From an uncultured Rhizobiaceae group bacterium (lineage in GTDB: Bacteria > Pseudomonadota > Alphaproteobacteria > Rhizobiales > Rhizobiaceae), in NCBI GenBank assembly GCA_938044775.1, contig CALIOE010000003.1:1-56033 (forward strand): a stretch of 56,033 nt of DNA, read 5' to 3'. The translations under genes and the position numbers were made by a program. Under the pieces are notes generated by a model, which searched no databases, was not told the DNA's origin, and saw only the letters and a list, made by a program, of their open reading frames with translations. This document shows positions 1-56,033 of this stretch, in pieces. Numbering within the stretch: position 1 is the stretch's first letter; each line of letters begins with the position of its first letter.

Positions 1-405
1 GCCCACATACAGGACAGCGTCCTTAAGGCCAATGACATTCAATGGCTTCCCGATGAGGGTAAACTGGCCATGTCGCTTAACCGATTTGCCTGGGAGGCGA
101 AGGGGAACAGGCGGCTGTTGTTTAAGAAGTATGAGAGACGCAAGGCGGCGTTGCACGTTGACAGGGTCTTGAGCGTGCGCACCAAGGGCCTCCAGCTCAA
201 CAGTCCCAGCCAGGTGCTTTCACTTCTCGCCGTTCAGTTCTGGCCGTCCGGTCAGGTCGGGGACCCTGCCGGCACAGTTGAATTCTCGTTTGCAGATAAT
301 ATAGCCATTGAAGCGGGTGTAGAGTGCGTGGAGGCAAGGTTGACCGACCTGGACGCTGCCTGGTCCACAAATGCACGTCCGCGTCACAACAGTTCAGCAA
401 GGTGA
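1..405 (+). CDS. DUF2948 family protein, C-terminal part (5' end outside window)
   Basis: The reading frame is open from the first base, so only the 3' part of the gene is present. The visible product has about 134 residues and begins with [17 protein letters not shown], a stretch typical of DUF2948 proteins, followed by a conserved MSLNRFAWE segment and a C-terminal RLTDLDAAW region. The function of the family is unknown. In many alphaproteobacteria the gene sits between murA and hisD/UPF0262. Here it is followed 10 bp later by the UPF0262 gene, so hisD is absent from its common place. The family and context call is firm; no biochemical role can be given. Confidence 0.8.
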
Positions 406-415
406 CGGGACCGAC

Positions 416-913
416 ATGTGCAACGCACCGCAAAACGCCCGGCTTGTTGATCTGGTCTTTGACGAGACCACAATCAGTCGCGCCAATGCTGATGTCGAGC
501 ATGAACGGGCGGTTGCGATTTTTGACCTTCTGGAAGCCAATTCTTTCTGGCCGGTTGGGCACGAGGTGCCAAGCGGAACGGTTCCTGACTACAAGCTAAA
601 ACTCGGCGTCGTTGAGCAGCGCCTGGTCTTCAATATTGCCGATGCAAGCGACAATCCGGTGGCGACGCACATTCTGTCACTCACTCCGTTTCGCAAGACC
701 GTCAAAGAATATTACCAGATTTGCGAAAGCTACTATGAAGCCATTCGTTCGGCCACTCCGAGCCAGATCGAAGCCATCGACATGGCCAGACGCGGCTTGC
801 ACAATCAGGGATCCGAGACCCTTCAGGAACGGCTTTCAGGGAAAATCGAAATCGATTTCGATACGGCACGGCGTCTTTTCACACTGATCTGCGTGCTTCA
901 CTGGCGGGGTTGA
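416..913 (+). CDS. UPF0262 family protein
   Basis: The product has 165 residues and shows the near-invariant blocks of the UPF0262 family: [34 protein letters not shown], the [20 protein letters not shown] stretch, and the C-terminal [15 protein letters not shown] 416 is preferred over the upstream ATG 371 because family similarity starts about there and the longer version would run into DUF2948. The stop overlaps the ATG of the next gene by one base, indicating translational coupling. The function is unknown. An insertion of about eight residues (VPSGTVPD) near residue 47 seems longer than in close relatives recalled from memory. Confidence 0.9.
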
Positions 914-1380
914 TGGCAGAACAAGGCGATCAGGCAGGCGCGAAGGGCACTGGTGGCAACGCCACCTCAGTTCTCTTTCTGTGCAATCACAACATCATCC
1001 GCTCCCCGATGGCTGAGGCACTGACACGACTGAACTTTGGCCAAAAGCTGTTTTGTGCGTCTGCCGGCGTCCGAACCGGCTCTCCAGATCCTTTTGTTGG
1101 CGAGGTGATGAATGAACTCGGTGTCAATATCAGGGATCGCGAACCGGTCGCCCTCGAAGATCTGGACGATTCCTGGTTTGACGTCATCATCACGCTGTCG
1201 CCAACGGCTCATCATGTCGCGCTGGAGATGCTTCACGTGGAGGCCAACGAAGTGCTCTACTGGCCTTCTGCCGACCCGACCGTTGTACAAGGGTCCCGCG
1301 ACCAGGTCCTGGAGGCCTATCGCGATGTCCGCGATCGACTTCTCGACAATATTCTCAAGCTTTTCGGCGACGCCGGTTGA
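913..1380 (+). CDS. low-molecular-weight protein tyrosine phosphatase / arsenate-reductase-like protein
   Basis: The product has 155 residues and a P-loop phosphatase fold. The CNHNIIRS loop (a CX5R motif) follows a hydrophobic strand, VLFLCNHN, and a late acidic DP motif (SADPTV) would supply the general acid. This subfamily regularly lies between UPF0262 and infA in alphaproteobacteria. The short basic and glycine-rich N-terminus ([16 protein letters not shown]) is variable. The start overlaps the upstream stop codon, so the two genes are probably co-translated. The substrate is unknown, and a phosphatase role is inferred from the loop only; arsenate reduction is less likely. Confidence 0.85.
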   Translation: MAEQGDQAGAKGTGGNATSVLFLCNHNIIRSPMAEALTRLNFGQKLFCASAGVRTGSPDPFVGEVMNELGVNIRDREPVALEDLDDSWFDVIITLSPTAHHVALEMLHVEANEVLYWPSADPTVVQGSRDQVLEAYRDVRDRLLDNILKLFGDAG

Positions 1381-1518
1381 CCCCATTCGAATCGTCGAAA
1401 ATCCGACATTCACTATCCAAAGAACACCTTTGCAACTAATGGTTCACAAAGCAGAGCTTTGCGGTTAGTTTCCGCCAAACTTTCAGACCCGTTGGTAAAT
1501 ACAGGATTACGAATACGC

Positions 1519-1737
1519 ATGGCGAAAGAAGAAGTTCTGGAATTTCCAGGCACGGTGAGCGAGTTGCTCCCCAACGCAACATTTCGGGTTAAACTCGAAA
1601 ACGATCACGAAATTATCGCCCACACTGCGGGGCGGATGCGCAAGAACCGTATCCGCGTTTTGGCAGGCGACAAAGTTCTTGTCGAAATGACACCTTATGA
1701 CCTGACGAAGGGCCGGATAACTTACCGCTTCAAATGA
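1519..1737 (+). CDS. infA: translation initiation factor IF-1
   Basis: The 72-residue S1/OB-fold protein matches the usual IF-1 length. Diagnostic stretches are [43 protein letters not shown] and the C-terminal [13 protein letters not shown]-1 binds the A site of the 30S subunit during initiation. The upstream in-frame codons back to 1459 lack family similarity, so ATG 1519 is the start. A 138-bp gap after the phosphatase gene is compatible with an own promoter. Confidence 0.98.
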
Positions 1738-1783
1738 CCCCGCATTCGCAGCCTGACAGGCTTGAGCTTGGGAAAATCACTTC

Positions 1784-2410
1784 ATGGCTGACAACGCTAA
1801 ACTGATTTTGGCCTCGGGTTCACCGCGGCGGCTCGCATTGCTGCAGCAAATTGGCATCGAACCCGACCTGTTAGCGCCTGCTGAAGCGGACGAAACGCCT
1901 GAAAAATCCGAAGCCCCACGCTCGCTCGCAAAACGTCTTGCACGCACCAAAGCGGAACTCGCCGTAGAAAGCATGAAGCGCTCGGGGAATCTTGAAAACA
2001 GCTATATCCTGGCAGCCGATACGGTCGTTGCTGCCGGCAAGCGAATTCTGCCAAAGGCGGAATTGCTGGATGAGGCCGCCAATTGCCTTCGCCTTTTATC
2101 GGGCAGGGCTCACCGCGTTTACACGGGCGTGACCCTGATCACACCGAAAAACACGATGCGCCATAAACTGGTTGAAACGCGGGTTCGGTTCAAGAAATTG
2201 TCAAAGGAAGAGTTCGAAAGCTATCTGGCCTCCGGCGAGTGGCGGGGCAAGGCCGGAGGCTATGCGATACAGGGCATTGCAGGCGCCTTTATTCTAAAAC
2301 TTGTTGGCTCTTACACCAACGTTGTCGGCCTGCCGCTGTATGAAACAGCGTCGCTGTTAGGTGGTGAGGGATACCCGGTCCATCCAAATTGGGTGACAAT
2401 GACAGGCTGA
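1784..2410 (+). CDS. maf: Maf-like nucleotide pyrophosphatase
   Basis: The 208-residue product starts with the Maf signature [16 protein letters not shown], then has a KAELAV segment, [18 protein letters not shown] (catalytic Asp region) and [16 protein letters not shown]. The family hydrolyses noncanonical or canonical nucleoside triphosphates to monophosphates and was first described as a septum-formation inhibitor. It follows infA as in most alphaproteobacteria. The yacG (gyrase inhibitor, zinc finger) gene that often comes next is not found; tRNA-Phe follows instead. Confidence 0.95.
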
Positions 2411-2589
2411 GCAGAATTCGCGTCCTCGGATGCCGTGCCGCGTCAAGCGACGGGCTGCAAATTGGCTCTCTAAATTCCGCAGCGCACTCCGCTATTTCGG
2501 CTGGACAGCCCCAACGCGTTTGACTATACAACGCCAGCCTCCAGACGGCATTTTGGCCGGCTGCTTCAGCAAGTTTCAAACGACCCGAT

Positions 2590-2664
2590 GCCCGGGTAGC
2601 TCAGGGGTAGAGCAGCGGATTGAAAATCCGCGTGTCGGTGGTTCGATTCCGCCCCCGGGCACCA
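2590..2664 (+). tRNA. tRNA-Phe (anticodon GAA), CCA encoded
   Basis: A full cloverleaf can be drawn. The acceptor arms are GCCCGGG (2590-2596) and CCCGGGC (2654-2660), the D arm is GCTC/GAGC, the anticodon stem is GCGGA/TCCGC around loop TTGAAAA with GAA at 2622-2624, and the T arm includes GGTTCGATTCC. Discriminator A is at 2661 and genomic CCA at 2662-2664. It lies 179 bp downstream of maf. No integrase lies next to it. Confidence 0.97.
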
Positions 2665-2968
2665 CTTATTGTTCTGCAATCTACTGTTTTATAAAGAATT
2701 TTTTCTTTCAAATTTCCAGTTCTGTTACAATTACACTTGTGATGAAATTTGCAAGGAGCTTCAACCAACCAAACGATTGTTGTCCATCCAGGTCGTGGAT
2801 CCCATGCACCAAGTAGTAACGATAGAAGCGTCACGGACATTAAGAGCCCGCACTCATAACATAAAGTGGGTTATGTTAAGAGTTGGAGGACTGTGCACCG
2901 GTGCCAGACTTGGTCCTATGGAGAACTCGTGAAGGTGTTGTCCGGCCCCATGTTCATGTGCCAGTTTC
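2665..2968. other. AT-rich intergenic region after tRNA-Phe, no supported gene
   Basis: This stretch is clearly more AT-rich than its neighbours just after the tRNA (runs of T and A around 2690-2720). The open frames are short and show no recognisable family. It holds a perfect inverted repeat (2857-2878) and runs into the aminotransferase remnant. It looks like decayed DNA between the housekeeping block and the deacylase operon. Confidence 0.5.
2857..2878. promoter_or_regulatory. perfect 8-bp inverted repeat, possible operator
   Basis: The arms TAACATAA (2857-2864) and TTATGTTA (2871-2878) are exact reverse complements separated by a 6-bp spacer. There is no T-run, so it is not an intrinsic terminator. 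The geometry is that of a dimeric repressor site. It may have belonged to the decayed aminotransferase operon or may still control the downstream argE-like operon. Confidence 0.4.
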
Positions 2969-2982
2969 TGAAACGGTTTCAG
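2968..2982. promoter_or_regulatory. 15-bp palindrome, LacI-like operator candidate
   Basis: CTGAAAC, a central G, and GTTTCAG form a perfect palindrome. TGAAA...TTTCA half-sites recall LacI/GalR operators, although those usually have a CG centre. It sits at the start of the aminotransferase remnant and about 220 bp before the argE-like gene. No LacI-type gene is in the window. Confidence 0.3.
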
Positions 2983-3193
2983 GGACCGGCGCGAGCAAGT
3001 TGAGGGCGTGATGTGGGCGAATGTAGCGCTGCAAGTTGCTGAAGAGTGTCAAAGAAGTGGCCTGATTGCTCGCTCTCTCGGCAATATTCTAATTCTATCG
3101 CCAACGCTTATCTTAAGTGAGGCTCAGATCTGTGAAATTGAGGGCATTCTTCGACACAGCATATCAACAGTTTCATCAAAACTCTTAGGCTGA
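2972..3193 (+). pseudogene. C-terminal remnant of a class III aminotransferase
   Basis: The frame is open from a stop at 2969-2971 and encodes about 73 residues. The segment ECQRSGLIARSLGNILI followed by LSPTLILSEAQICEIEGIL matches the extreme C-terminus of PLP-dependent class III (omega-amino acid) aminotransferases, where the family reads roughly GLIxRxLGDxxxxSPPLIxTExxIDEI. Everything upstream, including the PLP lysine, is missing. It lies just before an argE-like deacylase, a common operon partner of such enzymes, so it is probably what remains of a deleted operon member. Confidence 0.6.
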
Positions 3194-3203
3194 TTAAACC
3201 AAC

Positions 3204-4370
3204 GTGATGCAATCACCTGAAATTCTGCAGCATCTGATTGGGTTCGACACAACCAGTCGAAACTCCAATGTTGAGCTTATGACGTTTATCGGTGACTTGC
3301 TTCGCGCTCATGATATCGCGTTCACATTGCTGCCAAACGATGCGGGAACCAAAGCAAACCTGTACGCCACCATCGGGAAACCAAACACCGCCGGCGTCAT
3401 GTTGTCAGGGCACACTGACGTCGTTCCTGTCGATGGACAGAAATGGACCAAACCGCCGTTTCAGCTGACCGAGGAAAACGGTCGCTACTACGGACGTGGC
3501 ACAGCAGACATGAAGGGTTTTGTGGCAAGCGCCCTTTCGGCAGCGTTGAAAGCCAAAGAGCGAGACCTCGCGACACCGCTTCATCTGGGGTTCTCATACG
3601 ACGAAGAACTGGGCTGTCTTGGCGTTCATTCAATGATCGAATTTATGAAACAGGCGCCCGTGCGTCCGGCATTTTGCATCGTTGGCGAACCGACTAACCT
3701 GCGGGTTGCAACAGGTCACAAAGGAAAAACCGCAATTGATGTGACATGCACTGGCCGCGAAGGCCATTCGGCGTTGGCGCCTTTTGCTTTGAACGCGCTC
3801 TATCTTGCCAGCGATTTGATTCAGGAAATTCGCGACCTTCAGAAATCACTCGCTGATTCTGAGGCCGGCGATTTGGATTATGATGTCCCCTATACCACTC
3901 TTCATGTTGGAAAAATAAACGGGGGAACGGCTCTTAATATCGTGCCCAGTCGCTGTGATTTGAGCTTTGAAATACGAAACATCGAATCTGACGATCCTTT
4001 GGAAATATTCGATGAAATTCAAAGTCGTGCATCGAGGATCGTCGAAAATGCACACGAATCTGCACCTGAAGCTGACATCGCGATGGAGGTCTTCAATGCT
4101 TATCCGGGGTTGGCGACGCCGGAAGATGCGTCGGTGGTTGAATTCGTGAGATCCCTGACGGGTGCCAATGGTACTTGCAAAGTTGCATTTGGAACCGAGG
4201 GCGGATTGTTTTCGCAGGAACTTGGAATTCCAACGGTTGTTTGTGGTCCCGGGTCTATGACCCAGGGGCACAAGCCCGATGAATACATCGAAATTGAACA
4301 GGTGCAACGCTGCGATGCCATGCTGGAAAAGTTGATTGGCCATCTTCAGCGCGGATTACAGATGGATTGA
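3204..4370 (+). CDS. argE: M20-family deacylase, acetylornithine deacetylase (ArgE)-like
   Basis: The 388-residue length is normal for ArgE. Metal-site motifs are present: GHTDVVPV (His70, Asp72), GRGTADMKGF with the bridging Asp102, YDEELGC with the general-base Glu pair at 134-135, and a late GHKPDEYI. The central dimerisation lid contains GREGHSALA. The enzyme would cleave an N-acyl group from an amino acid. GTG 3204 is followed directly by ATG 3207, either of which could start; the ribosome site is weak. It heads an operon with a flavin monooxygenase, RidA and DUF1028, which suggests an acylated amino compound other than acetylornithine as substrate, so the specific name is uncertain. Confidence 0.85.
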   Translation: MMQSPEILQHLIGFDTTSRNSNVELMTFIGDLLRAHDIAFTLLPNDAGTKANLYATIGKPNTAGVMLSGHTDVVPVDGQKWTKPPFQLTEENGRYYGRGTADMKGFVASALSAALKAKERDLATPLHLGFSYDEELGCLGVHSMIEFMKQAPVRPAFCIVGEPTNLRVATGHKGKTAIDVTCTGREGHSALAPFALNALYLASDLIQEIRDLQKSLADSEAGDLDYDVPYTTLHVGKINGGTALNIVPSRCDLSFEIRNIESDDPLEIFDEIQSRASRIVENAHESAPEADIAMEVFNAYPGLATPEDASVVEFVRSLTGANGTCKVAFGTEGGLFSQELGIPTVVCGPGSMTQGHKPDEYIEIEQVQRCDAMLEKLIGHLQRGLQMD

Positions 4371-4412
4371 TGGGATGGCCAGGCAATCGATATTCATTTT
4401 GAGAACGCGAAG

Positions 4413-5702
4413 ATGGGGGCGTCCATGACCATTGAGAAAATTGACACTCTCGTTGTTGGTGCGGGACAGGCAGGTGTGGCCATGAGCGAACACCTGAGTA
4501 ACAATGCAATTCCTCATCTTGTTTTGGAACGTGGCCGAATTGCTGAGTGCTGGCGCTCGGCAAGATGGGATTCACTTGTCGCAAATGGCCCGGCTTGGCA
4601 CGACCGGTTTCCCGGAATGGAATTTGCTGACGCAGACCCCGAGTGCTTTATCCCAAAGGAAAGTGTGGCAGATTATTTTGTCGATTATGCCAGGATGATC
4701 AAGGCTCCCATCCGCTGCGGAGTCGAAGTAACAAAAGTTGAGCGAAAAGCCGGCCATCCTGGATTTCGGGTAGAAACCTCAGATGGAATTATTGAGGCAA
4801 GCAATATCGTGGTTGCCACAGGGCCTTTTCAGCAACCTGTCATCCCGACGATTGTTCCCGAAGAAGAAGGTCTTTTGCAAATCCATTCGAACACCTACCG
4901 CAATCCCGAACAATTGCCTGATGCAGGCGTATTGGTTGTTGGAGCGGGTTCTTCGGGTGGACAGATCGCCGACGAATTGCTTCGCTCCGGAAAAAAGGTT
5001 TTCCTCTCCATTGGTCCACATAATCGACCGCCGCGACGCTATCGTGGTCTCGACTACGTCTGGTGGCTGGGTGTGTTCGGTGAGTGGGATGCCGTTGCGC
5101 CGAACCCGGGCACTGAACATGTCACAATTTCGGTTAGTGGCGCCCGTGGCGGAGAAACCGTCGATTTTCGTCGCTACGCAGGAAACGGCATGATTCTCGT
5201 GGGCATGACGCACTCATACAAAAATGGGGTCATGTCTTTTGCTCCGGATCTTGCCAAAAACATTCAGGATGGTGATGCCAATTATCTGTCGGTTTTGGAT
5301 CGGGCAGACGCCTTTGTTGCCCGCAACGGACTGGACCTTCCACAAGACCCTGAAGCCCGCAAAATCCACCCGGATCCGGATTGCCTTTCAAATCCCATCC
5401 TGGAACTAAATCTAAAGGACGCGGGCATTGCTTCAATCGTTTGGGCCACAGGCTACTCACAGGACTACGATTGGTTGAAGGTCGATGCATTCGACGAAAA
5501 AGGGAAACCGGTTCATCACAGTGGCGTGTCTACTGAACCCGGTGTCTATTTTCTTGGCTTGCCCTGGCTATCGCGGCGCGGATCCTCTTTCATTTATGGC
5601 GTGTGGCACGATGCCAGATATCTGGCCGACCATATCGACAAGCAAAACAATTATATGAAGCATCACTACACTTCAGGGTCGAGGTCATTGAACATGTCCT
5701 GA
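4413..5702 (+). CDS. flavin-containing monooxygenase-type FAD/NAD(P)-dependent oxidoreductase
   Basis: The 429-residue protein has two Rossmann nucleotide sites: GAGQAG (16-21) for FAD and GAGSSG (177-182) for NAD(P)H. An ATG motif (VVATGPF) lies between them and VWATGY comes late, the arrangement of the CzcO/YpmB group of flavin monooxygenases and imine/amine N-oxidases. ATG 4425 is an alternative start, with GGGGGC just upstream. It is second in the argE-like operon, 42 bp after the stop. It differs from the Tmm encoded near 16.6 kb, lacking that enzyme's characteristic N-terminal region. The substrate is not known. Confidence 0.8.
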   Translation: MGASMTIEKIDTLVVGAGQAGVAMSEHLSNNAIPHLVLERGRIAECWRSARWDSLVANGPAWHDRFPGMEFADADPECFIPKESVADYFVDYARMIKAPIRCGVEVTKVERKAGHPGFRVETSDGIIEASNIVVATGPFQQPVIPTIVPEEEGLLQIHSNTYRNPEQLPDAGVLVVGAGSSGGQIADELLRSGKKVFLSIGPHNRPPRRYRGLDYVWWLGVFGEWDAVAPNPGTEHVTISVSGARGGETVDFRRYAGNGMILVGMTHSYKNGVMSFAPDLAKNIQDGDANYLSVLDRADAFVARNGLDLPQDPEARKIHPDPDCLSNPILELNLKDAGIASIVWATGYSQDYDWLKVDAFDEKGKPVHHSGVSTEPGVYFLGLPWLSRRGSSFIYGVWHDARYLADHIDKQNNYMKHHYTSGSRSLNMS

Positions 5703-5719
5703 TCAAACGGAGCCGAAAT

Positions 5720-6145
5720 ATGATCCACAAACGCATCCGCACCTTTAATACCAAAGATACCTACCCCGAACAGAATCTGGATAACGATCTGGCTCAGGCG
5801 GTAATCGCCAGAGGTGCTACGGTCTTTCTTCGCGGCCAGTGCCCTCAAAATCTTGATGATGCAATGAACATCGACAGTCATGATCCCGTCGAGCAAACTC
5901 ACAAGGTTATGCAAAACATCAAACAGCTGATCGAGGAGTGCGGCGGCACGATGGAACATCTCGTCAAGGTGGTGGTCTACATCACCGATGTTCGCCACCG
6001 TGAAGCAGTTTATCGCACAATGGGCGAATACCTTCAGGGCGTTCATCCGGTTTCCACCGGACTGGTGGTTCAGGCTCTTGCCCGTCCGGAATGGCTTGTC
6101 GAGATTGACGGCACCGCGGTAATTCCCGATGAGGAATTGAAGTGA
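5720..6145 (+). CDS. RidA family protein (enamine/imine deaminase-like)
   Basis: The 141-residue product has the YjgF/YER057c/UK114 fold: FLRGQCPQNLDDA near the N-terminus, VKVVVYITDVRHREAVYRTM in the middle and HPVSTGLVVQALARPEWLVEIDGTAVIP near the end. RidA-like proteins hydrolyse reactive enamines/imines made by PLP enzymes or amine oxidases. ATG 5720 lies 17 bp after the monooxygenase stop; the longer open frame upstream lacks family similarity. The partner oxidase upstream could generate an imine intermediate. Its stop overlaps the GTG of the DUF1028 gene. Confidence 0.9.
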   Translation: MIHKRIRTFNTKDTYPEQNLDNDLAQAVIARGATVFLRGQCPQNLDDAMNIDSHDPVEQTHKVMQNIKQLIEECGGTMEHLVKVVVYITDVRHREAVYRTMGEYLQGVHPVSTGLVVQALARPEWLVEIDGTAVIPDEELK

Positions 6146-6816
6146 CTTTTTCACTTGTCGCCAGATGCGCAGACACCGGAATGTTTGGCGTTGCGATCTC
6201 ATCGTCATCACCTGCCGTTGCTGCCCGATGTTCACATTCCCGCGCAGGTGTGGGCGCGATAGCCAGCCAAAACATTACGGACCCAACATTGGGACCAAAG
6301 GGGCTGGATCTTCTCGCCGGCGGCATGAGCGCTGGCGATGCGATTGCCAGTCTTCGCGAAACCGCCAACCACATGGACTATCGCCAAGTGCTCATTGTGG
6401 ATGCGAAGGGCGGCACAGCCATTCATTCCGGCTGCCAGGCGCTCGGAACCTGGTCCGAAGCACAAGCCAGGAATGTTGCCAGTGGCGGCAATTTGCTGGC
6501 GACGGAAACTGTACCGCAAGCTATTGTTGACGGCTTTCTGGCTTCGAGCGGTCATTTGGGCGACAGATTGATTGCTGCTTTACGTGCAGGATTGAGCGCA
6601 GGTGGCGAAGCGGGCCCCGTTCATTCAGCCGGACTGATGATTGCCGGCAATGTGCCATGGCCAATTGCGGATCTGCGATGCGACTGGAGTGAAGACTGCC
6701 CCATCGAGAACATTGCTGCTGCCTGGGAAATTTATAAACCTCAGCTGGATGCCTATATTCAAAGGGCCATCGATCCTCGCGAAGCACCAGGTTACGGCGT
6801 GCCCGGTGATGAATGA
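6142..6816 (+). CDS. DUF1028 family protein (Ntn-hydrolase-like)
   Basis: The 224-residue product matches DUF1028: an N-terminal TFSLVARCADTGMFGVAISSS block, VGAIASQNITDPTLGP, a central VDAKGG and the SGG loop region, then a C-terminal FxxWxPQLDAY-like segment. The family has an Ntn-hydrolase fold with Thr2 a plausible nucleophile, but its substrate is undetermined. The GTG start overlaps the ridA stop (GTGA), so the two are translationally coupled. RidA, DUF1028 and M20 deacylases recur together in alphaproteobacterial operons. Confidence 0.85.
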   Translation: MTFSLVARCADTGMFGVAISSSSPAVAARCSHSRAGVGAIASQNITDPTLGPKGLDLLAGGMSAGDAIASLRETANHMDYRQVLIVDAKGGTAIHSGCQALGTWSEAQARNVASGGNLLATETVPQAIVDGFLASSGHLGDRLIAALRAGLSAGGEAGPVHSAGLMIAGNVPWPIADLRCDWSEDCPIENIAAAWEIYKPQLDAYIQRAIDPREAPGYGVPGDE

Positions 6817-6973
6817 AGAGCCTGCATATTCCCATGTTGCGGCGAATGTCGGTTCCTGGGTCTCTATCGCCGTGCACTTCAACATTAGCAAACCTGGACA
6901 AAGTTCATTCCATTGCGGGCTTCAAGAATATGCTGTTCGTTAGCCATCAGCACACTCAACAAGGACCCACCTC

Positions 6974-7567
6974 ATGAATGACGCCAAAAAGTATAGGGTT
7001 GGAGAACGGTCGGACCGAATGCCGGAGCCGACACAGTACGAGACCAGTCCGTTCAAAAAGGGCCGACCGCCCGAGCCGTTGCAGTTTGAAATCAACCTCA
7101 CCGCAGAAGCGCATGACCGTCAAAAAAAGTCTGGAATGGTGCAAGTGAACATTCCCGGCTTTTCGCCAGTGAAACTGTATTGCGATGAACAAACTCCGGT
7201 TGGGGATGACACAGCACCACCACCATTGGCCTATCTGTGCGCCGGAATTGGCTTTTGCCTGATGACGCATTTGACTGACATTTACACCGCCCGCAAAATC
7301 AGGATCAAATCGATGAACATCGAACAAAAGATGCGGTTTCAGACAAATCTGAGCAATATGCGCGAATTAGGTCACACAACCGAGGGCGAGACCCTGGGGA
7401 TTGAAACCCATGTGTTAATCGACAGCGATGAACCGCAAGAACGAATTATGGATCTCATGGATGAGGCGGAAAACGCATGCATGGCCCATCATGCCCTGCG
7501 CAACCCAATTCCGTGGTCTTCTCGATTGATCTACAATGGCAAAGAAGTCAGCAGCCGGAAGGGTTAA
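6974..7567 (+). CDS. OsmC family protein
   Basis: The 197-residue product has the OsmC arrangement: a DDTAPPPLAYLCAGIGFCLMTH helix carrying Cys95 and a second helix with ENACMAHH carrying Cys169, the two cysteines that reduce hydroperoxides in the family. The N-terminal 35 residues are an extension. An AAGGA ribosome site sits 8 bp before the ATG. The APPPLA motif is shared with the OsmC protein near 43.5 kb, so the two belong to the same subgroup. A gap of 157 bp separates it from DUF1028, so co-transcription is possible but not certain. Confidence 0.8.
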   Translation: MNDAKKYRVGERSDRMPEPTQYETSPFKKGRPPEPLQFEINLTAEAHDRQKKSGMVQVNIPGFSPVKLYCDEQTPVGDDTAPPPLAYLCAGIGFCLMTHLTDIYTARKIRIKSMNIEQKMRFQTNLSNMRELGHTTEGETLGIETHVLIDSDEPQERIMDLMDEAENACMAHHALRNPIPWSSRLIYNGKEVSSRKG

Positions 7568-7793
7568 AGGAAAGCAGCCGTTTGTGCCGAGAGGGCAGAT
7601 GGCAGCTATGTCCGCACAACGGCCGTTCAGCTGCTTTAGAGCCGATGCCTGCTTTCGGCGAGATCGCTGAGGCGCCGAAAATGGAGGCCAGGACGTGTGT
7701 CGGCACACGTTGTCCATTTGGTGTTGACGTTGCTATCATTGATCCCGAAGACTCAAGGAAATCTCTAACACCATTGATGACAGCGAGAGCTCC

Positions 7794-8189
7794 ATGACCC
7801 TGCCCATCACGTCCATTCTTGCAGGGGTCCTGGGCCTCTGGCTCGTTGTGCTGTCGTCGCGGGTGATTGGCGGTCGACAATCCAACCCGGATGACCAGGG
7901 CGCCGATGATGTTCTTTCGCGTCGGATACGCGGACAGGCCAATTTCGTTGAATATGTGCCGACTGCACTATTACTTTTTGCCTTGCTTGAGTTTCGAGAA
8001 TTTAACAGCATTTTCCTTGCTGTCCTGGCCGCGTTATTTGCCTTCGCGCGGGTGATCCATGGCTATGCGTTTGCTTTCACCGACCATTGGCGATTTGGAC
8101 GCTTTTATGGAACGGCCATCACGTTCATCGTGATTGCGATTTTGGGCTGCGCTGCGATTGTTGTTGGACTGATCGATCTGATCGGATGA
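7794..8189 (+). CDS. MAPEG family membrane protein
   Basis: The 131-residue protein has four hydrophobic segments (about 3-24, 55-70, 73-88 and 107-128). The MAPEG pattern ADDVLSRRIRGQANFVEYVP contains the conserved RxxxNxxEY-like core, and ARVIHGYAF follows. MAPEG proteins are membrane glutathione transferases/peroxidases; bacterial members of this short group are uncharacterised. A GAGAG ribosome site precedes the ATG. The 226-bp gap upstream shows no gene. Confidence 0.85.
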   Translation: MTLPITSILAGVLGLWLVVLSSRVIGGRQSNPDDQGADDVLSRRIRGQANFVEYVPTALLLFALLEFREFNSIFLAVLAALFAFARVIHGYAFAFTDHWRFGRFYGTAITFIVIAILGCAAIVVGLIDLIG

Positions 8190-8347
8190 GGATTGATTGC
8201 ATCTGCTCCCCCTTGTGTCCGCATGAACAGACCGTGCAGCGCTGTAACCGTTCAGTTCTTTCGGGTCGCACTGGATGTCACCGCCCAGGTGATCTGGTAA
8301 TAGATCTGGTGCACAAAGAAGCGGCAGGTATGGGCCGCGCGTGAAGA

Positions 8348-8611
8348 TCAATCGAATTTTTTAACTACGGCAAAGACGACCTCCTTCCCAATCACCGCCG
8401 CCTCATGCTCTTTTCCGAAAGTGTCCACCTCGAGCCCGACATCGCCGGGCTTCAACCCAGTCGTATTGCCGTCGCTGGTTCGGTCTAAGAAGTCTCCCGT
8501 CGGCATTACAATATCTGTCGGTCCGCAATTGGCAGAGTACTGGTTGAAGCGGGCGGGTTGCATATTGAACACCGGGCAAAGGCGACAGCAGCATTTCGTC
8601 GGTTCAGTCAT
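8348..8611 (-). CDS. small cysteine-rich hypothetical protein
   Basis: A minus-strand frame encodes 87 residues beginning MTEPTKCCCRLCP, with a CCCxxC cluster near the N-terminus. It has a compositionally protein-like C-terminal half (TGLKPGDVGLEVDTFGKE). The C-terminal part loosely recalls the beta-barrel end of aminomethyltransferase-type proteins, but this is not secure. There is no strong ribosome site. It is the only candidate gene in the roughly 650-bp gap between the MAPEG and GFA genes; the rest of that gap shows nothing convincing. Confidence 0.35.
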   Translation of the reverse strand: MTEPTKCCCRLCPVFNMQPARFNQYSANCGPTDIVMPTGDFLDRTSDGNTTGLKPGDVGLEVDTFGKEHEAAVIGKEVVFAVVKKFD

Positions 8612-8841
8612 CAACCAGCTCTGAACGCCAGAGGGATTGAACGGCGGCCTTCCGCAGGGAGCGGTTACTCTTGCGAATCGCTGCACCTTGTAGAAAGGAC
8701 TCGCTTTACGCATTTGCGGCGTTGCCCTGGATAAGTCGCCGGGCAGTTACACCACGGCGGCTATGCACGCCGGCCATTACCCGTGGCAAAAGTTCGAAAG
8801 CCTACCGGTTACGGCGGACTTCATCCTGGAGGAACAGATCG

Positions 8842-9294
8842 ATGAACGCTCCCAATCTTCCGCTAAGCGGCTCCTGCATTTGCGGTTCCGTGCAGGTGCG
8901 CGTGACTGCACCGCCGCTTCTGACACTCGCCTGCCACTGCCGCGATTGTCAGAAACTCTGCGCAAGTGCCTATTCTTTGACCGTAATGATACCAGCCACA
9001 GGTTTCTCCGTCAGCGGTGAGTTGGTGATGGGGGGTCGAAAGAGCGAAGGGCGGCGGCACTACTTTTGCCCGAGCTGCATGGGTTTCGTCCTTTCGCGTA
9101 TCGAAGGCGCAGATACCCGGGTGAATCTGCGCGCTTCCGTTCTCGATGACCTGACGTGGTTCGCACCATTCGTTGAAATGATGACGGATGAACGGCTGCC
9201 ATGGGCCAGGGTTCCCGCCGTGCGCAGTTTCACCCGGTTTCCTAAATCAGTCGAAGAGGTTGAGGCCCTGATGGCAGACTATTTGGAACGCTGA
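8842..9294 (+). CDS. GFA (glutathione-dependent formaldehyde-activating enzyme/CENP-V) family protein
   Basis: The 150-residue product has the zinc ligands of the Mss4-like fold: CICG (Cys12, Cys14), CHCRDCQK (Cys31, Cys33, Cys36) and CPSCMG (Cys76, Cys79). It continues with the conserved RASVLDD segment. A GGAGGAAC ribosome site precedes ATG 8842; the open frame extends further upstream without similarity. The family name reflects formaldehyde activation by glutathione, but most members have unproven activity. Formaldehyde is a product of the methylamine genes nearby, but the distance and strand give no direct link. Confidence 0.85.
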   Translation: MNAPNLPLSGSCICGSVQVRVTAPPLLTLACHCRDCQKLCASAYSLTVMIPATGFSVSGELVMGGRKSEGRRHYFCPSCMGFVLSRIEGADTRVNLRASVLDDLTWFAPFVEMMTDERLPWARVPAVRSFTRFPKSVEEVEALMADYLER

Positions 9295-9366
9295 AGCCAT
9301 GAATCAGATCAACGGAACCCCACATCACCTGAAGCCAGAATTTTTTCTCGGTCTTCGATCTACCGT

Positions 9367-10533
9367 TCAATCGACGTTGCCTGGCTGGGACTGGTAAAAT
9401 CGAAGCACTGCGCCCGCCGAGCAAATTCCCAGCCCTGCAGCCACCGCAAGAGCCACTGCATAACCACCTGTCTCGTCGAACAGAAATCCGGCGAACCAGG
9501 GCGCAAGCAGGCCCGCGGTTCCCCAAGCCGTAAAGACACGGCCATAGATGCGCGTTCCCAGCGGGCCGCCAAACATTTTGGATATCGACGCGGGATAGGC
9601 TGCAATTGTCGCACCATAGGCAAGCCCCACAACTCCCAGCCCGGCAAGGGTCACCATGGCGCCTGCGTTGAAGGTCAAAAAGAGCAGCGCCAGGGCTGAG
9701 AGGAGTGGTAAGCCCGCCAGAAGCGCGTTTTGCCTGAGACGGTCTGCCAGCCACCCACCAATGAAGCTCCCCATCATGTTGAAAACGGCTATGATCACCG
9801 GCGCGGTCCATAGGTGGTTTTGCAAACCTGCAGACTTTGCGATTCCGGTTGCATGCCCGATCGCCATCAGCCCGGCGGCGACCCCTGCCCCGTAGCCCAA
9901 CCACAGCCACACCAAACGTCTGCCGGGAACGGCTTTGCTCGTCGTGCTCTCTTCATTGCTCTGAAACCTGACGCCTGAAACCTCAAGCAACGATGAACAG
10001 ATTGGTGAAATCAGGAGCAGAGCAAAAGTCAGGCCCCACATTGCCAACTGAAATCCACCGGTCGACACAGCCCAGGTGAAGAGAGGTGGAGAGATCGATG
10101 CCCCGAATGCATATGACGCGGTGACGATGCCCATGGCCAGACCCTCACGCCCTGGACTTACCTGCGCTGAAATCTGTAGCCCGAAGGCGTAACCCAATCC
10201 ATTCGCGGCACCGAACAACAGTCCATATCCCAGCCAAACGACCGAAATCGACGTAGCAGCAGCAGCCACCAATGAACCTGCTGCCGCGACAAGACAAACA
10301 AACAGCACAAACAGGCTGGGCCGGACGACCGAAAACAGCTTGTGTCCCACGAGAACGGCAATCGTCAAAGCCACCAGCGCCAGTGAATAGGACATGCTGA
10401 CCGTTGAGCGGGACGCGCTGAAAAGCTGTTCCAGCGGCTCCAGAAACACAGAAAATGCGTGAACGGACCCGAGAACCAGCGACAGCAACGAGGCGCAGAG
10501 CAAGACAAATAGTGTGGTCCTGGTTGCCACCAT
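9367..10533 (-). CDS. MFS transporter (OFA / monocarboxylate-type)
   Basis: The 388-residue membrane protein has twelve predicted transmembrane segments in two halves joined by a polar loop (about 193-212, RFQSNEESTTSK). A loop motif GGWLADRLRQ follows the seventh segment region. The overall pattern, with an N-terminal SVFLEPLE stretch and a YGLLFGAANGLGYAFG block, fits the oxalate/formate-monocarboxylate MFS branch. It is transcribed divergently from tdm, with a repeat-bearing 182-bp intergenic region between them, so it may share its control. The substrate is unknown; an organic acid or a methylamine-related solute are both possible. Confidence 0.8.
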   Translation of the reverse strand: MVATRTTLFVLLCASLLSLVLGSVHAFSVFLEPLEQLFSASRSTVSMSYSLALVALTIAVLVGHKLFSVVRPSLFVLFVCLVAAAGSLVAAAATSISVVWLGYGLLFGAANGLGYAFGLQISAQVSPGREGLAMGIVTASYAFGASISPPLFTWAVSTGGFQLAMWGLTFALLLISPICSSLLEVSGVRFQSNEESTTSKAVPGRRLVWLWLGYGAGVAAGLMAIGHATGIAKSAGLQNHLWTAPVIIAVFNMMGSFIGGWLADRLRQNALLAGLPLLSALALLFLTFNAGAMVTLAGLGVVGLAYGATIAAYPASISKMFGGPLGTRIYGRVFTAWGTAGLLAPWFAGFLFDETGGYAVALAVAAGLGICSAGAVLRFYQSQPGNVD

Positions 10534-10619
10534 TTTTGCACTATCCAGACGGCTTTGGTTGGACCTTGTCTACCAGCGAAACTTCCGGGTCAGGTCAGTT
10601 TTCTTTTTCAACCATTTCA

Positions 10620-10647
10620 TACCAATTCTAAGCCAATTGATACCATT
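10620..10647. promoter_or_regulatory. phased ACCAAT-type repeats upstream of tdm
   Basis: Three half-sites, TACCAATT, GCCAATT and TACCATT, have their CC dinucleotides at 10622, 10633 and 10643, i.e. 11 and 10 bp apart. The repeat ends 69 bp before the tdm ATG. The same phased element occurs upstream of the mgd operon, gmaS, the carbon-nitrogen hydrolase and the protein at 29657, with a diverged form upstream of tmoX. One-helical-turn direct repeats suit an AraC/GlxA-type activator. Confidence 0.5.
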
Positions 10648-10715
10648 ATGATTGCGCTAACGCCACGAATGGAGCTAATCTGCGTGCCTAAGCATTCACA
10701 CAGAAGGTTCGGGAC

Positions 10716-13073
10716 ATGCAAAGCACATCCGACTTTCAACCGCCGTCACCATCTCTCATCCTCAGACCTGGTGTTGTGTCGTTGCCGGCCGGCACGGAAA
10801 GATACCTTATTGACGGAGGAGGTTCCGTCATTGTCGAGATCTTTGCTGGAGATCGACTGGAAGTCGTTGACAAAGAAGGCTGTCAGCCCTGTGAAATCAT
10901 AGGGATCGGCGGCGATGGCAGGTTTGACGCTTCAGTTTTGCGGACAAAATCCGACAACGATGCCGATGGATTCAAGGCCATACTATCCGCTGACGACGAA
11001 AGTGCTAAACGGGCGCAGATTGCGTTGCAGAGACGGGACATCGATGTCGCTAAAGCCAGGGCTGTAAGAGTGTTTGGCAGCAGCTCAAAAGCGGGTGAGC
11101 GAGCAGAATTGGCAGTGGAACGAGATGGCGTCGCGATCGTTGCGGCGCCCGGTGGCACCATGAATTTCGAACAACAGAATACAGCGACTCCCATCGAATT
11201 GTTGCTGCACCGTTCGACGATTAAGACGCTGGAAAAAGCGCGATTACCCGAACCGCTGGCCAACCCGCAGCAGGATTTTAGAGTTCAGGCACGAACCGCT
11301 GAAACATTCACGGTCAAATCCGGCGAGTTTATTCAAATCATCGACGTCGAAGGACGTCAGTGCTCCGATTTCCAGGCATTCTCACGACGCAAGCTGGACG
11401 CTGGAAATGAGAAGGCGCTGGATGCGACTATCACGCGTTCGCTTCTGGGAATCCTGAACCCGGTTCCCGGTCTCCCCGCCAAGGCCTTCGACCTCGAAAT
11501 GGAGCCGCTCGTGGAAATGGTTCAGGACACCTGCGGACGCCACGATGCCTTCATGACGGCATGCAACTCCCGCTATTATGATGAGATGGGCTATCCCGGT
11601 CACGTCAATTGCACAGACAATTTCAATCATGTTCTGAAGTCATTTGGCATCGATAAACGACCCGGTTGGGAAGCGCTGAACTATTTTTACAACACAAATA
11701 TTGATGCAGCGAACCAGATCTATTTCGACGAGCCGTGGTCGAGACCCGGCGACTACGTTTTGATGCGCGCCTTGACGGATCTGGTGTGCGTGGCATCCGC
11801 CTGCCCCTGTGACATCGACGCAGCAAACGGTTGGAATCCAACCGACATTCACGTGCGTGTTTACGCCGCCACCGAAACCTTCAAAAAAGCAACGGCCTTT
11901 CGCATGACACCAGAAGCCGACGCCGTCCTTACGAAAGAGACGGCCTTTCATTCCTCATTCGCAAAACACACCCGCGACTTCACAGAGTACAACGGTTACT
12001 GGCTGCCCAACCGGTTCAACAATGAAGGTCCGGTGGAGGAATACTGGGCCGCGCGCGAGGCCGCAGTCATCATGGATCTTTCGCCTTTGCGCAAATTCGA
12101 GGTCACCGGACCTGACGCCGAAGCACTGATGCAACATTGTGTGACACGCAATATCCGCAAACTGTCGGATGGGCAGGTCGTTTACACGGCCATGTGCTAC
12201 GAACACGGTGGGATGGTCGACGACGGAACGGTGTACCGGTTGGGCCAGGACAACTTCCGCTGGATCGGTGGTTCCGACATTTCGGGTATCTGGATGCGCG
12301 AGCAGGCAGAGAATCTGGGCCTTGAAGCCTGGGTCCGCTCCTCAACCGATCAGATGCACAACGTTGCGGTCCAGGGCCCCAAAAGCCGCGATATTCTTAA
12401 GGATGTAATCTGGACGCCACCAGCACGTCCCGAAGTCGGCGAAATCGACTGGTTCCGATTTACGGTCGGTCGGATTGGTGACTACCAGGGTCCGCCGGTT
12501 GTCGTTTCCCGCACCGGCTATTCCGGAGAACTTGGCTACGAAATATTCTGCCATCCCAAGGATGGTGAGGCGGTTTTCGATTCCGTGTGGAAGGCCGGGC
12601 AACCCCACGGTTTGAAACCGCTCGGTCTCGAAGCGCTGGACTGGCTTCGGATCGAAGCCGGACTGATCTTCAAAGATTATGAGTTCGACGATACCACGGA
12701 CCCTTTTGAGGCCGGAATCGGCTTCACCGTACCGCTTAAATCCAAGGAAGATGACTTCATTGGCAAATCGGCTCTGGCCGAACGCAAGAACCATCCGCAC
12801 AAGAAACTGGTCGGACTCGAGATCGACAGCCAGGAACCGGTCGGAAACGGCGACTGCATTCATGTCGGACGGGCACAGATAGGCGAGGTCACCAGCGGCA
12901 TGCGCTCGCCGGTCCTGAAGAAGAACATCGCGCTTGCACGGGTTGATGTGGTCCATGCGGAAATTGGAACAGAGGTAGAGATCGGTAAGCTCGATGGTCA
13001 TATGAAACGCTTGCCTGCAAGAATCGTGCGCTTCCCACACTATGATCCTGAAAAGAAAAAGCCTCGCAGCTAG
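10716..13073 (+). CDS. tdm: trimethylamine N-oxide demethylase (DUF1989 + GcvT-like folate-binding domains)
   Basis: The 785-residue product has an N-terminal region (1-185), a DUF1989 domain (about 190-395) and a C-terminal aminomethyltransferase/tetrahydrofolate-binding domain (about 410-780). DUF1989 carries likely metal ligands in VEGRQCSDFQAF (Cys216), TCGRHDAF (Cys273), NCTDNFN (Cys299) and SACPCD (Cys363, Cys365). The folate domain contains VVSRTGYSGELGYEIF. This architecture is that of bacterial Tdm, which splits TMAO into dimethylamine and formaldehyde, the folate domain trapping formaldehyde. AGAAGG lies 8 bp before the ATG. It faces the tmoXWV-tmm operon; tdm and tmm usually travel together. 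Confidence 0.9.
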   Translation: MQSTSDFQPPSPSLILRPGVVSLPAGTERYLIDGGGSVIVEIFAGDRLEVVDKEGCQPCEIIGIGGDGRFDASVLRTKSDNDADGFKAILSADDESAKRAQIALQRRDIDVAKARAVRVFGSSSKAGERAELAVERDGVAIVAAPGGTMNFEQQNTATPIELLLHRSTIKTLEKARLPEPLANPQQDFRVQARTAETFTVKSGEFIQIIDVEGRQCSDFQAFSRRKLDAGNEKALDATITRSLLGILNPVPGLPAKAFDLEMEPLVEMVQDTCGRHDAFMTACNSRYYDEMGYPGHVNCTDNFNHVLKSFGIDKRPGWEALNYFYNTNIDAANQIYFDEPWSRPGDYVLMRALTDLVCVASACPCDIDAANGWNPTDIHVRVYAATETFKKATAFRMTPEADAVLTKETAFHSSFAKHTRDFTEYNGYWLPNRFNNEGPVEEYWAAREAAVIMDLSPLRKFEVTGPDAEALMQHCVTRNIRKLSDGQVVYTAMCYEHGGMVDDGTVYRLGQDNFRWIGGSDISGIWMREQAENLGLEAWVRSSTDQMHNVAVQGPKSRDILKDVIWTPPARPEVGEIDWFRFTVGRIGDYQGPPVVVSRTGYSGELGYEIFCHPKDGEAVFDSVWKAGQPHGLKPLGLEALDWLRIEAGLIFKDYEFDDTTDPFEAGIGFTVPLKSKEDDFIGKSALAERKNHPHKKLVGLEIDSQEPVGNGDCIHVGRAQIGEVTSGMRSPVLKKNIALARVDVVHAEIGTEVEIGKLDGHMKRLPARIVRFPHYDPEKKKPRS

Positions 13074-13099
13074 CGTTGGTTGACTGAACAGGGAAGTGG

Positions 13100-14464
13100 C
13101 TAAAAACGGTCCAGTCGAAACGGCGCCGGATCAACGCAAGGCGTTTCCCCGGTCACAAGTTCGGCCATCAGCTTTCCGGCCCCTGGACCCAGTCCGAAAC
13201 CGTGGCCAGAAAAGCCTGTGGCAATGTAGAAACCCGGCAAAGACTCTACCGGAGAAATGACCGGCACGACATCGGGAGTCACATCGATAACACCAGCCCA
13301 TTCCTCCTTGATTTGCACATTCTTGAATGCGGGAAGCGTTTTTTGCAGTGATCGGAGCGCTGCTGTCTGGCTCTTTCTAACGGGCGTTGGATCGAGCACC
13401 CTCACCTGCTCAAAAGGTGATTTCTCATCCAGCTTCCATCGACGTTTTAGTGAAGCTTCGGCCAGAAAACGTCGGCCGATGCGAAAGTGGTAGTCGCGCC
13501 ACTCCGTCTTCAACAATGGCCAAAACTCGGGCAGCAACCGAAAACTGTCCGGCATGATGTCTGCCGTGCTGTCAACCGCGTGGGCCAGCGTGAAGCCGCC
13601 ATCCAGCCGCTTTCGAATGGCGAAGTCTGCGCCGGCGATGCTGTGCTCAATACCGGCATCAATCTTTGCAGTGCGCGCTACGGAATTCACGACGGTCAGT
13701 TGCGGCAGGCTTATGTCCGTGTTGTGGCAGAAACGCCGAGACCAGGCGCCGCCTGCAAGCACGACCATTTCACATCTGACACTGCCTCTCTCGGTCACCA
13801 CGCCCGACACTCTGCCGGCCATACGTTCCAATCCGCGCACAGCACAGCGTTCGAAGATCAGCGCTCCGGACCTTTGCGCTGCTCTCGCCATGGCGGGCAC
13901 CGCAAGGGCCGGCTCCGCGCGACCGTCATCGGGCGTAAACAAGCCTCCTTTCCACTCAACCGTGCTTCCCGGCGCCATGACATGCGCCTCAGCAGCCGAA
14001 ATCATACGAGATGTCAGGCGGTGCCGTGCTGCATAGCTCTCGAACCAGTTCAGTCGTTTTGTCAGCTTCGCATCACTTTCACACAGATACGCAATACCGC
14101 ATTCGCGAAACCCGACTTCTTCGCCCGTTCGCTGCCGCATCTCACGCCACAGATCCATCGATATCCGGATCAGTGGTAACTCACGCGGGTCGCGGCCCAT
14201 CTGACGGCACCAACCCCAGTTGCGACCGGATTGTTCGCATCCCACCAGGCCCTTTTCAAATACAGCAACCGACAATCCGCGCTCAGCGAGCTCCAATGCA
14301 GAACTTATGCCTGCAATGCCGCCGCCAATGACGACCACATTCACTTTTGCGGGAAGTTTTTCATCGCGTTTGACTGAATCACGTACAGGCATTTCATGCT
14401 TTCCGGCGACGCTTGCTAGACGCGCATTGCGCTCATGAAATTGGCATAGATCTGGCGTGAACAC
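13100..14464 (-). CDS. FAD-dependent amine/amino-acid oxidoreductase (DAO family)
   Basis: The 454-residue protein has an FAD-binding GGGIAG motif at 47-52, a SGRNWGWCRQ segment just after it, and a C-terminal FSGHGFGLGPGAGK motif typical of D-amino-acid-oxidase/sarcosine-oxidase family members. ATG 14392 is an alternative start that would remove a 24-residue tail overlapping the upstream gene. It is the last gene of the tmoXWV-tmm operon, which suggests oxidation of a secondary or tertiary methylamine or of a methylated amino acid. The pathway's dimethylamine step has no assigned enzyme in this window, so this is a candidate, by inference only. Confidence 0.75.
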   Translation of the reverse strand: MFTPDLCQFHERNARLASVAGKHEMPVRDSVKRDEKLPAKVNVVVIGGGIAGISSALELAERGLSVAVFEKGLVGCEQSGRNWGWCRQMGRDPRELPLIRISMDLWREMRQRTGEEVGFRECGIAYLCESDAKLTKRLNWFESYAARHRLTSRMISAAEAHVMAPGSTVEWKGGLFTPDDGRAEPALAVPAMARAAQRSGALIFERCAVRGLERMAGRVSGVVTERGSVRCEMVVLAGGAWSRRFCHNTDISLPQLTVVNSVARTAKIDAGIEHSIAGADFAIRKRLDGGFTLAHAVDSTADIMPDSFRLLPEFWPLLKTEWRDYHFRIGRRFLAEASLKRRWKLDEKSPFEQVRVLDPTPVRKSQTAALRSLQKTLPAFKNVQIKEEWAGVIDVTPDVVPVISPVESLPGFYIATGFSGHGFGLGPGAGKLMAELVTGETPCVDPAPFRLDRF

Positions 14465-15132
14465 GAAGCGAATTCGGCCATCAAGGCGTCAGCCTCCTGT
14501 TCCATATCCTTGAGGGCTCCGGAACCAAGGCTGTTTTCCAACGCCTCTGCATAAGCCGGAACAGCAGCCCAGTTGGCGATCGTATCTGACTCCAGCTCCA
14601 CATGATATTGCGCCGACCAGGCATTGTCCCCGACCCGCATGGCCTGGACCCGACAGTCGCGCGATGAGGCCAGGACGACGGCCCCCTCAGGTGGCTGGGC
14701 CACTTCGACGGAATGCCACTGCAGGCACTTTTGAACGGGTGGCAGGCTGCCAAAGACCGAATCCTGCTTCCCCTCATCCGTGAGTTCGACTTGTAAGACA
14801 CCGATCTCGGGTGGTCGCGCCGGACCACACGTGCCGCCCATGGCATCAGCGAGCAACTGATGGCCCAGACAAAGGCCGAGATAGGGTTTTCCGAGATCGC
14901 GCACCCAGCGGCAAATAGCTCTCTTTTCTTCGACCAGCCAAGGGTGTTCCTCCACGTCCCAAACATCCATGGGACCACCCATGACCCACAACGCGTCATA
15001 GTCTTCAAGATCTGGGATATCCATACCGTTGTTCAGCTCGATCGCATGCCAACTGACCCCATCTTCCTCCAGATAGGTTCGCAGCGAACCCGGATGTTCA
15101 CAATCGATGTGCTGAAAGACCAGGAGTTCCAT
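14416..15132 (-). CDS. class I glutamine amidotransferase
   Basis: The 238-residue protein has the triad of class I amidotransferases: nucleophile Cys88 in LGLCLGHQL, and His177/Glu179 in QYHVELE. It resembles stand-alone GuaA-like amidotransferases (PuuD/GATase1_1 type) that act on gamma-glutamyl compounds. The ATG abuts the stop of the DUF1194 gene without a gap, and its 3' end overlaps the next gene. In a methylamine operon the substrate might be a gamma-glutamyl amide such as gamma-glutamylmethylamide, but this is inference. Confidence 0.8.
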   Translation of the reverse strand: MELLVFQHIDCEHPGSLRTYLEEDGVSWHAIELNNGMDIPDLEDYDALWVMGGPMDVWDVEEHPWLVEEKRAICRWVRDLGKPYLGLCLGHQLLADAMGGTCGPARPPEIGVLQVELTDEGKQDSVFGSLPPVQKCLQWHSVEVAQPPEGAVVLASSRDCRVQAMRVGDNAWSAQYHVELESDTIANWAAVPAYAEALENSLGSGALKDMEQEADALMAEFASCSRQIYANFMSAMRV

Positions 15133-15933
15133 TCAGTCATCCTTCAACTGTCTTTGCGGATGCAGTGCCGCCATCTGAGACAAGACTTCATTATCTCCAC
15201 CGCGTGCCACCTGTTGGGATATTTCCCGCCACAGTTTTTCTCGGATTGCCCTGCCGAAATCCTCAAACCCATCGGCCACCACAACAAACGCGCCCGGTCC
15301 ACTGATCACCTGCTCGCGAAAATACTGATCCAGTCTCGGAAAGTCCCGGGTCAGGATGGCAAGGCCATTTACGGTGGCCTTTTGTGCTTTCGCCATGGTT
15401 CGGGCCAGCGGCAGCTCAACCGCGTTCTTAAACCACGGATCGGTTTCCACACCGTCTCCCGAGACATCAATCACCTGGCGCAACCCGCTGTGCTTGTTGT
15501 TGCGCATCATCTCCAGAGCGTATCGGATGCCTTCGCCAATGCCTGTACCTCCGCCGCCCTTACCGAATCTCCTGCCGCTGTGCTGATGGAAGTTCAGGAC
15601 CACCGCAGCAAAGTGATTTGCAGACGCGACTGAATCGATGACGTACCAGCCGCTTTCAAATTTTGGCAGCGCAGCATCAGCCCAGATCAGAACAGACACT
15701 GCGATTCTGCCGGTTGGACCGGACAGTATGGCTTGCTGAATCGCCGGGTCGGCAAACGCTGCCGCCGTTCCTTCGATCTGAAGAATGTATTCCGGTTCGC
15801 TGATGCTGCCCGAACCATCCATGGCCAGCACCAGTTCAAGGTCGACTTCCGCAGCAGACACAGGGAGCAGGTTCGCAAAGCCGATAAGCAATGCCGCAAA
15901 ACAGGAATGGAGATGGCGTCGAAATTTTGCCAT
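15133..15933 (-). CDS. DUF1194 protein, secreted von Willebrand factor A-like
   Basis: The 266-residue product has a signal peptide (basic MAKFRRH, hydrophobic core about 11-22, cleavage after VSAAE). A VWA-like domain follows with the DGSGS metal-site motif at 39-43, GGGTGIGEGIRYAL around 128-142 and VIDVSGDG near 155. DUF1194 proteins are exported and their role is unknown. It lies 10 bp after tmm and directly before the amidotransferase, so it is part of the tmo operon; a periplasmic assembly or chaperone role is conceivable but unproven. Confidence 0.8.
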   Translation of the reverse strand: MAKFRRHLHSCFAALLIGFANLLPVSAAEVDLELVLAMDGSGSISEPEYILQIEGTAAAFADPAIQQAILSGPTGRIAVSVLIWADAALPKFESGWYVIDSVASANHFAAVVLNFHQHSGRRFGKGGGGTGIGEGIRYALEMMRNNKHSGLRQVIDVSGDGVETDPWFKNAVELPLARTMAKAQKATVNGLAILTRDFPRLDQYFREQVISGPGAFVVVADGFEDFGRAIREKLWREISQQVARGGDNEVLSQMAALHPQRQLKDD

Positions 15934-15943
15934 CCCCGGCCTG

Positions 15944-17284
15944 CTAGTTTTTCAAATAGGACTCAATGGTATCGTCCATTGCATCCTTCCAGGGCGTGTG
16001 GTGGACGGGTGCCATAGATCCTGTGATCACCGATTTGTAGCAATTGTCGCGGAAGGTCATGATATTTTTCTTCTTGTGCTTCTTCCATTGGAAGAATGCC
16101 TCATTGGCACCGTCGACATCAAAACTTGGATAATCGGTTTCCGCGATCAGCTCCTTAACGTAGTCGCCCTGATAGCGAATACATGCATAGTCATCCTCAT
16201 TGGAGTCCTCGCGGTCTTCGCGGTCTTTTACGTCAGCGATCATGGCAGCTTTATCCGGTAACTCGATCCTGCCCATCATCACATCGCGCGCCCACCAGGC
16301 CTGGGCATCGAACATATTGAACGTGTACCACTGATCCTGCATGCCAAGATAAAACAGTCCTGGATTGTTGACGAAGGCCACGCCCTTGTAGAGGTCGGCT
16401 GTGGCCAGCCGGTTGGCGGTTTTCAGCAAAAGGTCATCGGTCATAAACGGAAAATGATGCTGATAACCGGTGCACAAGATGATGGCATCAACGTCTTTGA
16501 TCGTACCATCTTTGAAGGTGCAAGTGTTGCCCTCGACCTTCTGGAGCAAGGGAACCTCCTGCCAATTATCCGGCCAGTCGTAGCCCATAGCCGCGGTTCG
16601 ATGGCTGACTGTCACCGACTTGCAACCGTATTTCCAGCACTGCGAGCCGATGTCCTCGGCCGAGTAGGAAGTCCCGATGATCAAAATGTCTTTGCCTTTG
16701 AATTCTACAGCATCCCTGAAGTCGTGGGCATGGAGAACCCGGCCATTGAATCGATCAAGCCCGTCGAATGTAGGAACGTTGGGGGTGGAGAAGTGGCCAG
16801 TGGCAACCACGACGTTATCGAACTCCTCGGTCGACTTTTTGTCGTTGATCAGATCGTGGGCGGTGACGCTGAATTTTCCGCTGGCATCATCGTAGGAAAC
16901 GTTGCGTACAGGCGTACGGAATCTGATCCAGTCGCGAACACCGGCTTTTTCAACCCTGCCCTTTATATAGTCAAACAGCACTGCGCGTGGCGGGTAGGAA
17001 GCGATTTGTTTGCCAAAATGCTCTTCAAAAGAATAATCGGCAAATTCCAATCCCTCCTTGGGTCCATTGGACCACAGATAGCGATACATAGAGCCGTGAA
17101 CCGGCTCACCATATTCGTCCAGGCCCGTTCTCCAGGAATAGTTCCACAGCCCTCCCCAGTCGGCCTGTTTCTCATAACAAACGATTTCGGGAATTTCAGC
17201 GCCATTGTTTCTGGCAGACTGAAAGGCTCTCAATTGCGCCAGACCCGACGGTCCGGCTCCAATAACTGCAACACGCTTTGTCAT
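15944..17284 (-). CDS. tmm: trimethylamine monooxygenase
   Basis: The 446-residue flavin monooxygenase has an FAD site GAGPSG (9-14), the FMO fingerprint FxGxxxHxxxF in [11 protein letters not shown] (179-189), and an NADPH site GTSYSAED (204-211). [20 protein letters not shown] and [20 protein letters not shown] are hallmarks of bacterial Tmm, which oxidises trimethylamine to TMAO with NADPH and oxygen. A strong AGGAGGA site precedes the ATG. It follows tmoV by 12 bp. The context (TMAO importer, tdm) supports the assignment strongly. Confidence 0.95.
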
Positions 17285-17296
17285 GAGATTTTCCTC

Positions 17297-19546
17297 CTAA
17301 ATCAAACCCAAATCTCGTTTGCGCCCGTCGGCCCAGGCGTTAATCAACCGATCCACAATGATGCCAAGTGTTGCGATCCCAAGACCGGCCATGACTCCCC
17401 TTCCGGCATCGCTGGTCGGCAGAGCGCGGTAGATTTCCTGTCCCAGATCGCTTCCACCAATCAAGGCGGTAATGGCTGTCATGGCGAGCGCCATCATAAT
17501 CGTCTGGTTCACGCCCAGCATGATCTCGGGAACGGCAATCGGAAGCTCGACTTTGAAAAGGCGTTGCCAGGCTGTTGCGCCGGACATGCGTGCCGCTTCA
17601 CTGGTTACTTCCGGCACAAGTTTCAAGCCGAGATAAGTGTAACGGATCGCTGGCACCATGGCATAGGGCACGATGGCAAATATGATTGCCAGCTCGCCAA
17701 CCTTGAACAACATGATGGCCGGCAGAAGATAGATGAATGACGGAAACGTCTGCAGCGTGTCGCAAATGGCAAGAATGATCTTTGCTGCAGTTGGCGAACG
17801 TGCGGACCAGACTCCCAATGGAAGCCCGATGATCAGGCAGACGCCCAGTGCCGACGATACATAGTAAAACGTCGTGGTGGCGAATTGCCAATTGCCTGGC
17901 AGAACTACGATAAAGAAGAACAAGCCGCTGAGAAGTGCTGACAGCCGCCATCCTCCAAGCTTATAGCCCGCCATTGCATATCCGGTCAGAACAACCGCCC
18001 AGGGCATCGCCTGATAAAAGTTTCGTATGGGAATTAAGACGTAGACAGTCACCCAGTCACGGATCGGCTGTACATAGTCAATCAGGAAGAAAGTGATCTG
18101 TTTGATCGACTTATCGAGTTCCAACGCATCTTTGTTGTCAATCAAGAGCAGCTTTTTGGACAAAACCGAGACGTCACGGCTGAAATACGCCGCGACGATC
18201 AGGACGAAAAGCACGACACCGAAGATTATGAGGTGAATGTGTTGCTGCAGAGCAGTTGAGCGGTCACGGTGTTCGTAGTCGGTCGAGCGATTGGCATAAG
18301 CCTGGGTAATCCGATCAAGAACGACCGCCATCAAAACGATGGCTATGCCCTGCATCGTCGCATAGCCAAGCTTCAGTTGTTGCAGTGAGAACAGCAGCTT
18401 GTGGCCCAGGCCCTGGGCTCCCACCAGCGAGGCGATCACAACCATGGCAAGCGTTTGCATGATGACCTGATTAAGGCCCATCAACAGTGTTTTTTGAGAA
18501 GCCGGAAGCTGAACCTTCCAAAGCATCTGCCGGGAAGTACAACCGCTCATGTGACCAGACTCGATGACGTCAGCGGGAACCGTTTGCAGCGCAAGAATTG
18601 TACAACGCGCCATTGGCGGCATAGCAAAAATAACCGTGGCAATCAGCGCCGGAACCTGTCCGGCACCGAACATTACGACGACCGGAACGAGATAGGCGAG
18701 ATGCGGGGTTGCCTGCATCAGATCGAACATGGGCGTCAGAACTCTGGCAGCCCGTTTCGACCGTGTAACCCAAACGCCGAGAAACAGACCCAGAATGGCT
18801 GAAAACGGAACGGCGACGACGACGAGCGAAAAGGTCTTCATCGATTCACGCCACAGGCCTGTAAGGGCCAGATAGCTCATGCAGAGCGCCACAAGCGTCG
18901 CAAGACGCCACCCACCAACCCAGTGAGCAAAGATGGCAAACCCTGCGACGACCGCAACCCATGGCAGTGCTTTGATCTTGCTTCCCGGTGTCAACGCATC
19001 AAGCAAATATCCCGGCCATTCCGAAAACCCAATGAAGGCGGAGGCTTCCAGCCATGGATCGGCCCTGACGGCTTTCGAGAGGCTAAGAAGAATGTGCGGC
19101 AGCCCGTCGATGGCGACCAGGGCGAGAATGCCAAACGCCACATAGGTGGCGGTTCTTGCACCACGAACACGGTACACAAAAAAGGCGCTGAATGCTGCTG
19201 CCAGGAGCCAGAACACAGGTAGAAACTGAAACGGTTTGGCGCCCTTCCAGAGCAGGTATTCCGACCAGATCAGAGGCTGCTTGAGCATCCACGAAACGGT
19301 TCTGGTGGCGTCTTTAACCGTGAAGAGACCAAGCGTTGCCTCTTTGTCGAGCCAGCGAAAAAAATCGGAGATCCACTCCTTTACAGGCACAACCAGTTCT
19401 GTTGGCCAGATGCGCAGGCCGCTGAAAACAAAGGACAGAATGGAAGCGGCGACTATTGCGCCGACAAACTGCACAGCAAAACCATTCGAACTCAACCAGT
19501 TGGAATTGGGTTTCACCCGGTCGAGAGATGGATCAGCGACCGTCAT
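17297..19546 (-). CDS. tmoV: TMAO/betaine ABC transporter, tandem permease
   Basis: The 749-residue membrane protein consists of two homologous MetI-type permease halves. Each carries a proline-rich segment (QATPHLAYLVPVVVMFGAG in the first, QTFPSFIYLLPAIMLFKVG in the second) followed by an EAA-type loop (ESGHMSGCTSRQMLWKVQLP and EAARMSGATAWQRLFKVELP). This fusion is typical of TmoV-like glycine-betaine-family permeases. The start overlaps the tmoW stop (ATGA). It forms the membrane channel for TmoW and TmoX. Confidence 0.9.
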   Translation of the reverse strand: MTVADPSLDRVKPNSNWLSSNGFAVQFVGAIVAASILSFVFSGLRIWPTELVVPVKEWISDFFRWLDKEATLGLFTVKDATRTVSWMLKQPLIWSEYLLWKGAKPFQFLPVFWLLAAAFSAFFVYRVRGARTATYVAFGILALVAIDGLPHILLSLSKAVRADPWLEASAFIGFSEWPGYLLDALTPGSKIKALPWVAVVAGFAIFAHWVGGWRLATLVALCMSYLALTGLWRESMKTFSLVVVAVPFSAILGLFLGVWVTRSKRAARVLTPMFDLMQATPHLAYLVPVVVMFGAGQVPALIATVIFAMPPMARCTILALQTVPADVIESGHMSGCTSRQMLWKVQLPASQKTLLMGLNQVIMQTLAMVVIASLVGAQGLGHKLLFSLQQLKLGYATMQGIAIVLMAVVLDRITQAYANRSTDYEHRDRSTALQQHIHLIIFGVVLFVLIVAAYFSRDVSVLSKKLLLIDNKDALELDKSIKQITFFLIDYVQPIRDWVTVYVLIPIRNFYQAMPWAVVLTGYAMAGYKLGGWRLSALLSGLFFFIVVLPGNWQFATTTFYYVSSALGVCLIIGLPLGVWSARSPTAAKIILAICDTLQTFPSFIYLLPAIMLFKVGELAIIFAIVPYAMVPAIRYTYLGLKLVPEVTSEAARMSGATAWQRLFKVELPIAVPEIMLGVNQTIMMALAMTAITALIGGSDLGQEIYRALPTSDAGRGVMAGLGIATLGIIVDRLINAWADGRKRDLGLI

Positions 19547-20574
19547 ATACTCTCCTTGCTGAACAGGGCTCTGGAAATCCGCTCACGGGAAATCGTGCCG
19601 ATCAGATTATCCTTGCTATCAGTCACATTGACCGGAGTGTCGGAATTCAAGACCTGCTCGGCGACTTCTCCAATGAGCGATCGCCCGGAAACGCCGGTTC
19701 CATTCCCGCCTTTCCCGGAATCCGCCGGCTCCATGATTGCCTGTACCGTCACAATCCGGTCTCGGGGGGCGTTCTTCGCGAACTCGGCGACGTAATCATC
19801 CGCAGGATTCAGAACCATTTCCTCCGGGGTGGAAAGCTGCACCAAACGCCCGTCCTTCATAATGCCAATCCGGTCGGCCAGCTTGGTCGCCTCCTCAAAA
19901 TCATGCGTGATGAAGACGATCGTTTTTTTCAGCATTTTCTGCAGACGGATGAACTCGTCCTGCATTTCCGCCCGGATCAGTGGGTCAAGAGCTGAAAACG
20001 GCTCATCAAGAAACCAGACATCTGGCTCTACCGCCAGGGATCGGGCAATTCCCACACGCTGTTGCTGCCCCCCGGAAAGCTCCCGCGGAAAATAGGCCTC
20101 GCGCCCGCCAAGCCCAACGAGGTCGATCATCTCGCGCGCTTTCGCCTCCCGCGCGACGCGGTCGACGCCTTGAACTTCAAGCGGAAAGGCAACATTTGAC
20201 ATCACATCACGGTGCGGCAGCAAGCCAAAGTTCTGAAACACCATTCCCATTTTGTGACGACGAATTTCGATCAGCTCTTTCTCATCAGCAGCAAGGAGAT
20301 CGTTGCCCTCAAAATTGATCTTGCCGGATGTCGGATCATTGAGTCGTGTGATGCATCTGACAACGGTTGATTTGCCGGAACCCGACAGCCCCATGATGAT
20401 CAGTATTTCGCCCTGATGGACGTCGAAAGAAACATCGCGCACTGCGCCGATATATCCTTCGTTGTGCATCGCTTCGTCTGTTGGCGCGCCATTATGTCGG
20501 CGCATAAACTCGTGCGGATCAGCGCCAAAGACCTTCCAGATATTGCGGCACTCTATCTGAACATTGTCCTGCAT
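19543..20574 (-). CDS. tmoW: TMAO/betaine ABC transporter, ATP-binding subunit
   Basis: The 343-residue ProV-like ATPase has Walker A GLSGSGKST (62-70), Q-loop VFQNFGLLPHR, signature LSGGQQQR (166-173), Walker B VWFLDEP (186-192) and a switch His in ITHD. The C-terminal region after 270 is a shortened CBS-like regulatory part. The N-terminal VFGADPHEFMRRHN is usual for the quaternary-amine family. An intrinsic terminator lies between the binding-protein gene and this one, likely lowering its expression. Confidence 0.92.
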   Translation of the reverse strand: MQDNVQIECRNIWKVFGADPHEFMRRHNGAPTDEAMHNEGYIGAVRDVSFDVHQGEILIIMGLSGSGKSTVVRCITRLNDPTSGKINFEGNDLLAADEKELIEIRRHKMGMVFQNFGLLPHRDVMSNVAFPLEVQGVDRVAREAKAREMIDLVGLGGREAYFPRELSGGQQQRVGIARSLAVEPDVWFLDEPFSALDPLIRAEMQDEFIRLQKMLKKTIVFITHDFEEATKLADRIGIMKDGRLVQLSTPEEMVLNPADDYVAEFAKNAPRDRIVTVQAIMEPADSGKGGNGTGVSGRSLIGEVAEQVLNSDTPVNVTDSKDNLIGTISRERISRALFSKESI

Positions 20575-20639
20575 TTAGGCTCCCCTCGTTCGGAGGGCGT
20601 CTCCGAACTCCACTCGATCAGCACGAGTAAACACTCGGC

Positions 20640-20677
20640 AAAAAAAAGCCGGGCAAAAGGAAGTGTCCATGCCCGGC
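20640..20677 (-). terminator. intrinsic terminator between tmoX and tmoW
   Basis: On the minus strand the stem GCCGGGCA/TGCCCGGC (8 bp, positions 20670-20677 and 20648-20655) encloses a 14-base loop and is followed by eight T residues (20647-20640). It starts 30 bp after the tmoX stop and 66 bp before tmoW. Partial read-through would give an excess of the binding protein over the membrane and ATPase subunits. Confidence 0.85.
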
Positions 20678-20706
20678 CTTGTCTGGTCAACAATTTTTCC
20701 CTGGAA

Positions 20707-21642
20707 TTACTTTTTCCAGGATTCGATCACTGCAGTGTTGTCTGCGATCCATTTGTCCGCAGCTTCTTCTGTTGTCATGCCATCAACATCGACCAGCAGA
20801 GATGCTGCTGCAATCTGTGAATTGTCAAAGTCAATATTCTGCATAACTTTCCAGGCTTCCGGATACTTCTCGGCAAGTCCGCTCCAGGCAGCCTTTTTCA
20901 GCCATCCTGAGCGCGGCGCGCCGCATAGATTTGGATCTTCTTTGCATTCAGGAACCTTTGCAGGATCCGGGAAATCAATGAACATTCCCGGTGTCTTGGC
21001 TTCGATAAAGTTCGGCGTCCAGTTGAAAAGCACAATCGGCTGCTCTTTGGCGACTGCAGCATCAAGCTCAGCCCAAAGCGTAGCCGCCTGGCCCACATTG
21101 ATGGCCTCAAAGTTCATTTTCAGGGCCCCGACACGCTCCGAATAGTTTTTGCCCCAGTCAGCAGGCGGACCCACAAAACGGCCCTTTGGTTTGGTTTCGG
21201 CGGTGGCAAAAATCTCCGCACATTTGTCGAGCGCCTTCCAGTCCGGCAGGCCCGGGCATTTGTCAGCAACATATTGCGGCACCCACCACTCTTCACGGGT
21301 CACTGCTTTGTGGGCTCCGGCATCTACCATGCCATCTTCGGCAACCGCTTTCTCAAATGCAGTCTTCATCGAGCCTTCCCAGGCCTCTACCTGAAAGTGC
21401 ATGTCGCCATCGGCGATGGCCTTAAACTGCAGCTGTGAATCCGACGGAGCAAACTCCACGGTGTAGCCCATGCCTTCCAGCACTTTGCCGACCACGGTCG
21501 ACAGGACCAACTGGCTGGTCCAGTTGTTTTGTACGATGATAATCGGATCATCCGATTCCGGCGCAGCAGCCCACGCAGTCGGGCCGTTCAATGTGACGCC
21601 GAGTGCGAGTATTGCGGCAAACTTTAGTGTTTTACCAATCAT
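20707..21642 (-). CDS. tmoX: TMAO/betaine ABC transporter, substrate-binding protein
   Basis: The 311-residue exported OpuAC-type protein has a signal peptide in residues 1-25 (MIGKTLKF basic end, hydrophobic core, AWA cleavage). The mature part starts with IIIVQNNWTSQLVLSTVVGK and includes HFQVEAWEGS, REEWWVPQY and VLFNWTPNF, tryptophan-rich segments that supply the aromatic cage for quaternary amines. ATG 21642 with an AGGGAG site is chosen over the longer frame because the signal peptide starts there. It is first in the operon and is followed by a terminator. Confidence 0.92.
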   Translation of the reverse strand: MIGKTLKFAAILALGVTLNGPTAWAAAPESDDPIIIVQNNWTSQLVLSTVVGKVLEGMGYTVEFAPSDSQLQFKAIADGDMHFQVEAWEGSMKTAFEKAVAEDGMVDAGAHKAVTREEWWVPQYVADKCPGLPDWKALDKCAEIFATAETKPKGRFVGPPADWGKNYSERVGALKMNFEAINVGQAATLWAELDAAVAKEQPIVLFNWTPNFIEAKTPGMFIDFPDPAKVPECKEDPNLCGAPRSGWLKKAAWSGLAEKYPEAWKVMQNIDFDNSQIAAASLLVDVDGMTTEEAADKWIADNTAVIESWKK

Positions 21643-21769
21643 GGTTTTCTCCCTGTTGTAAGGCCGATTTCCTCTCCAGCCCTGTGAGATCTGTGTCAGC
21701 ATATGGGAGCTTTCCGCCCGCTTGCTCTTCTGCTGCGATCCTGAGCGGCAGTATTGGACAGATCGAAAA

Positions 21770-21820
21770 CCAAATCAATCCAAAAACATACCTATTTCAA
21801 CCTTTTGTGGACCAATTTTA
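21770..21820. promoter_or_regulatory. phased CC-A/T repeats upstream of tmoX
   Basis: Five CC-containing half-sites (CCAAA, CCAAA, ACCTAT, ACCTTT, ACCAAT) begin at 21770, 21781, 21792, 21802 and 21813, i.e. every 10-11 bp. Only the last is a perfect ACCAATT. The array is a diverged form of the element upstream of tdm, gmaS and the mgd operon. It lies in the 214-bp gap between tmoX and the mgdD stop, 128 bp before the tmoX start. It could also be intrinsically curved DNA. Confidence 0.4.
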
Positions 21821-21856
21821 CGTGAGCAGCTTCAAAGGTTGCGCTGAGCGGAAGGG

Positions 21857-22447
21857 TTAGTGTCCCCGGCCACCCCGGCTGTAGCCAAATTGGCCCGCCG
21901 TATGGGCCAGCCATTCCCAGAATGATCGGGCGAAACCGGAATACACATAAAGATCGTAGGTCGGCCCATCGTTGACCTGGTGAAGCAACACGCCGACCTG
22001 CGCCATTGGCGTCTGAGCGCAAAACCCTTTTGATGCAACACTTTGGTGAAGATCGAGACGACACCCGCGAGCCAGTAGTTCTCGTGCTTGCGATCCAGAT
22101 ACCCTGATGCAAACCCGGCTGTCGCTTTGTTCCGATACATAGCCGATGCCCTTCAGCTTCTTGGCAATTCCAGTTCCAAACCCTGATCCGGGCGCATTCT
22201 TTGAGACCAGCATCCATTGCCCCGGCGCCAGCGGAAAGGCCGTAAAACTTCTCGTCTCACTGGCGCGGCCCGGCACGCCTTCGATGTTCAGCTTTTTCGC
22301 AAGTTCCATTTCCCTGCCGTTCCTGGCAAAAATCTGAACCATCGATATTTCATGCCTTACGTTGAGCGTGATACCGGAGGTATCGCCGCTTTCGACGCTC
22401 TGCGGCGGAACATCCCCAAGCGGATGGATGGTCTGAAATTCTGTCAT
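21857..22447 (-). CDS. mgdD: N-methylglutamate dehydrogenase subunit D / sarcosine-oxidase gamma-like
   Basis: The 196-residue product matches the SoxG gamma family (weak GcvT-like fold): an RxxxSMVQIFARNG-like N-terminal region, FPLAPGQWMLVS, RVCIRVSGSQARELLARGCRLDL with the typical A-R-G-C turn, and a late SFWEWLAH. The start overlaps the alpha-subunit stop (ATGA). In the methylamine context the tetramer most likely oxidises N-methylglutamate to glutamate and formaldehyde; sarcosine is the alternative. Confidence 0.8.
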   Translation of the reverse strand: MTEFQTIHPLGDVPPQSVESGDTSGITLNVRHEISMVQIFARNGREMELAKKLNIEGVPGRASETRSFTAFPLAPGQWMLVSKNAPGSGFGTGIAKKLKGIGYVSEQSDSRVCIRVSGSQARELLARGCRLDLHQSVASKGFCAQTPMAQVGVLLHQVNDGPTYDLYVYSGFARSFWEWLAHTAGQFGYSRGGRGH

Positions 22448-25434
22448 CTAACCGGCCCCTTCAGGCGTTCGCCCTGGGGATCAAAAAAGTGCGGTGAAAC
22501 CACCTCCACGGCCGGTGCTTCGTCATAAATCGGGTTTACTGCGAATAGTCGTTTGCCGTCATGCTCCTCGAGTCCACCCCGAAGATAGGCAAGTCCAATC
22601 CAACAGCCGATGGCAGGGCTGTCGCAAACGGATGTCACCCAACCCAGACTGGTCTCCGCGTTGGCATTGTCCTTGTCGATCACCAGGTGAGCTCCACCGC
22701 GCAGGCGGCCCGAGTCTTCAGTCAGTTTCAATCCGACGAGCTTTGCCCGATCTTTGGCCACCATACCCTCACGGCCTGCCAGTTTCTGGCCAATGAAGGG
22801 TTTTTTTGTCGACATCATCTTGCCAAGGCCCATATCCGCCGCGGTGGTGCGACCATCCAGCTCGTTGCCCGCGACGTGGCCTTTTTCAATTCTAAGGACT
22901 GAAAGCGCTTCTGTTCCGTAGGGGATCAGACCGTGATCCTGCCCTGCTTCCCAGATCGCGTTCCACATGCCTTCTCCAGCTGACCAGGGCACGTTTACCT
23001 CAAAAGCCAACTCACCGGAAAAGCTGATGCGGAAGATGCGAGCGGTTGTCCCGCTCCATTCGAAAGTCCGCACTCCCATGAACGGCAAAGCCTCGTCCGA
23101 GACATCGATCGCATCAGCGAATGCTTTGGCCAGGATCGCGCGGGCATTTGGGCCCGCCACCGCAACGCCGCACCATTGCTCAGTCGCTGAGCAGAAATGC
23201 ACATCGAGGTCTGGCCAAAGAACCTGTGAGGCATGCTCCATATGAGCCAGCACCCGAGCTGCATTGGCAGTTGTCGTGGTCATCAGATAATGATCATCGG
23301 CCAGTCGTGAAGTGGTTCCGTCATCAAAAACATAGCCGTCTTCACGGAGCATCAATCCGTAACGCGCTTTGCCCGGAGCCAGCAATTTCCATCCATTTAT
23401 GTAAATCCGGTTCAGGAACTCGCCGGAATCGTCCCCGAATATCTCGATCTTGCCGAGCGTTGAAACATCGCAGATACCGGCCGTTTCGCGAACCTGTTTG
23501 CTCTCGCGGTAGATTGCCTCCATCACGCCCTCGCCGGACTTTGGGTAGTATTGCGGTCGCAACCACTGACCTGCTTCGACAAAGACTGCACCAAGCTTCT
23601 CACCACAGGCATGCATGGCCGTGCGGCGAACCGGCTGGAATTCCTTGCCACGTTCGTGGCCGGCAAATGCGCCTATGGCGACCGGAGAGTATGGCGGACG
23701 AAAGCGTGTTGTACCGACATCAGGGATCGGCTCGCCACGCGCGGTCGCCAACAATGCGATGCCCGTCACGTTGGACGTTTTGCCCTGATCAGTGGCCATG
23801 CCCAGCGTTGTATAGCGTTTGGCATGCTCGACAGATGAAAAACCCTCCTGGTTGGCCAGGTGAATGTCCCTGGCGGTCACATCATTTTGAAAATCAACAA
23901 AAGCCTTGCCATTGCCGGGGCAACGCCAGATCGCAAGCGGTGGGGCAATCTCAACGGCCTTTGCCTTTGGAGGAGCCTTGGCGCGCCCGGTTTTCAGGCC
24001 GGCTGACGAAACGGCGTCCAGGCCGGCGGCGTGTCCCTCCGCAAGGCAGCCCGCGAGGTCAAATGTCCCCTGGCCCGCTCCTGCTGAGCGCTCACGCCGT
24101 ATCGGTTTGTCAGGCACAAATCCAAGGACATTCTCGCGCCAGACGGGGGCGACACCGGTCTGGCTGACCAGGTGCACATCTGGTGAAAATCCAGCCGACA
24201 TCGCGATGCAGTCGCAATCGACCTTTTCCGAAAATGAACCGTCGGCGCGTTGCAGAGAGAGCCCGGACACGTTCTGCCCGCCCAGCGCTTTTTGCGGCAG
24301 CAACCCGGTTTCCACACGGATGCCGGTTTCACGCGCGCTCTGCGCGGCAATGCACAGATCCGTCCGGGCATCAGCGATCAAAGCAACTTCAATGCCGGCA
24401 TTAATCAACGCTTCAGCCGTGTTGTAGCCGTCGTCGTTATTCGTGCAGATTACCACACGCTTGCCCGGTGTTACGCCATAACGTTCCACGAAGGCCCGCA
24501 CTGCGCCGGACAACATGACCCCTGGTTTGTCGTTGTTGTCGAAAGTGAGTGCTCGTTCATGAGAGCCACAAGCAAGAACAACTTCTGAAGCGCGTATTGT
24601 CCACAGACGCTGACGCGGCTGGTGTGCAGGCGGCTCAGCGACGTGGTCGTTCACCCGCTCGAGAGCGGCCAGCACGTTGTGATCGTAGTAGCCGAACAGG
24701 GTCGTTCGCATCATGATTGTGACATTGTCGAGAGCGTTGAGCTCGGCCTGTGATTGCTCCACCCAATCCGCCGAGCGCTTGCCGTCGATCATGTCACGGT
24801 CGGGCGACAGCATGCCGCCTGCTGCAGCCTGCTCCTCCACCAGCAACACGCGCGCTCCTGTGCGTCCCGCACTCAAAGCTGCGGCGAGGCCGGCGGGGCC
24901 GGCGCCTACGACGAGGACGTCGCAGTGGGTGTTTGCGTGCTCATAGGTATCAGGGTCCGGTTCGGTTGCAGCCCGCCCAAGCCCCGCTGATCTGCGAATG
25001 ATTTTTTCATAGACGGGCTCCCAAAAGGAGGCCGGCCACATGAAGGTCTTGTAGTAAAAACCTGCCGTTAAGAACGGGCTGAGCAGCTGGTTGAGCGACT
25101 GGATGTCAAATTTCAGCGACGGGAACCGGTTTTGGGAGGTGGCTTCAAGCCCGTCATACAATTCAGCAATCGTCGCACGTGTATTGGGTTCGCGCCTGGC
25201 ACCTGATCGCATTTCGACAATGGCGTTAGGCTCTTCCGATCCAGCGGTCAGACAACCGCGCGGCCGGTGATATTTGAACGAACGCCCCATGAGGGTAACG
25301 CCGTTGGCGAGCAATGCTGACGCCAGCGTGTCGCCCGCGAAGCCCGAAAAGCTTCGCCCATCGAAACGAAACCGGAGCGGCCTGGTGCGGTCGATGCGGC
25401 TTCCACCTTTGGAAAGTCTGTTGGAGCCGCTCAT
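22444..25434 (-). CDS. mgdC: N-methylglutamate dehydrogenase subunit C / sarcosine-oxidase alpha-like
   Basis: The 996-residue product has the domains of heterotetrameric sarcosine oxidase alpha: an N-terminal Fer2_4-like region with GDTLASALLANG, a central NAD/FAD Rossmann with VGAGPAGLAAAL, and a C-terminal folate-binding GcvT-type domain (about 600-990) with VAGPNARAILAK. ATG 25434 overlaps the beta/delta operon's preceding stop (ATGA). The longer frame upstream overlaps mgdB and is not translated. Methylenetetrahydrofolate would be formed from the released formaldehyde. Confidence 0.85.
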   Translation of the reverse strand: MSGSNRLSKGGSRIDRTRPLRFRFDGRSFSGFAGDTLASALLANGVTLMGRSFKYHRPRGCLTAGSEEPNAIVEMRSGARREPNTRATIAELYDGLEATSQNRFPSLKFDIQSLNQLLSPFLTAGFYYKTFMWPASFWEPVYEKIIRRSAGLGRAATEPDPDTYEHANTHCDVLVVGAGPAGLAAALSAGRTGARVLLVEEQAAAGGMLSPDRDMIDGKRSADWVEQSQAELNALDNVTIMMRTTLFGYYDHNVLAALERVNDHVAEPPAHQPRQRLWTIRASEVVLACGSHERALTFDNNDKPGVMLSGAVRAFVERYGVTPGKRVVICTNNDDGYNTAEALINAGIEVALIADARTDLCIAAQSARETGIRVETGLLPQKALGGQNVSGLSLQRADGSFSEKVDCDCIAMSAGFSPDVHLVSQTGVAPVWRENVLGFVPDKPIRRERSAGAGQGTFDLAGCLAEGHAAGLDAVSSAGLKTGRAKAPPKAKAVEIAPPLAIWRCPGNGKAFVDFQNDVTARDIHLANQEGFSSVEHAKRYTTLGMATDQGKTSNVTGIALLATARGEPIPDVGTTRFRPPYSPVAIGAFAGHERGKEFQPVRRTAMHACGEKLGAVFVEAGQWLRPQYYPKSGEGVMEAIYRESKQVRETAGICDVSTLGKIEIFGDDSGEFLNRIYINGWKLLAPGKARYGLMLREDGYVFDDGTTSRLADDHYLMTTTTANAARVLAHMEHASQVLWPDLDVHFCSATEQWCGVAVAGPNARAILAKAFADAIDVSDEALPFMGVRTFEWSGTTARIFRISFSGELAFEVNVPWSAGEGMWNAIWEAGQDHGLIPYGTEALSVLRIEKGHVAGNELDGRTTAADMGLGKMMSTKKPFIGQKLAGREGMVAKDRAKLVGLKLTEDSGRLRGGAHLVIDKDNANAETSLGWVTSVCDSPAIGCWIGLAYLRGGLEEHDGKRLFAVNPIYDEAPAVEVVSPHFFDPQGERLKGPVR

Positions 25435-25742
25435 TGCTTCGGCCTCGTCCTGCGCCGGGGTTTGGCCCTCGTACCGGGCAGAGGAAGGTCTTCCTGAGCC
25501 CGTCCGGTCGCGAAAATCTCGTGCGTCAGGGTGTTGCGAACGACCTTCACCCATTGGCGGCATCCGCCCACGTGGTGCCACCACTCCGTGTGCCAGCCCT
25601 TAGGATTTTCGCGCAGGTAGACGTAGCGGAAAAACGCCTCTTCGCTGGCGTCTGGATCAGGTCGCACGACGGTTGCATCGCCCTGATACTGAAATTCGGC
25701 TTCATCGCGGGTGCCGCACCACGGGCAATCGATTCTGTGCAC
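25431..25742 (-). CDS. mgdB: N-methylglutamate dehydrogenase subunit B / sarcosine-oxidase delta-like
   Basis: The 103-residue product has the delta-subunit zinc motif CPWCG near the start (Cys7, Cys10), then HTEWWHHVGGCRQW with the other ligands, and a basic C-terminus. The small subunit binds zinc and contacts the alpha and beta subunits. It lies 9 bp after the beta-subunit stop and overlaps the alpha start. Confidence 0.85.
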   Translation of the reverse strand: MHRIDCPWCGTRDEAEFQYQGDATVVRPDPDASEEAFFRYVYLRENPKGWHTEWWHHVGGCRQWVKVVRNTLTHEIFATGRAQEDLPLPGTRAKPRRRTRPKQ

Positions 25743-25751
25743 GATCGCCTC

Positions 25752-27002
25752 CTACTGTATCCAGGGATTTGGGCCGACGCCCTTTTCATCGATCATCCGA
25801 CCTTCGCGGAATCGCTCGATGGTGAATTTCTCGTTGAGTCGGTGCGGGGCATCCTTCGCGATTGTGTGCGCGTAGCACCAGCCTGACGCCGGCGTGGCCT
25901 TGAAACCTCCATAGCACCACCCACCGTTGAGATAGAGACCGTCAACGCCGGTCTTGCAAATGAATGGGCTGCCATCGAAGCTCATATCCATAATGCCACC
26001 CCAGTGTCGGAGCAACCGCACGCGGCCGATGGCCGGCATAATGGCCATGCCTCCCGCCATCACGTGTTCCATCATTGGCAGGTTACCGCGCTGAGCATAG
26101 GAGTTGTAGCCATCCAGATCGCCGCCAAAAACAAGCCCTCCCTTGTCAGACTGACTGATATAGAAATGGCCGGCCCCGAACGTGACCACTGTATCAAGCA
26201 GCGGCTTGATACCTTCCGAAACGAAGGCTTGCAGAACATGACTTTCAACCGGCAGCTCTATGCCAGCCATTTTGGCGATTTGTGTAGTGTGTCCGGCGAC
26301 GGCCATGCCGACCTTCCTGGCACGAATCTGTCCTTTTGACGTTTCGACGCCGACGACCGCACCACCCTCGATCAGAATGTCTTTGACTTCGCAATTTTGA
26401 AGAATGTCCACGCCGCGTGAATCCGCTCCGCGTGCATAGCCCCAGGCCACGGCGTCATGACGGATGGTGCCACCACGCTTCTGAATCAGTCCGCCTTGAA
26501 TAGGAAAACGCGCATTCTCGAAATCGAGGATCGGCACCATCTCCTTAAGTTGTGCCGGCGACAGAAATTCCGCATCGACGCCGGCCAGCCGCATGGCGTT
26601 GCCGCGACGTGCAAAGGCATCCCGTTGTGGGTCAGAATGAAACAGATTGATCACACCACGCTGTGATACCATCGCGTTGAAGTTGAAGTCCTGTTCCAGC
26701 CTCTCCCAGAGTTTCATTCCCTTTTCGTAGAAATGGGTATTGGCGGGAAACATGTAGTTCGACCGGAAAATCGTTGTGTTGCGACCGACATTGCCACTGC
26801 CGATCCAACCTTTCTCGATCACCGCGACATTGGTAATGCCGTGTTCCTTCGCCAGATAATAGGCGGTCGCAAGGCCATGCCCGCCGCCGCCAATAATGAT
26901 GACGTCGTACTCGGCTTTCGGCTGCGGTGCGCGCCACATGCGCTGCCACCCTTTGTGGCCGCGAAGACCCTGCAGAAAGACGGAGAGCGCTGAATAATGC
27001 AC
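25752..27002 (-). CDS. mgdA: N-methylglutamate dehydrogenase subunit A / sarcosine-oxidase beta-like
   Basis: The 416-residue FAD protein has IIIGGGGHGLATAYYLAKEHG (FAD site), the SGNVGRNTTIFRSNY flavin-linking region, and a C-terminal LNGGWCYGGFKATPASG. The SoxB family carries covalent FMN on a histidine in this protein. The gene order A-B-C-D (beta, delta, alpha, gamma) matches sox and mgd operons. The proximity of gmaS-mgsABC, 2 kb away on the same strand, favours N-methylglutamate over sarcosine as substrate. Confidence 0.85.
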   Translation of the reverse strand: MHYSALSVFLQGLRGHKGWQRMWRAPQPKAEYDVIIIGGGGHGLATAYYLAKEHGITNVAVIEKGWIGSGNVGRNTTIFRSNYMFPANTHFYEKGMKLWERLEQDFNFNAMVSQRGVINLFHSDPQRDAFARRGNAMRLAGVDAEFLSPAQLKEMVPILDFENARFPIQGGLIQKRGGTIRHDAVAWGYARGADSRGVDILQNCEVKDILIEGGAVVGVETSKGQIRARKVGMAVAGHTTQIAKMAGIELPVESHVLQAFVSEGIKPLLDTVVTFGAGHFYISQSDKGGLVFGGDLDGYNSYAQRGNLPMMEHVMAGGMAIMPAIGRVRLLRHWGGIMDMSFDGSPFICKTGVDGLYLNGGWCYGGFKATPASGWCYAHTIAKDAPHRLNEKFTIERFREGRMIDEKGVGPNPWIQ

Positions 27003-27014
27003 GGCGGGTTCCGA

Positions 27015-28358
27015 TCAGCTCCAGGGATAGGGGCTGTTGGAGACCGGGTGCAGATTACCTTTTTCGAACCGATCAAACCGAAACGGTTCCAGCAGGTCCT
27101 GTTTATCACCGAGCACTTCGTCGGCTATCAGATGCCCCACTCCGATCATCTTCCAGCCATGGTTTGAATCAGCGATGACGGCGACATTCTCGCGAAAATG
27201 ATCGAAGACCGGAAAACTGTCCGGTGTAAAGCAACCGATCCCACCTGACGGCTCCTTGTGATACTTCGGCATCGTGCCCTCAAACCTCTTTTGACAATGG
27301 GCCAGAGCCGACACCCACATGTGAGCAAATCCGGCAGACGAAACGAATTCCGGGCTCGAAGGTCCATAGGGGTCGATTGCAACCTCGTCGACCGGCGTCT
27401 CTACTTTGTATGGAGACGCGCCGCCCTGGACGCCGCCAAAATGCCAGTCCGGCTTATAGTAGATGCCCCACATCTCATCCGTGATCTTTGACCCGTCCAC
27501 AGTTGAGAAAAGCGGTGCATCCGTGTCGACATGGATTACCGGCGGCACTTCGCCATCGTTGGTTTTCATCATATCGGGGTCAACTTTCAGAACACCTTCC
27601 TCAAGCTGCCAGTAACGCCACATGTCCACATCCTCATGCGTGTCTCCCTGCAGATCCTTGAGGGTGATTTTCTTTGGCATATCGAGCATGTCCCAGAAAT
27701 CCCGCGCCCATGGTCCGGCTCCGATGATGACTTGATCGCATTCAATAGAGCCCTTGTCGGTTTCAACCATCCTGATCGCGCTGGAGCCACTTTCGGATTT
27801 CAGGCCCTTTACTTCGACGCCCGTCAGGATGCGGACACCGAGAGCCTCAATTTTATCCGCCAATGCGTACATGGTCTTGGTCTGATTTGAATACCCGCCG
27901 CGCTTTTCGTGCAGAACCGAGGTGATGCCCCTGGCCTGCCAATCGTCAAAAATGCCGCGCATGTAATGGGTAGATTGTTGTTCGCCCTCGATGAATTCAC
28001 TTTCATATCCGATCGCCTGCTGTTGCTCGTAGATCGAACGAACATCCTCACGCATCGAATCCGAGGAAATCTGCATGTAGCCAACCGGGTGGTAAGACAG
28101 GCCGGCCGGATCGCTTTCCCAGACATCGACTGAATGCGCCATCAATTTACGCATGGCAGGCTGAAAGTAGTTGTTTCGCACCACGCCACATGCAATGCCG
28201 CTGGCGCCTGCAGCAATGCTGGTTTTGTCGAGCACCAGAATGTCTTCGCCACCGCCCTTGCCTGTCTCCTTGAGACGTTGGGCAAGCCGCCAGGCACTGG
28301 ACAGTCCGTGAATGCCGGCACCGATGATGATGTATTTGGATTGTGTCGGGAAAGACAT
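27015..28358 (-). CDS. FAD-dependent oxidoreductase (DAO family), mgd-operon associated
   Basis: The 447-residue protein starts with IIIGAGIHGLSSAWRLA (FAD site) and ends with ADSNHGWKMIGVGH, the DAO-family C-terminal pattern. Mid-protein, SGIACGVVRNNYFQPAMRKL resembles the segment following the FAD site in sarcosine-oxidase beta. It is first in the operon that continues with mgdABCD, 12 bp upstream of mgdA, and diverges from the GlxA regulator. A function in oxidative demethylation of another methylated amino compound is likely; the exact substrate is unknown. Confidence 0.75.
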   Translation of the reverse strand: MSFPTQSKYIIIGAGIHGLSSAWRLAQRLKETGKGGGEDILVLDKTSIAAGASGIACGVVRNNYFQPAMRKLMAHSVDVWESDPAGLSYHPVGYMQISSDSMREDVRSIYEQQQAIGYESEFIEGEQQSTHYMRGIFDDWQARGITSVLHEKRGGYSNQTKTMYALADKIEALGVRILTGVEVKGLKSESGSSAIRMVETDKGSIECDQVIIGAGPWARDFWDMLDMPKKITLKDLQGDTHEDVDMWRYWQLEEGVLKVDPDMMKTNDGEVPPVIHVDTDAPLFSTVDGSKITDEMWGIYYKPDWHFGGVQGGASPYKVETPVDEVAIDPYGPSSPEFVSSAGFAHMWVSALAHCQKRFEGTMPKYHKEPSGGIGCFTPDSFPVFDHFRENVAVIADSNHGWKMIGVGHLIADEVLGDKQDLLEPFRFDRFEKGNLHPVSNSPYPWS

Positions 28359-28450
28359 CGCTCAGATCCTCCACTGCAAGAACTCCAGCTTCGATGACCA
28401 GCTCCAGTTCTTAAACAACAGATCAGACAGATCAAACAACAGAATGGACA

Positions 28451-28470
28451 TATTGGTCTGTATTGGTCTA
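28451..28470. promoter_or_regulatory. tandem TATTGGTCT repeats between mgd operon and glxA-type regulator
   Basis: TATTGGTCT occurs twice exactly (28451-28459 and 28461-28469), a 10-bp period; read on the minus strand the core is AGACCAATA, the same ACCAAT half-site as upstream of tdm, gmaS and the others. A weaker copy, ATGG, lies 9-10 bp further up at 28445. The element ends 12 bp before the regulator's ATG, implying autoregulation, and is 93 bp from the FAD oxidoreductase start on the other side. Confidence 0.6.
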
Positions 28471-28481
28471 ATTCCTGACTG

Positions 28482-29438
28482 ATGGATCGACCAATTCGCA
28501 ACTTCGGCTTTCTTTTGGTTCCAGGCTTTTCCCTGGTTGCCCTTTCCTGCGCGATCGATGTCCTGCGGGCTGCAAATGTTGAAGATATGATTGCCGACTT
28601 TCGCTGGACGTTACTGGGGCAAAATGACGACAGCGTCAGCTCATCCAGCGGCATTCCTCTCCCCTGCAAAAGTTTCGAGTCGAGCGGGGAATTTGACGCG
28701 ATCGTCGTCTGTGGTGGGGAACGCACTCATTTGTTTAGGGCGGCCCGACTTGAGCAATGGCTCAAGGACGAAGCGAGAAATTCAACAATGGTCGGCTCAA
28801 TTTCAGACGGAGCCTATCTGGTTGCCCAAGCCGGGCTCTTTGAAAACTCGCGATCCACCATCCACTGGAAGTGTCAAAGTGGTTACAGAGAGCGATTTCC
28901 AGATTTGGATGTTCGCATGTCGATCCTGGAAATTGATGGCAATCGTTTTTCTTGCGCCGGCGGAACGGCAAGTCTCGACCTGATGCTGCAATTCGTTGCC
29001 AGACTTCTTGGCCCGGAAGCCGTTGGGAAAATTGCCGACAACTATTTCCATGACGTGATTCGAGACGAGGATCAGGTCCAGCATGTTGCGAGCGCCTTCC
29101 GGTTTGCGGCACGAAGCAGGATCCTTTCCGAGGCATTGTTGATCATGGAGTCCGAGCTGGAAAATCCAATTCCCGTCGCGGAAATTTCCGAGCGTTTGGA
29201 GGTTTCGCATCGTCAACTTGACCGCTTATTCAGGCGTCACCTCAACACCTCACCTGCCAGTCACTACCGCGAAATGCGCCTCATACGCGCAAGCGGATTA
29301 TTGAAGCAGACTGAATTGAGCGTGGGCGAGATTGCCCTTGGGTGCGGATTTCAAAGCGCTTCTCATCTGGGAAAATTTTTCAAGCGGAAGTATCAGGAAA
29401 CGCCGCTGCAACACCGGCGCATCGATTGGGAGGCCTGA
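28482..29438 (+). CDS. GlxA family transcriptional regulator (DJ-1/PfpI + AraC-type HTH)
   Basis: The 318-residue protein has an N-terminal DJ-1/PfpI ligand-sensing domain (about 9-180; FGFLLVPGFSLVALSCAIDVLR, then a VVCGG loop) and an AraC-type double HTH (about 215-315; AEISERLEVSHRQLDRLFRR and VGEIALGCGFQSASHLGKFF). No Shine-Dalgarno sequence precedes the ATG. It lies divergently next to the mgd operon, and an ACCAAT direct repeat sits in the shared promoter region. It is the likely regulator of the methylamine genes, acting as activator; the ligand is unknown. Confidence 0.88.
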   Translation: MDRPIRNFGFLLVPGFSLVALSCAIDVLRAANVEDMIADFRWTLLGQNDDSVSSSSGIPLPCKSFESSGEFDAIVVCGGERTHLFRAARLEQWLKDEARNSTMVGSISDGAYLVAQAGLFENSRSTIHWKCQSGYRERFPDLDVRMSILEIDGNRFSCAGGTASLDLMLQFVARLLGPEAVGKIADNYFHDVIRDEDQVQHVASAFRFAARSRILSEALLIMESELENPIPVAEISERLEVSHRQLDRLFRRHLNTSPASHYREMRLIRASGLLKQTELSVGEIALGCGFQSASHLGKFFKRKYQETPLQHRRIDWEA

Positions 29439-29510
29439 CTTGCGATCATGTGGGAAATCGCTGGTCGACTTCAGTTCGCAGGCTGGTCAACTTGCAGGCG
29501 CAGTGATTAT

Positions 29511-29531
29511 ATACCAATTACAAACCAATTT
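29511..29531. promoter_or_regulatory. phased ACCAAT repeat upstream of the 29657 gene
   Basis: ATACCAATT and AACCAATTT have CC positions at 29514 and 29525, an 11-bp period, with a weak third copy (TCCAG) at 29535. It lies in a 218-bp gap after the regulator and 126 bp before the next gene. The match to the elements upstream of tdm and gmaS places the next gene in the same regulon. Confidence 0.5.
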
Positions 29532-29656
29532 GATCCAGAGGCTGCAACTGCCGGCCACGAGGCCTGTTTGAAATCGGCACCAGCACTGGACGAAGCTGCG
29601 ACAAGCATTCAGCGCTGAGCCGTCAAGGCGCTGCCCTGATCAATACCACTCAATCC

Positions 29657-30244
29657 GTGAGCTCACTCATGCTACCCAATCAATATTGTGACCATTTTCT
29701 AACCTGGCAATGCCGCATCCGTCAGATCGCGATGCGGGAAGATGGTGGCCGTCCCAGCTCCGGTATGCGCCCCCGTGTGCTGGATGGCGCCGGCAACGAG
29801 TTATCGCCGGGCATTGTCGTTCTCATCATTCGTGAGAATCCCACCGAGTCGACGGAGTTCCTCAAATTTCAGGTTCAGAAACACAACGACCCGCAGGATG
29901 TTTACAAGAAGTCACTGACATTCCTGCAGTCAACACATTACCACCGCGCTATTGAGTTCTCAGATGAAATGACGGGTCTCTTTTCCACAGACTCGGATTT
30001 GGTCAATCGATTGCTTATTGAGGGCAAGTGTGCGTTGGCGTTCAGTCAGTTCAACCAAAGTTACACGATCCCCTGCAGGATCAGAACTTTGTCCGAAACT
30101 GAGAGCGGGTATCAGGCGACGCTTTGGCACAATCGGGTCTTCAACCCTAACATTGGCGACAACATCCAGATCGTCGGATTTCAACCAGACTGGGACGAGG
30201 CTGTTGCTCTGCTGGATCGCACCGCAAATGCCGGTCAAGCCTGA
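29657..30244 (+). CDS. conserved protein of unknown function, methylamine-regulon associated
   Basis: The 195-residue soluble protein starts MSSLMLPNQYCDHFLTWQCRIRQ and has a PDW-containing C-terminal section (FNPNIGDNIQIVGFQPDWD). Similar proteins are recalled next to methylamine and sarcosine genes in alphaproteobacteria, but no function is known. ATG 29669 is an alternative to the GTG start. The gene lies between the GlxA regulator and the glutamate-synthase-type genes, and its promoter region has the ACCAAT repeat, which points to a role in methylamine use, perhaps in assembly or regulation of the NMG enzymes. Confidence 0.75.
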   Translation: MSSLMLPNQYCDHFLTWQCRIRQIAMREDGGRPSSGMRPRVLDGAGNELSPGIVVLIIRENPTESTEFLKFQVQKHNDPQDVYKKSLTFLQSTHYHRAIEFSDEMTGLFSTDSDLVNRLLIEGKCALAFSQFNQSYTIPCRIRTLSETESGYQATLWHNRVFNPNIGDNIQIVGFQPDWDEAVALLDRTANAGQA

Positions 30245-30477
30245 CCATTGCTGACATTGAAGCAAGGCCCGGCTTGCAATCTGACACGGGTTGTCTGAGC
30301 GGCTGTTTTGACCAGGCGCAGAAGAACCTTGAATTCCACACCGGTGCGCAGGGACACGACGGCATTGGCCGCTGCGCTGCGCAAGTCTGCACTGCTCGTT
30401 AATGTGATCAAACCCGCACCAGGAACCCGTTGATCGCCCTCAACCGACAGCTATGTTCCTGGGTTCCGGACACCCTG

Positions 30478-30888
30478 TCAGAACTTTCGGTAAGCCTTGT
30501 TCAGCTGCACCATTGGATGATCAGGCGACATCTGGAACTTGATCAAAAGCTCACGCGCGATCATGTCCCGGTCCTGCTGATTGTCCGGAAGATCATAGGA
30601 GTCTGGTATCGCAACCCAGCCGTTGATGTTGCGATCAAAGACCGCCGGCTTGCCGTCATCGTAGCCCATGTGAACGTCTTCCAGCCAGTTGAGATCCTCC
30701 CAACCCATGAACTCGATATAGCCCTTTAGAAAATCCGTAAGCCGATCGTAGTCCGGCAACAGGTTCACGTCGTAGCGATATCCAATGTGTTGTCCGATGA
30801 TCTGCTCGCGCTCGGAATCGATGCCACCTCCCTTCAGGAAGTGGTCGACATCTTCGATATCGGCGCCCTTGTAGCTTGTTCCAGCCAT
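30478..30888 (-). CDS. small conserved protein downstream of mgsC, unknown function
   Basis: The 136-residue acidic protein (MAGTSYKGADIEDVDHFLKG...) has no recognisable domain. An aromatic-rich central part, FMGWEDLNWLEDVHMGYDDG, and a tail, QMSPDHPMVQLNKAYRKF, stand out. AAGGGAG lies 9 bp before the ATG, 14 bp after mgsC, so it is the last gene of the gmaS-mgsABC operon. It is probably an accessory factor or extra subunit of N-methylglutamate synthase. The 233-bp space to the convergent gene at 30244 shows no clear terminator. Confidence 0.75.
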   Translation of the reverse strand: MAGTSYKGADIEDVDHFLKGGGIDSEREQIIGQHIGYRYDVNLLPDYDRLTDFLKGYIEFMGWEDLNWLEDVHMGYDDGKPAVFDRNINGWVAIPDSYDLPDNQQDRDMIARELLIKFQMSPDHPMVQLNKAYRKF

Positions 30889-30902
30889 CCTGTCCGTCTC
30901 CC

Positions 30903-32276
30903 TTAAATGTGGTGATAGTCGTCAACGCCGACCGTGTATTCAGTGCCGGCCAGAGGCACTTGCGCGATGGCAGAGGCCTCCATAGTCAACGCAGCCAGGT
31001 CTTCCGGCTCCAGGCTATGAATATTGGTTTTGCCGCATGCACGAGCCATCATCTGAGCTTCCATCGTTAATGTGTGCAGGAAGTTGTAAACCCGTTCGGC
31101 ACCCTCGTCCGGATCAAGCCGTTTGCGCAGCTCCGGATCCTGTGTCGCAACACCAACGGGACAGCGCCCCGTGTGACAGTGGTAGCATTCCCCGGCCTCA
31201 ACGCCCATTTCAGATGGATAGTCGGCCTCGGGGATGTCTTTGTTGCAGTTCAAGGCCATCATGGATGAATGCCCGATCGCAATGGCGTCGGCGCCCAGCG
31301 CCAGCGCCTTAGCGATGTCACCACCGTTACGGATGCCGCCGGCATAGACGAGTGTAATTTCGCCACGCTTGCCAATGTCATCAATTGCGCGTCGTGCCTG
31401 ACGGATTGCCGCCATTCCCGGCACTCCGGTTTCTTCGGTCGCAAGATGCGGTCCGGCACCGGTGCCACCCTCCATCCCGTCGATGTAAATCGAATCCGGG
31501 TCGCATTTCGCAGCCATGCGGACGTCATCATAAACGCGAGCGGCACCAAGTTTCAGCTGGATCGGGATCTGCCAGTCCGTTGCTTCGCGGATTTCCTGAA
31601 TCTTGAGCGCCAGGTCGTCCGGACCCAACCAGTCAGGATGGCGGGCCGGTGACCGTTGATCAATTCCGGCAGGCAGTGAACGCATCTCCGCGACCTGATC
31701 GGTCACCTTTTGCCCCATCAGGTGCCCGCCGAGTCCGACCTTGCAGCCTTGTCCGATGAAAAACTCGCAGCCATCAGCCAGTTGAAGGTGATGTGGGTTG
31801 AACCCGTACCGCGACTGGATGCACTGGTAAAACCATTTGGATGAGTAGCGGCGTTCGTCGGGGATCATGCCCCCTTCCCCGGAACATGTCGCCGATCCGG
31901 CCATGGTGGCACCACGCGCAAGAGCGGTTTTTGCCTCGAACGATAGAGCCCCAAAGCTCATGCCGGTAATGTAAACCGGGATATCGAGTTCGATGGGCCG
32001 CTTTGCCCGCGGGCCAATGACCGTCTTGGTCAGGCACTTTTCGCGGTAACCTTCGATGACAAACCGGGTCAGCGTGCCAGGCAGAAAGGTCAAGTCATCC
32101 CAGTGGGGGATTTTTTTGAACAGGGAAAAACCACGCATGCGGTAGCGTCCGAGTTCCGACTTGATGTGGATATCGTTCATCACTTCGGGAGTGAAAACCG
32201 AGGACGAGCCGAGCTTGTATTTCTTCTCAGCCTGCAGCTTGGAGAAACCCGTCTCTTTCTTTGATTTTTCGAGCAT
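30903..32276 (-). CDS. mgsC: N-methylglutamate synthase subunit C (FMN-binding glutamate-synthase domain)
   Basis: The 457-residue protein matches the glutamate-synthase central FMN domain: VYITGMSFGALS, GEGG after SATCS, a phosphate-binding VYAGGIRNGGDIAKALALGADAIAIG loop and the ECYHCHTGRCPVGVAT cysteine cluster for an iron-sulfur centre. In the NMG pathway it makes N-methylglutamate from gamma-glutamylmethylamide or methylamine and glutamate/2-oxoglutarate, with MgsA and MgsB. Gene order gmaS-mgsA-mgsB-mgsC follows the known operons. Confidence 0.88.
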   Translation of the reverse strand: MLEKSKKETGFSKLQAEKKYKLGSSSVFTPEVMNDIHIKSELGRYRMRGFSLFKKIPHWDDLTFLPGTLTRFVIEGYREKCLTKTVIGPRAKRPIELDIPVYITGMSFGALSFEAKTALARGATMAGSATCSGEGGMIPDERRYSSKWFYQCIQSRYGFNPHHLQLADGCEFFIGQGCKVGLGGHLMGQKVTDQVAEMRSLPAGIDQRSPARHPDWLGPDDLALKIQEIREATDWQIPIQLKLGAARVYDDVRMAAKCDPDSIYIDGMEGGTGAGPHLATEETGVPGMAAIRQARRAIDDIGKRGEITLVYAGGIRNGGDIAKALALGADAIAIGHSSMMALNCNKDIPEADYPSEMGVEAGECYHCHTGRCPVGVATQDPELRKRLDPDEGAERVYNFLHTLTMEAQMMARACGKTNIHSLEPEDLAALTMEASAIAQVPLAGTEYTVGVDDYHHI

Positions 32277-32315
32277 CTAAGTGCCTTTCTTAAATTGAGC
32301 CTGGGAAACCGGCAC

Positions 32316-33164
32316 CTACAGGACCAGCTTCTTCTCCGACGGTTCGAGGTTGTCGTAGCTCCACAGCTGCTTGCCGGCGACAATCTTGGTGAAGTGATCT
32401 ACGCCGCTTTTTGGCATCATTTCGTATTGCGTGAGCTTGCGGGTGAGCCAGGCCTTGTCCAGATCCGTGAGATCTGCGGGCACTGCATCGACGCCCAGAT
32501 CCTTGATCTCGCCGCCAACATAGATGGTGCCGTCATACATCGAGTCACCAAGATTCTTGCCGGCGTTGCCGCACACCACCATGCGGCCACGCTGCATCAT
32601 AAATCCGGAAAACGCACCGGTGTCGCCACCAACGAGAATGGTTCCTCCTTTTTGGTCGATACCGGTGCGTGAGCCGACTGAACCCTTACAAACCAAGTCG
32701 CCGCCGCGAATGGCCGCCCCGAAGGTTGAGCCCGCATTCTTCTCAACCACGCAAACGCCAGCCATCATGTTTTCGCCAAACGACCAGCCAACGCGGCCGG
32801 AAATGCGTACCATGGGGCCATCCAGCAACCCACAGCCGAAATAGCCAAGCGAGCCGTTCACGATGAAGTTCATCCGGTGGAGAATGCCGACAATGATCGA
32901 GTGTTTTGCGCCCGGATTATCAAGCACGACCGTGCCATGTCCGGACTTTATCAGTTCGCGAATCTCCCCATTGATTTCGGTGGCTTCCTTGCCCTCGCAA
33001 TCCACGGAGCCGCGCTTGTTGAAATCCACATCCGGAGCGAATGCATAGGCAAAGCCGCCCTCGTTTTCGAGCGAAAACATGGTCTTGATGTCGCGGCCCT
33101 TGAGCGGTTCGGTATGGAGTCCCATTTCATGGCCGATGTCGGTCGAAGTGTTCACGCCTGCCAT
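32316..33164 (-). CDS. mgsB: N-methylglutamate synthase subunit B (GXGXG beta-helix domain)
   Basis: The 282-residue product corresponds to the C-terminal beta-helix domain of glutamate synthase large subunit: repeated G-x-x-G/GxG turns as in NGSLGYFGCG, GRVGWSFGENMMAG, VCKGSVGSRTG and GDTGAFSGFMMQ. This part shapes the enzyme's ammonia tunnel region and supports the other two subunits. The ATG overlaps the mgsA stop by 13 bp. Here the three glutamate-synthase domains are separate genes, as in NMG clusters. Confidence 0.85.
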   Translation of the reverse strand: MAGVNTSTDIGHEMGLHTEPLKGRDIKTMFSLENEGGFAYAFAPDVDFNKRGSVDCEGKEATEINGEIRELIKSGHGTVVLDNPGAKHSIIVGILHRMNFIVNGSLGYFGCGLLDGPMVRISGRVGWSFGENMMAGVCVVEKNAGSTFGAAIRGGDLVCKGSVGSRTGIDQKGGTILVGGDTGAFSGFMMQRGRMVVCGNAGKNLGDSMYDGTIYVGGEIKDLGVDAVPADLTDLDKAWLTRKLTQYEMMPKSGVDHFTKIVAGKQLWSYDNLEPSEKKLVL

Positions 33165-34087
33165 ACTCTTACCTCCTCATCATAGGGGTCCCAGGTGTCG
33201 ATCTCGTGTGGAATTATGGCGCGGATGGCGACTTCTTCGGACGCCAGGGCCACCATGTCGTCGCTCTCGTACAGAACCATGGGCTTTGCCGCCATGGAAT
33301 CCTTTGCCATGCCGAGCTCGTCTTTGGTGGTCACGAGGTATGTGAACACGCCATCGATCTCATCAATAGATTTTTTGAGCGTCTCCTCAAGAGTATGCCC
33401 CTTTTCCAAATGGGTCGCGACATAGACAGCAAGCAGTTCGGAATCGCAGTTGGAAACAAACCGCTGACCTTCCCGCTCGAACTGCCGACGCATCAGCCAG
33501 TAGTTTGTAATCTGACCATTATGGACCACAGCTATGTCGTTGTAGGGGTAAGCCCAATACGGATGTGCCGATCGGATATCGACGTCAGACTCAGTCGCCA
33601 TGCGGGTATGACCGATACCGTGGGTGCCGGTAAAATCGCCTAGACCATACGCTCCAGACACGACAGACGCGTCGCCGAGGTCCTTTATGAGCTCAAGCCC
33701 GGAGCCGATTGAGAGAATTTCAGCGCCATCAATGTCTTCCACATGATCGGCCAGAACTTTCATATCACCATCATATTGGATGACATATCGAAAGGCGTAC
33801 TCAGTGGCGTCTTCGAGTTCTGATACCTTGACGCCTAACGTCTTCAAAGTCTGATTAACAGCGTCTTTGCGACGTCTGATTTCTTCATGAATTTTCAAGG
33901 CACCGTCCAGATCTTCCTGTTCAGCAACCTTGAAACGCAAGATAAAGGTATTTTTCTCTGGTTCGCCATAGATGGCAAAACCGGTCGAATCCGGCCCCCG
34001 GTGTTTCAGCGCCTGCAACATGCTGGTCATCTCCTGACCAACGTTGCTTTTGCCTTTCCGGTGTATCAGCCCTGCTATTCCGCACAT
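33152..34087 (-). CDS. mgsA: N-methylglutamate synthase subunit A (class II glutamine amidotransferase)
   Basis: The 311-residue Ntn-type amidotransferase domain starts MCGIAGLIHR, so Cys2 becomes the N-terminal nucleophile after Met removal; this decides for ATG 34087 although an ATG two codons upstream (34093) has the nearer AGGAG ribosome site. Further hallmarks are LKHRGPDSTG, GIGHTRMATESD and NGQITNY. It releases the gamma-amide or methylamide nitrogen of its glutamyl substrate for the MgsC reaction. Confidence 0.85.
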   Translation of the reverse strand: MCGIAGLIHRKGKSNVGQEMTSMLQALKHRGPDSTGFAIYGEPEKNTFILRFKVAEQEDLDGALKIHEEIRRRKDAVNQTLKTLGVKVSELEDATEYAFRYVIQYDGDMKVLADHVEDIDGAEILSIGSGLELIKDLGDASVVSGAYGLGDFTGTHGIGHTRMATESDVDIRSAHPYWAYPYNDIAVVHNGQITNYWLMRRQFEREGQRFVSNCDSELLAVYVATHLEKGHTLEETLKKSIDEIDGVFTYLVTTKDELGMAKDSMAAKPMVLYESDDMVALASEEVAIRAIIPHEIDTWDPYDEEVRVWQA

Positions 34088-34163
34088 GGGCATAATTCTC
34101 CTGTTGAGTGGTTTGCCAGCGGATCGATACCCACCGGTGGTAATCTGTTGGGAAGGCCTTCGC

Positions 34164-35639
34164 TTACGGCAAGCATTCCATATAGGTTTCGTTGTCCCAG
34201 TCGGTCACTGTCGACATGAACCGAGCGTACTCATCGTGCTTGTACTCGTGGTACAGGCGGTACATCTCACCCGGTAAACCGCGACGAACAACCTCGCTTC
34301 CCTCCAGGTGGACCAACGCTTCACCCAACGACATCGGCAACTTCTTGACCTGTTTGCCCTCTTTAATTGCCTCGTAGATATTGCGTTCTTCTGGAGCGCC
34401 CGGGTCGAGTTCATTGTCTATTCCATCGTCCATGGCTGCGAGCAGCGTCGAGCCCATCAGATACGGATTCACCATCGAATCGACGGAACGATATTCGAAT
34501 CGACCGGGCGCTGAAACGCGCAGTCCGGTTGTCCGGTTCTGGAATCCCCAGTCAGCAAAGACCGGTGCCCAAAACCCGGTATCCCACAAACGGCGGTACG
34601 AATTTACCGTCGAGCAGCCAACAGCAGTCAGCGCTTGCAGATGATGCACCACACCCCCGATAGCCTTCAGCCCCTCTGCACCCGGCATCTGCGGATCATC
34701 GTCATCAGGCATGAAGGTGTTTTCGCCACCCCTGACATACATGTAGTTGTCAGCCATGCCTGGAAGGTCGTCCCGATCGTTGCCGCACTTGACGAACTCG
34801 TCATCACCACCGCGCCAGAGCGACATGTTGTGATGGCATCCAGAGGCGGACACGCCCATAAAGGGTTTGGTCATGAAACAGGCAAAGATGCCATTTTCAC
34901 GGGCCACCTGCGCACAGATCTGGCGATAGGTCGTGAGACGGTCCGCGTTGCGCAGTACGTCATCAAACATCCAGTTCAGTTCAAGCTGTCCCGGCGCATC
35001 CTCGTGGTCGCCCTGAATCATATCAAGACCCATCTGGCGTGCGTAGCGGATCACCTGCATGGAAACCGGGCGAAGGGATTCGAACTGGTCGATGTGATAG
35101 CAATACGGCTTGGAGTAGCCGTCTTTGGGCTTTCCATTCTCATCGTATTTCAGCCACATCATCTCCGGCTCGGTGCCGATGCGCAGCTGCGTGCCGTGTT
35201 TCTTCTGAAAATCAGCGTGCATCCGTCGCAGATTGCCGCGGCAATCCGATGTCAGGAACCCGCCTGGATCCTCTTTTTCCTCGCGGTTTCGAAACAGCGT
35301 GCAGTAAAAGCGACCAATGGTCGGCGCCCAAGGCAATTGCATGAAGGTCTCAGGTTCCGGGATGCCCACCAGTTCCGCAGCCTCGGGGCCATAGCCCAGA
35401 TACTCGCCTGCCCGGTTGGTGAACAGATTAACGGTGGCACCATAGACAAGCTGGAAGCCTTTCATGGCAACGCTTTCCCAGTGATCGGCCGGGATGCCCT
35501 TGCCCATAATTTTTCCAGTGACGGAAACAAACTGCAAATAGAGATATTCTATTCCCTTTGCATCAATCATCTCACGCACTTGTTTGATCTTTTCAGCGCG
35601 CCCGGGCGCTTCAACAAATCCTTCGAGGTCCGTAGCCAT
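34164..35639 (-). CDS. gmaS: gamma-glutamylmethylamide synthetase (glutamine-synthetase-like)
   Basis: The 491-residue glutamine-synthetase fold protein has metal and ATP/glutamate residues in RIGTEPEMMWLKYDENG, QGDHEDAPGQLELNW (GQxExN motif), CHHNMSLW with the conserved His and RFEYRSVDSMVNPYL. In the NMG pathway it makes gamma-glutamylmethylamide from glutamate, methylamine and ATP. The following mgsABC genes on the same strand and the GlxA-type repeat in front support gmaS over a plain glutamine synthetase. Close homologues named GlnT would look alike. Confidence 0.88.
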   Translation of the reverse strand: MATDLEGFVEAPGRAEKIKQVREMIDAKGIEYLYLQFVSVTGKIMGKGIPADHWESVAMKGFQLVYGATVNLFTNRAGEYLGYGPEAAELVGIPEPETFMQLPWAPTIGRFYCTLFRNREEKEDPGGFLTSDCRGNLRRMHADFQKKHGTQLRIGTEPEMMWLKYDENGKPKDGYSKPYCYHIDQFESLRPVSMQVIRYARQMGLDMIQGDHEDAPGQLELNWMFDDVLRNADRLTTYRQICAQVARENGIFACFMTKPFMGVSASGCHHNMSLWRGGDDEFVKCGNDRDDLPGMADNYMYVRGGENTFMPDDDDPQMPGAEGLKAIGGVVHHLQALTAVGCSTVNSYRRLWDTGFWAPVFADWGFQNRTTGLRVSAPGRFEYRSVDSMVNPYLMGSTLLAAMDDGIDNELDPGAPEERNIYEAIKEGKQVKKLPMSLGEALVHLEGSEVVRRGLPGEMYRLYHEYKHDEYARFMSTVTDWDNETYMECLP

Positions 35640-35671
35640 ATTTCGAATTCTCTCCCGGTAATCCTTGCACA

Positions 35672-35702
35672 GACCATTAGCCTACCAATAGCATACCAAT
35701 TT
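35672..35702. promoter_or_regulatory. three ACCAAT half-sites upstream of gmaS
   Basis: AGACCATT, CTACCAAT and ATACCAAT begin their CC at 35674, 35685 and 35696, exactly 11 bp apart. The last ends 33 bp before the gmaS start codon. This is the best-preserved three-copy form of the element shared by the methylamine promoters in the window. Confidence 0.6.
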
Positions 35703-35885
35703 TGACAACAACAAAAACGGCAAGCCTACAATTCTTTTCGATCTTACCGGTCTGGCACACACAATTTCACCGGATGTATTGAGGTTTCAGGGCCGGTCTT
35801 GATTTGTCGCAGTTGCAAAAAAAGCCGCCATCCTCTACCAAAACGATCCATGGCGGATCAGAGCTTTCATTTCCAGGTTCGCCAT

Positions 35886-35907
35886 TAATCGATAAAATAA
35901 TCGATTA
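35886..35907. promoter_or_regulatory. perfect inverted repeat TAATCGAT-N6-ATCGATTA upstream of gntR
   Basis: Two 8-bp arms are exact reverse complements separated by AAAATA. A further GCCAT / ATGGC pair flanks them (35881-35885 and 35914-35918). It lies 81 bp before the regulator's start codon in the 349-bp gap between gmaS and gntR. It is a probable operator for the GntR protein or another dimeric regulator. The remaining sequence of the gap shows no gene. Confidence 0.5.
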
Positions 35908-35988
35908 GTATCAATGGCTAAGGATACAGATGCTGCCTGATCCGCAGCAAGTCCGCGTCTGCTGGTGACCAAGCATAGGGGGAGCAAA

Positions 35989-36696
35989 GTGACTACTGTA
36001 GCGACGGACAACCGCAGTTCGCGCGGCGCTCGTTCAATAACGGCAAAAATTCGCCGCGCCATTGAGTCGGGACAGTATGCCGACGGTGACCAATTGCCAC
36101 CGGAACGCGAGCTGTCCGAAACTTATTCCTCCTCGCGGAGCACAATCCGCAAAGCTCTCGACCAGCTTGAGGTGGCGGGACTTGTGACCCGGCAGGTCGG
36201 AAGCGGAACCTTTGTCAGCTATTCTGGCCCTGCTGAAATCGATGTCGAAAACGTCATCGACCAAATAAGCCCTTTGCAGTTGATCGATGCACGCATCGGG
36301 TTCGAAAGGCAGATGACCCGACTGGCCGTTGTCCATGCCACCGGGCGTGATCTTGAGTTAATGGCTACAATTCTTTCCCGCATGGAAGCAGCAGAGAACG
36401 ACAAGGACGAGTTCACCAGACTGGACTCCGAGTTTCACCTTCTCCTGGCGAAATCTTCGGGTAATCCATTGATCTTTCAACTTTACAATCAAATCAACGA
36501 GGTGCGCACCCATCAACAATGGCAAGCCGCGCGCGAGCTTGTCCTGAAGCCGGAAAAAATACGTCAGTATAATGTGCATCACCGGGCCATTTTGGACGGT
36601 CTTCACAGACGTGACGTCAATTCAGCAATTGATGCCCTCAATGGACACATGGAACTGGCGCATCAAGACCTTATCGGCACAACGCTGGACGAGTAA
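35989..36696 (+). CDS. GntR-family transcriptional regulator (FadR/FCD subfamily)
   Basis: The 235-residue protein has an N-terminal winged HTH (about 18-80; LPPERELSETYSSSRSTIRKALDQL) and an all-helical FCD ligand domain (about 95-225) with Asp/His metal ligands (DARIGFE, DSEFHLLLA, HHRAILD). The start is GTG 35989, supported by GGGGGAG 5 bp upstream; the ATG 24 bp earlier lacks one. It shares a gap with gmaS and its 3' end overlaps the nitrilase gene tail to tail. It may repress the methylamine or amidase genes; the effector is unknown. Confidence 0.85.
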   Translation: MTTVATDNRSSRGARSITAKIRRAIESGQYADGDQLPPERELSETYSSSRSTIRKALDQLEVAGLVTRQVGSGTFVSYSGPAEIDVENVIDQISPLQLIDARIGFERQMTRLAVVHATGRDLELMATILSRMEAAENDKDEFTRLDSEFHLLLAKSSGNPLIFQLYNQINEVRTHQQWQAARELVLKPEKIRQYNVHHRAILDGLHRRDVNSAIDALNGHMELAHQDLIGTTLDE

Positions 36697-37559
36697 CCGG
36701 CGTTCTCGGCCACAGCCATTCCCTGTGCTTTTCTGGCTCCAACCACAGGTCGATCATGCCGCAATGCCGGGATCCGGTTGCGTGCAACAGAAACCTGATC
36801 CGTGTCGATCTCTGCAACAATATAGCCCTCTGCGTCCCCACCGTCGGCGAGAACTTTTCCCCAGGGGTCAACGATCAATGAGTGACCGAAGCACTCGCCG
36901 CCGCCTTCTATTTTTCCAAATTGGCAGGGTGCTACCACGTAGGCCCCATGTTCGATGGCCCGCGCACGCTGCAACACGTGCCAGTGCGCTTCCCCTGTTA
37001 CTTTGGTGAAGGCAGCCGGTGTTGCCAGCACCTGGGCTCCCATATGCGCCAATCTTCGATAGAGTGCTGCAAAACGCAAATCATAACAGATCGATAGCCC
37101 GAAGCGCGCCCAGGGCGTATCCGCAACGATTGCTTCCTCACCAGGAGAAATTGTAGCGGACTCAGTGTAGGACCCGCTTTCCAAATTCACATCAAACATG
37201 TGGATTTTGTCGTAACGAGCCACAACTTCTCCGTCCGCCGAGATCATGTAGGACCGGTTGGAGATGCGACCATCGTCGTTGAGAACACCAATCGATCCAA
37301 GAAGAAACCAGACATTCAACTCCCTTGCGGCCGCCGAGAAAGCCGGCAGAACCGGATGGTTATTCTCCAAAAAAGCAGCCGGCAGAAATGTACCATTTCT
37401 GGTTTCTAAACCTGAGAAGTACTCGGGTGTTGCAATAAGCTGCGCACCATCACCAGCGGCATCACGCGCAATCCGCAAGCTGATCTCGATGTTTTCCTCC
37501 ACATCTGGCGTCGCACAATTCTGCACACAGGCAACTTTGAATTTGCTGGACATGTCCAC
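36663..37559 (-). CDS. carbon-nitrogen hydrolase (Nit family)
   Basis: The 298-residue protein has the nitrilase-superfamily triad Glu46 (TPEYFSG), Lys118 (YDKIHMFD) and Cys158 (SICYDLRF). The YDKIHMFDV and GEAHWHVLQRARAIE segments match Nit2/deaminated-glutathione-amidase-type amidases. ACCAAT repeats lie between it and the divergent DUF3303 gene, so it may share the methylamine control; a substrate such as an omega-amide (2-oxoglutaramate or a gamma-glutamyl derivative) fits best. The end overlaps the gntR end by 34 bp. Confidence 0.82.
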   Translation of the reverse strand: MDMSSKFKVACVQNCATPDVEENIEISLRIARDAAGDGAQLIATPEYFSGLETRNGTFLPAAFLENNHPVLPAFSAAARELNVWFLLGSIGVLNDDGRISNRSYMISADGEVVARYDKIHMFDVNLESGSYTESATISPGEEAIVADTPWARFGLSICYDLRFAALYRRLAHMGAQVLATPAAFTKVTGEAHWHVLQRARAIEHGAYVVAPCQFGKIEGGGECFGHSLIVDPWGKVLADGGDAEGYIVAEIDTDQVSVARNRIPALRHDRPVVGARKAQGMAVAENAGYSSSVVPIRS

Positions 37560-37582
37560 TTGGTCCTGATTTCGTCAACCCA

Positions 37583-37600
37583 ACCAATCTATACCAATTT
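37583..37600. promoter_or_regulatory. phased ACCAAT repeat between nitrilase and DUF3303 genes
   Basis: AACCAATCT and TACCAATTT have CC at 37584 and 37594, a 10-bp period. The element is centred between two divergent starts, 24 bp from the hydrolase ATG and 33 bp from the DUF3303 ATG. It matches the element upstream of gmaS and the 29657 gene. Confidence 0.5.
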
Positions 37601-37632
37601 GAGCCATGCCGGAAGGCAAAGGACGGTGGTCA

Positions 37633-37887
37633 ATGCAGACATTCATGATTATCGAGCGGTTCGACCCGGTTGATCTTGATGCAATTTACAAAAGGCTAAA
37701 CCAAGATGGCCGCGGCCTGCCCGACGGGCTCCACTTCGTCGAAAGCTGGCTTACGGCCGACAACAAAACTGTTTATCAGATCATGAGAACCGACAACGCC
37801 GAACTCTTCGACGTCTGGTTTGAGCATTGGGATGACCTTATCGAATTTGAAGTCGTTGCACTGCGCGAAAAGCCCACAGCTTCATGA
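37633..37887 (+). CDS. DUF3303 family protein
   Basis: The 84-residue product matches DUF3303: MQTFMIIERF, the LNQDGRGLPDGLHFVESWL segment and the ending FDVWFEHWDDLIEFEVV, a small alpha/beta (ferredoxin-like) fold. The function is unknown. ATG 37633 with AGGACGG upstream is chosen; nine earlier in-frame codons have no similarity. Its stop overlaps the transporter start (ATGA). Confidence 0.8.
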   Translation: MQTFMIIERFDPVDLDAIYKRLNQDGRGLPDGLHFVESWLTADNKTVYQIMRTDNAELFDVWFEHWDDLIEFEVVALREKPTAS

Positions 37888-38795
37888 ATGCTGTTCCCGA
37901 ACGGCTGCGCGGGGGAGCTGCAATCGCCCTGGGCGCCGGAATCTGGGGGCTCTTCTGGATTCCCTTACGCTATCTCGATCAACACGGAGTGGAGGGGCCG
38001 TGGGCCGTTGCGCTCACCCTTTCGGCCGGAATGTTGATCGCGGTACCATTGGCAATCTGGAAAAGCCGGAAGTCTCGAAAAAGTCGATGGTGGTTTTCGT
38101 GTTTTGGTACAACCATTGGCCTGGCGACCGTGCTGTATTTTGCTGCGGTCATTCTCTCCGACGTCGTCCGCGTTGTCTTCCTGTTTTATCTTCTGCCAAT
38201 CTGGGCAACGCTGCTGGCCCGGGTACTCTACAGGGAACAACTCAGACTGCGAAAACTGATGGCAGTTTGCATCGCCTTTCTCGGGCTTTTCATGTTGCTG
38301 GGAGGGAACGGCGGTCTTCCCCTGCCTCAAAACCTTGGAGACTGGTTCGCGCTGGTGTCGGGGTTTCTGTGGGCGCTGAGTCTGACGCTTATCCGCGGAA
38401 ACCCTGAACTGGATCCTTATGTCAGCGCGTCAACGCCTTTTGTATTCGGCGCGCCTCTGGCGCTGCTGCTTGGTTTCTTTCTGCTTCACACGGCACCAGC
38501 TTCGGTCCAGGGATTGCCGGAACTGGCCGATGTTGGTTCTCTGTTGCCGATCAGCATCCTCTTTGGCTGTATTGTGCTCTGGCCTTCACTTTTTGCCCAG
38601 GTCTGGGGAGCTCGACTTGTCGCAGCACCGACGGCCGCGCTTCTCACCATGACAGAAATTCTTGTCGCCACATTCAGCGCCTGGCTTCTCATCGGGAGTT
38701 CTCTGACACCTGTCGCGATTCTCGGCGGTGGTCTCATTGTCTGCGCCGCCGTGCTGGACCTGACGACACCGTCTCTCACATCGATCAACAACTGA
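37884..38795 (+). CDS. EamA/DMT-superfamily transporter
   Basis: The 303-residue membrane protein shows ten hydrophobic segments and the two EamA repeat halves, with VVRVVFLFYLLPIWATLLA ending the first half and TAALLTMTEILVATFSAWL in the second. DMT proteins export metabolites or drugs. It is translationally coupled to DUF3303. A role in moving a methylated amine or amide is possible from its neighbours, but nothing in the sequence says so. Confidence 0.85.
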   Translation: MNAVPERLRGGAAIALGAGIWGLFWIPLRYLDQHGVEGPWAVALTLSAGMLIAVPLAIWKSRKSRKSRWWFSCFGTTIGLATVLYFAAVILSDVVRVVFLFYLLPIWATLLARVLYREQLRLRKLMAVCIAFLGLFMLLGGNGGLPLPQNLGDWFALVSGFLWALSLTLIRGNPELDPYVSASTPFVFGAPLALLLGFFLLHTAPASVQGLPELADVGSLLPISILFGCIVLWPSLFAQVWGARLVAAPTAALLTMTEILVATFSAWLLIGSSLTPVAILGGGLIVCAAVLDLTTPSLTSINN

Positions 38796-39006
38796 TTGTC
38801 CGCGACAACGTGGCAGTTAAGTTTTGCATCCGACACTCGTCATTTCTGTCGCCAGATATTGGCATCGAACAGCTCTCGTGCTGTTTACCGTAGATTGAAG
38901 ATCGTGAGCACGCGGAATCCTTGACGATCAAAGAGGACGTGCTAAAGCCCCGGTTTTGGTATTCAGCAGGTCAACTGGCCTGGCAAGTGAGCAAGTGGAG
39001 ATTGAA

Positions 39007-39627
39007 ATGACGACTCTTTGTTACGCAAACAAGACCTGTGCAATAGGTATTCACGTGCTGCTTGAAGAAATTGGCAAACCGTACGACCTGAAGATTGTCG
39101 ATTTCTCGAAGGGTGAGCAAAAGACGCCTGAATACAAAAAGCTGAATCCGAAAGGCAAAGTTGCAGCACTTGTACGCGACGATGGTTCGGTTCTGACAGA
39201 ATATGCGGCCATCGCGACATGGCTTGCTCTGACCAACCCCGACAAAAAACTGATGCCGACAGATCCGGAAGGTATGGCGCGCACACTGGAGGCGCTGGAT
39301 TTCGTGGTCGGAACGGTGCACATGCTGTCCTGGCGTCTTTGGCGCCGGCCTGATGCCTATTCAGCCAACCCGGCAGAACACGACCAGCTTAAAGAGCGCG
39401 GCATGAACGCCATGCTGGACGGACTGGCCGTCATCGATGATCAATTGTCGGGAAAGGATTATCTGGTTGGTGACTTCTCGATTGCAGACACCGCACTCTA
39501 CTATGTGGAATATTGGGCTGCAGATGTTGCCGGATGGCAATTGCCACCAAACGTGAAGGCCCATTTTGAACGGATGAAAGCCAGACCATCTGTACAAGTT
39601 TCCCGCAAGCAGGAAGGTGTCGCCTAA
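39007..39627 (+). CDS. glutathione S-transferase family protein
   Basis: The 206-residue product has an N-terminal thioredoxin-like domain (TTLCYANKTCAIGIHVLLEEIGKPYD, residues 1-78; LNPKGKVAALVRDDGSVLTEYAAI) and a C-terminal helical domain ending DYLVGDFSIADTALYYVEYW. Cys10 lies in the first helix region and could be the catalytic residue. ATG 39007 is preferred over an in-frame start 51 bp earlier. The 211-bp region upstream shows no gene. It is next to a metallo-beta-lactamase-fold hydrolase. Confidence 0.85.
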   Translation: MTTLCYANKTCAIGIHVLLEEIGKPYDLKIVDFSKGEQKTPEYKKLNPKGKVAALVRDDGSVLTEYAAIATWLALTNPDKKLMPTDPEGMARTLEALDFVVGTVHMLSWRLWRRPDAYSANPAEHDQLKERGMNAMLDGLAVIDDQLSGKDYLVGDFSIADTALYYVEYWAADVAGWQLPPNVKAHFERMKARPSVQVSRKQEGVA

Positions 39628-39748
39628 GATCGAGGGCCCCTTCGGCACTCTTATGGACGCCGCCCGGTAAGCCCGGATGGATCCAGAACGTCGCGTATCA
39701 AACTCCCTAACGCGACAGTCTCCAGGGTTTCAAACTGAGAGAACACAG

Positions 39749-40645
39749 ATGACCGCGCCAACACAAATCTCTCTTCGCCCCAGACTTTACCAGTTTCCGA
39801 TCGGCGACTCAGTCATTACAAACGTTCTGGAAGGCTTCATCCAGCGACATGACATGCATCCGTTTGTAGCGACCAATGCTACGGCTGCTGATGTTGCAGA
39901 GTTGGCACGTATGTATCGATTACCTTTTCCGGCGATTGAGCACAATTTTGTTTCCACTGTTGTCAAAACCCGCGACAAATTGATTGTCATAGATCCGGGT
40001 TTCGGCAGCGCTGCGCCCGCTCCGAATACGGGCTGGTTCATGGAGGGGTTGGAGGGTGCCGGTTACGGTGCCCACGACGTTGACATTGTTCTCATCAGCC
40101 ATTGCCACCCTGATCACATCGGCAATGTTGCAAAGGATGGCGTACCAACCTTTCCCAATGCAGAAATTGTGTTGGGACGAACTGAATTCGATTTCTGGAA
40201 TGCGGGGAAAGGCGTGTCAGAAATGCGTCGCCCAACCCTCGAATTGTTTCAAAAGACCCTTGTGCCTTTGAAGGATCAATTGCGGCTGATCGAGCCCGGC
40301 GACGAGATTGTTGCCGGTCTTACAGCCATTGACGCATTTGGTCACTCTGCCGGTCATCTGGTGTTCCACCTGACGACCGGAGATGGCGAGCTGCTGATGC
40401 TGAATGACACGACAGCACACTACGCCGGGTCTTTCGCACATCCCGAATGGCACTTTGCCATGGACGATAACCCGGAACATGCTGCCGTTTCCCGACGACG
40501 CATTTTACAGTTCGCAGCAGATCGAACCATACCGGTGGTGGGATTTCACCTGCCGTTTCCGGCGATAGGATTCGTCGAACAACGCGACGAAGGGTTTGAA
40601 TTTCGCCCGGCGACATATCAGTTCAACCTGAACGCCGGCGGATAG
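39749..40645 (+). CDS. MBL-fold metallo-hydrolase
   Basis: The 298-residue protein has the metal motif SHCHPDHIG (His118, His120, Asp122, His123), a later GHSAGH and a C-terminal GFHLPFPAIG. It resembles stand-alone hydrolases of the MBL superfamily annotated as quorum-quenching or lactonase-like. ATG 39749 with GAGAG upstream is chosen. It lies after the GST gene and converges with the cyclase gene, 2 bp apart. Confidence 0.85.
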   Translation: MTAPTQISLRPRLYQFPIGDSVITNVLEGFIQRHDMHPFVATNATAADVAELARMYRLPFPAIEHNFVSTVVKTRDKLIVIDPGFGSAAPAPNTGWFMEGLEGAGYGAHDVDIVLISHCHPDHIGNVAKDGVPTFPNAEIVLGRTEFDFWNAGKGVSEMRRPTLELFQKTLVPLKDQLRLIEPGDEIVAGLTAIDAFGHSAGHLVFHLTTGDGELLMLNDTTAHYAGSFAHPEWHFAMDDNPEHAAVSRRRILQFAADRTIPVVGFHLPFPAIGFVEQRDEGFEFRPATYQFNLNAGG

Positions 40646-40647
40646 GC

Positions 40648-41601
40648 TTACTTAATCGCCTGAGGATTGATCGGTGAACCGCAGCCTCCGGGCAGATGCA
40701 GCGGTGGCGCGACGAAGAAAAACTCGTAAACACCATCCTCGGCGCAGTCTTCGGCCAGCTCTTTCACGTAGAATATTTCACCCATCGAAATTCCGATGGC
40801 AGGAATGACCACCCAGTGCCATGGCTGGTTGGCTTCGTCTGTTTCGTTCGGCCGCACTTCGCAGCCCCACGTGTCCGCACAGATCGCAGCAATGTCGCGT
40901 TCGCGAATCCAATGCGCGGTTTCAAATGCCAGCCCGGGCGCATCCCCGCCCGCATATCCGTCCCAGCTTCCAACGGCCAGGCAGCGTTCCTGATGGCCGG
41001 TTCGTACAATGACAAAATCGCCCTTGCGAATCTCAACACCCTGAGCCCTGGCGCAGCTGTCGAGGTCATCGTTGGTTATCGCGTAGCCATCGTCCAGTGA
41101 ATCGACGCCTTTGTGACGTGCGACGTCCAGCAGAACGCCCCGCCCCACCATTTTATCGCGCACATTTTCGATACCGAGCTTTGCAGCGCCCTGCACTGTC
41201 ACTTCGGTGGCGTCATAGCCGTTGTACATCTTGTCATCCAGGAATATGTGAGCCAGCGCATCCCACTGGGTGGACGCCTGGCAGGGCATGTTAATGCCAT
41301 CATCGGCGTAACGCAGATAAGCTTTGCCGTCGCCGTCCTGCTTGCCGATAGCCGCGTCTGTACCCGTCGCCAGCATTTGGTGCACAGGGTTCCAGCGTCC
41401 ACCGAAAAGACCGGACTGAATGGGTTCTTTCAATGACAGGCCCAACGCAAATACCTTGCCCTTTCGAACAAGGCCGGCGGCAGAGACGATATCAGCCGGC
41501 TCGATATTGTTCAGTGTTCCGATCTGGTCTTCCTTGCCCCATCGTCCCCAATTGGAGAGTTTCTTGGCCGTTTCGTAGATTTTTTCGCGGGTCAGTTTCA
41601 C
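40648..41601 (-). CDS. cyclase-family amidohydrolase
   Basis: The 317-residue protein belongs to the kynurenine formamidase/isatin hydrolase-like cyclase family. The metal-site region reads ASTQWDALAHIF (Asp114, His118) in place of the canonical HxGTHxDxPxH, a substitution seen in one branch of the family. The start is GTG 41601, with AGGAGG upstream. It diverges from the VOC gene and a 16-bp perfect palindrome sits between them. Isatin-type enzymes open N-heterocyclic or lactam rings, which would fit an N-heterocycle pathway. Confidence 0.8.
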   Translation of the reverse strand: MKLTREKIYETAKKLSNWGRWGKEDQIGTLNNIEPADIVSAAGLVRKGKVFALGLSLKEPIQSGLFGGRWNPVHQMLATGTDAAIGKQDGDGKAYLRYADDGINMPCQASTQWDALAHIFLDDKMYNGYDATEVTVQGAAKLGIENVRDKMVGRGVLLDVARHKGVDSLDDGYAITNDDLDSCARAQGVEIRKGDFVIVRTGHQERCLAVGSWDGYAGGDAPGLAFETAHWIRERDIAAICADTWGCEVRPNETDEANQPWHWVVIPAIGISMGEIFYVKELAEDCAEDGVYEFFFVAPPLHLPGGCGSPINPQAIK

Positions 41602-41671
41602 GGGACTTGCCTCCTCTCAACACCATTCAAACAACGGTCTTGCTTGTGTTCTTGATGTACAGCTTGCTAGT

Positions 41672-41689
41672 ATTTATCAATTGATAAAC
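41672..41689. promoter_or_regulatory. TetR-type operator candidate, site 1 (ATTTATCAATTGATAAAC)
   Basis: The core TTTATCAATTGATAAA (41673-41688) is a perfect 16-bp palindrome. It ends 14 bp before the VOC ATG and 71 bp from the cyclase start. TTGTGT (41644) and TAGTAT (41668) with an 18-bp spacer could be the promoter, the operator overlapping its -10 end. Close versions lie near 45.67 kb and 52.67 kb. Confidence 0.65.
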
Positions 41690-41703
41690 AGGAGCAAGCG
41701 CGC

Positions 41704-42198
41704 ATGAAAGCTCTCGGATTGAATCATCTTTCGGTGGCAGCGACTGATCTGGAAAAGTCCTTGTCGTTTTATGAAAGTGTGTTGGGCATGGAGAGGATAC
41801 CGACATACAATTTTGGCTTCACCACCCAATATCTGCGTTGCGGCGATTTACAGGTTCACGTGTTCCTGCTCGAAGATAAAATTCCCTTCTACCAGCACTT
41901 CGCTATCGATGTGGACGACTTCCTGGCGGTCTATGAGAAAGCCAAAGAATGGGATGCACTGGACGCGGCTGCTTTTCGCAATCCCGTAAACGAATTGCCT
42001 GACGGGTCCGTTCAGATGTATATGCGGGACCCCGCTGGCAATCTGATCGAAGTGGATTGGCCGGACATCACCACGCTGGATACATCCAGGATCCCGGAAC
42101 TGAAGAAGCTTTCCGAGTTTGCCGATCAGGAAGGCGATGCGTTGAAGGCGTCGCTTTACCTCGATCGTCCTCATCTGCAACCCAATCGTCAGTTCTAG
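41704..42198 (+). CDS. VOC family protein (glyoxalase/extradiol dioxygenase-like)
   Basis: The 164-residue single-domain protein shows VOC metal ligands His8 (LNHLSV), His65 (YQHFAID) and Glu116 (LIEVDW), and the LGMERIPTY and FLLEDKIPF strands. It could be a ring-cleaving dioxygenase or isomerase component. GGAG lies near the ATG. It is first in the VOC-monooxygenase-OsmC-TetR operon under the palindrome. Confidence 0.8.
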   Translation: MKALGLNHLSVAATDLEKSLSFYESVLGMERIPTYNFGFTTQYLRCGDLQVHVFLLEDKIPFYQHFAIDVDDFLAVYEKAKEWDALDAAAFRNPVNELPDGSVQMYMRDPAGNLIEVDWPDITTLDTSRIPELKKLSEFADQEGDALKASLYLDRPHLQPNRQF

Positions 42199-42213
42199 AT
42201 CGGAGTCGGGTCC

Positions 42214-43428
42214 ATGAAAGACAATGTCGTGACGTTCCAGGACGCGGAAGTGCCGACTCCACTTGAAGTCTATGTCGACCGCGCCAGAGAACTTGCGCCG
42301 GCGTTGAGGGAACGGGCCGCACAAACCGAGGAGCTGCGTCGCCTCCCCACGGAAACCGAACAGGACCTGCACGGTTCAGGACTGTTCCGGATGCTCCAAC
42401 CCAGGCGGGTCGGTGGCGCGGAACTTGATTATGTCGCCCTGATTGATGTCATAGAAGAGCTTGCGAAGGGCGACGCTTCCGTTGCCTGGAATGTCAGCAA
42501 TCTTGGAAGCCACCACTGGATGCTGGGCATGTTTCCAAAGCAGGCGCAAGATATTGTTTGGGGCAAAGATCCGGATGCTCTCATCGCATCGTCGTTTATC
42601 TTTCCCTGCGGCAAAGCGGAAAGAGTAGACGGCGGTTATCGACTGAACGGACGCTGGCCATTTTCATCGGGCGTGGATCCGTCCACCTGGAACATGCTTG
42701 CCGGCATGGTCGAAGCGGGAAGCGCTGATGCCGGTGGCGAGCAAAGGATCTTTCTCCTTCACAAAGAAGACTACGAGATCATCGACACATGGTTCACGAC
42801 GGGCCTCAAGGGAACCGGTTCAAAAGATGTGAGTGCGGACAGCGTTTTCGTTCCGGATCACATGACACTGGCTGTCAAAGACATTGCGGGAGGGCCGACG
42901 CCCGGTTCTATCGCAAACGAAGGCCCCCTCTTTCGCCTTCCGGTTTTTGCCTTGTTTCCATTCGTTCTTTCGGGTTGCGCGCTTGGAAATGCGCAGGGCT
43001 GTCTGGACGACTTCATTGAAAACACACGCAATCGGGCATCAAAATACAATCAGGCGAAATTGGCTGACTTTCAGTCAATCCAGATCAAGATTGCGCAAGC
43101 AGGCGCGAAGATTGACGCAGCGCGCCGGATTATGCGCTCCATCTGTATTGATGCGATGCTTGCTGCACGCGCCCATCAAGTTCCTAATCTTCTCGAAAAA
43201 ACCCGCCTGCGTCGCGATGGCGCCTACTCTGTGGGACTGTGCACCGAGGCGGTTGACCTGTTGTTTGCTGCCAGCGGTGCCAGTGGACTTTACACCAGGG
43301 GTCATTTGCAAAGGCAATTCCGCGAAGCCCATGCCATTGCCTCCCATATTGCCTTCAGCTTTGACGCTGCCGGTGCCAACCATGGAAGAGTCGAACTCGG
43401 CCTGACTTCCGACAATCCGACTCTCTAG
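42214..43428 (+). CDS. acyl-CoA dehydrogenase-like flavin monooxygenase (group D / HsaA-type)
   Basis: The 404-residue protein has the ACAD-type fold used by two-component aromatic hydroxylases: an N-terminal helical part (RELAPALRERAAQTEELRRLP), VAWNVSNLGSHHWML, a central beta-barrel (FPCGKAERVDGGYRLNGRWPF) and C-terminal four-helix bundle with ARAHQVP. A flavin reductase partner is not in the cluster. It follows the VOC gene by 15 bp and is followed by OsmC. Confidence 0.82.
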   Translation: MKDNVVTFQDAEVPTPLEVYVDRARELAPALRERAAQTEELRRLPTETEQDLHGSGLFRMLQPRRVGGAELDYVALIDVIEELAKGDASVAWNVSNLGSHHWMLGMFPKQAQDIVWGKDPDALIASSFIFPCGKAERVDGGYRLNGRWPFSSGVDPSTWNMLAGMVEAGSADAGGEQRIFLLHKEDYEIIDTWFTTGLKGTGSKDVSADSVFVPDHMTLAVKDIAGGPTPGSIANEGPLFRLPVFALFPFVLSGCALGNAQGCLDDFIENTRNRASKYNQAKLADFQSIQIKIAQAGAKIDAARRIMRSICIDAMLAARAHQVPNLLEKTRLRRDGAYSVGLCTEAVDLLFAASGASGLYTRGHLQRQFREAHAIASHIAFSFDAAGANHGRVELGLTSDNPTL

Positions 43429-43441
43429 AAAGCTTCAGACC

Positions 43442-43930
43442 ATGAGCGACGAAACCAAAACGTTCGATGTCATCTTTGAGGGCGTCGGCACCACCGGGCC
43501 GAACATGCGCAACGACATCTGCGTTGAATGGCCCATGATGAAAGAAAAGTTTGAACTGGCGACCGACGAAGGGCCATTTCACGGTGGTGACGGTACAGCG
43601 CCGCCGCCACTGGCACTCTTTACCGCCGCACTGACAGGATGCCTTATGACGCAAATCCGGGCCTTTGCCAAAAGGCTGAAGCTGGAAATAGATCATGTCG
43701 AGGTGAAGGCGCGGTTGCACTGGCAGGGCGAACAAGTCGGTATGGAACCCTATGTGACCGCGCCGGTCGGCTTCAGTCTCGATGTCGACATCAAGTCGGC
43801 AGCAACCGACAAAGAACTCAAACACCTGCTGCAGTGCGCCAAAAAGGGGTGCTTCATTGAGCAGACATTGGCCCAGGGACTGATTGTCGAACACCGGCTG
43901 AAAATCGATGGCAATTGGCACGATGCCTGA
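43442..43930 (+). CDS. OsmC family protein
   Basis: The 162-residue product has GTAPPPLALFTAALTGCLMT with Cys67 and a second cysteine pair, QCAKKGC (Cys132, Cys137), in the following helix. OsmC proteins are thiol-dependent peroxidases. It lies 13 bp after the monooxygenase and 19 bp before TetR, in the same operon. It is one of three OsmC proteins in the window; the presence in an oxidative pathway may reflect hydroperoxide by-products, or use of the fold as a hydrolase. Confidence 0.82.
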   Translation: MSDETKTFDVIFEGVGTTGPNMRNDICVEWPMMKEKFELATDEGPFHGGDGTAPPPLALFTAALTGCLMTQIRAFAKRLKLEIDHVEVKARLHWQGEQVGMEPYVTAPVGFSLDVDIKSAATDKELKHLLQCAKKGCFIEQTLAQGLIVEHRLKIDGNWHDA

Positions 43931-43949
43931 ACTTCCCGTATGAAAAGAC

Positions 43950-44600
43950 ATGGATCAACAAACCAAAAATACACCTCGCAAGAAGCGGCTTTCTTCGGAG
44001 GAACGCCGTAAGGAGTTCATCAGCAAGGCTATAGAATTTTTTGCCGAAGAAGGTTTTGAAAGCAGTACCCGTGAACTGGCGCGGTACCTTGGTGTAACCC
44101 AGCCGCTCCTCTACCGGTATTTCCCCAGCAAGGATGACCTCATAAAGGAGGTCTATCAGACGGTCTATCTCAGCCGGTGGCAAGAAGAATGGGACGTTCT
44201 TTTGTGCGACCGTTCAATCCCGCTAAGAGCGCGGCTTCAGGAGTTCTACGAGGCCTATACCGATGCGATCTTCACACGGGAGTGGATGAGGATATTTCTG
44301 TTTTCCGGATTGAAAGGCGTCGAAATCAACCGCTGGTATGTCGGTCTGGTGAACGAACGTATTCTCAATCGCATCTTAAATGAGTTCCGCGTTGAGGCCG
44401 GGCAGAAGAATCCCAAGCCGCCGTCGGCGCAGGAACTGGAGTTGGCCTGGGTCATGCACGGAGGGATTTTTTACTACGGGGTTCGCAAGCATATTTACGA
44501 AACGCCGGTCCTTGAAGACAAGTCGCGGATGATCTCCGATGCGCTCGATCTCTTCCTCAAAGGCATCGGTGATGCGTTTCCCACCGGCTTGAAAGAGTAA
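43950..44600 (+). CDS. TetR family transcriptional regulator
   Basis: The 216-residue protein has an N-terminal HTH (about 18-65; AIEFFAEEGFESSTRELARYLGVTQPLLYRYFPSKDDL) and a helical ligand domain. Being last in the VOC operon, it is probably autoregulated from the palindrome at 41.68 kb. It is the only regulator in the right-hand cluster and therefore the likely reader of the shared palindromes. The inducer is unknown, probably a substrate or intermediate of the pathway. Confidence 0.88.
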   Translation: MDQQTKNTPRKKRLSSEERRKEFISKAIEFFAEEGFESSTRELARYLGVTQPLLYRYFPSKDDLIKEVYQTVYLSRWQEEWDVLLCDRSIPLRARLQEFYEAYTDAIFTREWMRIFLFSGLKGVEINRWYVGLVNERILNRILNEFRVEAGQKNPKPPSAQELELAWVMHGGIFYYGVRKHIYETPVLEDKSRMISDALDLFLKGIGDAFPTGLKE

Positions 44601-44612
44601 GACCCGACCCGC

Positions 44613-45131
44613 TCAGTGACCACCGCGCGCAGGATATCGATTCTCAACCGCAAACGGAATTTTCGACTGCAGGAATTCAAGATCCGGGCGCGCCCAGGGC
44701 ATGTTCGAAACGTCCGCAAGATAAAGCCGACCATCCGGACGAACCCAGAACAGGCCTGGTTCGCAAAAGATGCCCGCCTCTCCTTCTTTTATGGCCCTGG
44801 ATATATAGAGACCCCAGGCACGGGCGTCGGTTTCTGACAGGCCGTAGCCGATCGTTAATCCGGAAAGCTTCCACTCATCCGCGGACTGTTCTGCCAGATC
44901 TTCAGAATTCATCGAAATGGCGATGGTTAAGAATCCGGCGTCTTCGTACGTGGACAGCAAAGCCTCAAGTTTCTGCAAATAGGCCTTGCAGACGGGGCAA
45001 TGAAGTCCGCGATAGAACACGATCATGGTGAAGTTTTCCGGATTCTGAGCCGAGAGATCCCATGCCTTCCCCCCAATCGTATTAACATTGAGGGCGGGAA
45101 CGGCAGCGTCTGGAGTAAGCATTGTGGACAT
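44613..45131 (-). CDS. peroxiredoxin (AhpC/TSA-like)
   Basis: The 172-residue product has the thioredoxin-fold redox motif YRGLHCPVCKAY (Cys45, Cys48), which differs from the classic peroxidatic FTFVCPTE pattern and matches peroxiredoxin-like proteins. SMNSEDLAEQSADEWKL follows. ATG 45131 has AGGAAC upstream; the longer upstream frame overlaps the OsmC gene and is not used. It is co-directional with OsmC, 37 bp downstream. Confidence 0.82.
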   Translation of the reverse strand: MSTMLTPDAAVPALNVNTIGGKAWDLSAQNPENFTMIVFYRGLHCPVCKAYLQKLEALLSTYEDAGFLTIAISMNSEDLAEQSADEWKLSGLTIGYGLSETDARAWGLYISRAIKEGEAGIFCEPGLFWVRPDGRLYLADVSNMPWARPDLEFLQSKIPFAVENRYPARGGH

Positions 45132-45168
45132 TTGTGGTTCCTGATTGGAAGGGGAACTGGGTCGATTA

Positions 45169-45633
45169 TCAGCCAGGCAGGACGTTCCAGTTTTCGGTGA
45201 TGGCTGCACCATTGCCGCGAATGACTTTGGCAATCGGACAGAATTTTGCGAGATCGGTCTTTATCTGCTGCAGTTGCTCCGGCGAAGCATCGGTCTTCAC
45301 GTCAATATCAAGAACAATGTCATCGAACGGACGATCCACCTCTTCCTGCAACGTTACTCCAAGCCGGTTGAACTTTGCCGACAGCTTGATGTCTTCCAAC
45401 TGAAAAGCGACACCCATTTTGTGGGCGATCTTGGTCGAAATGACATTGGTACAACCGATGAGCGAAGCCATAAGTGTTTCTGTCGGGGATAGCCCCTCAT
45501 TCGTTCCGCCGCGCTCCGCCGGTTCATCAATTGTGCTTTGAACGTCGCGCGCATTGATGACGCTTTTTGAATGCGATTCACTTTTTGCACTCATTCTCAT
45601 CGTGATCGTTGTCTTCTCTCTGATCGTCACCAT
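45169..45633 (-). CDS. OsmC family protein
   Basis: The 154-residue product has OsmC cysteines Cys61 (SLIGCTNVIS) and Cys132 (AKFCPIAKVI), with TNEGLSPTE upstream. This organisation fits the YhfA-like OsmC group. The first ATG (45633) is used, although ATG 45600 and 45594 are possible. It diverges from the molybdenum-hydroxylase genes and shares their palindrome. With the downstream peroxiredoxin it forms a small thiol-peroxidase operon. Confidence 0.82.
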   Translation of the reverse strand: MVTIREKTTITMRMSAKSESHSKSVINARDVQSTIDEPAERGGTNEGLSPTETLMASLIGCTNVISTKIAHKMGVAFQLEDIKLSAKFNRLGVTLQEEVDRPFDDIVLDIDVKTDASPEQLQQIKTDLAKFCPIAKVIRGNGAAITENWNVLPG

Positions 45634-45664
45634 GGCCTTAATATCTACTTCACTCTTGCCGCTA

Positions 45665-45682
45665 ATTTATAATTCGATAAAT
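45665..45682. promoter_or_regulatory. TetR-type operator candidate, site 2 (ATTTATAATTCGATAAAT)
   Basis: The arms ATTTAT and ATAAAT are exact inverted repeats with a 6-bp interior, 18 bp overall, matching site 1. It includes TATAAT (45668-45673), a perfect -10 hexamer for the plus strand. It lies 31 bp from the OsmC start and 72 bp from the hydroxylase GTG start. Confidence 0.6.
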
Positions 45683-45754
45683 AGTGGAAGTGGCAAAGCT
45701 GGGCAACTCGCAAAGCTGCCACTGACTGCAATTCGGGTAACAGGAAGGTGAAAC

Positions 45755-46606
45755 GTGAAGGTTGCTGATTTTCACTACGAGCGGCCCGATAGTTTAGCTA
45801 AGGCGCTGGTACTGCTTTCGCGGGATGACGCCGATGTGCAGGCACTGGCCGGTGGACAAAGCCTGATGCCGATGATGAATTTTCGTCTCGCCCAGCCCGA
45901 TACGCTGGTCGATCTTAACGCGCTTGAAGAGCTGCGCGGCATTCGCGAAGCGGCGAACCATATCGAGATCGGCGCGATGACCCGCTATGCCATGCTCGAA
46001 GCTTCCGATCTTGTGAGGAAACACATCCCACTGTTTTCCATAGCCCTGCCGCATATCGCTCATTCCGCGATCCGAAATCGCGGCACAATTGGTGGGAGCG
46101 CCGCGCTGGCCGACCCAGCTGCCGAAATGCCGGCTTTGTTGATTGCTTTGAATGCTACGATCACAGCAGTATCAACATCCGGGGAACGTAAGATCGCGGC
46201 AAAGGACTTTTTCTTGGGTCTTTACGAAACGGCACTCGATGAAGGTGAACTGATCAAATCCATCTCAGTGCCAAAGGCACTGATCGAGAACCGGTTCGGG
46301 TTTTATGAGTTGACCAGGCGACACGGAGACTATGCGATGGCCGGTGTCGCGATTGCTGCACAACACATGGCGCCTCTCACTGGTTTGCGCATTGTGTTCT
46401 TCGGCGTAAGTGACCGTCCGCTCGATGTCACTGCAATTGCAGAAACCCTTGAAGGGCAATCAGCTACGGACACAGACATCGTTGAAGCTGCATGCCGTGC
46501 CATTGGTAATCAGAGCCTCCATGGCGATCTCAACGCAGATGCCGCAACAAAAACCCATCTGGCGCAAGTGGTACTAAGGCGGGCGCTGCGGGGAATGAAC
46601 GCATGA
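45755..46606 (+). CDS. molybdenum hydroxylase, FAD-binding subunit (CoxM/XdhB-like)
   Basis: The 283-residue FAD subunit has the AGGQSLMPMMNFRLAQP motif (FAD pyrophosphate site) and a TIGGSAALADPAAEMPA motif in the second FAD segment. The start is GTG 45755 with AGGAAGG just upstream. It is first of the M-S-L operon, and electrons would flow from the Mo centre via 2Fe-2S clusters to this flavin. The stop overlaps the 2Fe-2S subunit start (ATGA). Confidence 0.88.
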   Translation: MKVADFHYERPDSLAKALVLLSRDDADVQALAGGQSLMPMMNFRLAQPDTLVDLNALEELRGIREAANHIEIGAMTRYAMLEASDLVRKHIPLFSIALPHIAHSAIRNRGTIGGSAALADPAAEMPALLIALNATITAVSTSGERKIAAKDFFLGLYETALDEGELIKSISVPKALIENRFGFYELTRRHGDYAMAGVAIAAQHMAPLTGLRIVFFGVSDRPLDVTAIAETLEGQSATDTDIVEAACRAIGNQSLHGDLNADAATKTHLAQVVLRRALRGMNA

Positions 46607-47079
46607 CCCAAACCTGCACCATCACCATGACGGTGAACGGCGAAATTGTTTCACAGCAAGTTCCAACACGAATGAATCTTGTCGATTTCCTACGCAACGA
46701 AGTCGGCCTTACGGGCTCGCATGTCGGATGCGAGCATGGCGTCTGTGGGGCCTGCACGATCGAAGTCGATGGCGTCGCGGTTCGCGGCTGCCTCCTGCTT
46801 GCAGTCCAGGCAGATCAAGCCTCTGTGACCACGATCGAAGGCCTTGCAAACAATCCGACCGGCCGAGCACTGCAAAACGCGTTTCAGAAGCACAACGCCT
46901 TGCAATGCGGGTTTTGTACACCGGGAATGCTGGCCAGCGCGGTGGAATATGTCGAAGGTGGCGGATCCCCCGAGCGAACGGCCATCCGCGAACACATCTC
47001 CGGAAATTACTGTCGCTGTACTGGCTACCAGTCGATTGTCGACGCCATTGCCGACGTGTTGGAGAATGCATCCTCATGA
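46603..47079 (+). CDS. molybdenum hydroxylase, 2Fe-2S subunit (CoxS/XdhC-like)
   Basis: The 158-residue product has two 2Fe-2S binding sites: the plant-type CEHGVCGAC set (Cys43, Cys48, Cys51, Cys63) and the helical set CGFC and YCRC (Cys102, Cys105, Cys137, Cys139). Its stop overlaps the large-subunit ATG. The length is normal for the family. Confidence 0.92.
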   Translation: MTQTCTITMTVNGEIVSQQVPTRMNLVDFLRNEVGLTGSHVGCEHGVCGACTIEVDGVAVRGCLLLAVQADQASVTTIEGLANNPTGRALQNAFQKHNALQCGFCTPGMLASAVEYVEGGGSPERTAIREHISGNYCRCTGYQSIVDAIADVLENASS

Positions 47080-49454
47080 CCGGCCCGATCAACCCGTTTG
47101 ACAAGCCCAATTCCTATATTGGGCGATCTGTGGAACGAGCAGATGCCAAACGCCTGACGCAAGGCCGCGGACAATATGTCGACGACCTGCAACTACCGCG
47201 CATGGTTCATGCTGCCTTTGTTCGCTCACCTTTTGCACATGCTGAAATCCTGTCCATCGACAAGCAGGTCGCGGAAAAAGCACCTGGCGTGGTAGCAGTT
47301 TTTGCCGGTGCTGATCTCACTGATCACGTCACACCCTATGTTGGAATTCTCACCCATCTGCAGGGCCTGCGGTCGCCGCCTCAAATGCCACTGGCCATCG
47401 ACAGGGCAAGATGGCAAGGCGAACCTGTCGCAATGGTCGTTGCACAGTCGAGAGCACTTGCCGAAGATGCCTGCGATCTGATCGAAATCGACTACAAGCC
47501 AATCGACGCGGCCTGCGATGTGGAAAGCGCTCTCGCGCCAGACGCTGTTGTTATTCATGACGAATATCAAAACAATCTTGCCTGGGAACGTGTCGTGGAC
47601 GCTGGTGACGTGGATGGCGCATTTGCCCGGGCTGACGTAACTGTCGTGGAACGCACCTTCACATTTGCCCGCCATACCGGCGTCACACTCGAAACCCGTG
47701 CATCTGTTGTCGAGTTTAATCCGTCGGACGAAACCCTGATTTGGCATTATTCGGGACAGGCACCACACATGATGCAGGCCATCGTCGCGAAGCATCTTGG
47801 CATGCAGGAGGAGAACGTTCGCATTATAGCGCGGGATGTCGGTGGTTCGTTCGGCATTAAGATCCACACCTATGGCGACGAATTCGCCACGGCTGCTGCA
47901 GCAAAAATTCTTGGCCGCCCCGTTAAGTTTGTAGCGGACCGAAATGAGAGTTTCTCAACCGATATTCACGCCCGTGATCATCGTGTGACTGGACGGATTG
48001 GGGTGGATAAGGATGGCAGTATTGTCGGATTGGAGATCGACGATCTGACAGGAATCGGTCCCTACAGCATGTATCCACGCAGTTCGGGCATTGAGTGCAA
48101 TCAGATTTTGAATCTGACTGGCGCACCTTATGCAATCGACAACTACCGGGCCAGGGGCACCATCGTCTTTCAGAACAAAAACATGATGTGCCAGTATCGT
48201 GCAGTTGGCCATCCGGTCGCGATGGCCGTGGCCGATGGATTGCTGGAAGGTGCGGCCCACGAAATTGGTATGGATGTGGTCGATATCAGGCGCAAGAATT
48301 TGTTGCGTGATGATGTCTATCCGACAAGCTCCGCAGCGGGCATGAAATTTGATGACCTTTCTCACCAGAAGGCTTTGGAAAAGCTTGTTGAATTGATGGA
48401 CTACAATGGCCTGCGCCGGGACCAGAAAGAGGCCCGCGAGAACGGCATCTATCGTGGCATCGGTTTTGTCTCCATGGTGGAGGTCACCAATCCAAGTCCA
48501 ATGTTCTACGGCGTCGGTGGTGCGTCGATCTCGGCGCAGGACGGTGCCAGCGTCAGACTCGATGCGACTGGTGCGTTGCACGTTTCGGTATCAATCACCG
48601 AACAGGGCCAGGGCACGAATACGATCATCGCCCAGATTGCTGCAGGAATTTTCGGCGTCGATCTGGACCGCGTGAAGGTCACGACCGGCGATACCGCGAC
48701 GACACCTTATGGCGGCGGCACCTGGGCGTCGCGCGGTGCAGGAATCGGTGGCGAGGCAGTGTTGCTTGCTTCCAATGCACTGAAGGAACAGGTTCTCGAT
48801 GTCGCCGCCGTCATCTTGCAGGCATCCCCGGAGACCCTTGATATCAAGGACGGAGCGATTGTCGATCTGGCCGATGAAAACGAACGCATGCCACTCAGCG
48901 ACCTCGGCAAGATTGTCTATTATCGTGGCAATGAGTTGCCTTCAGACCTGGCACCAGAACTCATCGCTACCCGGCATTATCGGGTCACGGATTTTCCCTT
49001 TGTGTTCACCAACGGTGCGATGGCAGCGCACGTGGAAGTGGATATCGAGACCGGCTTTGTAAAAGTACTCGATTTCTGGGCGGTGGAGGATTGTGGCCGC
49101 GTGATCAACCCCAAGCTGGTCGATGAACAAATTCGCGGCGGCGTTGTTCAGGGCATTGGTGGAGCGCTATACGAAGAGTGCTTATATTCGGATGATGGAC
49201 AATTGCTGAATGCATCAATGGCCGATTATCTCGTGCCAATGGCGGCCGAGATGCCGGATATCCAGGTCGCACATATCGAAACCCCAACGAAGACGTCGGT
49301 GTTGGGAGCCAAGGGCGCGGGAGAGGCTGGAACCGGAGGTGCGCCGGCAGCAGTGATGAATGCGGTCAATGATGCGCTGCGGCCGATGCAGGCCTCTATT
49401 TATCAGATGCCAATGACACCACAGCGGGTATTGAAAGCTTTGGGCACCGTTTAG
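47076..49454 (+). CDS. molybdenum hydroxylase, large molybdopterin subunit
   Basis: The 792-residue protein has the CoxL/XdhA-type fold: YIGRSVERADAKRLTQGRGQYVDD at the start, GGSFGIKIHTYGDE, the Mo-proximal loop QYRAVGHPVA, and the active-site KGAGEAGTGG motif with its catalytic Glu near the C-terminus. The YRAVGHP loop matches neither the CO-dehydrogenase form I (YRCSFR) nor form II (YRGAGR) loop, so a CO dehydrogenase is unlikely. The true start is ATG 47076; an overlapping frame begins in coxS but is not the protein start. The substrate would be an aromatic N-heterocycle or aldehyde. Confidence 0.88.
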   Translation: MTGPINPFDKPNSYIGRSVERADAKRLTQGRGQYVDDLQLPRMVHAAFVRSPFAHAEILSIDKQVAEKAPGVVAVFAGADLTDHVTPYVGILTHLQGLRSPPQMPLAIDRARWQGEPVAMVVAQSRALAEDACDLIEIDYKPIDAACDVESALAPDAVVIHDEYQNNLAWERVVDAGDVDGAFARADVTVVERTFTFARHTGVTLETRASVVEFNPSDETLIWHYSGQAPHMMQAIVAKHLGMQEENVRIIARDVGGSFGIKIHTYGDEFATAAAAKILGRPVKFVADRNESFSTDIHARDHRVTGRIGVDKDGSIVGLEIDDLTGIGPYSMYPRSSGIECNQILNLTGAPYAIDNYRARGTIVFQNKNMMCQYRAVGHPVAMAVADGLLEGAAHEIGMDVVDIRRKNLLRDDVYPTSSAAGMKFDDLSHQKALEKLVELMDYNGLRRDQKEARENGIYRGIGFVSMVEVTNPSPMFYGVGGASISAQDGASVRLDATGALHVSVSITEQGQGTNTIIAQIAAGIFGVDLDRVKVTTGDTATTPYGGGTWASRGAGIGGEAVLLASNALKEQVLDVAAVILQASPETLDIKDGAIVDLADENERMPLSDLGKIVYYRGNELPSDLAPELIATRHYRVTDFPFVFTNGAMAAHVEVDIETGFVKVLDFWAVEDCGRVINPKLVDEQIRGGVVQGIGGALYEECLYSDDGQLLNASMADYLVPMAAEMPDIQVAHIETPTKTSVLGAKGAGEAGTGGAPAAVMNAVNDALRPMQASIYQMPMTPQRVLKALGTV

Positions 49455-50329
49455 ACACCCGCCATCTGCCCCCGGTACCAATCACCGATTTCACTCGCAG
49501 TCATCCACGCCACGCCCTCGTGCCCCCCTACGTAGTCGAGCAGTTCTTCAAGATACCTGATTCGATGCGGCACGCCGGTAATGTAAGGATGTATCGAAAT
49601 CGCCATCACGCGGGCATTGTCCGAGCTTTCCTGGTACAGGCGGTCGAACTGATCAACGCCGCGTTTCAGTAATTCGTCGGAACGATGCTGCTGCAAAGCG
49701 TAGACAGCAATATCGTTGGTTTCCACAGTGTAGGGGATGGTGGTGATCTGCCCGAACGGCGTGTCGATATCCTGTGGGAGATCGTCGATCACCCAGTCCG
49801 CCACAAACTCAATGCCGTGTTCGCGCAGCAGATCGAGCGTTTCGTCCGTTTCCGTCAGGCCCGGACATTCCCAAGACCGTGGCGCCGTGCCCCGGAATTC
49901 ACAGATCGTCTCAACTGTTCTGGCAATCGCGCTGCGCTGGTCATCCAGTTTGTGTGTTGGTCCCTGGACCAATCCATGTCCCATAAACTCCCAGCCAGAT
50001 TCCTTCGCCGCCGATGCGACGCGCGGATAGGAGTTGCAGACATTGCCGTTTATCGCCAGCGTTGTGGGAATGGCCCGGTCCGTCAGTGCTTTATGCTGAC
50101 GCCAAAACCCGGACCGCATTCCATATTCGTGCCAGGACCAGTTTGGCACATCCGGCAGCAAAGGTTGTCCCATTGGCGGCGGCAGAACCGTGCGCGGCAT
50201 GGGGCGCTCAATCTGCCATTCTTCCACGTTGAGGATGACCCAGACTGCGATGCGATTGCCGTCCGGCAGAACCAGCTTTGGACGATCAACGATTGCCTGA
50301 TAGGGAATGCGATCCGTGAGGCGTGTCAT
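49451..50329 (-). CDS. PuuE-like polysaccharide-deacetylase-fold amidohydrolase
   Basis: The 292-residue protein has the NodB-type beta/alpha fold with IPTTLAINGNVCNSYP, WEFMGHGLVQG and RSWECPGLTE and a late SIHPYITG. This is the allantoinase PuuE subfamily rather than chitin-type deacetylases, which lack the N-terminal extension. It would hydrolyse a cyclic amide or ureide. It overlaps the LLM gene by 4 bp and converges with the hydroxylase large subunit. Confidence 0.82.
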   Translation of the reverse strand: MTRLTDRIPYQAIVDRPKLVLPDGNRIAVWVILNVEEWQIERPMPRTVLPPPMGQPLLPDVPNWSWHEYGMRSGFWRQHKALTDRAIPTTLAINGNVCNSYPRVASAAKESGWEFMGHGLVQGPTHKLDDQRSAIARTVETICEFRGTAPRSWECPGLTETDETLDLLREHGIEFVADWVIDDLPQDIDTPFGQITTIPYTVETNDIAVYALQQHRSDELLKRGVDQFDRLYQESSDNARVMAISIHPYITGVPHRIRYLEELLDYVGGHEGVAWMTASEIGDWYRGQMAGV

Positions 50330-51429
50330 TGGGCGGCGACGGATGAACCGATAGCGCCATTGACGATTGGCATGGTTTTTTCAGCCAGCAAGGTCATCGA
50401 CTTCTTGCCGAGTTCGACGTCGACCCAATCCTTGCCTGCATAAAGCAATGTTCCGAAATCACCGACTTCTTCACGGAAGGCCAGAATGTCGTCAGCTACT
50501 TTCTCGGGAGTGCCCCAGAGTACGCAGCGCTCCAGCACGTAATCGACGGTGAGGTCGTCGTCTGGCATCTCCTGATCTTCCTTGAACAGATTAGAGCGAC
50601 CGTGCTTCTTCATTTTTGTCAGCAACTGGCTGAAATAGTAGCGATAGGGGCTGTCCGGTCCCAGCGCATATTCCTCCGCTCTCTTCAGGTCATCTGCGAC
50701 AAAAATTGAACGTGCAACACGCCAATTTGCTGGATCAGCAGGCCGCCCCACCCGCTCACAGCCTTCCACATATTTGGGCCAATGGGACGCTACCCATTTC
50801 GACAAAAGGAAGTTTGCTGAAATCGGCTCCCATCCCCTTGCAGCGGCTTCTGTTACGCCTTTCGAGAACGGCGCGACAACAGTCACGATAATCGGTGGAT
50901 GCGGTTGCTGGAGGGGTTTGGGCATGATGCCCTGACCAATTTCCGGCATCTGGTTTCTTTCGGTCGAAACGTTCCAGAATTCCCCCTCTATATTGTAGGG
51001 CGCATCGCCCTCCCAGATTTTCAGCACCGTGTTGATGCACTCCTGGAACATCAGATTTCGGTCTTTGTCTATGTTGCCAAATGCCTCGGCGTCGGTTGCC
51101 AGGCCTCCCGGAGAAATACCGAAGTTCAAGCGCCCGTCCAGCATGTGATCGAGCATTGCGATCTGACTGGCCACCGCCGCAGGATGCATGTTCGGCATAT
51201 TCACGGTGCCCGTGCCGAGCCTGATGTTCTTTGTCTCGTTTGCAATCCAAGCCAAAAAGGCGATGCAGGATGTGATGTTCTCAGCCTTGTCGGTGACGTG
51301 CTCGCCCACATAGGCCTCTGTAAACCCGAGCTTGTCGGCCAGCACGAATGCTTCCTTGTCTTCCCTGAGACAAGTCCGCCAGTCCTTTTCCAGCGGGTGA
51401 ATGGGCATCGTAAAAAATCCAAGATCCAT
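50326..51429 (-). CDS. LLM-class flavin-dependent monooxygenase
   Basis: The 367-residue luciferase-like monooxygenase (LimB/alkanesulfonate-type branch) starts MDLGFFTMPIHPL and contains FTEAYVGEHVTD, RLGTGTVNMPNMHPAAVASQIAMLDH, and GRLNFGISPGG, which line the FMN site. It needs reduced FMN from a separate reductase. Its place between the binding protein and PuuE-like gene suggests ring or C-N oxygenation. Confidence 0.88.
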   Translation of the reverse strand: MDLGFFTMPIHPLEKDWRTCLREDKEAFVLADKLGFTEAYVGEHVTDKAENITSCIAFLAWIANETKNIRLGTGTVNMPNMHPAAVASQIAMLDHMLDGRLNFGISPGGLATDAEAFGNIDKDRNLMFQECINTVLKIWEGDAPYNIEGEFWNVSTERNQMPEIGQGIMPKPLQQPHPPIIVTVVAPFSKGVTEAAARGWEPISANFLLSKWVASHWPKYVEGCERVGRPADPANWRVARSIFVADDLKRAEEYALGPDSPYRYYFSQLLTKMKKHGRSNLFKEDQEMPDDDLTVDYVLERCVLWGTPEKVADDILAFREEVGDFGTLLYAGKDWVDVELGKKSMTLLAEKTMPIVNGAIGSSVAAQ

Positions 51430-51521
51430 GCTGGGTTCCTTTGCCGTTCAGATCGGCTTGCCGGGTTGAAGAAAAGGGCGGCACATGGCCGCCCCGTACG
51501 ACTGACTGTGTGCGTTAGCGG

Positions 51522-52604
51522 TCAGTCGATCTTATAAGTTGTCGGCCATTTGTAGCCGGAGGCATCGACTGCAGCGAGGTAGTTCTTCATCACCTCGGTT
51601 CCCGGCATGCCCCGACCATCGGCTTCTTTTGCCTGCTTGTTGGGGAAAGCCGCCAGGGACTTTGCCCACCCGGCGCGAGCCTCCTCCGGTAACACTTTCA
51701 GCTTGGCACCAACCTTCTTCAGGCCCTCAAGACCTGCCTTCTGGCGGCCGTTGAGCGAAATACCGGCCTGCTTCTCATAGCCACGCCCGACCTCCACCAG
51801 AATTTTCTGAACCTCAGGCGGCATCTTCTCGAACGACTTCAGGTTCATCGTCAGACCATTCACACCCATCGCACCGAAGCCGATCTGGGTGTAATGTGGT
51901 GACGGTTCATAGAACTTGAAACCGAGATAGGCGGAAGGAAACATCAGCCAGCCGGAATAGACACCAGTCTGCAACGACAGATATCCGTCCGGCAATGTGG
52001 ACTGGACCGGTACGGCACCGGCAAATTCAAGCCAGGGCAAATTCGGACCGGCACCGCCAACCTTCACACCCTTCAAATCCTCAACTGTATCCCAGGGTTC
52101 AGTGGTTCCCAGATGGTAGTTGTCCCATCCGTGCAAGCCGAGCAGCTTCTGCTTGTATTCCTTTTCGAATACCTCAGTCAGCCAGGGAGTTTTGTCGTAG
52201 ACTGCACGCACAGCTTCCATTTCCTGTACTGAGTCTTGCGGGCCGAATGGCGCGTAATATGGAAAATTATGCAGGAACAGCTTTGCCGGCTCGAAGCAGA
52301 AACAATAGGCACCAACATCGAGAATACCATTCTGAACGGCCTCCAGTGTTTCTGCGACACCCGCAATCGCCCCGCCATAACCCTCTACAACCTCAATTTT
52401 GTGATCGGTTTCGGCCTCAACGCGTCTCTTTAGTTCAGGTACAAAATAGTTAGCCAGGTCGGCGACATAGACAGCCGGACCGTTTGGGTGTCCGGCACCA
52501 ACGCGTAACGTGAATGTTTCTGCATTGGCTGCGGCAACCCATCCCAGGGTCGACGATGCAAGCAGCGTTGCTGCCAGGCTTTTTGTAAATTTAGATGTTC
52601 TCAT
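51522..52604 (-). CDS. TRAP transporter substrate-binding protein (DctP family)
   Basis: The 360-residue exported protein has a signal peptide (MRTSKFTKSLAATLLASSTL, cleavage near ANA-ET) and a DctP-type fold: RVGAGHPNGPAVYVADLANYF, AYCFCFEPAKLF and LKGVKVGGAGPNLPWLEFAG. ATG 52604 has GGGAGGA upstream. It starts the minus-strand operon with LLM and PuuE-like genes, and faces dctQ-dctM. An organic-acid-like or ring-acid substrate is likely, but not identifiable. Confidence 0.9.
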   Translation of the reverse strand: MRTSKFTKSLAATLLASSTLGWVAAANAETFTLRVGAGHPNGPAVYVADLANYFVPELKRRVEAETDHKIEVVEGYGGAIAGVAETLEAVQNGILDVGAYCFCFEPAKLFLHNFPYYAPFGPQDSVQEMEAVRAVYDKTPWLTEVFEKEYKQKLLGLHGWDNYHLGTTEPWDTVEDLKGVKVGGAGPNLPWLEFAGAVPVQSTLPDGYLSLQTGVYSGWLMFPSAYLGFKFYEPSPHYTQIGFGAMGVNGLTMNLKSFEKMPPEVQKILVEVGRGYEKQAGISLNGRQKAGLEGLKKVGAKLKVLPEEARAGWAKSLAAFPNKQAKEADGRGMPGTEVMKNYLAAVDASGYKWPTTYKID

Positions 52605-52670
52605 GAAATCCTCCCAATTTCGGGCGCGATGGTCGCGCAACCTTCCTTTAGTGATCAGGCGTCCAACCTT

Positions 52671-52688
52671 ATTTATCGATCGCTAAAT
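52671..52688. promoter_or_regulatory. TetR-type operator candidate, site 3 (ATTTATCGATCGCTAAAT)
   Basis: This near-perfect 18-bp palindrome has arms ATTTA and TAAAT with CGATCG at the centre and only one mismatched pair. It lies 66 bp upstream of the TRAP binding-protein start and matches sites 1 and 2 in length and arms. Confidence 0.6.
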
Positions 52689-52761
52689 TGCGCGTATTCC
52701 CTCACAAACATGAAGTGGGGTCAAGAGGTTTGCATTGAAGGCACCGCCTTACACCGTTCTA

Positions 52762-52779
52762 ATTTATCGACTGCTAATT
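52762..52779. promoter_or_regulatory. TetR-type operator candidate, site 4 (ATTTATCGACTGCTAATT)
   Basis: It agrees with site 3 at 15 of 18 positions but its right arm is less symmetric. It lies 82 bp upstream of dctQ, so the divergent TRAP genes may each have their own copy. Confidence 0.45.
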
Positions 52780-52861
52780 TAACTTGAGCCGTGCGGTAGC
52801 ATTCGTTAGCTTTGTTTAAGGGGAAATATCCGGATGAAACCATGACAAGCGAATTTACTGC

Positions 52862-53368
52862 ATGAATGCTCCGGTTCGCCTTGCCCGTGCGATTCATCTT
52901 GTGTCGGCTCTATGGACACTCGGCCTCGCCATTCTCATTTTTCTGGACGTTGCAGGCAGGGGGATATTGAGCTCGCCAATTCCGGGCACCAAGGAGATTA
53001 TTCAAAATTCGGTGGTGGCCATCACTTTTTTGCAATTGCCGCTCGCGATCTATACCGGGTCGATGTTGCGGACGACTATTTTTGCCGATGCAGTGCCGTT
53101 TCAGGTGCGCCGGTTGTTGCGCACACTTTGCTCTATACTGGGCATTCTGCTGTTTGTCGGGCTGGTGCTCAGCACTTATGAACCAGCTTACGATGCCTGG
53201 CGTATTGGCGAGTATGAGGGTGAGGGCGCTTTACGCGTTCCGACCTGGCCGGTGCGCGGGCTGGTGCTGGTGATGTCCGTTTTCGGGGCCTTCGCCTATT
53301 TGGCGATGATTTACTATGACTGGACCGGGAAACTCGTCCACGAAGTCGAAGCGCCGGCATCCCAATGA
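52862..53368 (+). CDS. TRAP transporter small permease (DctQ family)
   Basis: The 168-residue membrane protein has four hydrophobic segments (about 11-27, 44-60, 87-101 and 130-150) and the DctQ pattern ILSSPIPGTKEIIQNSVVAITFLQLP. ATG 52862 has no strong ribosome site of its own; two tiny overlapping reading frames (52834 and 52842) lie just upstream after an AAGGGGAA site and the second overlaps this ATG. It works with DctM, 30 bp further. Confidence 0.85.
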   Translation: MNAPVRLARAIHLVSALWTLGLAILIFLDVAGRGILSSPIPGTKEIIQNSVVAITFLQLPLAIYTGSMLRTTIFADAVPFQVRRLLRTLCSILGILLFVGLVLSTYEPAYDAWRIGEYEGEGALRVPTWPVRGLVLVMSVFGAFAYLAMIYYDWTGKLVHEVEAPASQ

Positions 53369-53398
53369 AACATCCATCCACAGAAACAGGTGCCTGCA

Positions 53399-54718
53399 AT
53401 GGGCGGTGACATTGCACTCTGGATGCTGGCACTGCTGATCGGCATGATCTTGCTTGGCGTGCATATCGGTGTCGCCTTCGCCATATGCAGCGCCCTTGGC
53501 GTATTCCTGATGCTGGGTAGCATGGAAGCCGCGCTGGCGATTCTTGGAAACACTGCATTCGAGGCGGTGCGAAAGGATGTTTTCGCCGTCATTCCACTCT
53601 TCGTCTTAATGGGCGATTTCATATCGCGGTCCGGTGCAGCTGCCGACCTGTACCGTATCTGCGACCGCGCGCTTCGGCGCCTGCCCGGACGCCTGGCCAT
53701 CGCGACAATTGCGGGGAACACAGTGTTTGCTGCGGTGACCGGTGTGTCCATCGCCGCCGCCGCGGCCTTCTCCCGAATTGCCTATCCGGAGATGCGTAAA
53801 GTTGGCTACAAACAGACCTTTGCGCTCGGAGCGGTTGCCGGCTCTGCCTGTCTTGGCATGCTCATTCCGCCGTCCGTATTGCTTATCGTCTGGGCCATTC
53901 TGACCGAAATGAGCGTGGGTGCATTGTTTATTGCAGGCATATTGCCGGGTGTTGTTCTGGCTCTGCTGTTCTCCGCATACGTGGTGATATCGGCCATCCG
54001 TAATCCGGAAATTGCACCGGCATTTGACGACAGTCTGCTCGAGATGACTCAAGAGGAAACCCGGTCTGAGGTGATCGGAGGACTTGGCATACTATTCCTT
54101 ATCCTGCTTGTCATCGGCGGCATCTGGACCGGACTGTTTACCCCGACTGAGGCGGCAGGGTTTGGTGCGATCGGTGCACTTCTTATCGGCGTCGTGAAAG
54201 GCATGCGTGGCAAGGAAATCCTTGCGGCCATTTTTCAGGCTGGCAAAACGACAGCGCCGATCATGTTTCTCCTGATTACGGCGCAGATGTATTCCCGGCT
54301 GCTCGCGATGGGCGGTGCCGTCAACTACATAAAAGGTCTGTTTCTAACTCTCGGCGTTGACCCGTTTTTGATCATCGGTGTGATGGTTGTGATCTGGATC
54401 CTGCTCGGCATGTTGATCGATTCGGTGTCCATCATTCTGTTGACCGTACCAATATTCGCACCGATCGCTGCGGTGCTGGGCATCGATCCCCTCGCCTTTG
54501 CGATCTTCGGAATTCTCGTAATCGAAGCAGGCCTTTTGACCCCACCCTTTGGTTTGCTGGTCTACACCGTGAAAGGCTCGGTGCCCGACCCAACAGCAAC
54601 CTTATCGAAGATCTTTTCAGGATCGTTCCCCTATTTCCTGCTCATCCTTGTTGCAGCATTCATTGTGCTGTTTGTTCCCGCCCTGGCAAACTGGCTGCCG
54701 GCCATCATGTTGCGCTGA
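53399..54718 (+). CDS. TRAP transporter large permease (DctM family)
   Basis: The 439-residue membrane protein shows about twelve hydrophobic segments and DctM motifs: GVHIGVAFAICSALGV, AVAGSACLGMLIPPSVLLIVWA, a TPTEAAGFGAIGALL loop and a late LTPPFGLLVYTVKG. ATG 53399 with AGGTG 6 bp upstream is preferred over GTG 53390. Together with DctQ and the DctP gene across the divergent region it forms a sodium-driven importer. It overlaps the Gfo/Idh gene tail to tail by 14 bp. Confidence 0.9.
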   Translation: MGGDIALWMLALLIGMILLGVHIGVAFAICSALGVFLMLGSMEAALAILGNTAFEAVRKDVFAVIPLFVLMGDFISRSGAAADLYRICDRALRRLPGRLAIATIAGNTVFAAVTGVSIAAAAAFSRIAYPEMRKVGYKQTFALGAVAGSACLGMLIPPSVLLIVWAILTEMSVGALFIAGILPGVVLALLFSAYVVISAIRNPEIAPAFDDSLLEMTQEETRSEVIGGLGILFLILLVIGGIWTGLFTPTEAAGFGAIGALLIGVVKGMRGKEILAAIFQAGKTTAPIMFLLITAQMYSRLLAMGGAVNYIKGLFLTLGVDPFLIIGVMVVIWILLGMLIDSVSIILLTVPIFAPIAAVLGIDPLAFAIFGILVIEAGLLTPPFGLLVYTVKGSVPDPTATLSKIFSGSFPYFLLILVAAFIVLFVPALANWLPAIMLR

Positions 54719-55706
54719 GCCGCACGGTCTCACAGCAGCCGGCAGACTTTATGATGCCTTCGAAGATTTCAATGTTGTGGATCAATTGCTCATCCGTCCA
54801 TGGATAGGGCACGGAACCATTAATTGCTGCGGCAAAGGACTCCAGATTAGCGGTCACGGCATCCGACCAATCGATGGATTCTGTTACCGGCAGCGCGCCG
54901 GACGTGCCGACGATCACATGAGTCTTGCCGCCTGGCGTATCCGGATGAGTGTCGTTGCGAACCTCAACCCATTTCTTCGATCCAAAAACATGGAAACGCA
55001 TGAAATGGGGGGTCGCAAGGATCGCCTGCAATGAAGCTGTCATACCTTGCTCGAAGCCCAGTTGCGCAACAACCATGTCACCGGTCGACCATCCCAGCAG
55101 CCGGTCCCTTGTCAGGGCTTGAATGGTCTCGACACGCCCAAACATCCACAACAACAAATCGGTGAGATGGATGCCCATGCCGGTCATTCCGGCACCAGGA
55201 GAATCGGCTTTGGACGTACGCCAGGACCCGTCCGGGATATCGATCAGTTTGTCGTGGCTGAACGCCGCTTCAACATGCATGATCGTGCCTAACTCACGCG
55301 CATCAATCATCGATTTCAGTTTGATCATCGCAGGCTCAAACCGGCGTTCGTGGCCAATACCGAGTACCACATTCGCATCCCGGCAAGCTGCCACAGAACG
55401 ACCCGCGCCGGCGGCAGTCATCCCAAGTGGTTTTTCGCAAAACACGTGCTTGCCCGCCGCAGCGCAGGCCAGCACCTGCTCTTCATGATACATGTGAGGC
55501 GTGGTCAGAATGATCGCATCAACATCGTCCTGTAAGATGGCTGCGTTAAATTCGGTGGCCACTGGCAAACCAAGCGATGCAATCTCGTGATGTAATCCAG
55601 CCTCTGGTTCGATCACCAACACAACTGTCAGCTTCGTGTTTTCTGACAAGCGGGCGATGATATGCCGCCCCCACCAACCAAATCCGGCGACTGCAACGCT
55701 AAGCAA
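54705..55706 (-). CDS. Gfo/Idh/MocA-family oxidoreductase
   Basis: The 333-residue protein has an N-terminal Rossmann fold (VAVAGFGWWGRHIIARLS), HVFCEKPLGMTAAGA, the EKP signature, and a C-terminal alpha/beta domain (GMGIHLTDLLLWMFG). The start is TTG 55706, supported by a GGGAGG site 5 bp upstream. It converges with dctM. The substrate is a sugar, inositol or related polyol, or another cyclic compound; not identifiable here. Confidence 0.85.
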   Translation of the reverse strand: MLSVAVAGFGWWGRHIIARLSENTKLTVVLVIEPEAGLHHEIASLGLPVATEFNAAILQDDVDAIILTTPHMYHEEQVLACAAAGKHVFCEKPLGMTAAGAGRSVAACRDANVVLGIGHERRFEPAMIKLKSMIDARELGTIMHVEAAFSHDKLIDIPDGSWRTSKADSPGAGMTGMGIHLTDLLLWMFGRVETIQALTRDRLLGWSTGDMVVAQLGFEQGMTASLQAILATPHFMRFHVFGSKKWVEVRNDTHPDTPGGKTHVIVGTSGALPVTESIDWSDAVTANLESFAAAINGSVPYPWTDEQLIHNIEIFEGIIKSAGCCETVRLSAT

Positions 55707-55842
55707 TTGGCCCTCCCAGCTATTTCACGCGATAACGGCCAGGCAATCTGGCTGTCCCGGGTGCTCCCGGTGAAGGACCAGCATATCGGCATTCTTGTTT
55801 CAGTCTACCGATTGGAACTCCGGACAACCGCAAGCCCTCAGG

Positions 55843-56033
55843 TCAGATTGCAGAGAACACAACATGGCTGCGTCGAGCTCCGATAGCACGTGAAGACCGG
55901 TGCGGCTCCACCAACTCGACTTCTGCAGAGATGACTCCCGACGGCCCCACGAGGGTTCGGTGATCGCGGGCGCGCAGGACAACAGTGATGCGATGCATTC
56001 CCGGTGCGAAGGGGCCGACCACAGCAGTCGGTG
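55843..56033 (-). CDS. partial C-terminal coding region, unrecognised protein
   Basis: A minus-strand frame is open to the window end and stops at 55843, giving about 62 residues including the protein-like stretch PFAPGMHRITVVLRARDHRT. The beginning lies outside the window. A loose likeness to C-glycoside deglycosidase beta-subunit tails (PGxHxxxVxLRxR) exists, but is too short to name. It lies 137 bp upstream of the Gfo/Idh gene and may be its operon partner. Confidence 0.4.
   Translation of the reverse strand, partial: PTAVVGPFAPGMHRITVVLRARDHRTLVGPSGVISAEVELVEPHRSSRAIGARRSHVVFSAI

Follow-up and report, generated by a model that had tools for sequence, protein, structure and literature searches.

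Regulators of the TetR family are mostly repressors. The TetR of tetracycline resistance has a Q-P-x-L-Y-type recognition helix and TATC half-sites in its operator tetO, and with the regulator described here it has in common an N-terminal helix-turn-helix and palindromic sites near its own gene. Related comparisons are offered by AcuR, the acrylate utilisation regulator, and by RutR, the regulator of pyrimidine utilisation. A further point of reference is TmaR, reported to be the AraC-type master regulator that governs methylated-amine catabolism (PMC13390433). In this study, we analysed a window of 56,033 nucleotides (the whole stretch of DNA considered) from an uncultured Rhizobiaceae group bacterium, in which a gene cluster encodes a molybdenum hydroxylase, a TRAP transporter and a TetR-type protein. 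We propose, from sequence comparisons, that four palindromes in this cluster are very probably the operators of its own TetR, a predicted self-regulated local repressor.

Searching the whole window with the pattern ATTTATCNATNGATAAAT and allowing up to three mismatches gave exactly four matches (Table 1), compared with 0.15 expected as the mean of shuffled sequences, and none of 100 shuffles reached four. These 18-bp palindromes fall in three divergent gaps flanked by six probable transcription units, namely cyclase(-)/VOC(+), OsmC(-)/molybdenum hydroxylase medium subunit(+) and DctP(-)/DctQM(+), the last of which holds two sites. The earlier note had placed the palindromes in these gaps, and the open reading frames and domain matches on either side bear this out; its term 'near-identical' suits the first three sites and is less apt for the fourth, which has three mismatches. 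The cluster or its core is present in Rhizobiaceae, Bradyrhizobium and Rhodobacteraceae.

Table 1. Predicted operators and genes of the cluster (positions in the window)
Feature	Position	Strand	Unit or gap	Details
Operator 1, ATTTATCAATTGATAAAC	41672..41689	.	cyclase/VOC divergent gap	1 mismatch
Operator 2, ATTTATAATTCGATAAAT	45665..45682	.	OsmC/Mo-hydroxylase divergent gap	2 mismatches
Operator 3, ATTTATCGATCGCTAAAT	52671..52688	.	TRAP gap, DctP side	1 mismatch
Operator 4 (weaker), ATTTATCGACTGCTAATT	52762..52779	.	TRAP gap, DctQ side	3 mismatches
Cyclase-family protein	40648..41601	-	unit 1	PF04199
VOC/glyoxalase-fold protein	41704..42198	+	unit 2	PF00903
Acyl-CoA-dehydrogenase-fold flavin monooxygenase	42214..43428	+	unit 2	HsaA-like, below curated cut-off
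OsmC-like protein	43442..43930	+	unit 2	PF02566; NF041052 above cut-off
TetR-type regulator	43950..44600	+	VOC unit, last gene	PF00440, E 8.5e-14; recognition helix QPLLYRYF
AhpC/TSA-redoxin-type protein	44613..45233	-	unit 3	PF00578; upstream start uncertain
Second OsmC-like protein	45169..45633	-	unit 3	PF02566
Mo-hydroxylase FAD subunit	45755..46606	+	unit 4	PF00941
Mo-hydroxylase 2Fe-2S subunit	46603..47079	+	unit 4	PF01799, PF00111
Mo-hydroxylase large subunit	47064..49454	+	unit 4	PF20256, PF02738, PF01315; no curated equivalog cut-off reached
Polysaccharide-deacetylase-fold, PuuE-like hydrolase (PDA)	49451..50329	-	unit 5	PF01522; TIGR03212 below cut-off
Luciferase-like monooxygenase (LLM)	50326..51429	-	unit 5	PF00296
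TRAP solute-binding protein DctP	51522..52640	-	unit 5	PF03480; NF037995 above cut-off
TRAP small permease DctQ	52862..53368	+	unit 6	PF04290
TRAP large permease DctM	53390..54718	+	unit 6	PF06808; TIGR00786 above cut-off

The N-terminal part of the regulator matches the TetR_N helix-turn-helix model PF00440 with 51.5 bits (cut-off, 24), and, judged by sequence, the palindromes stand at the promoter of the regulator's own unit and at nearby ones, as is usual for operators of the family. Because the gene is the last of the VOC unit, it would control itself through operator 1. It is the only regulator found within the span of the palindromes, as had been claimed; beyond that span lie a GntR/FCD regulator at 35965 and an AraC-type regulator at 28482. 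A TetR dimer would most likely sit on ATTTATC-NNNN-GATAAAT at the three divergent promoter regions and would block transcription of the six units, which encode TRAP uptake, the molybdenum hydroxylase, two more flavoproteins of the oxygenase type, hydrolase-like and redox proteins, and TetR itself, until it was released from the DNA by a pathway substrate or intermediate. We infer that TetR binds directly, that it represses and does not activate, that the units are induced jointly and that an inducer exists, and the placement of the sites suggests that all six units are controlled jointly; heterocycles are a guess at the inducer. A defined operator together with its repressor would make a simple reporter that could reveal the inducer.

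The link between the TetR and the palindromes had earlier rested on gene position alone. In the relatives, the best seven TetR candidates per genome were scored, and all candidates for the deciding genomes; L074 and L075, in which only a short TetR stretch and none of the cluster genes matched, were dropped. A matrix built from the window's four sites found sites at a score of 16 in 56 of the 58 loci that encode a close orthologue of the TetR (L120, which is L019's contig, being excluded from this near group), and permuted matrices found them in a mean of 1.97 and a maximum of 6 of the same loci. At a score of 20, sites remained in 21 of the 58 loci, and permuted matrices gave a mean of 0.25 and a maximum of 6. 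Among the 20 loci whose TetR has 40-60% identity, 13 carried sites, but a count of 12 was attained by one permuted matrix as well. Sites occur in the counterpart of the cyclase/VOC gap in L015-L020 and in that of the OsmC/Mo-hydroxylase gap in Rhizobiaceae and Rhodobacteraceae relatives. In Bradyrhizobium-type clusters, the common LLM/Mo-hydroxylase promoter carries the operator in all 38 distinct loci that have the TetR and in none of the four that lack it; L038 and L184 carry identical TetR DNA on contigs of equal length and one was removed from the distinct counts, and L024/L025 and L061/L062/L063, which share TetR protein sequences, were counted as they stand. Three of the TetR-less genomes (G307, G365 and G387) gave no TetR match at E 1e-5, and the fourth (G409) has no orthologue, giving only three remote matches of 28-33% identity. 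Two aligned TetR-less loci keep the promoter hexamers, and their operator is decayed in L185 and unrecognisable in L181. Against this, L173 carries two good sites although its assembly (genome G366) yields no TetR match at E 1e-5; the contig of L173 stops inside the cluster. Across the family, 21 genomes had a one-mismatch site and 22 had a TetR homologue, but only 6 had both.

The type of operator also changed with the recognition helix. Among 100 distinct TetRs, a QP helix was accompanied by TTATCnnnnGATAA in 75 of 80, a QS helix by GATCnnnnGATC in 10 of 11 and an HS helix by TGACCAnnTGGTCA in 4 of 6, with the TTATC class scored within 10 kb on either side of the TetR gene and the other two classes only within 300 bp upstream. 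These changes are at the level of clades; a quickly built tree with weakly supported forks (63 of 101 TetRs, Bradyrhizobium thinned) places about three of them. The helix class does not strictly set the operator type, because L135 and L222 combine a QP helix with GATC-type sites. The attribution of the palindromes to the TetR, made in the earlier note, is thus supported by conservation with orthologues, by the Bradyrhizobium-type comparison and by the change of operator with helix. These proteins probably form an undescribed TetR subfamily, found repeatedly with Mo-hydroxylase clusters and often with TRAP genes, of which the cluster TetR would be one branch. Its DNA specificity, seen in TTATC, GATC and TGACCA half-sites, would have switched two or more times by way of recognition-helix changes. 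If so, the subfamily is a natural series of regulator-operator co-evolution that provides matched helix and operator pairs for studying how TetR specificity changes, and induction tests on its members offer a route to the substrates of the clusters.

In the genome (4.18 Mb, 168 contigs, 92.4% complete), ATTTATCNATNGATAAAT with up to three mismatches matched ten places, four in the cluster and six elsewhere, and the pattern read backwards matched none. Many equally good sites elsewhere had been named in advance as evidence against the regulon; six outside matches in 4.18 Mb do not amount to that. The best two of the six, with two mismatches each, are C27:57069 and C29:15168, the latter within a mandelate racemase/enolase-superfamily gene; the remaining four have three mismatches each. 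C27:57069 lies 82 bp ahead of a PreT-like gene (named by eye) in a pyrimidine-degradation operon, and its score of 22.9 is near the 24.2 of operator 4. It may be a seventh target, and is more likely the site of a RutR-like TetR. A wider regulon, in which the cluster TetR also represses this operon and so links two pathways, is unlikely, as a similar site stands ahead of PreT in L107, L118 and L119, whose genomes (G184, G135 and G039) are without such a TetR, two giving no match at E 1e-5 and the third one remote 34% match; moreover, the pyrimidine operon of G039 has its own RutR-like TetR. Among the open reading frames listed around the C27 operon, no TetR gene was seen.

Scanning the three gaps for consensus promoters gave only a single weak match, and promoter positions were therefore taken by eye from alignments. 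Operator 1 lies 14 bp ahead of the VOC start codon, operator 2 overlaps a weak promoter-like match reading toward OsmC, and operator 4 lies 4 bp ahead of a conserved TTGAGC; the operator precedes a -35-like hexamer by 4 bp both in Bradyrhizobium and on the DctQ side, and on the DctP side it sits between promoter-like hexamers and the gene. This placement, as judged by eye, would fit repression. Activators also use the position ahead of a -35 hexamer, yet it is quite improbable that the TetR is an activator, or acts as a repressor at some units and an activator at others, given the placement of operator 1 and of the DctP-side operator, the promoter hexamers still present in aligned TetR-less loci and the prevalence of repressors among TetR proteins. 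That another protein binds the palindromes and the TetR is a bystander would suit a family rich in TetR-type regulators and the similar sequence at pyrimidine operons in genomes without the cluster TetR; the joint loss of site and TetR, an operator type that tracks the recognition helix of the cluster TetR itself and a genome without a close TetR paralogue (next matches, E 0.001 or weaker) make it very improbable. Operator 1 is embedded in a more extended dyad (84% complementary arms at 41662-41680 and 41681-41699) and a long dyad surrounds the Mo-hydroxylase site of L016, as might be expected of RNA hairpins acting as terminators or attenuators, but a repeat search turned up no comparable long dyad with adjacent arms at operators 2-4, the three gaps held no terminator-like match when scanned, and the sites of Bradyrhizobium precede the -35-like hexamer and hence fall outside that promoter's transcript, so that this explanation is extremely improbable.

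The nearest solved structures are 3,6-diketocamphane 1,6-monooxygenase (4uwm) for LLM, PuuE allantoinase (3cl6) for PDA and an uncharacterised protein for the cyclase. None of the enzymes scanned reached a curated cut-off, and only TRAP subfamily models reached theirs; the enzyme families thus did not lead to a named substrate. Cyclic imide hydrolase was considered as an identity for PDA, but a literature search gave nothing on it. Homarine (N-methylpicolinate) and trigonelline were tried as substrates because a methylated-amine cluster adjoins the TetR cluster in the window; that part of the window has no palindrome of the ATTTATCNATNGATAAAT type. The literature passages found on these compounds do not describe the cluster's genes, and the lead was not relied on because the flanks of two relatives (L016 and L059, by eye) have no methylated-amine neighbour.

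Literature searches, assessed by titles and abstract openings, gave no paper on this regulon, and, judged by these searches and curated models alone, it appears uncharacterised. The cluster TetR is like the TetR of tetracycline resistance in its Q-P-x-L-Y-type helix and TATC half-sites, but the targets are unrelated, the core here is the even-spaced ATC-N4-GAT, and the curated TetR model scores it at 29.5 bits (cut-off, 265). AcuR is the best-scoring curated model (NF051457, 36 bits; cut-off, 247) and has a catabolic role, as predicted for the cluster TetR, although acrylate genes were not seen in this cluster. RutR (TIGR03613, 23.8 bits; cut-off, 368) has the TetR fold in common with the cluster protein, one pyrimidine operon with a similar site includes a RutR-like gene, and the TGACCAnnTGGTCA sites of the HS-helix relatives resemble RutR sites. 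TmaR differs in being an AraC activator with other genes, but it resembles the proposed system in that a single regulator is reported to govern multiple promoters within one catabolic cluster (PMC13390433).

We confirmed all four palindromes at the positions given in the earlier note, which described three 18-bp palindromes that are nearly identical, plus a weaker one, in the gaps between divergent genes of a catabolic cluster, and assigned them to the only TetR gene of that region. Four such matches occurred in none of 100 shuffled windows (0.15 matches expected in each). According to the gene order, the palindromes precede six probable transcription units; the unit limits are inferred, genes being grouped where they overlap or lie a short distance apart. 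Because the TetR gene closes the unit that follows site 1, this regulator would control itself. The cyclase gap contains one site in the window versus two in the Rhizobiaceae relatives L015-L020.

Putative operators, probable transcription units and neighbouring genes of the window
Feature	Position	Strand	Remark
Site 1	41672		1 mismatch to the pattern
Site 2	45665		2 mismatches
Site 3	52671		1 mismatch
Site 4	52762		3 mismatches
TetR gene	43950-44600	+	recognition helix QPLLYRYF
Unit: cyclase		-	
Unit: VOC-flavin monooxygenase-OsmC-TetR		+	
Unit: OsmC-redoxin		-	
Unit: molybdenum hydroxylase FAD-FeS-large subunits		+	
Unit: DctP-luciferase-like-PDA		-	
Unit: DctQ-DctM		+	
Trimethylamine N-oxide demethylase	10716		model above cut-off
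Trimethylamine monooxygenase	15944		model above cut-off
Sarcosine-oxidase-type subunits	22444, 25752		
AraC-type regulator	28482		
Glutamate-synthase-like and glutamine-synthetase-like genes	30903-35639		
GFO/IDH/MocA oxidoreductase	54705-55706		

Scanning named genomes yielded 61 loci that encode TetR relatives. We used 59 of them and dropped two short matches that lacked cluster genes. Most of the cluster content recurs in Rhizobiaceae and much of it in Rhodobacteraceae, and the Bradyrhizobium core comprises the flavin monooxygenase, TetR, the polysaccharide-deacetylase-fold (PDA)-type protein, the luciferase-like protein and the molybdenum hydroxylase. A scoring matrix built solely from the four window sites picked up sites at the homologous promoters of these relatives. 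Among the 58 loci whose TetR shares 60% identity or more, 56 carry a site scoring at least 16 (115 sites), versus a mean of 1.97 and a maximum of 6 loci when the matrix columns were permuted symmetrically 60 times; the two missed are L029 (best score 14.9) and L073, at a contig end. At score 20, the count is 21/58 versus a permuted mean of 0.25 (maximum 6). The loci with 40-60% identical TetRs provide weaker evidence, because 13 of 20 have sites and the permuted matrices, despite a mean of 0.97, reach 12. Among 199 family genomes, 22 encode a TetR homologue (E 1e-20), 21 contain the pattern with at most one mismatch and 6 have both. No more than 100 bp separates the site from the TetR gene in G195 and G112, and the TetR contig of G102 has two sites, one directly before a VOC gene. 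In the fragmented assembly G066, all four sites are on contigs other than that of TetR: two in the DctQ/DctP gap, one in the molybdenum hydroxylase/OsmC gap and one beside no recognised cluster gene.

Comparison of 101 TetRs (100 distinct) suggests that operator type follows the recognition helix. Helices beginning with QP accompany TTATC-type sites in 75 of 80 distinct proteins (76/81 with the duplicate; two have GATC-type sites and three none), QS helices accompany GATC-type sites in 10/11 (one has none), and HS helices accompany TGACCAnnTGGTCA in 4/6; L227, an HS locus outside those four, has a TGACCAnnTGGTCA site with one change within a longer palindrome. The single QR, QA and HA proteins showed no operator of the three types, and L135 and L222 indicate that a QP helix alone is insufficient to fix the operator type. 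Because a quick tree built from 63 of the 101 TetRs (21/60 inner branches weak, several end branches long) shows three changes of operator type, the agreement reflects few events rather than 100 independent ones. Many, but not all, of the more distant TetRs of this subfamily (L127-L141, L224-L235) adjoin other molybdenum hydroxylase and TRAP genes, and different palindromes accompany their QS and HS helices.

A second search took the luciferase-like protein, not TetR, as its query; of the 397 genomes of the order, 23 had a close match, our own included, and all 22 others were retrieved. We compared promoters at loci in which the luciferase-like and molybdenum hydroxylase genes are divergent and close, those with TetR being drawn from both searches. 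A site (score at least 14.5) was present in the shared gap in 38/38 distinct loci with TetR versus 0/4 without it (L181, L185, L216 and L217; Fisher 8e-6 for 39/39 versus 0/4, counting one duplicate and uncorrected for kinship). With all first-look candidates scored, G307, G365 and G387 had no TetR match at E 1e-5; the fourth TetR-less genome, G409, had three remote matches (28-33% identity). The aligned loci L181 and L185 keep the hexamers TTGACC and TCTAAT; L185 has AATAATCACCCGACAACA where TetR carriers show AATAATCACTCGATAAAC, and its TetR slot holds a flavin reductase only. In L216 and L217, the best-matching remnants are different once more. Such remnants would be expected if selection on an operator had been relaxed. 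L173 (G366) speaks against this reading, with two good sites at the TRAP gap and no TetR detected at E 1e-5 in that assembly; its contig ends inside the cluster. L171 (G566), with no TetR listed, has one match (17.3) more than 7 kb from recognised genes. In the TetR-less, Bradyrhizobium-type genome G529 (L182), a GntR-type gene (8955-9551) directly precedes the gene for the luciferase-like protein, as though one regulator had replaced the other.

The same pattern search of the 4.18-Mb genome found ten matches, four in the cluster and six elsewhere (2, 2, 3, 3, 3 and 3 mismatches), and the reversed pattern found none. One of the two best outside matches lies within a mandelate racemase/enolase-superfamily gene; the other (C27:57069, L076 9070-9087) stands 82 bp upstream of a PreT-like gene, which we assigned by eye to a pyrimidine-degradation operon. 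This latter site probably belongs mainly to another regulator, perhaps a RutR-like TetR, because similar palindromes (ATTTACC half) precede PreT-like genes in L107, L118 and L119 (G184, G135 and G039), of which G184 and G135 have no match to our TetR at E 1e-5 and G039 has a single remote one (34% identity, E 1.3e-6), and because the G039 operon has its own RutR-like TetR-type gene (232.8 bits against a cut-off of 368). No TetR gene was seen among the ORFs listed around the C27 operon.

TetR proteins usually repress by blocking polymerase and are released by a ligand. TetR bound to the predicted operators of the cluster would likewise block RNA polymerase until a ligand released it, a reading that fits the operator placements and the promoter hexamers kept where TetR was lost. 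By eye, the Bradyrhizobium promoter and the DctQ side each have a -35-like hexamer (TTGACC or TTGAGC) 4 bp after the end of the operator, on the DctP side the operator is flanked by TTGACC-17-GGGAAT and the gene, and at site 1 it precedes the VOC start by 14 bp; in the promoter scan, a weak promoter-like match in the OsmC direction overlaps site 2. In the alignment, at L016 10644-10730, the site before the molybdenum hydroxylase genes forms the middle of an inverted repeat far longer than the site itself.

The combination of uptake, molybdenum hydroxylase, two oxygenase-type flavoproteins, hydrolase-like and redox proteins suggests that the cluster breaks down a ring compound; in profile searches of its proteins, no curated model named the substrate. 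A methylated-amine cluster adjoins (10716-35639), with no palindrome at 3 mismatches. A GFO/IDH/MocA oxidoreductase gene, which L059, L121, L125 and L126 likewise have close to the cluster, has no operator before it in the four-site matrix scan of the window.

In summary, conservation of the sites together with TetR, joint loss and the match between helix and operator support the earlier proposal that the palindromes are operators of the cluster's TetR; binding and the sign of regulation are inferred. Judged from these comparisons, the system is a well-evidenced, uncharacterised putative TetR regulon within a familiar type of system.
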